Assembly: GCA_028715985.1 (NCBI GenBank)
Contig: JAQUQR010000010.1
Coordinates: 1-33,785 of the forward strand
DNA length: 33,785 nucleotides
DNA from: Methanocellales archaeon
GTDB taxonomy: Archaea; Halobacteriota; UBA148
Direction: 5' to 3'
The position numbers and the translations under genes were made by a program. Below the pieces are notes generated by a model that did no database searches, was not told the origin of the DNA, and was given only the letters and a program-made list of their open reading frames with translations. Shown in pieces: positions 1-33,785 of this stretch. The first letter of the stretch is position 1; each line of letters starts with the position of its first letter.

Positions 1-163
1 TGCCGAGTAAGAAGGCGATCTCGTTTTGGCTCAGGTCCAGCATTGCAGAGATTTCAATCGCATTTTTCCTGAATATGGCCTTTAGAAACGGGATCAGCTC
101 AGACCTGGCGTATCGCTGCGAGGCATGGCAGTGTAATGTAAATATTATATGTTTCGTTTCCAC
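1..163 (-). CDS. Partial helix-turn-helix protein, N-terminal part only
   Basis: An open frame on the minus strand enters the window from the left edge and can start at a GTG at 163-161, giving 54 residues with no stop. The last 30 residues contain RKNAIEISAMLDLSQNEIAF followed by LLG, which reads like the first two helices of an XRE-type or COG2522-like helix-turn-helix: 'LSQNEIAFLLG' matches the usual 'LSQxEIAxxLG' pattern. The rest lies outside the window. No good ribosome binding site is seen before the GTG, so the start is uncertain. It could be a transcriptional regulator. The call rests on one short motif. Confidence 0.35.
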   Translation of the reverse strand, partial: METKHIIFTLHCHASQRYARSELIPFLKAIFRKNAIEISAMLDLSQNEIAFLLG

Positions 164-520
164 GTTTTGAGTTAAATAGAGTTAAAGTTCACTTTTATAA
201 TCAAATGCATTTTTTATATCTCTCTTTCCAACCTTTCAACAAAAAGGGCTATTTTGAGAGTTGTGGGTGGTTAAATGTGACCTATAGTGGGTTTATTTGA
301 TGAAAAGAAGTATTATGGTGGGATATTGGTAGGGGAAGTTAAGGTAAATTGTAAAAAGTTATGTTTTTATATAAACGCTAGAAATGGGTAGATGAACAAT
401 GTCCAACAAAACCTTTTAACATCTTGGGGGCGATGAGTTAGATCGGGGGATCATTGCCACCTTTTATTCTCTTTACGATTCTATTATTCTCTTTACGATT
501 CTATTGGACCCCGTACTAAT
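164..520. other. AT-rich non-coding stretch
   Basis: No convincing coding frame is seen. The stretch is AT-rich, contains a TATA-like tract near 365-375 (ttttatataaa) and ends in a 20-bp tandem duplication listed separately. No RNA gene was recognised. Confidence 0.4.
465..504. repeat. Perfect 20-bp tandem duplication
   Basis: TATTCTCTTTACGATTCTAT occurs twice head to tail (465-484 and 485-504) without a mismatch. It lies just after the 3' end of the amidohydrolase gene, which ends at 521 on the minus strand. It is either a recent slippage event or a paired protein-binding site. Confidence 0.85.
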
Positions 521-1825
521 CTATTCATTGTACTTTGCTTTATCTATCAGATCGCTTGCAACCCTCTCCGCATCAGCCATTATCTTCGACTCGTTTAAGG
601 TGGTGAGTTCATAGTTTTCCATCAGGATTTTACCGTCCACTATGCATGTGGAGACATCGCTGCCCTTTGCACAATAGACTAAATGCGAGACCATATCGTG
701 CTTTGGGGTCAGATGGGGCTTGTTTGTGTCGATGATTATGATGTCTGCTTTCATGCCTATTGATATGGCTCCTGCATCGATTCCAAGTGACCTCGCTCCA
801 TTAATCGTTGCCATATTTAGTGCCTCTCTCGCAGGAATCATGGTAGGATCGAGTTTGTTGACCTTATGGAGCAGAGCGGCCATCTTCATTTCTCTGAACA
901 TGTCGAGATCGTTGTTTGATGCACATCCGTCAGTTCCCAAGGCTACAATAATCCCACATTTGAGAAGTTCTGGAATAGGTGCAATTCCCGATCCAAGTTT
1001 CATGTTGCTGGTTGGATTGTGTGCTACTTTGACATCATTCCTCTTTAAAATCCTTATATCCTCCTCCGAAAGCCAAACGCAATGCGCAGCTAAAACCCCT
1101 GGTCCAAGAAAATTTATCTTATCCAAAAGTTTTACAGGTGACATATCCTGCTTTTTCTGGATTTCATCGATCTCTGCTTCCGTTTCAGCCAGATGGGTGT
1201 GTATTTTTACGCCATCTTTATCTGACAGTTCTCTTACTTGGCTCAAAAACTCCGGGGAACACGTATTCGGGGCATGTGGGCCATACATAGTTGTTATCCT
1301 GCCATTTGCTGCGTTGTTCCATTTTTTGACAAACTCCTTGCCAATCTTTAGTTCTTTTTCAGCCCTGGTTTCATCTCCGAGTTCGATCATACCATAGGAT
1401 AGCACGCCTCTAATTCCAGACTCTTCTACTGCTCTGGCAGTCCCATCCATGCGTATGTACATGTCCGCGCATGTGGTTGTGCCTGACTTGATCATCTCTA
1501 CGCAGCCCAGCAAGGCACCTACATACACATCTCTTTCATCCAGCTTTGCCTCTACCGGCCATATGTATTCGTTGAGCCATCGAGCCAGTGAAAAATCGTC
1601 TGCATAGCCCCTAAGTAACGTCATTCCGAGGTGAGTATGGGCATTAATCAAACCAGGCATCACTATTCCGTTTCTGGCATCAATTACCCTATCGGTCGAG
1701 ACCTTTTTACCTATATTAGCGATAATTCTGTCCTCGATGGTTACGCATCCCTTGACCAAACCCTCTGGTGTGAGAATCCATCCATTCTCGATGAGGACAT
1801 CATAATGCTCGGAGTTTGCTGTCAT
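521..1825 (-). CDS. dadD: Amidohydrolase, MTA/SAH/5'-deoxyadenosine deaminase family
   Basis: This 434-residue cytosolic metal-dependent hydrolase belongs to the ATZ/TRZ-like amidohydrolases. Visible metal ligands are the HxH pair in PGLINAHTHLGMTLLRG (about residue 64), His in THLAETEAE (about 213), His in AAHCVWL (about 248) and Asp in LGTDGCASNNDLDM (about 298). The length and the 'HTHLGMTLLRGYADD' block are typical of archaeal DadD and bacterial MtaD, which deaminate 5'-deoxyadenosine, methylthioadenosine or S-adenosylhomocysteine. These are by-products of SAM enzymes, and a SAM synthetase gene lies 7 kb away. The exact substrate cannot be read from sequence. The gene appears monocistronic, with only a weak AAGGG-like site before the ATG. 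Confidence 0.88.
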   Translation of the reverse strand: MTANSEHYDVLIENGWILTPEGLVKGCVTIEDRIIANIGKKVSTDRVIDARNGIVMPGLINAHTHLGMTLLRGYADDFSLARWLNEYIWPVEAKLDERDVYVGALLGCVEMIKSGTTTCADMYIRMDGTARAVEESGIRGVLSYGMIELGDETRAEKELKIGKEFVKKWNNAANGRITTMYGPHAPNTCSPEFLSQVRELSDKDGVKIHTHLAETEAEIDEIQKKQDMSPVKLLDKINFLGPGVLAAHCVWLSEEDIRILKRNDVKVAHNPTSNMKLGSGIAPIPELLKCGIIVALGTDGCASNNDLDMFREMKMAALLHKVNKLDPTMIPAREALNMATINGARSLGIDAGAISIGMKADIIIIDTNKPHLTPKHDMVSHLVYCAKGSDVSTCIVDGKILMENYELTTLNESKIMADAERVASDLIDKAKYNE

Positions 1826-1876
1826 GATCTTATACCCTTATGGAAATGAGACTTCATACTGATAAAAATGTCGAAA

Positions 1877-1900
1877 GCTATATAACATATATATATAATT
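1877..1900 (-). promoter_or_regulatory. TATA-rich probable promoter of the amidohydrolase
   Basis: A tract of alternating TA (tataacatatatatataatt) lies 52-75 nt before the ATG at 1825. It is the only TATA-like element in the gap. Its length makes the exact box ambiguous. Confidence 0.3.
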
Positions 1901-2051
1901 AAAAATATGCTCAAGACAAGAAAATGCCCAAGGGGGTTAAGGCTCAATACAACTGTTTTTCTGTTATGGCAAGAAAATTGCTTCAAAACTCTCAAAATGA
2001 GTGCTGAAATACTTTTTAAATCCTGGGAATCTTTTTTATTCTCTGATTTTT

Positions 2052-2273
2052 TTAACTCTTTTTTGATCTTTGTTTTATGGTCAAAAGAGCAAATACTAGG
2101 ACTCCGGCAACGAAACCCGTAGGAAATCCTACGAAAAATGAAAAGAAAATTCTGCTTTGAAGTAAGTCTGTAACAATTATTGTTACCGCTATAAAAACCA
2201 ATAAAGAGAAGAATATGTTCCTGAGTTTGCTTGCTGCTGAATTATTCTTTTTTGTTTGTCGTTTGGCGTTCAT
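2052..2273 (-). CDS. Small membrane protein, two TM helices, unknown function
   Basis: The 73 residues begin with a Lys/Arg/Asn-rich head (MNAKRQTKKNNSAASKLR). Two hydrophobic segments follow: about 20-37 (IFFSLLVFIAVTIIVTDLL) and about 44-66 (FFSFFVGFPTGFVAGVLVFA onward). The tail KQRSKKS is basic. This is the layout of a small two-helix integral membrane protein with both ends in the cytoplasm. No family is recognised. It stands alone between the amidohydrolase and another small gene, all on the minus strand, and no strong ribosome binding site precedes the ATG. The overlapping plus-strand frame has a less protein-like composition, so this strand is preferred. Confidence 0.55.
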   Translation of the reverse strand: MNAKRQTKKNNSAASKLRNIFFSLLVFIAVTIIVTDLLQSRIFFSFFVGFPTGFVAGVLVFALLTIKQRSKKS

Positions 2274-2583
2274 TTCATCGTAACCAATTGAAACTTAATT
2301 CTTTAAAAAACTTTTTTCGGGGGAGAGCTCCTAGTAATGTTTTATAACTTATAGCGATAAAAGAAGTTTTTGCGGTAACAACGATTTGTATGGGGGCGAG
2401 CAGGTCGGCAAAGTATGCACTACCCTCAGATATAAAAAATAAATACTTGCTATTTGGGTGTCAAAAGTACTTAGAATAAATTGTTCAAACTGATTTTTAG
2501 TTTTTAAAAACCAGTGGGATGCAAGTAATTACCATACCGTCATGTATCATATGTTCTTAAGCTTACAGAGATTTGGTATCGTG
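2274..2583. other. Non-coding gap
   Basis: No gene is seen. The segment 2390-2420 is relatively GC-rich (gggggcgagcaggtcgg) inside AT-rich surroundings. A short palindrome gtttttaaaaac lies near 2500-2511. Neither can be assigned to a known RNA. Confidence 0.3.
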
Positions 2584-2889
2584 CTATAGATGTTCGATTT
2601 TATCTCTCACTTGTTGACGTACAGGTGTATCTCCATGTTTTTTTATGTAATCCGTGATCCACAAACCAAGCTCTCTTGCCTCTGCCTCACCCCGTTTCTC
2701 CAACACCGTATTAAGGGCACCTCTGTACATCCCTTTCTGCCTGGAAAAACCTCGGCGATCGATGTTCATCTCCACTACCAATTTATCGATCGTTTGAATG
2801 GATTCGTCGACCACGTTTTTTCTATCAGTAATCTTCTCCTCATCAGCCCTAAATAGCTTCTTGATCGCATCAATAAGTCTATCGACCAT
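2584..2889 (-). CDS. Small helical hypothetical protein
   Basis: The 101 residues are charged and apparently all-helical: MVDRLIDAIKKLFRADEEKI, then a long amphipathic stretch. No signal, membrane segment or metal motif is present. The start is well supported: GGAGGA lies a few bases before the ATG on the minus strand (2893-2900 region). No family is recognised. It is probably a soluble cytoplasmic protein transcribed alone, since more than 300 bp of non-coding DNA flank it on both sides. Confidence 0.65.
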   Translation of the reverse strand: MVDRLIDAIKKLFRADEEKITDRKNVVDESIQTIDKLVVEMNIDRRGFSRQKGMYRGALNTVLEKRGEAEARELGLWITDYIKKHGDTPVRQQVRDKIEHL

Positions 2890-3318
2890 CTGAATTCCTC
2901 CATTTTTAATTGTATTTAAACAATAAATATTTACTGTGTTATAAGATTTACTGTGTCTAGATAGTTAAGCAGGTGAGTTTTCACATGATAAATCTATTAA
3001 TTGGGAATTATTACAATTTTATTTAAGACTTTTGCATTTTTAAGATAAAAGATGTTTACATTTAGTTAATTTTTTTTTGACTTTGTACTATGTATTTTTT
3101 AGCGGTATCATGGCATTGTTCACTAATAAAAGCCAATTCAATAAAGATAGTTGATTGCTGGCATGCTTAAGAGTGGGTCCATTGGTCAAAATTATAAAAA
3201 ATCAGTATTTACCACACCAATATGATGGTAATATAATTAAGGATGAAATTAGCAGATGTCAATTGCAATCTTAACCTGCCATGATCTATTTATATGTTCT
3301 CTTGATATCCATTTGGAC
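2890..3318. other. AT-rich non-coding gap
   Basis: This 429-bp stretch holds the ribosome binding site and presumed promoter of the 101-residue gene at its left end. Otherwise it shows only AT-rich DNA with short A and T runs. No open frame of plausible composition or RNA fold was recognised. Confidence 0.4.
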
Positions 3319-5610
3319 TTATCTCACGATGGTTCCTGAGCTATCTTTTGTGGATATGTCCTCATGAGCATTATTTGATACCATGTTGTCTTCTAAAATG
3401 TTTCCGATGCCTGATTCTATATTTATTCCAATTCCACTGTTGCCATTAATGTTGTTTCCCCGGATTGTATTGTAACTCGCATTAATGTAGATATTAATGC
3501 CAAAGCCATCATTCTCTTTGAAATCATTGTTCTCCACAAGATTGTTATTGGAGTCCATCTTCATCGAGAGGCCGCCGCCCCCCACAGGTGAAAGGCCATT
3601 ATTGTTTCCTTTGTTGCCCCTCACCGTGTTTTGGGAAGAGTGTTCATGAACAGCGAATCCAAACCATCCGTTGAGCAGGGCAGTATTATTTTCCATTATG
3701 GAATTATTTGTGTTATATATGCTGATTCCGTGCCTGGAATTGAATTTTGCAAGATTATCAAATATTTTGACGTTTGAAGATCGATCTATCTGTATGCCAG
3801 CATCATCGTTGTTCAATACCGTATTATTTTTTATTGTTATATCCTCGGAATCCCATACAGAGATTCCCTGCCTTACATTGTTTCTGAATACTGAGTTGAT
3901 TATTTCAATGTTGGAACAATCTTGCATAAAGATGCCCCACTTGGGAACATATTCTATAATAACATTTTCTATTCGCCCATTATCAACGTTCATTAGATAA
4001 ATTCCGTCTCTTTTATCATCACCCTCGACGGTGATATAAGAATCTCTTATTACAAAATGTGCCCTCGAGTCTCTTATGAAAATACCGTAGTTATTTTCAG
4101 CATATATGTGCCAGTTTTCGATAATATATGGGTTATCTTCTGTACCGCTTCCTTTAACAACGCCATTTTCGGGTGTGAATCCATCATTAGATATGGAAAT
4201 GGGTTCATGCAACGGTCGCAAATCACCAGCAGCGATATGTACCGTGATGGCTTTCTTGGCTGGTGAATATAAACCGTCGCCTGCGAAGGAAGCTGTTATC
4301 ATTGTTTGTGTTGATTCTCTGGTGACTGGGGCAGTATACTTAATCGTGATCTTGCCTTGATAATCTGTGAATGAGTCTTCAATGTCTATAGTACCTTTGC
4401 TTACTGACCATGTGATAAGCTTGTCTTCCAGTGGAATGCCCTCTAACGTCAGAAAAGCATCGAGACTGGTTGCCATATGAGATTCAGTACTGATTTCAGC
4501 TGGTTTAACTGTCAGCTCTGTTGATTTCTGGCTATCCACATCCCTGTCGAATAAGTATAAGTGTCTATCCTCGCTTACAGCTGCCGTGTAATTCCCGTCA
4601 GAAGATATTGAAATTCCTGTAACATCGTCCCCTGTTCTATAGCTCCACAGAGGTTTGCCGCTGAAAGAAATAAGGTATATGTGGTCGTCTTCGCTTGCTG
4701 CTACTATATATCTGCCGTCATAAGAGATGTCAACATCAAAAACGCGGCCTCCTATTTTATAACTCCATAGAAGCTCACCTATTTGAGAGAACATGTATAA
4801 ATTAGAATCCCAGCCACCAGCCACTATGAATCTCCCATCAGGGGTCATTGAAAGTGCATAGATGTCCCCCCATGTAGTATAACTCCATAAAGGAACATTA
4901 CTTTCTTTGGAAAATAAGCGGACTGTACCTGCGTTGTCGCCCGTGGCAATGTAACTGCCATCAGAAGAGATGGCAACCTGGCTGGTCCACTCACTGGGAC
5001 CATAGCTCCATAGAGGGGTACTGCTTTCTCGGGAAAAGAGGAGTACATTGGGTTCTGACCCGGAGTCAGTTCCTGCCACAATATACTTGCCATTGGAAGA
5101 GATGGCAACTGAATTATACGTACTGCCAGAGGATTTTCTCTTATAATTCCATATTGGATTACTGTTTTCTTTAGAAAACAAACAAATGTTCCTTTGTCCT
5201 ATAGATACTATGTAATTTCCATCATCAGACATATCCACTCTCCAGACGCGTTCCCCTGCCTCATACCTCCATATGGGTTTTTCATCTTCGCTTGAAATTA
5301 AATAAACAATGCCTGGATCGACGGCTGTCGTGATATATCTGCCATCAGAAGAGATAGCAGTGGACATGGTCACTCGAGTGTTGTATCTATGAATAAGTTC
5401 GCCTGTACGTGAAAATAATTCTTTACCGCTGGTAATGTATTCACCATTAGGGGATATTACCACGTCCTGAGAACTGTCAACCCTTTTTACCCACATAAGG
5501 AGCTTTTCAGCAGGATGATCTAAAGAAGAATCCGAAGGCTGGTGCAAACAACCGGCGATTAAGACTATTCCGACAATAACTATTGATGAGATTAAATTTT
5601 TAAATTTCAC
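3319..5610 (-). CDS. Secreted lipoprotein: beta-propeller, Ig-like region, NosD-type beta-helix
   Basis: This 763-residue envelope protein is probably lipid-anchored: a short basic head, a hydrophobic segment, and the lipobox-like LIAGC at about 18-22. Residues 45-370 hold eight units of the form 'DGxYIVxx...LFSxxxxxPLWSY', a WD/PQQ-like propeller. Residues 380-475 look like an Ig-like domain (TELTVKPAEI... ITVHIAAG). Residues 485-763 are a right-handed parallel beta-helix with repeated NxxxxNN(D/T)xxGIxI turns, as in NosD-type surface proteins. The start codon is GTG with no ribosome binding site, but a TATA-like TTTTTTAAAGA lies about 25 nt upstream, suggesting a leaderless message. The function is probably carbohydrate binding or adhesion on the cell surface. 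No catalytic site is identified. Confidence 0.85.
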   Translation of the reverse strand: MKFKNLISSIVIVGIVLIAGCLHQPSDSSLDHPAEKLLMWVKRVDSSQDVVISPNGEYITSGKELFSRTGELIHRYNTRVTMSTAISSDGRYITTAVDPGIVYLISSEDEKPIWRYEAGERVWRVDMSDDGNYIVSIGQRNICLFSKENSNPIWNYKRKSSGSTYNSVAISSNGKYIVAGTDSGSEPNVLLFSRESSTPLWSYGPSEWTSQVAISSDGSYIATGDNAGTVRLFSKESNVPLWSYTTWGDIYALSMTPDGRFIVAGGWDSNLYMFSQIGELLWSYKIGGRVFDVDISYDGRYIVAASEDDHIYLISFSGKPLWSYRTGDDVTGISISSDGNYTAAVSEDRHLYLFDRDVDSQKSTELTVKPAEISTESHMATSLDAFLTLEGIPLEDKLITWSVSKGTIDIEDSFTDYQGKITIKYTAPVTRESTQTMITASFAGDGLYSPAKKAITVHIAAGDLRPLHEPISISNDGFTPENGVVKGSGTEDNPYIIENWHIYAENNYGIFIRDSRAHFVIRDSYITVEGDDKRDGIYLMNVDNGRIENVIIEYVPKWGIFMQDCSNIEIINSVFRNNVRQGISVWDSEDITIKNNTVLNNDDAGIQIDRSSNVKIFDNLAKFNSRHGISIYNTNNSIMENNTALLNGWFGFAVHEHSSQNTVRGNKGNNNGLSPVGGGGLSMKMDSNNNLVENNDFKENDGFGINIYINASYNTIRGNNINGNSGIGINIESGIGNILEDNMVSNNAHEDISTKDSSGTIVR

Positions 5611-5908
5611 AAGATAAAGTTACGCTTGACTCTTTAAAAAATGTTTATCTCTACTGATGCTATGTAAAAGATTCTTGCTATTTATTTTATTTCTCTTACA
5701 ACCCAACTATCGACCAGATCCGTGGAATTTTGACCCTCAGAACTACTACTGCCATAGTTACGAAATCCTATAACCTTTTTACCATCATTTTAGCCTGTAC
5801 CGTAGAACTTTATTGATAGTTTCAACAAGATTACTAACTTTGTGGTATGAGCATGAAAAATACTACTGCTGTTTTTATGAAATCCTACCTTATATCGCTA
5901 CTCTTGGT
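5611..5908. other. Non-coding gap with the lipoprotein promoter
   Basis: A minus-strand TATA-like element lies at 5632-5642, about 25 nt before the GTG at 5610. Two similar tracts, actactgccatagttacgaaatccta near 5744-5770 and tactactgctgtttttatga plus aatccta near 5860-5887, form an imperfect direct repeat. No gene is seen. Confidence 0.4.
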
Positions 5909-6643
5909 TTAAAATATTAGAAGTAATGTAATCAATATCGGTTGATGAATTAGGTAAATCAATAATGAGTGCCTTCCTAAAAAGCAAAATAATCTTATAA
6001 AAGAAAAATTAGACAAATCCAAAAAATTAAATTTCCGTGTGTAGTTGGCATATAACAGATTTCCGATAAATAAGCCGATTAAAATCACTCCAAACCACGG
6101 GAAAATAGGAAAGTAGTCAACAGTGTAAAAGATCTCTGGCTTGAATCCCAGCCAAATCAACCAAGGGAAGCCAAAGGTAAACTTCTTCACATATATCCCA
6201 ATAGATATAAAAGTAATTCCTATCAAAAGGTTCCAAGATCGGAGTTTTAAAAAGGGATATGCCAGGATAATCGATATTCCGATGAGATGAAGCACCCCAA
6301 AAATAACAAAATCCTCTCTTAAAAAAACCCAGGTCATCAGGGTGATAATTAAGCCCCATGCAAATATCCTCAGACCTCTCTTCAAATACTTTGGATATAG
6401 GTTGGATTTTGGATTCAGCATCCTTGCTCTTGAATAACTGAGAGTTAAGGAAATGCCCACTAGAAGAATAAACATGGTAGCTGTGGTGCGTGCAAAATAC
6501 CACCAGAAGCCGGAGTTTATTTTGATAGCATACACGTTGAAAAAATCTAAATCATAGAACAGGTGGTATACTATCATCATGATTATGGCAAGTCCGCGTA
6601 AAAAATCTATTTCCCAAAATCGCGTTTCCAAAATTTTATTCAT
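5909..6643 (-). CDS. DUF1624/HGSNAT-like membrane protein
   Basis: The 244-residue polytopic membrane protein begins RFWEIDFLRGLAIIMMIVYH, the signature of the DUF1624 (heparan-alpha-glucosaminide acetyltransferase catalytic-like) family, distantly related to acyltransferase-3 proteins. About seven hydrophobic helices can be seen. Asp and Arg in EIDFLRG and the His of IVYHLFYDLDFF are the conserved polar residues of helix 1. The C-terminal block GRHSLLIYLIHQP is also typical. It may move acyl groups onto extracytoplasmic sugars, but the substrate is unknown. A TATA box centred about 28 nt before the ATG suggests a leaderless message. Neighbours are other envelope genes on the same strand. Confidence 0.85.
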   Translation of the reverse strand: MNKILETRFWEIDFLRGLAIIMMIVYHLFYDLDFFNVYAIKINSGFWWYFARTTATMFILLVGISLTLSYSRARMLNPKSNLYPKYLKRGLRIFAWGLIITLMTWVFLREDFVIFGVLHLIGISIILAYPFLKLRSWNLLIGITFISIGIYVKKFTFGFPWLIWLGFKPEIFYTVDYFPIFPWFGVILIGLFIGNLLYANYTRKFNFLDLSNFSFIRLFCFLGRHSLLIYLIHQPILITLLLIF

Positions 6644-6666
6644 TAAAATAAATTAGAAACTAAAGA

Positions 6667-6675
6667 ATATATAAA
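6667..6675 (-). promoter_or_regulatory. TATA box of the DUF1624 gene
   Basis: TTTATATATT on the minus strand, centred about 28 nt before the ATG at 6643, sits where archaeal TATA boxes give transcripts that start at or very near the start codon. Confidence 0.5.
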
Positions 6676-6833
6676 TTGTCAGTTTATTTTGATGTATTTT
6701 TGGTGGATTTGAGAAATATGGTATTTGCCAGCTTTTGATGATCCTAAGGGCTCACCTAGAAATTTAGGGGGCAGAGAGGGTTATTTAAAATGTTGCGCAT
6801 AGCCCTCTAGCTGCCGCCGCTTATTGGCGCTTA

Positions 6834-8117
6834 TCACTTTGTGCTATTCAGTTTAAACACATAGGCTGCCCCTTCGTCGCATGTTGGGACGTCGGCAAAT
6901 TGCGCTCCTACAGCGATAGCATTGCCATGGGCTGAAAGGGAATGGCCAAATTCATCGCCTGCCCCTCCGTTGGATGCTAAGAGCTTTGTCGTCTCCACCC
7001 ATTGATTATCCGCTCGACGGAAAAGATACACGGCTCCCTGGTCAGGGTTCGTATCAATGTCTGCCCTGCGCGCTCCGACTGCAATGAAGTTTCCGTCCAT
7101 GGCTACCGAGTGACCGAATTCATCGCCTCCCTTTGCATCACTTGCCATGAGTTTAGCAGTCTCAGTCCATCCGCTTTTTGTTTTACTAAATATGTAGACA
7201 GCGCCCGCATCCTTAAGACCTTGAGGATCCGATCTACGAGATCCGACCACGATCACATTTCCATGAGTTGCAAGGTTAAACGCGAATTGGTCTCCCTTCG
7301 CGCCGTCACTTGCGGTCAACTTTGCCGTTTCAACCCATTCGTCAGCAATCCTCTGAAAGATATAGACAGCTCCGCAAGCCTTCGCCGTGGGGCTGTCGGC
7401 ATCCCGCGCTCCCACCGCTATCAGGTTGTTGCCCACTATGGCCACTGACTGTCCAAATCGGGCGCCGATCGTGCCATCGCTTGCAGTGAGTTTAGCCTCT
7501 TCGGTCCAGCTAGCGCCTGTTCTGCGGAACACATATGCCGCCCCCTCATCTTCCTCCGAAACCTCCTCTTTTCGGGCTGTCACCACCAAAAGGTCACCGT
7601 GCAGTGCAACTGCCCGACCAAAATTGTCTTCTGCAGACACATCGCTTGCAGTTAGCTTTTGATCAAAAATCCATGACCCACCCATATAGCGGAATATATA
7701 AGCAGCACCTGCTCTTTCGACATCTCCACTGGTGGCAAAGCGGGCACCAACCACTATGGTGTTTCCTTCGACAGCCACTGCTCGCCCGAATTCTGATCCT
7801 AGGGTTGGGTCGGGGGCAATGAGCTTTGCCTCTAAAACATAAGCATTGCCATGGCGCTTAAATATATAAGCTGCTCCTACGCCAAAAGCCTCTTCTTCTG
7901 AGGCTTCTGGTGCCCCCACCACCACAAGGTTTCCGTCGATGGCTATGGATCGACCCAACCTCGAATTTTCAATCAAGTCTCCGGGGTCTAATTGGATCTC
8001 TGAGTTGGGCTTTGCTGATGCGCTTTGTGGAACAATTGAGCTAATGGCTACAATGAGAAATACTATCAGCATTCGACTTATACGACTTATCCTATTTGTC
8101 TTATCTTTTGTACTCAT
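6834..8117 (-). CDS. Secreted FG-GAP repeat protein
   Basis: About 427 residues with an N-terminal signal peptide (MLIVFLIVAISSIVPQSASA) and then seven repeats of about 50 residues of the form 'FGxSVAxxGNxIVVGAxxA...GAAYIFxRxxxxWxExxKLxASD'. These are FG-GAP/integrin-alpha-like propeller blades. Seven blades would close a complete propeller. No anchor follows the repeats, so the protein is probably secreted or loosely bound outside the cell. An ATG 12 nt further upstream (8129) is in frame, but GGTGA sits five bases before the ATG at 8117, so that start is preferred. Codon use is somewhat more GC-rich than in neighbouring intergenic DNA. Its binding partner is unknown. Confidence 0.85.
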   Translation of the reverse strand: MSTKDKTNRISRISRMLIVFLIVAISSIVPQSASAKPNSEIQLDPGDLIENSRLGRSIAIDGNLVVVGAPEASEEEAFGVGAAYIFKRHGNAYVLEAKLIAPDPTLGSEFGRAVAVEGNTIVVGARFATSGDVERAGAAYIFRYMGGSWIFDQKLTASDVSAEDNFGRAVALHGDLLVVTARKEEVSEEDEGAAYVFRRTGASWTEEAKLTASDGTIGARFGQSVAIVGNNLIAVGARDADSPTAKACGAVYIFQRIADEWVETAKLTASDGAKGDQFAFNLATHGNVIVVGSRRSDPQGLKDAGAVYIFSKTKSGWTETAKLMASDAKGGDEFGHSVAMDGNFIAVGARRADIDTNPDQGAVYLFRRADNQWVETTKLLASNGGAGDEFGHSLSAHGNAIAVGAQFADVPTCDEGAAYVFKLNSTK

Positions 8118-8567
8118 TTTTTTCACCATGTCATTTTTCCCCTTCTAATGTTTGCTACATATAATCGATGGGTATACGAAAATAAATGATAGGTGTATAA
8201 AAGCATAACGACTAGATTGATATCACTAACATTGACATCGCTACGAAAGTTGGATCGATAGCTTGGCTGGGGTTTAGTTGGATTTCTTTTAATACAGCGT
8301 TACCTCAATTACATTATGGGTTGTTTTAGCCCAGTTTTTATATTGGCTCAGTTTTTATATTAGGATAGAAAAAAATGGCTGCTGGTGGTTTTATAATAAT
8401 TTATGGGGATATTGGTGATACTTGACTAGGATTGTTTTTAGGGAGTATTTAAAGAAAGACATCAGAAGCTCTTTTGATGTTCAATCGATTATTTCCACGT
8501 GCATTATATTATATATAGATTGCAAGGAATCAAAATATATGGAAATAAACTATTTGAGGTATGAAAA
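8118..8567. other. Divergent intergenic region
   Basis: This region lies between the FG-GAP gene (minus) and the tautomerase gene (plus). It contains a 17-bp tandem repeat with TATA-like cores (8329-8362), a TATA-rich tract near 8504-8518 that probably drives the tautomerase gene, and GAGGT at 8556-8560 as its ribosome binding site. No other gene is seen. Confidence 0.5.
8329..8362 (+). repeat. 17-bp tandem repeat carrying two TATA-like cores
   Basis: GCCCAGTTTTTATATTG (8329-8345) is followed directly by GCTCAGTTTTTATATTA (8346-8362); 15 of 17 bases agree. Each copy contains TTTTTATATT. It lies about 210 nt before the tautomerase start. Confidence 0.75.
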
Positions 8568-8768
8568 ATGCCGATAATTCACGTAAATGTCTGGGAAGGT
8601 TTTGGAGAAGAGCGAGCTAAAACCGTGATTCAAGAAATTACAAGGGTTTTTGTGGATTTAGGCATTCCTGAAAATGCTATAGAAATAATCGTGCATGAAA
8701 TTCCAAAGTCCCATTGGGGAGTTGGCGGTGAACCTGCTTCAGAAAAATTTCAAAATAACAATTGTTAA
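8568..8768 (+). CDS. 4-oxalocrotonate tautomerase family protein
   Basis: The 66-residue protein is the normal length for the 4-OT family, which assembles as hexamers or similar oligomers and uses the N-terminal proline as the catalytic base after removal of Met. The start MPIIHVNVWEGFGEERAKTV supplies Pro and the usual first beta strand and helix. 'VIVHEIPKSHWGVGGEPASE'-type residues at 45-60 are the family's C-terminal signature (here IIVHEIPKSHWGVGGEPASE). It is probably cytosolic, and the substrate in archaea is unknown. The ribosome binding site GAGGT lies seven bases before the ATG. metK follows 57 bp later on the same strand but has its own promoter. Confidence 0.85.
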   Translation: MPIIHVNVWEGFGEERAKTVIQEITRVFVDLGIPENAIEIIVHEIPKSHWGVGGEPASEKFQNNNC

Positions 8769-8790
8769 CCTTTATTGTGACACCCCACCG

Positions 8791-8806
8791 AAAAATATTA
8801 TAACTC
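8791..8806 (+). promoter_or_regulatory. BRE/TATA promoter of the SAM synthetase gene
   Basis: ACCGAAAAATATTATAAC (8787-8804 region) shows an A-rich BRE-like stretch followed by a TATA-like core. It is centred about 26 nt before the ATG at 8826, so the transcript is probably leaderless or nearly so. Confidence 0.5.
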
Positions 8807-8825
8807 ATGATGCATTTTTGAAACG

Positions 8826-10013
8826 ATGAAACGAAATATCAGGGTGGAGCAAATCAATCAAACTCCCATTGAAGCGCATAGGACTGAGCTGGTCGAAAGA
8901 AAGGGAATCGGGCATCCGGATTCGATATGTGATGGGATTGCTGAGGCCGTGAGCAGAGCACTGTCATGCGAATACTTGAATCGGTTTGGCAGAATCCTGC
9001 ATCACAATACGGACCAAGTTGAATTAGTGGGAGGAGAGGCGAACCCCTTCTATGGTGGCGGGGAAGTGATAAAGCCCATCTTCATCCTTATCAGTGGAAG
9101 AGCGACCTCTTATGTCGGTGAGGCTAAGATACCCATTGGAGTGATAGCCCACGAAACAGCAAGGGAATATCTGGCACAAAACATTCGGAACTTAAAACCT
9201 TCCCATGTTGTACTTGATCAACGGATAGGTCAGGGCTCCGTTGACCTCATAAACATTTTCGAGAGAGGAAAGATACCTAATGCGAATGATACCTCTTTTG
9301 GTGTAGGTCATGCTCCCTTTTCAGAAACAGAGCTGGTTGTGTATAATGCAGAGCGAGCCCTGATGAATCTAAGAGATAAGATACCGGCAATTGGGGAGGA
9401 CATAAAAGTAATGGGCTTGCGGGTCAAAGATCACATCACCCTTACCGTCGCTAACGCCATTATCTCGAAATATGTGGACGATCTAGAGCATTACAAGACG
9501 ATAAAAAAAGAGATTGGTGAGCATGTCCTAAATACAGCGATGCAGCACACTAAGCGCGATGTGTCTGTAGCTGTAAATATAGCGGATGATTATTCCACTG
9601 GTTCGGTATATCTGACTGTGACTGGCACTTCAGCAGAAATGGGTGATGATGGCTCTGTGGGCAGAGGAAACAGGTCCAATGGATTGATCACGCCCAATAG
9701 ATCGATGAGTTTGGAGGCAACAAGCGGCAAGAACCCAGTCAGTCATGTGGGAAAGATATACAACTTGTTATCCACTCAAATGGCACAGTATATTGCAAAA
9801 TTGTATGGCGTCGAGGAGGTCTATGTACGCATTCTATCCCAGATCGGACAACCGATAGACGATCCGATGATCGTTGACGCCCAGATAATACTGAAAAAAG
9901 GAATATCCCTGGAAAAAATCAAGCCAGATGTCAAACACATCATCGACGATTGGTTGTCGGAGATAACACAGATCACTGAGATGGTGGTAAAAGGGGAGCT
10001 GAGCACTTTTTAG
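8826..10013 (+). CDS. mat: Archaeal S-adenosylmethionine synthetase
   Basis: The 395-residue enzyme makes S-adenosylmethionine from methionine and ATP. It is the archaeal type (COG1812), unrelated in length and motif order to bacterial MetK. Supporting blocks are [20 protein letters not shown] near residue 24, the Gly-rich [20 protein letters not shown] near 275-294, and [14 protein letters not shown] near 302-315. Full length is present. SAM supplies methyl and radical-SAM chemistry in the cell. The 3' end overlaps the end of the convergent DUF460 gene by 4 bp, and a T-run follows directly. Confidence 0.97.
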
Positions 10014-11224
10014 ACCTTTTTTTTATTTTTATATTCAATGATCAATGACTCCACCTTCTCAGCCCTGGTTTTCCTCATATTTTCATGCCATTTTTGGATT
10101 GCCCGATCCAGTATGCTTTGGTCCACAACTGCAAAATCTGCAATTCTATGGATACTCACGTCCTTCGCTGGGATTATGGGGATACCCATGTTAACAAACC
10201 GTTTTTCTGCAGCATGGGACATTTCATTTTGGGTGATTATCCCTCTGATCCCTTTGCTTATAATCAAGTCTGCCGTGGTTTGGCTACCACCACTTGCATC
10301 TTCTAAGAATATGACCTCCCCCTTTTTGAGCCCATACTTGGCTTCAGTCTCTGAAATTGAATCCCTTGTGAATGAGGATATCACTTTTAAAGGTCTCTTC
10401 TCTCCAAAAAAATCCAATGTTTGTACATATTTTAATTGATCTATTTGATTGGACAGCAGGGATATATCTCTCTCCCTTTTTAGCAATTCTTTTTTTAGCC
10501 GAGAGATCTCTTTGTCCCTACGTTCAATCTCTCTTGCCTTCCTTAGCGCTCTCTGGTCTTTGAATTTTATGCCATCCAATAGGGTAGCAAGTTCCTCTAT
10601 CCGATCGTCTTTTTTGCTCATCTGGGATTGCAGTTCGTCGACATATTCCTTAAGTCTAGATATCTGTTTCTCCTGGCGATGGATTATCTTTTGCAGCTCT
10701 AAGGCTTGCTTGTTGATGGTTTTTATTTCCTTTTTTTTGACCTCTTCTACCTTGTCAGGTCGAGACAATTGGGAAATTGCGGCGTCGATCGAACATCCGC
10801 GGAGGACCAGTGCCTTCACTTCATCTGCATCCATGCCGATGGGCGTTTTCTTTTCGATATGGGTGAATTTATTTTTGCAGTCTTTGTATGCCCACAGAGC
10901 TGCAGCCAATGCATCTCTTTCATGTTCATTGCAGTATTTGAAAGGCTTTGCTAAGTCGATCTTCTCCTCTGTTGGCAGTGAATCACTTGGTAAGAATAGG
11001 ACTGCGTTGAATGCCCGCTTGATTTTTTCAACAGTGTTTGGGGCGGGCGTTACATCAGAGGCTATGATTAGAGGTTTCCCATATCTAGTTATATGCTCAA
11101 TCACATCTGATATGGAAACCACCCTGGAGCTGAATAGGTTGACGAGCCCCCCCCTCATATCAAGGATTGCAACTGCAGTGGTCGTGCCAGGGTCTATTCC
11201 AACGATGATATGACCATTTTGCAC
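10010..11224 (-). CDS. DUF460 (COG2433) protein, RNase H-like fold with coiled coil
   Basis: 404 residues starting at GTG. The N-terminal 130 residues (IIVGIDPGTTTAVAILDMRG ... NEHERDALAAALWAYK) look like a RuvC/RNase H-type fold with Asp at GIDPG, Asp at IIASDV and the DALAAALWA helix. Residues 165-265 are a charged coiled coil (LQKIIHRQEKQISRLKEYVD and following). The C-terminal 130 residues (DLIISKGIRGIITQNEMSHA onward) form the second conserved part. Homologues I recall often carry an additional N-terminal region, so this may be a short version. A role in nucleic-acid processing is plausible but unproven. The gene is convergent with mat (4-bp overlap) and divergent from the thiolase gene (40 bp). 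Confidence 0.85.
   Translation of the reverse strand: MQNGHIIVGIDPGTTTAVAILDMRGGLVNLFSSRVVSISDVIEHITRYGKPLIIASDVTPAPNTVEKIKRAFNAVLFLPSDSLPTEEKIDLAKPFKYCNEHERDALAAALWAYKDCKNKFTHIEKKTPIGMDADEVKALVLRGCSIDAAISQLSRPDKVEEVKKKEIKTINKQALELQKIIHRQEKQISRLKEYVDELQSQMSKKDDRIEELATLLDGIKFKDQRALRKAREIERRDKEISRLKKELLKRERDISLLSNQIDQLKYVQTLDFFGEKRPLKVISSFTRDSISETEAKYGLKKGEVIFLEDASGGSQTTADLIISKGIRGIITQNEMSHAAEKRFVNMGIPIIPAKDVSIHRIADFAVVDQSILDRAIQKWHENMRKTRAEKVESLIIEYKNKKKV
10014..10030 (+). terminator. Poly-T terminator after the SAM synthetase gene
   Basis: The eight-T run at 10017-10024 followed by ATTTTT begins three bases after the TAG stop, a typical archaeal T-tract terminator. On the other strand the same bases encode the Lys-rich tail of the DUF460 protein. 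Confidence 0.55.
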
Positions 11225-11264
11225 GTATCATTATTTAGTAGGGCATGATAAAGATAGTTTTGCT

Positions 11265-12173
11265 ATGAGATGCGACAAGTGTCATCATACGGCAATAATT
11301 CACCAAAAATACTCTGGCATGCATTTGTGCAAGAGGCATTTCGAGAAAGATGTTGAGCGAAAGGTCAAGCATAGCATTCGCAGATACAAGATGATTGAAA
11401 GGGGGGATACAGTCGCATTTGCACTAAGCGGAGGCAAGGATAGTACGGTTGTGTTGCATATAATCCACTCTTTATTCAAGGATCACCCCGATATACAGTT
11501 GATGGCGATATCGATCGATGAAGGCATTCATGGTTACAGGGAGAAAACGCTGAAAATGGCGAAGCAGGTTTGCAAGAAACTTAACATTCGACACGAGATC
11601 GCCTCCTTTGAGGATCAATTTGGGTTGACACTGGATCAAATGGCGATTCTTGGGGAAAGAGCGCCTTGCACTTACTGTGGGGTTTTTCGCAGGGTGATCT
11701 TGAACAGGACTGCTAACGCCTTGGGTGCGACCAAACTGGTAACCGGGCATTGCTTGGATGATGAGGCACAAACAGTGCTAATGAACTTGTTAAGAGGGGA
11801 TATGGAGCGATTGGTCAGGCTTATGCCGACAAAAAAACCCGGACTGGTGCCACGAATTAAACCGCTGAGATATGTGCCTGAAAAAGAGGTTGCGCTTTAT
11901 GCGCTCTTGAAAGAGATACCCGTCCTATTCGACGAGTGTCCTTATGCACATCTGTCTCTGAGGGCAGAAATACGTGACCTGCTAAATGCCTTCGAAGCTA
12001 AGCATCCTGGCACCAAGTACTCGTTGATGAAGAGCTTTGACCTTTTGATCAAACCCTTAAAAAAAGAAATGGAGGAAGTCGACCTCCAGCGATGCACGAT
12101 CTGTGGAGAGCCGACTATGGGCGATATGTGTCAGGCGTGCAAATTACTGAAAATCATCGAATCACGTCGATGA
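11265..12173 (+). CDS. ncsA: tRNA 2-thiolation protein, TtuA/NcsA family
   Basis: The 302-residue PP-loop ATPase is likely to put sulfur on tRNA uridine (U34 or U54), using a ubiquitin-like sulfur carrier. Visible parts are an N-terminal zinc finger (C3, C6, C22, H25), the PP-loop SGGKDS at 55-60, the CTYC motif at 135-138 and C225, which together match the three cysteines that hold the [4Fe-4S] cluster in TtuA, and a C-terminal zinc finger (C277, C280, C289, C292). [10 protein letters not shown] at 161-170 is the conserved second catalytic block. The length fits the TIGR00269 family. Which uridine is modified cannot be told from sequence. The last 20 bases overlap the convergent ftsZ gene. 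Confidence 0.93.
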
Positions 12174-13236
12174 CCGGGCCGTATGCAAGCTCACGCGTGC
12201 CAACCCCAACACTTGGTCCAAGTACTTGGGCAGATCGCACTCCGGTCATGATTGCCATGACCTTGACTTTGCCAGTATAATCCTCGTCGACCCGTGAACC
12301 CCATATCAGGTTTGCATTTGTATCGATTTCCTTTGTCAGCGTTTCAGCTATCTCTTCCGCTTCCCGTAATGTGAGATCCGATCCGCCTGTGATGTGAATC
12401 AAGGCTCCGGTTGCACTTCTATAATCGACATCTAACAATGGGTGGTTCAATACGGCCTTTACCACTGAATGGGATTTGTCTTGGCCCTGAGCCTCACCAA
12501 CCAGCATGACTGCAACGCCACCGCAGTGCATGATTGACTTGACGTCTGCATAATCCAGATTGATCAGCGATGGCAACGTGATCGTTTCCGATATGCCTTT
12601 TACAGTCTCTGCTATGAGTTGGTCCATCACTGAGAATGCCTGATCTATTGGAACGTTTGGCACATAATTCAAGAGCCTGTTGTTATCCAATATCACGACA
12701 GTATCCGCTGCTCGTCTCAGTTCCTCGATGCCCTGTTCTGCTAGAACCCTCCTTGTCCTCTCTATTTTGAATGGGAATGACACCATTCCGACCACTATGG
12801 CGCCCTCATCCTTTGCAACTTCTGCAACGACTGGGGCTGAACCCGTACCAGTGCCACCTCCCATGCCAGCGGTGATAAAAACGAGATCTGTGTCTTTCAA
12901 AGCATCTTCTAGCAACATCCTGTCTACTTCAGCAGCCTGTCTTCCTATGTGTGGGAACCCACCAGCACCAAGACCCTTGGTGAGTGATCTGCCGATTAAA
13001 ATCTTCTTACATCCATTATTCGGAATTAACTCCAAGTGTTGTTTGTCGGTGTTTACTGCTATCGTTTCAGCGCCCACAACTCCAATGCTGCATAGCCTTT
13101 TTATCGTGTTGTTTCCTGCTCCACCACAACCGACAATTGCTATTCGTGGCGTTCCGGCATCCTTAAAATTGCTGATAGTTATTTGCTCTTGCTCAATCTC
13201 AGAATATCTAAAAGCGTCTTCTATAATAGATTGCAT
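12154..13236 (-). CDS. ftsZ: Cell division protein FtsZ
   Basis: The tubulin-like GTPase forms the division ring in the cytoplasm. Key motifs, numbered from the upstream ATG at 13245, are GCGGAGNN at about 39-46, the tubulin signature [10 protein letters not shown] at about 129-138 and the T7 loop [11 protein letters not shown] at about 229-239. The tail ends PVIDVIR, resembling the conserved FtsZ tail that binds membrane anchors. The in-frame ATG at 13245 is abutted by GGGG with no spacing, whereas the ATG at 13236 has GGGG nine bases upstream, so about 360 residues from 13236 is preferred. A TATA box lies at 13274-13282, with a cluster of TTGTTA repeats just upstream. Confidence 0.96.
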
Positions 13237-13273
13237 TTTTTCCATCCCCTGTCAATCTTGTCTATACTGCTAG

Positions 13274-13282
13274 CATATAAAC
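13274..13282 (-). promoter_or_regulatory. TATA box of ftsZ
   Basis: GTTTATATG on the minus strand lies about 33 nt before the upstream ATG and about 42 nt before the preferred one. That leaves a short leader containing the GGGG ribosome binding site. Confidence 0.5.
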
Positions 13283-13285
13283 TTT

Positions 13286-13383
13286 TTGTTATTGTATTCA
13301 AAGCTAATTATTTGTTATCAGATTTGTTACCATGTGTGAATAAATTTAATTAGTTGTTATCAAGTTTGTTACCATATTTGTTA
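13286..13383. repeat. Cluster of six TTGTTA repeats upstream of ftsZ
   Basis: TTGTTA starts at 13286, 13312, 13324, 13354, 13366 and 13378. The copies at 13312/13324 and 13354/13366 form two 22-bp composite units (TTGTTATCA-2 nt-TTTGTTACCAT) spaced exactly 42 bp apart, about four helical turns. The last five copies are spaced by 12, 30, 12 and 12 bp. The cluster sits just upstream of the ftsZ TATA box and downstream of the tRNA-Asp end, so it is a good candidate operator for ftsZ. Confidence 0.7.
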
Positions 13384-13399
13384 TCAGTAACTATCAGAA

Positions 13400-13410
13400 T
13401 ATTTTAAAAA
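13400..13410 (-). terminator. T-run terminator after tRNA-Asp
   Basis: TTTTTAAAAT follows directly after the tRNA-Asp 3' end on the minus strand, a simple archaeal T-tract stop for the tRNA-Tyr/tRNA-Asp transcript. Confidence 0.5.
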
Positions 13411-13483
13411 CGCCCGAGTCGGGATTTGAACCCGAGTCGAAGCCTCGACAGGGCCTCATGATAGGCCGCTACACTACTCGGGC
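13411..13483 (-). tRNA. tRNA-Asp (GTC)
   Basis: The 73-nt cloverleaf has acceptor stem GCCCGAG/CTCGGGC with discriminator G73. The anticodon stem is AGGCC/GGCTT around loop CTGTCGA, so the anticodon is GTC. The T arm is TCGGG-TTCAAAT-CCCGA. CCA is not encoded. It lies 33 bp after the tRNA-Tyr gene on the same strand, probably in one transcript. Confidence 0.95.
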
Positions 13484-13500
13484 AGAAATCTTTTTAAAAC

Positions 13501-13524
13501 CTAATCCTGCCTCTAATCCCGCCT
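13501..13524 (-). repeat. 12-bp tandem duplication of the tRNA-Tyr 3' end
   Basis: Reading the minus strand, AGGCGGGATTAG (13524-13513, of which the first bases are the tRNA-Tyr acceptor strand and A73) is followed at once by AGGCAGGATTAG (13512-13501), with one mismatch. It looks like a slippage copy of the tRNA end. Such short copies also occur at integration sites, but no integrase is present. Confidence 0.7.
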
Positions 13525-13617
13525 CCCGGACTTGAACCGGGGACATCGCGGTACCTGCGTATTTCTCTACGCAACAAGAACTACAGCCGCGCACTCTGCC
13601 AGCTGAGTTAAGGCGGG
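13517..13617 (-). tRNA. tRNA-Tyr (GTA) with intron
   Basis: The 101-nt gene gives a 73-nt tRNA after removal of a 28-nt intron. The acceptor stem is CCCGCCT/AGGCGGG with A73. The C1-G72 pair is the identity mark of archaeal tRNA-Tyr. The anticodon stem is CGCGG/CCGCG, the anticodon GTA, and the T arm CCCGG-TTCAAGT-CCGGG. CCA is not encoded. Confidence 0.94.
13553..13580 (-). other. tRNA-Tyr intron, 28 nt, position 37/38
   Basis: The intron lies between G37 and A38. A bulge-helix-bulge can be drawn: anticodon-loop CTGT pairs with intron GCAG, flanked by the three-base bulges AGT and GTA. Cleavage after the second base of each bulge removes exactly these 28 nt. An internal hairpin TGCGTA-GAGAAA-TACGCA is also possible. 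Confidence 0.85.
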
Positions 13618-13741
13618 CATACTATATCAAGGTTATACCTATCTCTTTCTACTTCTTGCAAGATTGATAGCACCTGTTACTCCAACCTTCTTAAATTTTA
13701 TGTTTTCTAGCACATCGGCACTGAAATCAAATCACATAACA

Positions 13742-13749
13742 TTTATAAA
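13742..13749 (+). promoter_or_regulatory. TATA box of the chagasin-like gene
   Basis: TTTATAAA lies about 40 nt before the ATG at 13786. The predicted transcript start near 13771 falls after the in-frame TTG at 13765, which argues against using that TTG as the start codon. Confidence 0.5.
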
Positions 13750-13785
13750 CCTTAAACCCATTGATTGGTGAAAGTGGTAACAAAC

Positions 13786-14151
13786 ATGAGACCAAAAATC
13801 ATAGGAATCGGGGTTTTAATAGTTATCTCGATTGTTTTGATCGCCTGGTTTGGTTTTATGTCTCCTGGAGACACGATAAAGACCAAAAAGGGTGCTACAT
13901 TTTCTGTATCTTTAGAGTCAAATCCGACCACTGGCTATAGTTGGCAACCACAATTTGACTCTAACTACGTTCAATTGGTCGATAGTAGCTATGTCCCAAG
14001 TCAACCAAATCTTCTCGGAGGCAGTGGTAAGGAGACGTTTGAGTTTCTTGCTATGAGTTCAGGAACAACCGAAATAACGTTCTCTTATGCGAGGCCCTGG
14101 GAGTCCCAACCACCCCTGGAGACCAGGGTTTTTAAGGTAGTAATCAAATGA
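13786..14151 (+). CDS. Chagasin-like cysteine protease inhibitor (family I42), membrane-anchored
   Basis: 121 residues: an N-terminal hydrophobic segment (about 5-24) acts as a signal anchor or uncleaved signal and is followed by a chagasin fold. All three inhibitor loops are visible: NPTTGYSW at 46-53, the Gly-rich GGSGKE at 78-83, and RPWE at 103-106. In chagasin these loops plug the active site of papain-like proteases. The domain lies outside the membrane, so it may guard against extracellular or envelope proteases. The ATG at 13786 is preferred over in-frame TTG/GTG codons upstream on promoter grounds. No protease gene is adjacent. Confidence 0.88.
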   Translation: MRPKIIGIGVLIVISIVLIAWFGFMSPGDTIKTKKGATFSVSLESNPTTGYSWQPQFDSNYVQLVDSSYVPSQPNLLGGSGKETFEFLAMSSGTTEITFSYARPWESQPPLETRVFKVVIK

Positions 14152-14369
14152 TTTTTGGATGATCAGATTATTATAAAGGAGTTATTCCAAGAAGTTGGAT
14201 GGGGCAGGGGATTTTGAGTCGAATTTACTGGTAAATGTCTGGAAAGGGGTTTTAGCTCGATTTTTAATTTACATGGATCGTATCACTGTCATGCCATATC
14301 ATTTAAATTTTTCTATTTAGCTATTCTGATTCCATATGTCGCTTTTTTGGCTCTTCTTAGGTATGGCTA

Positions 14370-15428
14370 TCAGCTTTGCTTCTTTCTCTGTTGACTATAA
14401 GGGACATACTGAGAAGGATAGAATGGAACCCCCTTCTTTGGATTGCCTTCGCTCCTCATCTTAGAAAACATTGCTTTTTCTTGGTCCATTGTTAGTCTTT
14501 TATGATTTGAGTAATAATTTCGTCCCTTATCTGTAACCTCCCAAATTCCGTGGGGAGAGTCGTCCTTCAATAATCCCTCATTTATCATAGTGAGTCTCGC
14601 CCATCTTGTATTATTGATCCATTTTATATCTGTTCCAGAAGATATCTTCTCATAATCGGCTTCAGTTAGTCTATGCCTCATCTTAACTTCCACTTTTTCT
14701 AAAACATCTTTGATTCTTCCTCTACCGCCCATTTCAATCAAAGCTTCTAAAATAGGAATACGATATTCTTGCTGGGGAGTTGTTTTACCTTTCACTTTAG
14801 GTTTTGCGGGTAGTCTTTCGGATTCTACTTTATGTTCGACTATAGGCTCATGTTCGACTATAGGCTCAAATAAATAAGCATGACGTCCTACAAAACCCTC
14901 TCTTTCAAATGTCTTGAATTCTAGAATTTTTGCGTTTGGATTAGCTTTATAAATAGACTCCTTTATCTCTTTAGTCTTTTTATCTATTATAATTATAATC
15001 TCGGGTGAAACATCATAAATCAGATCAGAAAGGAAACTTGGGATATCTTTACAATAGTAATCAACCTCTGCTTTTTGTGTATGTTGAAGATTATTTATTT
15101 CTTCACGAATGAATGTGAATATCTTTTTTTGAGTTTGAGGATTTTCAACTCCATTCATAAAATCGATCATTTGTCCAACTATATGTCTTGTGGAGTGAGA
15201 TGAGAGTTCTATTTCTATAATATACCATTTTTTATTTTCAAAATCAATCGAAAAACCATCTGGAATTGAACCTTGGCTAGCGAGAGATTCCATTTTGTGT
15301 TTAGCAAAATATAATGAACTCCTACCAAAAATATCCTTACAATGCCCTACAATAATTTTCTCCAATTCCTCTTCGTTTTTATACTGGTAAAAATTATACT
15401 TCGCGCCATCTATGAGTAGTACTTTCAT
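14370..15428 (-). CDS. Orphan restriction-endonuclease-like protein with Mrr_N winged helix
   Basis: About 352 residues. The N-terminal half has a PD-(D/E)XK-like core: PDGFSIDF then WYIIEIELSSHS, i.e. Asp at about 57 and an E-x-E pair about 15 residues later (numbering from the preferred start). BamHI also uses E-x-E instead of E-x-K. A Pro/Lys linker with a duplicated EPIVEH follows. Residues about 216-306 match the Mrr N-terminal winged helix (PQQEYRIPILEALIEMGGRG through GIWEVTDKGRNYY). The ATG at 15428 is preferred over 15446 because GGGGA lies just before it and a TATA-like CTTATTTAA is 28-38 nt upstream. No methyltransferase is adjacent, so this could be a modification-dependent or repair nuclease. 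Confidence 0.72.
   Translation of the reverse strand: MKVLLIDGAKYNFYQYKNEEELEKIIVGHCKDIFGRSSLYFAKHKMESLASQGSIPDGFSIDFENKKWYIIEIELSSHSTRHIVGQMIDFMNGVENPQTQKKIFTFIREEINNLQHTQKAEVDYYCKDIPSFLSDLIYDVSPEIIIIIDKKTKEIKESIYKANPNAKILEFKTFEREGFVGRHAYLFEPIVEHEPIVEHKVESERLPAKPKVKGKTTPQQEYRIPILEALIEMGGRGRIKDVLEKVEVKMRHRLTEADYEKISSGTDIKWINNTRWARLTMINEGLLKDDSPHGIWEVTDKGRNYYSNHKRLTMDQEKAMFSKMRSEGNPKKGVPFYPSQYVPYSQQRKKQS
14833..14868. repeat. 18-bp in-frame tandem repeat in the nuclease linker
   Basis: TGTTCGACTATAGGCTCA occurs twice in tandem without mismatch (14833-14850 and 14851-14868). It encodes EPIVEH twice in the linker between the nuclease and winged-helix domains. Confidence 0.9.
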
Positions 15429-15473
15429 TATTTCCCCGATCCCCATTTCACTTGTAGTTAAATAAGATTTGCC

Positions 15474-17462
15474 TTATTGTCTTCTTCTGATTAGATATGT
15501 GATCACTAGGAGCCCAACGATTGCGAATGCTGCCTCAAATCCAGGTACACTTGGCTCTTCTGTTGGCAATGGTTGTTCTTCAGGATGCGAAGGTGTTGCT
15601 ACCGGTGTTGGAGTGGGTGTTAATGTGGGTGTTGGTGTGCTGGGGTGCCCGTGTGGTGGGTGCTGGGGTGTTAATGTGGGTGTTAATGTGGGTGTTAATG
15701 TGGGTGTTAATGTGGGTGTTGGTGTGCTGGGGTGCCCGTGTGGTGGGTGCTGGGGTGTTAATGTGGGTGTTAATGTGGGTGTTAATGTGGGTGTTAATGT
15801 GGGTGTTGGTGCCGAACTTGGCTTAAACACATACAATTCATCACCAAAATAGTAATCATCTTCCTCATTTGCGAAAAAAGTAGATGTCGCATAGAGTGTC
15901 AATTCTTTTAAATTTGCAGGCATGTCTCCAATATTTGTCAGTTTTATGTCTGTAAAATCAACACCACCACCCAAATAAAGCCTACTTTCAGTAATTATAT
16001 AGTCGCCTTTTGTATAAGTTGTATTCTTCCAGCAATGATATTCGCCTTCTTCAAATGACTTAACATAATCTCTCCATATATCCTCAGCATCCCATATATA
16101 CTTCGATTCTAACCCCGTCGAATCCTTTGAATCTATGAGATTTGTGAAAATCCTAGATGTGTGCCGATATTTATCCTTGTACCATTGTGCAAGTGCCAAC
16201 GAAGTATAAACCTGCCTCAAATCTAAATAATAGTCACCATGATTCACTTCTTGAACAACCAAAGGAAGTATCATCACTTCTTCCAGCTCCATCGCATAAC
16301 GACCATATTCCTTTGCTGCTTCACTAAGATCCTCTTTACATTCATCGGAAAGAGAAGAATTTTGATTTACAATTTGATAAGTTGAATGTTCATATACCGG
16401 CTCTGATTCTATATTTAATTTTATATCAACAATATAAACTTCATCATCTGTGCCATAAACATCCGTTTTATCTGGAATGATCCAATGCCTAGTCACAGGA
16501 CTGAATAGAACGTTATCAGTGTCTTCTATTTCAGCAGGATGCCTTTTCATACATTCTTCTGCCAATTCTTCTGATTTTTTACCCAATAACTCCCAGAACT
16601 CTTCTCCAATCTCGCTTTCACATGGATTCTCATATTTACAAAAGTCCTTCTTCATCTGAAGGTCTGCTTCAAGCATAATCCTTCCCAAGTCTGTTTTTCT
16701 TAAATCTTTATCCATTATTACATCTGGTTCCCAGGGGTTTAGATTTACCCAAAATTTAGAATCTGGTAGGGTTAAGCCCGTGAAGAATGCATTTATCGAT
16801 AGCTCTGTGGCATCTGCGATGTCTATGATATTATCGCCTTCTTCTGCTCTTTTCGCTTTTAGTACGTAGCTAAAATTTTCTCCATTCTGATCCAAAGATA
16901 GTGAAATATAATTTAATTGAATTGATGAAAAATCTACACCGCCCAAAAAGTCATCATCGAGATCTGGTTTGCTTGGGTTTTCCTGCGGGTCTTTCCAATC
17001 AAGAAACAGACCCATAACCCATTCTGGACAATTTGACGATATAAATTCCCCTGTGTATCCGATATTGTTAGGATCGCCCCCTCCTAGGAGTATGATGTAG
17101 GGATAATTAACATGAAACCAAAGGTCTCTTGCGATGCGTTCTTCAAAGGAGTGTTTCTTAGCGTACCAGTCTGGCGAACTGTCAAAATAGGTCTTATAAT
17201 CTTCAGATCTATATTTTTTTAACCCGTCGATAATAGTGGATTCCGTTATTTCTCTTGCAGTATCTATGCTTATACCACCGTCTCGTTCTATATCAAATAT
17301 CACACATTCTGTATTAGATTCGGCATTAAGCGTAACTTTACTAGGATCATCAGCATCCACCAATACTATGCTACCAAAAACCGACCCAAGCATTAAAACT
17401 ATAACGACAAGTAGTGCCACAATAATTCTCCAACTTTCCCATGCAACCTCTTTTTTTTCCAT
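15474..17462 (-). CDS. PGF-CTERM surface protein with Thr-Pro stalk
   Basis: 662 residues. An N-terminal hydrophobic segment (about 13-32) serves as a signal peptide. A large domain of about 500 residues with several cysteines follows and is not recognised. Residues about 553-630 are a stalk of TPTL repeats interrupted by QHPPHGHPS. The C-terminus is PGFEAAFAIVGLLVITYLIRRRQ: the PGF-CTERM signal (PGF, hydrophobic helix, basic tail), processed by archaeosortase A and replaced by a lipid anchor. The Thr-rich stalk is a likely O-glycosylation region. The protein is therefore displayed on the cell surface. A TATA-like TTTATAAAT lies near 17539-17547. Function unknown. Confidence 0.85.
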   Translation of the reverse strand: MEKKEVAWESWRIIVALLVVIVLMLGSVFGSIVLVDADDPSKVTLNAESNTECVIFDIERDGGISIDTAREITESTIIDGLKKYRSEDYKTYFDSSPDWYAKKHSFEERIARDLWFHVNYPYIILLGGGDPNNIGYTGEFISSNCPEWVMGLFLDWKDPQENPSKPDLDDDFLGGVDFSSIQLNYISLSLDQNGENFSYVLKAKRAEEGDNIIDIADATELSINAFFTGLTLPDSKFWVNLNPWEPDVIMDKDLRKTDLGRIMLEADLQMKKDFCKYENPCESEIGEEFWELLGKKSEELAEECMKRHPAEIEDTDNVLFSPVTRHWIIPDKTDVYGTDDEVYIVDIKLNIESEPVYEHSTYQIVNQNSSLSDECKEDLSEAAKEYGRYAMELEEVMILPLVVQEVNHGDYYLDLRQVYTSLALAQWYKDKYRHTSRIFTNLIDSKDSTGLESKYIWDAEDIWRDYVKSFEEGEYHCWKNTTYTKGDYIITESRLYLGGGVDFTDIKLTNIGDMPANLKELTLYATSTFFANEEDDYYFGDELYVFKPSSAPTPTLTPTLTPTLTPTLTPQHPPHGHPSTPTPTLTPTLTPTLTPTLTPQHPPHGHPSTPTPTLTPTPTPVATPSHPEEQPLPTEEPSVPGFEAAFAIVGLLVITYLIRRRQ
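15627..15811 (-). repeat. 87-bp tandem repeats in the Thr-Pro stalk
   Basis: Units start at 15627 and 15714, with the beginning of a third at 15801; the period is 87 bp or 29 residues. Each unit itself contains 12-bp TPTL-coding repeats plus a QHPPHGHPS block. The nested structure can change stalk length in frame. Confidence 0.9.
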
Positions 17463-17799
17463 TTTACCACCCTATATTTTTGGTGTTTCTGGGTATGCTT
17501 GGAGGTATCTAGAAATGCTTAGGAACATTTAAGAGATATTTATAAATTGATATCCCTTTTCTTTAAAACTTTCGCTCATTGGTTCTGCTAAAAATTTAGA
17601 AGTTAATGGGTCTTAGACTCATGAGTTTAGCCCCATGAATCGGACAGTCTTATTGAAGATACAAACTGAAAAATTCTACGTTACAATTCTTTTTTACGCC
17701 ACTTCCTCAAATCCCACAGTCCACCTCCAACCCCTCATCACATTCCTAGCCCCCTCTCTAATCCTTGGACTTGGGATCTAAATTCAAGAATGCCTTACC
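17463..17799. other. Non-coding gap between surface-protein genes
   Basis: A minus-strand TATA-like element at 17539-17547 probably serves the PGF-CTERM gene. The stretch 17690-17760 is C/T-rich on the plus strand. No gene or RNA fold is recognised. Confidence 0.4.
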
Positions 17800-18612
17800 C
17801 TAACTAAACATTAACACTATCCTTGCTGCCTCCATCTGTGTGATCGTCTTATCCTCGGCGTATTCGCTAAGTTTCTTAATGTCCGATAGGGTGAGCTTAA
17901 TCTCAGGAAGACCCCCTGTCGAGCCTTCAGTAAATACAATGGTGCTTTTTGTCCTGTCATACTCAGCGACATATTGACCAAGCACCACTGTGTCATCGGT
18001 AACAATGATCTGGTACCTAGTGGAAACGGTCTCAGGAAGGTTGAATTTGATTGATATTGGAGTATTAAGAAAAGCCTTTTCGTATATATCCAGAAATGCT
18101 TCAGGTCCCATCGTCCTCATTTCCGCCTCTTCTCGCACCGTTGCGCTGAGTCTATTGCTCGCCTCTAATGCATTCTCTAAGCCCTTCTTGCTCTGCTCAG
18201 GCATCCTTGGAGAGTTCAGCAGGTTTTGGAGAACTTCGGTATGTCTGTCAAGTTGTTTTTCTGCATCGTTAAGGGCGCCCATTTCAACCCTCTCCCTGTT
18301 TGTGGTGCTTATCTGATCGCTTTTTTTTGCGTATTCCGATGCTATCTGAGGAATGAGATCCTCTCTGCTGTTCTCCGTACACCACTCCATTTCATCCACC
18401 CGTTTTTGGGCGTGTGTCAGTTGCTTGGCTAACTTGGATTCTGGAGATATTGAGAGAGTTTCCCAAAGGTTCTCCACTCGCAAGTTCAATGAATACAATG
18501 CCTTATTTTTGAGGATGATCTCGTTTACCTTTGCCGTCTCCTGTGCAGCTACGGGCACAACGCTCAGCAAATACATCAATATTATTGCCATTCCTAGGAT
18601 TTTTTGTCTCAT
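17800..18612 (-). CDS. Exported DUF5667-like helical protein
   Basis: 270 residues with a clear signal peptide (MRQKILGMAIILMYLLSVVP, cleavage near VAAQE). Residues about 30-165 are a helical, charged region ('YSLNLRVENLWETLSISPES... LAKQLTHAQKRVDEME ... ALNDAEKQLDRHTEVLQNLL') that resembles the DUF5667 domain of archaeal and bacterial exported proteins. The last 85 residues form a mixed alpha/beta region (FNLPETVSTRYQIIVTDDTV and following) that I do not recognise. There is no membrane anchor after the signal. The gene stands alone and its function is unknown. Confidence 0.7.
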   Translation of the reverse strand: MRQKILGMAIILMYLLSVVPVAAQETAKVNEIILKNKALYSLNLRVENLWETLSISPESKLAKQLTHAQKRVDEMEWCTENSREDLIPQIASEYAKKSDQISTTNRERVEMGALNDAEKQLDRHTEVLQNLLNSPRMPEQSKKGLENALEASNRLSATVREEAEMRTMGPEAFLDIYEKAFLNTPISIKFNLPETVSTRYQIIVTDDTVVLGQYVAEYDRTKSTIVFTEGSTGGLPEIKLTLSDIKKLSEYAEDKTITQMEAARIVLMFS

Positions 18613-18744
18613 TTTACCGTCTTATTTATTTTACCAATCCTCTCAATTCTCAACTTAATTGTAACCCTATTTATCTATATGTATTTATTCTATATTTCAT
18701 TCATGGTGTGCCGATTGTATCTCAATTAAGCGCTTCCACCACGC

Positions 18745-18758
18745 TTAAACTTATATTG
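18745..18758 (+). promoter_or_regulatory. TATA box of the mtd operon
   Basis: TTAAACTTATATTG contains a TATA core centred about 27 nt before the mtd ATG, predicting a leaderless or nearly leaderless mtd transcript. Confidence 0.5.
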
Positions 18759-18779
18759 CGTTCTGCATAATGAATTATC

Positions 18780-19592
18780 ATGGCGAAAATAGGTGTCATA
18801 AAACTTGGGAATTTAGGGATCTCTCAGGTCGTTGACTTACTGCTGGACGAGAGAGCTGATAGGGATATAGACGTTCGCACAGCAGGTTCGGGGGCAAAGA
18901 TGGGGGCAGGTGAAGCCGTGGACATGGCCACCTTGATGGACTGGGACCCTGACCTGGTGGTTGTGGTCAGTCCCAACGCCTCACTTCCCGGACCGACCAA
19001 GGCAAGAGAATCCGTTGGCGATAAACCCTGCATCGTCATCTCCGATGCGCCTGCGAAGAAGATTACGGATGAGCTGGCAGAAAAAGGCTTTGGATACATC
19101 CTTCTAAGGGGCGATCCCCTCATTGGCGCAAGGCGAGAGTTCCTCGATCCGGCTGAGATGGCACTCTTTAATTCAGATGTTTTGAAGGTGTTAGCGACAT
19201 GTGGTGCGGCACGCTTGGTCCAGGAAGAACTGGATGCAGCCATCGAGGGCATTCGACAGGGAGACTTGAAGCTACCACACATCATCGCAGGTGCTGAGAC
19301 GGTGGTCGAGAGAGCGAGGTTCTCAAATCCCTATGCCAAGGCAAAGGCAATAGCTGCATACAAGATGGCTGAACTCGTTGCGGAGATGAACGTTCAAACG
19401 TGTTTCGTCATAAAGGAACCTTCCGGATACATTATGATGGGGGCTGCTGCCCACGAGGTTATGAGGGCTGCTGCATTGCTTGCTGACGCTGCAAGGGAAC
19501 TCGAGAAGAGTGGCAACACGGTTTCTCGAAGGCCCCATGCCAGCGCAGGGCAAATCCTGGATAAGTCTACTTTGCTGGAGAAGCCAAGGTGA
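18780..19592 (+). CDS. mtd: F420-dependent methylene-H4MPT dehydrogenase
   Basis: The 270-residue enzyme interconverts methylene- and methenyl-tetrahydromethanopterin using coenzyme F420 as hydride carrier, a core step of methanogenesis and of reverse methanogenesis. The start MAKIGVIKLGNLGISQVVDL, the block RTAGSGAKMGAGEAVD at about 34-49 and DPDLVVVVSPN followed by GPTKARE at about 57-77 are characteristic of Mtd. The length is close to the usual 275-280. No membrane segment is present, and the enzyme is cytosolic. The gene is followed after 3 bp by a zinc-ribbon gene. The corrinoid protein and CODH/ACS genes lie in the next 12 kb, so C1 genes cluster here. Confidence 0.97.
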   Translation: MAKIGVIKLGNLGISQVVDLLLDERADRDIDVRTAGSGAKMGAGEAVDMATLMDWDPDLVVVVSPNASLPGPTKARESVGDKPCIVISDAPAKKITDELAEKGFGYILLRGDPLIGARREFLDPAEMALFNSDVLKVLATCGAARLVQEELDAAIEGIRQGDLKLPHIIAGAETVVERARFSNPYAKAKAIAAYKMAELVAEMNVQTCFVIKEPSGYIMMGAAAHEVMRAAALLADAARELEKSGNTVSRRPHASAGQILDKSTLLEKPR

Positions 19593-19595
19593 AAA

Positions 19596-20117
19596 ATGAA
19601 CAAGTGCCTGACCTGTGATATGATTCACATGCTTGACAAAAGCTATCCTGTCAGAGAGGCAAGACACGGGACGTCATCAGGAAGGTGCGATTGGCATGCT
19701 TGGGATGATGATGGGGTGTGGATTTGCGATGTCTGCGGGAGAGCCCAGTTCGATGAAAACCTAGCCTGGTGCCCCAGACACGACAAATATGTTTGCAGGA
19801 GTTGCGCAGAACATAAAAAAATAGAAGAAAAGTATTGGTTTTGGTCATACTATTTTCTTGTTAAGTGCCCCTCCTGCGGGGAGGAGCACCCCACTCTAAG
19901 CAGGGCAGAGTATCTGGGGGAGCATCCATGGCAGACAAACCCCTATGCATGCAGGGATATGCCGATATGGTATCCCGGGGGCAGAATTCTAACTGAGGTC
20001 CCAAAAAAGAAAATAATTTCATGCCCCTCTTGCAAAAGGCAATTAACGATAAGCAAGGTTGGAGAATATCAGTGTCCCTCATGCCATAACAGGTTCGTCG
20101 TAAAAGGAAAAATTTAA
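19596..20117 (+). CDS. Multi-zinc-ribbon protein co-transcribed with mtd
   Basis: 173 residues with many CxxC knuckles: CLTC at 4-7, CDVC near 46, a further CxRH and CRSC pair near 59-71, CPSC near 91, CPSC near 143 and CPSC near 158. This suggests at least three zinc ribbons, or an iron-sulfur site in some of them. Trp and Tyr residues are unusually frequent. No family name is recognised. The ATG lies three bases after the mtd stop with AGGTGA four bases upstream, so it is translated from the mtd message. A role linked to Mtd or its expression is possible but is only inferred from the operon. Confidence 0.8.
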   Translation: MNKCLTCDMIHMLDKSYPVREARHGTSSGRCDWHAWDDDGVWICDVCGRAQFDENLAWCPRHDKYVCRSCAEHKKIEEKYWFWSYYFLVKCPSCGEEHPTLSRAEYLGEHPWQTNPYACRDMPIWYPGGRILTEVPKKKIISCPSCKRQLTISKVGEYQCPSCHNRFVVKGKI

Positions 20118-20120
20118 TAA

Positions 20121-20130
20121 ATTTTTGTTT
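20121..20130 (+). terminator. T-tract after the mtd operon
   Basis: ATTTTTGTTT follows the stop codon at 20117 within an AT-rich inverted repeat (AAAAATTT...AAATTTTT). It is a plausible archaeal terminator. Confidence 0.4.
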
Positions 20131-20316
20131 GCTCTATGTGAATGATATATGGTGGTTGATATAGCATAGCACACCACTCAAGCCCTTCAGGCTCCTTACC
20201 TCATTCAGGCATTACCGATATTTTGCAATCTTAGCCTTCTTTAGTAATTGATATTTATTTTCATCTGTAACGTAATTATGTGCTTGCGCACAGACGTAAA
20301 GTAGCTATCTATCTAT

Positions 20317-20949
20317 TTATTTAATCCCCAAAATCTCCTTTGCCTTCACTACCGCTTCTCTGGCGTCTCCGGCATATGCATCCGCACCTATCTCCTCCGC
20401 AAATTTCTGTGTGACCGGCGCGCCACCGACCATTACCTTCACATCATCCCTCAACCGCACACTTTCTAACGCCCTGATGACATCCTTCATCGAAGACAGG
20501 GTGGCGTTGAGCAATGCAGACAACCCCAATATATCTGGTTTTTTTGTCCTGACGATCTCCACGAAGCTATCAGGCGGAACATCTATGCCCACATCGATAA
20601 CCTGAAAACCGGCACCCTCCAGCATCATCGCAACGAGATTCTTGCCGATATCATGTATGTCCCCCTTCACCGTACCTATCGCTATTATCCCCAAGGGTTC
20701 CATGTCGCTTCTGGAAAGCAGGGGTTTCAGTATTTCCAGCGAGGCATGCATAGCCCTTGCAGACATAAGGACTTCTGGAACCGATATCTCTTTCTTTTTA
20801 AATCTTATCCCAACGATGTCCATTCCCGGTATTAGTCCCTTGTTGACGATTGCCTCGGGTTTAACCCCCTGCTCCAAAAACTCTTCAGTTAGCCTTTTCA
20901 CCTCTGGCATATTGCCATCTACAAGGGATTTGGACATCTCGTCTAGCAT
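20317..20949 (-). CDS. Stand-alone corrinoid protein, MtaC/MtbC/MttC type
   Basis: The 210-residue cobalamin-binding methyl carrier has the two-domain build of methanol and methylamine corrinoid proteins. A helical cap covers about 1-85. A Rossmann-like B12 domain covers about 86-208, with GDIHDIGKN at 96-104 (His99 is the lower cobalt ligand), SALLNATLSSMK at about 145-156 and VMVGGAPVT at about 172-180. In family members the carrier takes a methyl group from a substrate methyltransferase and passes it to CoM or tetrahydropterin. No such methyltransferase lies in this window. AGGTGA four bases before the ATG supports the start. It is divergent from a corrinoid reactivase gene 87 bp away. Confidence 0.92.
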   Translation of the reverse strand: MLDEMSKSLVDGNMPEVKRLTEEFLEQGVKPEAIVNKGLIPGMDIVGIRFKKKEISVPEVLMSARAMHASLEILKPLLSRSDMEPLGIIAIGTVKGDIHDIGKNLVAMMLEGAGFQVIDVGIDVPPDSFVEIVRTKKPDILGLSALLNATLSSMKDVIRALESVRLRDDVKVMVGGAPVTQKFAEEIGADAYAGDAREAVVKAKEILGIK

Positions 20950-21005
20950 CTATTCACCTTTATTCACTTGATTGCTAATGACTTTTTCTGAGAAGGACAG
21001 TTAGC

Positions 21006-21012
21006 TTTAAAA
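21006..21012 (+). promoter_or_regulatory. TATA-like element of the reactivase gene
   Basis: TTTAAAA lies about 26 nt before the ATG at 21037, inside the 87-bp divergent region shared with the corrinoid protein gene. Confidence 0.4.
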
Positions 21013-21036
21013 CAGACGCGCTCATCCTATTTAAGG

Positions 21037-22845
21037 ATGGAAATAGTTTTTCAGCCAGATGGGAAGAGAGTTCGGGTGGATAAGGGAACGACCATCATGG
21101 AAGCCGCTGTCACCGCAGGCATTCCTTTGGAGACGGTATGTGGTGGCAAGGGAATCTGTGGCAAATGTAAGGTCAGGCTGATCAAGGGCGATTCTCTGGG
21201 AGGAGATGCCAAAGGGGATCTCGTGTTGGCTTGTCAGACCAAACTAATCAGCGATGCAGTCATAGAGGTTCCAGCAGGTACAAGGCTTCTGGAGCAAAAA
21301 ATACTCGTCGGGGGGGTGGAGAAAAAAATACCTCTCAACCCTAACGTGCGTAAGGTATATCTGAAACTGGCCAAGCCCTCCTTGAGCGATCAAAAATCGG
21401 ATTTGAGCAGAATAACATGCGCTCTAGAAAGGAAGGGCATCGTTTTAGGGAATGTCAGTCTTGACTTCATAAGGCAACTTCCAATCAAGCTCAGGAACTC
21501 AGATTTCAAGGTCACGGTCATATTAATCGGCAATGATCTGGTGGGGATGGAAGAGGGAGATACGACCGACAAAAACTATGGCATTAGCTTCGACATAGGT
21601 ACGACGACCGTTGTTGGTTACCTGGTTGACCTAAATACGGGCAAGGAGATGGCCGTTGCCTCAAGAATGAATCCCCAGGTGGTATATGGGGAGGACGTGG
21701 TATCAAGGATAGATTTTGCCAAGACCGAGGAGGGCCTGAGGGAGCTAAATGACAAGATCATCCAAGCTGTCAATGAGATAATCGATGAAGTCAGCGTTTG
21801 CACGGAAAACATCTATGAGGTAAGCATTGTTGGAAATACCTGCATGCTCCATCTGTTTCTGAACATAACCCCCACGAGCTTGGCCCTCTCGCCGTATGTT
21901 TCCGCTTTCAAGGATCCAGTTAACATAAAAGCAAGTGAGCTGGGGGTAAAGGTCAACGAAAAAGCGAATATACATGTTTTGCCAACCATAGCGGGTTTCG
22001 TTGGTGCCGACACCATTGGCGTATTGCTGGCATCTCAGCTGGATGAGGGAAATGACGTTAGGTTGGCGATAGATATCGGTACCAATGTAGAGATAGCTCT
22101 GGGGTCTAAGGAAAAGGTCATTGCCTGCTCTGCTGCAGCTGGTCCTGCATTTGAAGGGGCAAAAATCCGGCATGGAATGAGGGCTGCTCCGGGAGCGATA
22201 CATAGGGTTGTCATTTCGGATGGCGTTGTCTATGGAAAAACGATCGATAATGCCATGGCGAGAGGCATAACCGGCTCTGGGCTTGTGGATGCCGTAGCTG
22301 AGATGTTGAAGAACCGTATCATTAGCAATAGTGGGAAGATTTCAGATGACCCGGAGATATATGCCTTGTATGGCGACAGGTTGGTTCACGAGGGGGGTGA
22401 GGCTGCGTTCCTCTTGGCTAGAGGCATTACTGTGACACAGGGCGACATCAGAGAGCTTCAACTGGCCAAAGGCGCCATCTATGCTGGTATCAATATATTG
22501 ATGAAAGATCTAGGAATATGTGACATCAAAGAAATACTTCTGGCTGGAGCTTTTGGCACATCACTGCCCAAGGAAAATGCACAGGTGATTGGGCTGATCC
22601 CGGATATACCTCTGGACAGGGTGAAAGACATTGGTAATGCTGCAGGGGTGGGATCTAAGATGGCATTAATATCGAAAAATGAGCGATTAAAGGCAGAACT
22701 CCTGTCTGAAAAAGTGGAATACGTGGAATTATCCGGAAGAAAGGATTTCCAGGATGAGTTCATGGATGCCATGTTCTTCCCGCATTCAAACTTGGATTAC
22801 TTTCCAAACGTTGCTAGGCTTGTCCACTCCACTTCTTTTCGATGA
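21037..22845 (+). CDS. RACo-like corrinoid reactivation ATPase, [2Fe-2S] type
   Basis: 602 residues, close to bacterial RACo (about 630). Residues 1-95 are a plant-type ferredoxin domain with C35-x5-C41-x2-C44-x21-C66 binding [2Fe-2S]. A linker and middle domain follow. From about 181 an ASKHA ATPase fold is seen: FDIGTTTVVGYLVD, then AIDIGTNVEIALGSK at about 344-358, AAGPAFEGAKIR at about 370-381, GITGSGLVDAV at about 410-420 and LLAGAFGTSLPKENA at about 504-518. Proteins of this kind use ATP to return inactive Co(II) corrinoid to Co(I). The clients here could be CdhDE, the adjacent corrinoid protein, or both. The typical methanogen enzyme RamA has 4Fe-4S sites instead. The last 32 bases overlap cdhE tail to tail. 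Confidence 0.88.
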   Translation: MEIVFQPDGKRVRVDKGTTIMEAAVTAGIPLETVCGGKGICGKCKVRLIKGDSLGGDAKGDLVLACQTKLISDAVIEVPAGTRLLEQKILVGGVEKKIPLNPNVRKVYLKLAKPSLSDQKSDLSRITCALERKGIVLGNVSLDFIRQLPIKLRNSDFKVTVILIGNDLVGMEEGDTTDKNYGISFDIGTTTVVGYLVDLNTGKEMAVASRMNPQVVYGEDVVSRIDFAKTEEGLRELNDKIIQAVNEIIDEVSVCTENIYEVSIVGNTCMLHLFLNITPTSLALSPYVSAFKDPVNIKASELGVKVNEKANIHVLPTIAGFVGADTIGVLLASQLDEGNDVRLAIDIGTNVEIALGSKEKVIACSAAAGPAFEGAKIRHGMRAAPGAIHRVVISDGVVYGKTIDNAMARGITGSGLVDAVAEMLKNRIISNSGKISDDPEIYALYGDRLVHEGGEAAFLLARGITVTQGDIRELQLAKGAIYAGINILMKDLGICDIKEILLAGAFGTSLPKENAQVIGLIPDIPLDRVKDIGNAAGVGSKMALISKNERLKAELLSEKVEYVELSGRKDFQDEFMDAMFFPHSNLDYFPNVARLVHSTSFR

Positions 22846-24202
22846 AATCCTCTATGCCTGAGGAATCCCTGGGGCCGACCAAAACCTCCCAGCCGCTCTG
22901 AATCTCCAGGTCCCCACTGATTCGGGAAGAAAATCCAGGTATTATGATCTTTCTGTGTATAACCTCTTTCTCGACTCCACTGTTTTTGATGGCTTCCTTT
23001 GCCTTGAAAGCATCCAATTTCCCACCTGCGACCGAGGCTTCAACGCCCAATCCCTCCGTATCGATCACCAAAAGATAGCAATCGACGCCTGCCGACTCCA
23101 GGTCTGATGCGACAGTGTAATAAGTTAGAGCAAAGTTCGTGGTCATAAGGACAGGTGCATTCTCATCAGGATCGCCAAACCTCCTTAACCCTGCTTCGAC
23201 TGCAACCGGCTTTCTCGGATCAGTGTAGATGTTTTGTCTCAAGGTGATGACCGGGAGCAAAGCCCATATTTCTGGCGTATGGAGAATTATGAGGTCAGCA
23301 TATTTGTCTATCATGATCGCAGCGATCATGGCCTCTTTGGAAGCATCTCCCCCACTCAGCCAGACGGTGGCCGGCACTCCCAACAAAGGATACCCGATAT
23401 CCCCGTTCCAAATGGCTGCCCTCCTCGATGCCACAAAATTACCAAATGTGTTCGCAAGGTATTTACCCTCCACATGTGATCCCGGGTCGAGGACTATATC
23501 CTCTGCTCCCACGGATTCCAGGGCTTTTACCACCGACTTTAGTTCTGCCATATCGTCATCGGCAAAAGCCACCACGGGACAATTGTATTTCACAGCCAGC
23601 CTTCCGACCTCTTCCCACGTATCCCTGGTCGCTGCATAGATTAGCGGCCTCTCATGTCCCGCGACCTTTAAACCCTCCTCCAGCACAGAGGGAGTCCAAG
23701 AGCATAGTATCAGCGGTTTTTTCGCCTCACCCAACACTTTTGATACGCATTGGGCAAATCTATCTGGGTCGTTTGATGTTGATCGAATGGCAATAATATC
23801 CAGTTTTAGTTCTTCGCCTATTCGCTTGAAGCAAAAATCGTTAACATATCTGACCCTCTCTACTAACTCCTCATCATTCATCTCATCATGAACATCCAAG
23901 GCAATGGCGGTCTTGTTGAAATATGTAAGTTCATGTCGAAAGATGATCTCCTCCCCGCCAGTCTTGACCGCCTTATCTCCAACGCCGACGATCACCTCTT
24001 TAACGCCCGGAGCAAGCATTTCTTTCAGGCTATGGTATTTCTCAGCAAAATTCGGTTGCTTCAGCGTAGGGCAGTCCTCAAGCTTGACGGCTCTTTCTAT
24101 GAGTTGCGAAGCAAAAGCCATGCAAGTTTTTTCGCCGCACTCTCCGCAGTTTGTTTTCGGCAAGTAGTTGTAGATGTCCAGCGGTCCGATCTTCTTGGCC
24201 AT
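22814..24202 (-). CDS. cdhE: CODH/ACS corrinoid iron-sulfur protein large subunit (gamma)
   Basis: The 462-residue gamma subunit carries a methyl group on cobalamin between tetrahydromethanopterin and the A cluster of acetyl-CoA synthase. The N-terminal C19-x2-C22-x4-C27-x16-C44 motif (TNCGECGEKTC ... DCP) binds [4Fe-4S] used for low-potential reduction of cobalt. A TIM-barrel methyltransferase-like region follows. The C-terminal part, from about residue 325, is the cobalamin-binding domain. Length is normal. It is the last gene of the operon, seven bases after cdhD, and its ribosome binding site (AGGTAGGAT) lies over the cdhD stop. It overlaps the reactivase gene on the other strand. Confidence 0.97.
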   Translation of the reverse strand: MAKKIGPLDIYNYLPKTNCGECGEKTCMAFASQLIERAVKLEDCPTLKQPNFAEKYHSLKEMLAPGVKEVIVGVGDKAVKTGGEEIIFRHELTYFNKTAIALDVHDEMNDEELVERVRYVNDFCFKRIGEELKLDIIAIRSTSNDPDRFAQCVSKVLGEAKKPLILCSWTPSVLEEGLKVAGHERPLIYAATRDTWEEVGRLAVKYNCPVVAFADDDMAELKSVVKALESVGAEDIVLDPGSHVEGKYLANTFGNFVASRRAAIWNGDIGYPLLGVPATVWLSGGDASKEAMIAAIMIDKYADLIILHTPEIWALLPVITLRQNIYTDPRKPVAVEAGLRRFGDPDENAPVLMTTNFALTYYTVASDLESAGVDCYLLVIDTEGLGVEASVAGGKLDAFKAKEAIKNSGVEKEVIHRKIIIPGFSSRISGDLEIQSGWEVLVGPRDSSGIEDFIEKKWSGQA

Positions 24203-24209
24203 TCTTATC

Positions 24210-25361
24210 CTACCTCATGCCTATCCAGTCTTTGATGTCCAGCGCCCCCGCCTCTTTGAAGCCACATAAACATTTGATGATATCCCTAAATAATTGCATG
24301 GCAGTGGGGTTCATCATCATGAACAGATCGCTCCCGGCAAGACATAACGTCAGTGCAGTAACAGCCTCCCATAAAGGGCCCCTTTTTTCACGGTCGCCCC
24401 ATTCCGGGTTTTCCATCCACGCCTCTCTGGCGCCCCAGGCATTGGTCGTCCCAGAGGCTATGGGCATTTGTAAATCTTTGTCTCCTTTGAGGGCTGCCAA
24501 CCTGATCCTCTCCATGACGGTGAATGAATACTCCAATCCATAACCCAAAGCTGCAGTGGTTGGATCCATAATCATGTCCTCCCTTTTTATGCCCGCATCC
24601 ATCAAATATTTGTTCAATGTTTTCTGGTCATTGATGTCCAGGGATGTCCAAGACAACACGACATGGCCATAATCTAAGCATGCTTTTGCAATCCTCTTGT
24701 AATCCAGGCTCATACTTGCGGAGTTGATCACGCACCGCTCTCCAGCCGCTGCTTCTGCAGCCTTTTCTAAGACTTCGGGGTCTTTGTCCGGATTGCCGGA
24801 GCCGCCTATCATTATCGGCACCTTCACCGCCTGAAGGACATCTTCTACGGTCTTGGCGGCTTCCCGGGCGGAAGTGTCCTTTATGGCGGGATCGGTGCTT
24901 ATCAAATGTATGGTGACCATTTCTGCACCATACTTCTTTACGCATCTCTTAGCCCATTCTGCCGGGTCTTCCAGTACATCCTCAAAGTGCCTCCTGACCG
25001 GTCCTGCCAGATGTATCTTCGTGTCGAAGACATCAAAGGCGATCACAGGCTCGTTTGGATTGAGCGCCTCAAAATTATAGAAGGGCATCGTTCTCTCCCC
25101 GCCGACCTTTATAATGTTTTTTCTGGTCCCTCCGTTGGCTTTTGTCGCACCCAGCTCCACTTCAAGGACCTCACCAGGGAAATTTGCTAGTGGGATCTCA
25201 AAATCCAGATCGCGATATTCCGCTTTTTTGATAGATGGCTTAGATGCTATCCTAGGGAGTATGAGCCCAAGTTCACCAGCGATCATGTCTATGTTCTCAA
25301 GCTCTATTTCCTCTACCTTCTCCAACATCTTTATTAGCTCTGTTAGATCAAGCGCGTTCAT
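24210..25361 (-). CDS. cdhD: CODH/ACS corrinoid iron-sulfur protein small subunit (delta)
   Basis: About 383 residues. The delta subunit pairs with CdhE to form the corrinoid methyl carrier. It has a TIM-barrel-like body with ATKANGGTRKNIIKVGGE, AFDVFDTKIHLAGP, MIGGSGNPDKDPEVLEKAAE and MDPTTAALGYGLEYSFTVME, all typical of CdhD. It ends in a short Gly/Ala tail (FKEAGALDIKDWIGMR). GTG at 25364 and ATG at 25361 are both possible starts with the AAGGAG site that lies over the cooC stop. It is shorter than the roughly 430 residues of some methanogen CdhD proteins, apparently by differences at the N-terminus. Confidence 0.96.
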   Translation of the reverse strand: MNALDLTELIKMLEKVEEIELENIDMIAGELGLILPRIASKPSIKKAEYRDLDFEIPLANFPGEVLEVELGATKANGGTRKNIIKVGGERTMPFYNFEALNPNEPVIAFDVFDTKIHLAGPVRRHFEDVLEDPAEWAKRCVKKYGAEMVTIHLISTDPAIKDTSAREAAKTVEDVLQAVKVPIMIGGSGNPDKDPEVLEKAAEAAAGERCVINSASMSLDYKRIAKACLDYGHVVLSWTSLDINDQKTLNKYLMDAGIKREDMIMDPTTAALGYGLEYSFTVMERIRLAALKGDKDLQMPIASGTTNAWGAREAWMENPEWGDREKRGPLWEAVTALTLCLAGSDLFMMMNPTAMQLFRDIIKCLCGFKEAGALDIKDWIGMR

Positions 25362-25374
25362 CACTTTCTGCTCC

Positions 25375-26133
25375 TTACACGAGTCTTATCTTTTTTGCTA
25401 TCTCGTCCACAGCCCTTACCGCCGGGGAGCTTTCAGGTAAATCTAGCAGGGATTTGCCCACAAGGTTGTATTCTGTTATGTCCCTCTCTTCCGGTATCAC
25501 GCCCGCGAACTCCAGTCCGGTGGATTTGACTTTTTCTGATATCGATTTTTCATGTGAAGGATCAACCCTATTCACCACGAGATACAAATGTTTAAAGTCT
25601 ATCCCCAGCTCTTTGGACAGATTTTTAATCCTCTCTGCAGTCTTGAAGCCATGTATTGACATGTCAGTCACCACGATCATGTCATCCACGCCCTGTGTGG
25701 TCCTTCTGCTTAAATGCTCCAATCCCGCTTCAGCATCGATGATGGTGTAATCATAGCTCTGAGGTAAGGAATCTATAATGTCTCGAAGCATGTGGTTTAC
25801 CGCACAATAACACCCGGGTCCTTCTGGCTTTCCCATAACGATCACATCAAAGCTGGGCATCTCGGCCGTTATTTCAAAAATCTTGGCCTCCAACCATGCC
25901 ATCTTGGAGTAATCGGGAGGGAATTCAGATTGCTTTGATATCAAATCCTCCCTTATATCCCCCAGGCTTTTTTCCACTGATACGCCCAGAGCATCAGGCA
26001 AATTGGAATCAGGGTCTGCATCTATTGCCAAGATGCTTTTTTTACCAGACCTAACCAATTTTCTGATTAGCAACGAAGCAAGTATCGTCTTTCCTACCCC
26101 TCCCTTCCCAGAAACTGCGATTATCTTTCCCAT
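25375..26133 (-). CDS. cooC: CooC-type nickel-insertion ATPase
   Basis: The 252-residue MinD/CooC-family ATPase is thought to load nickel into CODH or ACS. The deviant Walker A GKGGVGKT spans 9-16, the switch block AIDADPDSN 36-44, and the CxC metal-binding pair is C108/C110 in GPGCYCAVNHM. It sits between cdhC (9 bp upstream) and cdhD (11 bp downstream), the same place as in Methanosarcina cdh operons, which supports a role in maturing this complex. A second CooC-type gene opens the operon. Confidence 0.95.
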   Translation of the reverse strand: MGKIIAVSGKGGVGKTILASLLIRKLVRSGKKSILAIDADPDSNLPDALGVSVEKSLGDIREDLISKQSEFPPDYSKMAWLEAKIFEITAEMPSFDVIVMGKPEGPGCYCAVNHMLRDIIDSLPQSYDYTIIDAEAGLEHLSRRTTQGVDDMIVVTDMSIHGFKTAERIKNLSKELGIDFKHLYLVVNRVDPSHEKSISEKVKSTGLEFAGVIPEERDITEYNLVGKSLLDLPESSPAVRAVDEIAKKIRLV

Positions 26134-26142
26134 GTTATCTTG

Positions 26143-27513
26143 TCATTTCGCTTTTTTGATGATCACTTTCTCAGCATGGATCTTTGCATTTTTCAGGATT
26201 ATCGTTATTCCTCCCGAAGGGGTACCCGAAATGGTGCCAACCGGCATGACCTCAAGAGCCTGAGCTTCTATGACCTCTGGAGGTGCCTCAACCCACCTTT
26301 CAACTACCGGGTGCCCTTTTTCCCTCAAAAATTCTTTTAGGGCTATGATGTCTGCGGCGTCATTTTCTGTCGCGATCTTGTCGTACAACTCTGCTGGTAT
26401 GTAATCTTTCAGCTTCTCTTTCACTTCACTTGGAAGCCAGATTATCCGATTCCATCCTCCGTCTACCTGCAAGAACTTGGGCGACCTCATGTATTCGAAT
26501 GAGATGCCATGGAAGCCATCTACCTGTCTTCCACCTCCTGTGGAATCTGCGATGCCTCCGAACGTTAATCCGCTTGGCGTCTGTCCTCTGAAATCCCTGT
26601 GGACAACTCCCAGCCCATCGCATTCTGGAACGTAAAATGTGGTAATCTCAAAGCAGCCACAGGATGTATGGGGGTAGCCGAAGGCTGTATACAGCTGCAC
26701 TCTGTTTATCTCTCCAAGCGACTTTTCGGAAACGATTTTGTTTATGCCCTCATATTCGCCTTTCCAGTCATCCAGGCATTCTCCCTTGGGTATTTCGAAT
26801 ACCGGGCCCTTTGGATCCACCTTCGCAGCCGCTCTTCCGTCAAACCAGCTTATGGCTCCGCAATTGGCATATCTTTGAGCGGAGATTACGCAGATATGGG
26901 AGGGTGCAAAGGATTGGCAAAGGGTGCAACCGTAAAAAACATCGACGTCATCATCCGTCATGCCTCTTGCCCTTGCATCTCTCCCCTCGTATATCTCGAG
27001 TGCTTCCTGAAACTTTTTCTTCACTTCTTTCGGGTCGGTGATGAATGTTATTTGTATCTTTTCGATTATCGCCATCTCGCTTTTGAACAACCTCTGGAGG
27101 GCTTTTCCGATTACCTCCAGGTTTAATCCTTTCTTAACTGCTGTTTTATCCAAACGCAACCAGATGCTATCCCTCTGGTTTAGATGCATGAAGCCTTCGA
27201 TGTAATTGCAGAAATCGTGTATGCGTCGCTCCATGACCCCTTCCATCTCCACTTCCAGCTTCTCGCCTGAAACCTCGATGTAGATGCCAAAGGGAAAAGA
27301 GCCCCCTTCTTCCAGGTCCGGGACGTCTGGACCAACTAGGGTGATTTTTCCGTCCTCTACCTCTTCTGGGCCTTTAACCCTCAAGAGTTCGAATTTTTCT
27401 TTTACGTTGGGCCCCCCCAACTCCACATGCATTTGGGGTTTTCGAACCCTTTCCCCTTCATGGGCTAACCCTACATCAACAGGGAGGTCTGCAAACATAC
27501 CTGATGTGCTCAT
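26143..27513 (-). CDS. cdhC: Acetyl-CoA synthase, A-cluster subunit (beta)
   Basis: The 456-residue subunit makes or cleaves the C-C and C-S bonds of acetyl-CoA at the Ni-Ni-[4Fe-4S] A cluster. Cluster cysteines are C196, C199, C208 and C218 (CTLC...HIC...ANCG) and the C285-G-C287 pair (HTSCGCFE). Their spacing matches the archaeal beta subunit. It lacks the large N-terminal domain of bacterial AcsB, as usual for archaea. The first codon overlaps the cdhB stop by 4 bp (ATGA), implying translational coupling. The C-terminal 60 residues are less conserved. Confidence 0.97.
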   Translation of the reverse strand: MSTSGMFADLPVDVGLAHEGERVRKPQMHVELGGPNVKEKFELLRVKGPEEVEDGKITLVGPDVPDLEEGGSFPFGIYIEVSGEKLEVEMEGVMERRIHDFCNYIEGFMHLNQRDSIWLRLDKTAVKKGLNLEVIGKALQRLFKSEMAIIEKIQITFITDPKEVKKKFQEALEIYEGRDARARGMTDDDVDVFYGCTLCQSFAPSHICVISAQRYANCGAISWFDGRAAAKVDPKGPVFEIPKGECLDDWKGEYEGINKIVSEKSLGEINRVQLYTAFGYPHTSCGCFEITTFYVPECDGLGVVHRDFRGQTPSGLTFGGIADSTGGGRQVDGFHGISFEYMRSPKFLQVDGGWNRIIWLPSEVKEKLKDYIPAELYDKIATENDAADIIALKEFLREKGHPVVERWVEAPPEVIEAQALEVMPVGTISGTPSGGITIILKNAKIHAEKVIIKKAK

Positions 27514-28058
27514 TTATTCTCCATCTCCTGTGCAATTATGGTTAAATATCCACTCCACTCCTCGATTGAAAGATTCGGGAAGGACCAGTTGCAGTGTGGC
27601 TGATAGTATCTATCTAGGGACACCGTCTTCAGATGGTCGAAAGCAAAGGACTTGAGCCCTGCCTCAATCACAAAACCCACATAATAGGTCATTCCGAGGA
27701 TCAAAGCTAAGTCGTGGGGCTCATCCTCACCAGAGACGCTCCACGTTGGGTCCGTGAGCCGATTGCCGATATCCATGGAAGTCATCGAAGCAGCTGGCTT
27801 AAAGCCCCTCTTCAGAAACTCTGCCATCGCATGGGCTGTCGTAACCACAGGAATATCGGCGGCTCTTGCAATTCGAATGATTTGATCTATCGGCTTTTTG
27901 CCCTCCAAGTCTATCTCGGCTGCTTCGTGCCCCACAATGAAAATAGGTTTTTTCGCCTTCTTCAACAGGATAGAGACCATCTCGGGCTTTTTGATCACCG
28001 CAGCTTTTACGGGTCCTGGAACTTCGTATCTCTGCCAAGGTTCAGCTGCCATTGCCAT
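27510..28058 (-). CDS. cdhB: CODH/ACS epsilon subunit
   Basis: The 182-residue epsilon subunit binds the alpha subunit in the CODH component and may help electron transfer to FAD or ferredoxin. It is a Rossmann-like DHS domain: KKAKKPIFIVGHEAAEID near 32-50, VTTAHAMAEFLKRGF near 76-90, LALILGMTYYVG near 123-134 and SLDRYYQPHCNWSFPNLS near 150-167. A second in-frame ATG two codons later is an equally possible start. It overlaps cdhA by 17 bp and cdhC by 4 bp. Confidence 0.95.
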   Translation of the reverse strand: MAMAAEPWQRYEVPGPVKAAVIKKPEMVSILLKKAKKPIFIVGHEAAEIDLEGKKPIDQIIRIARAADIPVVTTAHAMAEFLKRGFKPAASMTSMDIGNRLTDPTWSVSGEDEPHDLALILGMTYYVGFVIEAGLKSFAFDHLKTVSLDRYYQPHCNWSFPNLSIEEWSGYLTIIAQEMENK

Positions 28059-30405
28059 CCCCCTTCTTTCTTACAAGTCTTGGTAATAGCGTTGGATCCG
28101 GAGCAGGGACTTCGCTCTCTTTCCAGCCCTTTTCCTTCAAGATCTCCAATATTTCATCCTTCATGGTTATGGGGATGTCTGCCATGGTACGTACAAATAA
28201 CTGAATGTCATCTGGCATGGCTCCATAAAAGCGTTTATGCAGGTCTATATAATGGTTTAGCTTTATTGATCTGCCCTTCGTCGTGTCGTTAGGCCTAATG
28301 CAAAGCTTTGGTATTAAAGTCATAGCTTCCTCCTTCGTCTCCACGGAGATGAAGAGGTGCTCAGGTGCCGGACCCGTATACACGCGCTTCCCTGTGCGAG
28401 CGTCGATGACATACCAATTCTCCTCTTTATCCTTCCTTCCCAGCAATGCTCGCCTATACTTGGAGCCGTGCGGTCCTACGATTACAGGTATGCCCAGCCT
28501 CCAGAAGCCGCTGGCTATGGAAGAGGCTTTTTGAGACATGGCTCCCCAGGATATGCCCACAGCACCCACCCGATTGTGTATGTAATCAGCAATTTCCTCA
28601 TAATTCGAGTTAAGCTTCCGCTTGGCGAAAATGCTTGCAATTTTGATGGCAGCTCCTGAGATGTGAGGGTTGGAAACGCAGGAGCCACAGTTTACGAGAC
28701 CTCCCGCATCAAATGCACCTGAATAGGCTTCATAGAGGCTAAGTCCGTCCTCGTTTTTGTACATACCTATGTTCATAGCTGCGCAGCCGGTGGTGGTCAC
28801 GATGAATCGCCTTTTTAGGAATTCTTCGATCATGATGGCGTTATCCTTCCAACTGCCGGGATAATTGGAGCAGCCGACGATTCCGATCACGCCTGGTATC
28901 TCTCCCATGACTATTGGGCCGCCCACCCTTCTTATTTCCGTATCCGATATGGCGCCCCTGCCCACTCTGACCTTGAATCTCTCCTCCTTAATTTTTGACC
29001 TGGAGGCGCCTATTATGATGGAGTGGAGCTTCAGCTCGTTGGGGCAAACCCCCTCCCCCTCGCAACGTCCACAGCCTATACAAGACTCGTATAAGTCTGA
29101 TAGCGGCTGAAGGTTTCCTTTGGCTGCCGCTTCCATGGCTTCCGGAAGGGGCAAATAATTCGGGCAAACCCGTTGACAGCTGAGGCATTTTGTACATTTC
29201 GTAGCATATTCAATTATCTCAGATTCTTCTGGGATGATGCCTGACTTTTTCCGCTTGGGGAATACACCCATGGCAACCCTGACAGCTACCTCTCCAGCCT
29301 TATCCGAGTCTAGGATGACTACGCCCGGGCTTCTGCCCTCCACCATGTCGCTCACTATTTCATCTGTGGGGTCTTCGGTGCGGTTCGGCAGCCCTTGGAA
29401 ATTCTTGTAATGTGTTGAGATGAGGGGTGCCTTGACCTTCTTGGCTTCGTCCAGTATGTCGGCACGGATGCATTGCTCATCAACCACTATCACGTCTGCT
29501 ATACCCGATCTGACGAAACGCAGTTGATGGGAGAGGGGGCCAGCTATCTTCGCCTTATTCGTATATCTGGTTAAATCAAGTGCAGTGCAGCATATGCCAG
29601 CGAGCTCTATGCTATCCTCCAACCCGCCATCCTCCATGTAGTCAAATATCGCGGCTGCCGGAGGGACGTTGTGCCCTATCACCAAAATGACAGGCTTAGT
29701 TATATCAATGCTCCCCATCCCCACGTCCACCATTGATGCTTCAGGGTCCGCCTTTGGGAAATTTAAGGCGGATATTTGCGCCAAATCGCAGATCTCCATG
29801 CCAACATGATCGATCATGCCTGCATGAAACGCCTTTGACTCGAAATCTATGTTATCCCCCTCCTGTCCCGTATGGCAACAGGAAAGCAAGTGGGTTATCT
29901 CTTTTTCGACGTAATCGAGAACATCCTCGAGGTCACCAAGTGTCCTGGGCTTTATGCCAGTGACCAGGCGGGTGTGCGGTGCCTCCACAAGCACGGATAA
30001 TCCACCAACGTCAAGCGGATAATCGCTGCCGAATTTGCTTACCAGCTCCTCTACCATGTGCCTGCCATGGCCTGCATGGGTTGCGGCCCCTATGGCACAT
30101 GAAAGCAGAACTATTCTCGATTGCTGCGCTGCCATGTCCAGTCCGCAGGCACCCTTTTTTCCCTTGCTCAGATCGCACTTCCCCATGGTGCACAGGCAAC
30201 AGAGATCGCATAACGGCAAGTAGAATGGCTTATACTTGTTCAAAAGTATGCGATCCCAATCTCTGAATGTTGAGATGTCAGGCATGGGTGTGGGCCCAGG
30301 GGCTTCTTCCCATTCTTCATAAAAGGCTCCAACGGTGGCCTCCAGACCCGTTATCTTAAAGATGTCGCTTTCCAGCTCATCGACCTTGAATCTTGCTTTT
30401 TTCAC
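28042..30405 (-). CDS. cdhA: Carbon monoxide dehydrogenase alpha subunit
   Basis: 787 residues. It catalyses CO2/CO interconversion at the Ni-Fe-S C cluster. The N-terminal cysteine set C66, C69, C70, C72, C77 and C87 holds the B/D clusters. Two ferredoxin-type motifs, CTKCLSCQRVCP (404-415) and CIGCGRCEGEGVCP (442-455), mark the archaeal form. C-cluster ligands include His in GHNVPPA (about 245), Cys in DEQCIRAD (312), Cys in TTGCAAMN (about 544) and NCGSC (about 577). The start is GTG with a strong AAGGAG upstream, overlapping the preceding CooC-like gene by 29 bp. Length is normal for CdhA. Confidence 0.97.
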   Translation of the reverse strand: MKKARFKVDELESDIFKITGLEATVGAFYEEWEEAPGPTPMPDISTFRDWDRILLNKYKPFYLPLCDLCCLCTMGKCDLSKGKKGACGLDMAAQQSRIVLLSCAIGAATHAGHGRHMVEELVSKFGSDYPLDVGGLSVLVEAPHTRLVTGIKPRTLGDLEDVLDYVEKEITHLLSCCHTGQEGDNIDFESKAFHAGMIDHVGMEICDLAQISALNFPKADPEASMVDVGMGSIDITKPVILVIGHNVPPAAAIFDYMEDGGLEDSIELAGICCTALDLTRYTNKAKIAGPLSHQLRFVRSGIADVIVVDEQCIRADILDEAKKVKAPLISTHYKNFQGLPNRTEDPTDEIVSDMVEGRSPGVVILDSDKAGEVAVRVAMGVFPKRKKSGIIPEESEIIEYATKCTKCLSCQRVCPNYLPLPEAMEAAAKGNLQPLSDLYESCIGCGRCEGEGVCPNELKLHSIIIGASRSKIKEERFKVRVGRGAISDTEIRRVGGPIVMGEIPGVIGIVGCSNYPGSWKDNAIMIEEFLKRRFIVTTTGCAAMNIGMYKNEDGLSLYEAYSGAFDAGGLVNCGSCVSNPHISGAAIKIASIFAKRKLNSNYEEIADYIHNRVGAVGISWGAMSQKASSIASGFWRLGIPVIVGPHGSKYRRALLGRKDKEENWYVIDARTGKRVYTGPAPEHLFISVETKEEAMTLIPKLCIRPNDTTKGRSIKLNHYIDLHKRFYGAMPDDIQLFVRTMADIPITMKDEILEILKEKGWKESEVPAPDPTLLPRLVRKKGDGNGS

Positions 30406-31177
30406 AAAATATCTCCTTTACAAGTCTGTTTTTGATTTCCGAGATAGCTTTGAAGGCTTTCGATGTCGGGAAATTAACCAAAGCCTCCCCGCCCATCTCA
30501 GCCTCCCTGACTTTATAATCGAAGGGAATGATGCCCAAGATGTTATCAAAATTCTCGTTTATAAACTTTTCTTCCTCCTCATCTGCAACCTTATTTCCGA
30601 TCACGTAAGTTTTTTCCAACCCGATATCCCCTGCCAGATTCATTATTTTTTTAACGACCTCCATCGAGTTGGGCGTCGCTTCAGTCACGGCTATCAATGC
30701 ATCCGCATATTTTGCAGTTCCCCTGCCCAAATGCTCGACACCCGCTTCCATGTCCACTATCACATCCTGCTCTCCCGAGAGCACCTGCTTTAGAAAGGTT
30801 TTTAACATCACGTTGGCCGGGCATGTACAGCCGGAGCCCCCCTTTTTGACGGTCCCCATCAAAATGAACTTTACGCCATCCGGTGCATCCATCCATAACT
30901 TCCGGGGCAAGTCGGAAACCTTCGGGTTTAGTTTGAATACCGCTCCATAAACATCCGGGGATGCACCGGTCCTCTCCTCGATTAGGTCTCCCATTTCTGC
31001 CAGGGGCACCAATTCCCTAACTTTCCCCTTGTCTATCCCCAGGGTTGAGTGGAGATTCTGGGCAGGGTCTGCGTCTATGGCTATCACGTCAAAGCCATCT
31101 CTGGCAAGCATCCTGGCTAAGGTTCCAGCAAAAGTCGTCTTTCCGACTCCTCCTTTTCCAGTGATGCATATTTTCAT
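30377..31177 (-). CDS. Second CooC-type ATPase, first gene of the cdh operon
   Basis: 266 residues, same family as the CooC between cdhC and cdhD but clearly diverged. Walker A is GKGGVGKT at 7-14, the switch is AIDADPAQN at 33-41, and the metal pair is C117/C119 in GSGCTCPANVM. It overlaps cdhA by 29 bp and so is translated with it. The canonical archaeal operon carries one CooC. Having one directly before the CODH gene and one directly after the ACS gene suggests each may mature a different nickel site (C cluster and A cluster), which is inference. It could also be a general MinD-like ATPase. The ATG has GGAG about ten bases upstream. Confidence 0.92.
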   Translation of the reverse strand: MKICITGKGGVGKTTFAGTLARMLARDGFDVIAIDADPAQNLHSTLGIDKGKVRELVPLAEMGDLIEERTGASPDVYGAVFKLNPKVSDLPRKLWMDAPDGVKFILMGTVKKGGSGCTCPANVMLKTFLKQVLSGEQDVIVDMEAGVEHLGRGTAKYADALIAVTEATPNSMEVVKKIMNLAGDIGLEKTYVIGNKVADEEEEKFINENFDNILGIIPFDYKVREAEMGGEALVNFPTSKAFKAISEIKNRLVKEIFCEKSKIQGR

Positions 31178-31202
31178 ATCCTTATTTCTCCATTATTAAA
31201 CG

Positions 31203-31209
31203 TTATAAA
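31203..31209 (-). promoter_or_regulatory. TATA box of the CODH/ACS operon
   Basis: TTTATAAC on the minus strand is centred about 29 nt before the ATG at 31177. If used, the leader is very short. A promoter further up in the 270-bp divergent region is also possible. Confidence 0.45.
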
Positions 31210-31287
31210 TTTTTCCATTAAACTTTACGATTTTCCTCGTTCATGCGCTCCCACTTATTTTGACCAAATGATGTTATAGAATGGTGT

Positions 31288-31319
31288 AATCATTCGTAAC
31301 CGAAAGTCATTTATATGGA
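31288..31319 (+). promoter_or_regulatory. Conserved 32-bp promoter block, copy 1
   Basis: It contains AATCATTCGTAACCGAAA then GTCATTTATATGGA: a BRE-like CCGAAA followed by a TATA box at 31310-31316. Of its 32 bases, 28 are identical to the block before the second paralogue (32523-32554). The predicted transcript start is near 31338, which leaves a leader of about 110 nt. Confidence 0.7.
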
Positions 31320-31337
31320 GTAGTAAATATCTTCATA

Positions 31338-31394
31338 TCGTCAAATAGTAATCTTGTCGCCAAACGGCAATATTGTCGGCAAATGGCAGCTATT
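31338..31394 (+). repeat. Three 19-bp imperfect tandem repeats in the leader
   Basis: TCGTCAAATAGTAATCTTG (31338-31356), TCGCCAAACGGCAATATTG (31357-31375) and TCGGCAAATGGCAGCTATT (31376-31394) lie head to tail. They begin at the predicted transcript start of the dockerin gene. The second paralogue lacks them although its promoter is nearly the same. Confidence 0.7.
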
Positions 31395-31449
31395 TGCATA
31401 TCAGAGAAGCTGAAAAGCTACGAGATGGAGATTAGGAAAGGGATATGCG

Positions 31450-32397
31450 ATGAAAATTGGGAAAGGGACGATACTGGCAATGCTGTTGGTATGCATTGCA
31501 ATGGTGATTTTAGTGATGCCCGTTCAGGCATATACGACGGAAGTGCACGTGGTAAAGTATGCCTCGGATGAAACGACTATACTGAACGAGACGAATGTGA
31601 CCTATCAGTGGATGAGAGACAACCTGCCCATCATGGACGAAGGGAACCTTTACGGTACTACTTACACGCACCACTACTTCCAGGGCCCCACCTTTGATCT
31701 GGGAAATCTCTGGGATCCGCCAGAGAGTGTCAACGTGGATAGCAGGGATTACGGAGCTGTTGCCGGGACGGATGTCAAGGACCTGTGCGAGTTAGTGGGG
31801 GGCATGTCTCCCGGCGATAGGGTGAAGATCAAGTCACCTGACGGCTTCTACAAGTGGTTCGACTACGCCGTCGCCTACAACGACCACGGCAACGAAACGC
31901 TGGACAGCAGACAGGGACCGATGGTCCTCGCCTGGTATAACGGCGAGGAATCAATCACAGGTGAGCACCAAGGCGTGGGCTATCCCGATACAGGCTATAC
32001 TGTGGGCATGAGGCTCCACTTCTTCGCTGATACTAGTACGAATCCCTGGGGTTATCATGCATTCGGTCTTTGGGACATGCACGAGTGCATGGATGAACAA
32101 TACTGGCATTACTATTACGACGGCACCTTATGGCCGTCCTCAAGTGGCCTCTCGGTGAAATGGGTCGGCTCTATTTTGATCTACAGCAATGAGTCGCCCC
32201 AAGGTCTCCTAGGCGATGTTAACAATGATGGCGTGGTGAACGTGCTCGATGCGACCAAGGTGAAGAACCGTGCCGGCAACCCCTTCTATCCCCTGGATGA
32301 CGAATGGGCCGCAGATGTCAACAGCGACGGCATCATAAACGTGCTCGATGCGACGAAGGTGAAGAACCGTGCCGCAGATCCGAACTATCCTTGGTAA
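31450..32397 (+). CDS. Secreted protein with SUOX-like domain and type I dockerin
   Basis: 315 residues: a signal peptide (to about VQA at 27), a domain of about 220 residues, then a C-terminal type I dockerin (254-315) with two calcium loops, DVNNDGVVNVLD and DVNSDGIINVLD. Dockerins bind cohesin domains and assemble extracellular complexes. The middle domain has the order 'GTDVKDLCELVG - GDRVKIKSPDGF - GPMVLAWYNGEE - GMRLHFFA - LSVKWVGSILI', which resembles the molybdopterin-binding fold of sulfite-oxidase-like proteins. The usual catalytic Cys motif is not evident, so binding rather than catalysis is likelier. The next gene encodes a paralogue of this domain. No cohesin gene is in the window. 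Confidence 0.82.
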   Translation: MKIGKGTILAMLLVCIAMVILVMPVQAYTTEVHVVKYASDETTILNETNVTYQWMRDNLPIMDEGNLYGTTYTHHYFQGPTFDLGNLWDPPESVNVDSRDYGAVAGTDVKDLCELVGGMSPGDRVKIKSPDGFYKWFDYAVAYNDHGNETLDSRQGPMVLAWYNGEESITGEHQGVGYPDTGYTVGMRLHFFADTSTNPWGYHAFGLWDMHECMDEQYWHYYYDGTLWPSSSGLSVKWVGSILIYSNESPQGLLGDVNNDGVVNVLDATKVKNRAGNPFYPLDDEWAADVNSDGIINVLDATKVKNRAADPNYPW

Positions 32398-32522
32398 TGG
32401 GCGGGTAACAAAAAATGAAATGAGAAAAAACAGCATAACAGCGATTTTACCACCCTAAAAATCTAAATATTCCCAGTTGATTATGGGAAGGAAAAACCCT
32501 TAAACTGGTTATTTAACGGCAC

Positions 32523-32554
32523 AATCATTCATGACCGAAAATCATTTATATTGA
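32523..32554 (+). promoter_or_regulatory. Conserved 32-bp promoter block, copy 2
   Basis: It has the same BRE/TATA arrangement as the copy at 31288-31319 (28 of 32 identical), with the TATA box at 32545-32551. The transcript should start near 32574, after the in-frame ATG at 32570, which supports the start codon at 32606. Confidence 0.7.
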
Positions 32555-32605
32555 ATGGTGTCTATCTGCATGTCGGAAGTGAAGAAGCTAATGAAAAGCG
32601 ACGCG

Positions 32606-33785
32606 ATGAAGATTAGAAAAAGGACGATAATGGCAATGCTGTTGGTATGCATTGCAATAATGGCTTTCGTGATGCCTGTATCAGCCACGACAGAGGTGCA
32701 CGTGGTAAAGTATGCTTCTGATGGAACAACAATACTGAACGAGACGACGGTGAGTTATCAGTGGATGGAAGCAAATTTACCGATTTATGGTGACGGGGTA
32801 ACCCATTATTTTCATCAGGGTCCAATCTTCGAGGATGAGTGGAAAGAAGTGCACCCCGACGAGACGTGGAATCTTGAAGAGGACAAGTGGAACCCAGAAG
32901 AGGACGTCAACACAGTGGGAAAGGATATGGGGGCTGTGAAAGGAACTAATGTTATGGATCTGTGCGAGCTGGTCGGAGGAATGTCAGAAGGAGACCTCGT
33001 GGAGATCAAGGCTTTTGATGGTTTTTCCAAGAAGTTTCCGTACGCAAACGTCTACGAACCCGCGGATCGACAGGGTCCGATGGTCTTGACTTGGTACACG
33101 AAGGATGCCACTGAGAGCGGACCGGAAAGCGGATATGTGCCCAATGACTATTGGAATGGTATGCGTCTCGTCTTTTTAGCCGATACTTCCACCAATCCGT
33201 CGGGAGATCATGTGTTTGGCATTTCAGATATGCACGCATGCGTCCCAGAGGAGTACTGGCATTACTATCAGTACCCTGATTATCCGACCACAACCGGGTA
33301 CACAGTGAAGTGGATAGATAGAGTTCTGATCCACAGCACCATCGATCCACCAGAATTGACATCAATCGTGGTCTCTCCATCCAGCGTGGAGCTGGATAAG
33401 AGTGAGACGAAACAGTTCAATGCAACCGCATACGACCAATACGATAGCGAAATGTCAAATATTGTCTTTAATTGGGATAGTAGCAATGAAACCGTTGGAA
33501 CAATTGATGAAACAGGATTATTTACAGCATTGGTTGTGGGAGAAACGACAATAACGGCAGAAAGTGGAACAGTGGCAGGAACGGCAAGTGTAGTAGTATC
33601 TGGTCCAACGCCTACTCCGACTCCAACGCCCACACCCATTTTTGGTGGTGGGGGTGGGTATGTCCCAACGCCAACACCCACGCCAACACCCACGCCAACA
33701 CCCACGCCAACACCCACGCCAACACCCACGCCAACACCCACGCCAACACCCACGCCAACACCCACACCAACACCAACACCAACAC
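32606..33785 (+). CDS. Secreted paralogue with BIG2-like domain and Thr-Pro stalk, 3' partial
   Basis: At least 393 residues, open at the right edge. The signal peptide [20 protein letters not shown] aligns with that of the dockerin protein and ends near VSA. The next roughly 215 residues are the same SUOX-like domain ([62 protein letters not shown]). Residues about 250-333 are a BIG2-type Ig-like domain ([20 protein letters not shown] onward). Then come Thr-Pro repeats broken by [11 protein letters not shown]-terminal anchor such as PGF-CTERM probably follows outside the window. In-frame ATGs at 32570 and 32591 are less likely starts, by homology and promoter position. Confidence 0.82.
33668..33785 (+). 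repeat. 12-bp tandem repeats coding Thr-Pro, cut by the window edge
   Basis: The unit ACGCCAACACCC starts at 33668 and repeats eight times in perfect phase to 33763. It then passes into the related ACACCAACACCA to the edge. Each unit encodes TPTP. The repeat makes a long rigid, potentially glycosylated stalk and can change length by slippage. Confidence 0.92.

Follow-up and report, generated by a model that had tools for sequence, protein, structure and literature searches.

The window, by which we mean the whole stretch of 33,785 nucleotides that was analysed, carries a gene for a corrinoid methyl-carrier protein among the features collected in Table 1. The initial annotation had placed this gene between mtd and the cdh genes; both are where it had them, save that it overlooked the carrier's immediate neighbor, a gene for a RACo-type reductive activator of corrinoid proteins, which intervenes before cdhE.

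Table 1. Features around the carrier gene, in window coordinates.
Feature	Position	Strand	Basis
mtd, F420-dependent methylene-H4MPT dehydrogenase	18780..19592	+	NF002162, 390 bits
Zinc-ribbon-like protein rich in cysteine, 173 aa, next gene after mtd	19596..20117	+	Conservation in family
Corrinoid methyl-carrier protein (MtgC/MtvC-like), 210 aa	20317..20949	-	PF02607 + PF02310, NCBIfam, PDB, motifs
Divergent intergenic region carrier/RACo, 87 bp	20950..21036	.	Conserved A/T-rich blocks, alignment of 5 genomes
RACo-type reductive activator of corrinoid proteins	21037..22845	+	PF00111, PF17650, PF17651, PF14574 over gathering scores
cdhE, large corrinoid iron-sulfur subunit of CODH/ACS	22814..24202	-	NF003195, 590.8 bits
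cdhD, small subunit of corrinoid iron-sulfur protein	24210..25364	-	TIGR00381, 530.8 bits
CooC-like P-loop ATPase 1	25375..26133	-	MinD/ParA-type matches under cut-off; name inferred from place
cdhC, acetyl-CoA synthase subunit	26143..27513	-	TIGR00316, 637 bits
cdhB	27510..28058	-	TIGR00315, 115.7 bits
cdhA, CO dehydrogenase subunit	28042..30405	-	TIGR00314, 1157 bits
CooC-like P-loop ATPase 2	30377..31177	-	CbiA, 62.7 bits; name inferred from place

The zinc-ribbon-like protein is 81-93% identical in all four other genomes of the family and has no NCBIfam match, while its Pfam matches are all under cut-off; an AlphaFold model built on a 5-row alignment is unusable (mean pLDDT 48.0). Farther off, the window holds metK and a deaminase-kind amidohydrolase (8826-10013 and 521-1825; PRK06038 over cut-off), the amidohydrolase perhaps being an adenosylhomocysteine or deoxyadenosine deaminase. 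Two simple-repeat stretches (15469-15852 and 33280-33765, the second at the contig end) read as TPTLTP-like linkers or GVGV-like frames. Rfam at gathering scores returned two tRNAs over the window and nothing else, and the 20 matching records of a phage collection, each below 60% identity, added nothing.

The Carrier Protein and Its RACo Neighbor

The two-domain build and histidine ligand recognized in the initial annotation are borne out: the helical cap (PF02607) spans residues 2-75 at 78.9 bits against a Pfam cut-off of 23, the B12-binding domain (PF02310) spans residues 89-201 at 103.7 bits against 32.1, and D97-x-H99-x-x-G is intact. The motif is complete, with D97-I-H99-D-I-G102, S144-A-L and G175-G176 occurring in one copy each; D-x-H-x-x-G, S-x-L and GG form what we take to be the cobalamin motif of MT-I-cognate corrinoid proteins. 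Build and motif match the MtaC/MtbC/MttC/MtgC/MtvC class, and no curated NCBIfam subfamily cut-off is reached, the top model being MtgC_2 (243 bits, cut-off 370), with TIGR02370, MtbC and MtaC also under theirs (204 of 215, 192 of 350 and 121 of 420 bits, respectively). Among PDB sequences the top match is 1y80 (240 bits), presumably the Moorella methanol-induced corrinoid protein, followed by the trimethylamine corrinoid protein 7xcn (180 bits). The source genome (G000) has four PF02310 matches, and the carrier is the sole MtaC-type corrinoid protein found there; the other three matches (one under cut-off) lie in frames of 488-494 aa which, judged by eye, are probably B12-radical SAM proteins. 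An AlphaFold model of the carrier from a 5-row alignment is unusable (mean pLDDT 36.9). Going by domains, motif and conservation, we consider the protein a real, conserved corrinoid methyl carrier that is predicted to be loaded with cobalamin.

RACo is the carrier's direct neighbor on the opposite strand, head-to-head across 87 bp in all five genomes of the family, and the stretch between the two genes is a putative promoter region. At its other end, the 3' end of RACo overlaps that of cdhE by 32 bp. Four Pfam families give the RACo domains in the order Fer2, linker, middle and ASKHA C-terminal domain, the Fer2 part holding Cys 35/41/44/66. In acetogens, RACo of the AcsV type serves the corrinoid iron-sulfur protein (CoFeSP). 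The window protein resembles acetogen RACo/AcsV in its domain series and in lying near CoFeSP genes, and AcsV (CoFeSP regeneration) is its best NCBIfam model, but it stays under the AcsV cut-off (433 versus 800 bits) and stands head-to-head with a second corrinoid protein.

Host Lineage and Conservation

The source genome is a draft of 1.5 Mb in 19 contigs, 96.4% complete. It was compared with the other members of its order, 11 genomes in all: five of the window's own family (f1) and six of two sister families (f2 and f3). The initial annotation had assumed an ANME-1-type setting and had argued from a missing Mer that a corrinoid shuttle could link pterin-bound and other methyl pools. An ANME-1 assignment is ruled out: McrA (PF02249) was found in none of the 11 genomes, Mer (TIGR03555) exceeds its curated cut-off in all 11, and the closest named records of the carrier, 83-94% identical, are 'Methanocellaceae archaeon UBA148' and three labeled 'Methanocellales archaeon'. 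With Mer over cut-off throughout the order, the missing-Mer argument falls. The host is regarded as an archaeon that does not make methane.

The carrier is found in every f1 genome, with 83-94% identity in the four other than the source, and in none of the six sister-family genomes (63-97% complete). More widely, 65 of 100 genomes have some carrier match, with identities outside f1 of 32-54% among the matches listed. The order mtd, zinc ribbon, carrier, RACo, cdhE, cdhD, cooC, cdhC, cdhB, cdhA, cooC is identical in 5/5 f1 genomes, so that the comparison of gene order in relatives, which the initial annotation had proposed, finds the carrier beside mtd and CODH/ACS in every one. The gene is under purifying selection, with dN/dS of 0.12-0.16 (NG86) or 0.14-0.22 (YN00) in 10/10 pairs. 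That the carrier is a relic of lost methylotrophy, as might be read from the four methyltransferase families without a match in f1 (below), is extremely unlikely in view of these values (0.12-0.22 overall), the intact motif and the conserved intergenic region.

Search for a Partner Methyltransferase

The initial annotation had reported no MtaB, MtbB, MttB or MtsA-like gene in 33 kb, and this stands: none of the 25 window proteins scanned (22 by Pfam, 3 by NCBIfam only) contains such a domain, and Pfam shows no MtmB gene in the window either. The look across whole genomes that it had proposed was made for MttB, MtaB, URO-D and MetH-type proteins, MtmB and MtbB lying outside its scope, and each of the four gave 0/5 in f1. 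MttB and MtaB are without a match in all 11 genomes of the order, as is the MetH-type homocysteine domain PF02574, which removes a split MetH. URO-D (MtsA/MtvB/MtaA/MtbA type) has four weak matches in f2/f3, one over cut-off, and these overlap genes matched by PF01717. Positive controls for MttB, MtaB and URO-D gave their matches in Methanosarcina acetivorans. MetE-type PF01717 was found in 0/5 f1 genomes and in 5/6 of f2/f3.

No known methyltransferase type adjoins the carrier in any f1 genome. The initial annotation had named, as evidence against its reading, a methanol or methylamine methyltransferase that is cognate to the carrier and clusters with it in relatives; as far as the search reached, the five f1 genomes show none. 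An AcsE-like pterin methyltransferase as partner is unsupported by the PF00809 matches listed for the five f1 genomes, which comprise DHPS frames (one checked), three frames of 478-483 aa and, identified by their position, the CdhD proteins of four genomes; G004 also has CdhD by gene order, yet it is not among the matches listed. These results support a carrier without a recognizable partner nearby or, for the families searched, genome-wide.

MtgC, MtvC and the 1y80 protein have MtgB, MtvB or MtaB partners. The window carrier shares their two-domain build, but its genomes have no MttB-, URO-D- or MtaB-type match and it misses the NCBIfam cut-offs. Corrinoid proteins (CoP) without a cognate MT-I are already known from Bathyarchaeia: in the portion of the text available for the Bathy-6 group, they are described as mtrH-flanked, and functions in catabolism as well as anabolism are weighed for them (PMC7886697). 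As far as that portion goes, the window carrier resembles the Bathy-6 CoP in being an MtbC/MttC-like carrier of an archaeon with the Wood-Ljungdahl pathway and no MtbB or MttB beside it, but differs in being flanked by RACo beside cdh, with MtrH next to an MtrA of its own. Titles and abstract openings of the literature searched contained no mention of a carrier-RACo-cdh arrangement, which is a weak negative.

A Second Case and Control Loci

A comparable arrangement occurs in another Halobacteriota family, where locus L102 of genome G065 (4903-16201) reads cdhA-B-C-D-E, carrier, DUF166, RACo and CooC-like ATPase. Its carrier lies directly behind cdhE and is 40% identical to the window carrier, and its RACo is on the other strand, after the DUF166 protein. 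In a tree of 36 rows the window carrier is placed among bacterial ones, with support that is not strong (91/87), and the G065 carrier, a row flagged for its long branch and deviating composition, falls among those of family f8 (99/96). It is this separate position of the G065 carrier that makes it suggestive that the association of carrier, RACo and CODH/ACS arose twice. The f8 carrier that was inspected precedes an ABCE1/RLI-like gene, and its 16-kb contig contains neither a RACo nor a cdh match. Family f8 shows a carrier-like gene before an ABCE1/RLI-like gene in L104 (G056) and L033 (G024), where the portion viewed lacks RACo and cdh matches.

As a control, 25 carrier loci (L010-L034) from the same phylum, spanning 3.6 kb each, were considered. 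In 15 of them the carrier has a methyltransferase gene of known type as its neighbor (MtbB 6, MttB 3, URO-D 6; counts from clusters, with representatives checked), while RACo matches occur in three and a cdh match in one, that of G065. The link to CODH/ACS is therefore not general, and a carrier without a methyltransferase neighbor is a minority state among these loci, yet not a rare one. Some known kind of MT-I might still have been missed, either MtmB or MtbB, or a gene lying in the gaps of the assemblies, which are drafts; in families of the phylum other than f1, MtbB genes do adjoin carriers. We regard this as very unlikely, as a gap would need to recur in five genomes and none of these has such a gene adjacent to the carrier, unlike the 15 phylum loci.

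The carrier adjoins cdhE and RACo in two lineages, and this could also be expected of an accessory to CoFeSP, that is, a carrier-like protein that stores cobalamin for CdhDE, delivers it or senses CdhDE, with RACo acting on CdhE; the AcsV model as best match of RACo, a type that serves CoFeSP, points the same way. Such a role is decidedly improbable given that the combination of cap and B12-binding domain is the build of methyl carriers, and that RACo also stands beside a carrier and a URO-D gene in L028 and L029, where the 3.6-kb stretch has no cdh gene.

MtrA-MtrH and the Methionine Synthases

MtrH is present in one copy in 4/5 f1 genomes, the miss being G001 (76% complete). MtrA adjoins it in 4/4 f1 loci, and the MtrA-MtrH pair also occurs in 5/6 sister-family genomes. 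The f1 MtrA proteins are short, at about 200 aa (PF04208 checked for one), and no 19-residue stretch has a mean hydropathy above 1.2 in the four sequences considered (three f1, one f2); a membrane anchor is therefore unlikely. In G002 and G003, mtrA-mtrH follows the cdh cluster and cooC at a distance of 2-3 kb. The pair of the source genome lies near the end of its contig C7 (L095), which breaks off within its final gene, judged by eye to be replication factor C-like; taken with the arrangement in G002 and G003, this indicates that C7 and the window contig may adjoin.

The carrier could accordingly be thought to work with MtrH and not with CdhDE, methyl groups passing from an MT-I through the carrier and MtrH to H4MPT. 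Besides the proximity in G002 and G003, the G003 MtrH scores 212 bits, under the cut-off of 550, against MtgA, which is the methyltransferase in the MtgC system, and CoP-MtrH couples are proposed for Bathyarchaeia, with Bathy-6 as precedent, in the part of the source available (PMC7886697). This route is nevertheless fairly improbable: in f1, MtrH has a corrinoid protein of its own in the adjoining MtrA, and the sister-family genomes with the MtrA-MtrH pair are all without a carrier.

For methionine synthesis, NF004712 was used to find MesC, since PF01717 misses it and is silent in Methanosarcina acetivorans; the NF004712 control is over cut-off in one of the two archaea listed (Sulfolobus acidocaldarius, Methanosarcina acetivorans). 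One protein matches at 366-387 bits in each of the five f1 genomes, one of them over the cut-off of 387, and is taken for a MesC-type methionine synthase, the sole methionine synthase found in f1 on the sequence evidence. Compared by eye and unaligned, it has 2 of 7 homocysteine- and zinc-binding positions exactly and the other 5 within 3 places, as these are given in the part of PMC7857596 to hand. The MesC gene lies behind an HhH-GPD gene and one further gene in 5/5 f1 genomes. In G005, homologues of the HhH-GPD gene and its follower adjoin the mesA row described next.

In the sister families, mtrA-mtrH, DUF2114 and mesA stand in a row in 5/5 loci with MtrH (L097-L101, from G009, G008, G005, G006 and G010, respectively); four of the five rows also include a conserved gene, about 345 aa long and lacking a Pfam match, and mesA of G010 is truncated at a contig end. 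DUF2114 was verified by Pfam in G005 and G004, and two MesA-like proteins tested pass PRK00957, presumably the MesA model, at 333 and 329 bits (cut-off 258). No sister-family genome that carries the row has an McrA match. Within f1, G004 (L096) keeps the row with one extra gene; mesA is missing, DUF2114 abuts the gene normally found after mesA, and a MesC-like gene is encoded elsewhere in the genome.

According to the parts of the two papers available, MesA was placed in methanogens only, with MtrA predicted as donor (Price et al., PMC7857596), and the methanogen donor was held likely to be a corrinoid protein of unknown identity (Chadwick et al., PMC9012536). The mtrA-mtrH-DUF2114-mesA cluster fits the MtrA-donor prediction and, judging by its encoded proteins, extends MesA to genomes without an McrA match. 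It suggests that MtrAH may be the module that supplies methionine synthase with methyl groups in organisms other than methanogens, where its role has been called unclear and, hypothetically, one of funneling methyl groups into the Wood-Ljungdahl pathway (PMC9635834, as far as available).

The carrier itself might serve an anabolic outflow, taking methyl groups from CdhDE or methyl-H4MPT and passing them to MesC. MesC is the only methionine synthase found in f1 (PF01717 and PF02574 both 0/5), its binding positions are largely in place by eye (2/7 exact, the rest within 3 places), and the available text of PMC7857596 holds that core methionine synthases presumably depend on methyl-corrinoid proteins, CoFeSP (CdhE) being the donor predicted for MesC and other corrinoid donors being speculated upon. 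We consider this outflow unlikely: mesC of the source genome is on contig C3, which has no PF02310 match, and the carrier would be dispensable with CdhE, the predicted donor, and MtrA-MtrH at hand. Relative to the MesC-CoFeSP system as predicted there, the f1 genomes are alike in holding a MesC-like protein and CODH/ACS together, but differ in having two further corrinoid proteins, MtrA and the carrier.

Proposed Role of the Carrier

The reading we favor, at slightly less than even probability, is that of a working methyl carrier, reactivated by RACo, which would exchange methyl groups with the CODH/ACS branch and have as its other partner a methyltransferase not yet recognized. The carrier's cobalamin would alternate between Co(I) and CH3-Co(III). 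Should oxidation to Co(II) occur, RACo would reduce the cobalamin again, with electrons entering through the 2Fe-2S part and ATP driving the ASKHA domain. CdhE/CdhD and methyl-H4MPT would give or receive methyl groups at one end of the exchange, and a methyltransferase of a family not recognized as such would stand at the opposite end, methyl inflow being likelier than outflow. Characterized carriers with the cap and B12-domain build serve a substrate methyltransferase, and it is for this reason that an unrecognized MT-I feeding in seems likeliest, with MesC as a reasonable alternative at this end. The observations at hand are the domains, the ligand motif, purifying selection, adjacency in five genomes and four methyltransferase families without a match; from the sequences we infer cobalamin loading, RACo action on the carrier, the CdhDE partnership and the direction of flow.

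Against a carrier linked to CODH/ACS stand the missing second partner and the chance that RACo acts on CdhE instead of the carrier. CdhDE is also believed to take methyl groups directly from the pterin, so an extra carrier would not be required for CODH/ACS. The initial annotation had speculated on a link between pterin-bound and other methyl pools; for a carrier that sits beside mtd and CODH/ACS in 5/5 genomes this stays the best reading, although the ANME-1 and missing-Mer grounds on which it was proposed are gone. A more far-reaching form of the favored reading, possible but doubtful, is that an MtvC/MtgC-type carrier and RACo would together be a dedicated accessory of archaeal CODH/ACS, evolved independently in two Halobacteriota lineages, by which methyl groups from a still unrecognized enzyme family would move into or out of the CdhDE corrinoid center without a known substrate methyltransferase.

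For the biology of the family, the f1 archaea hold three methyl-corrinoid candidates, CdhE, MtrA and the carrier, against a single methionine synthase found so far; the question of methionine's methyl donor is therefore directly testable in such archaea.
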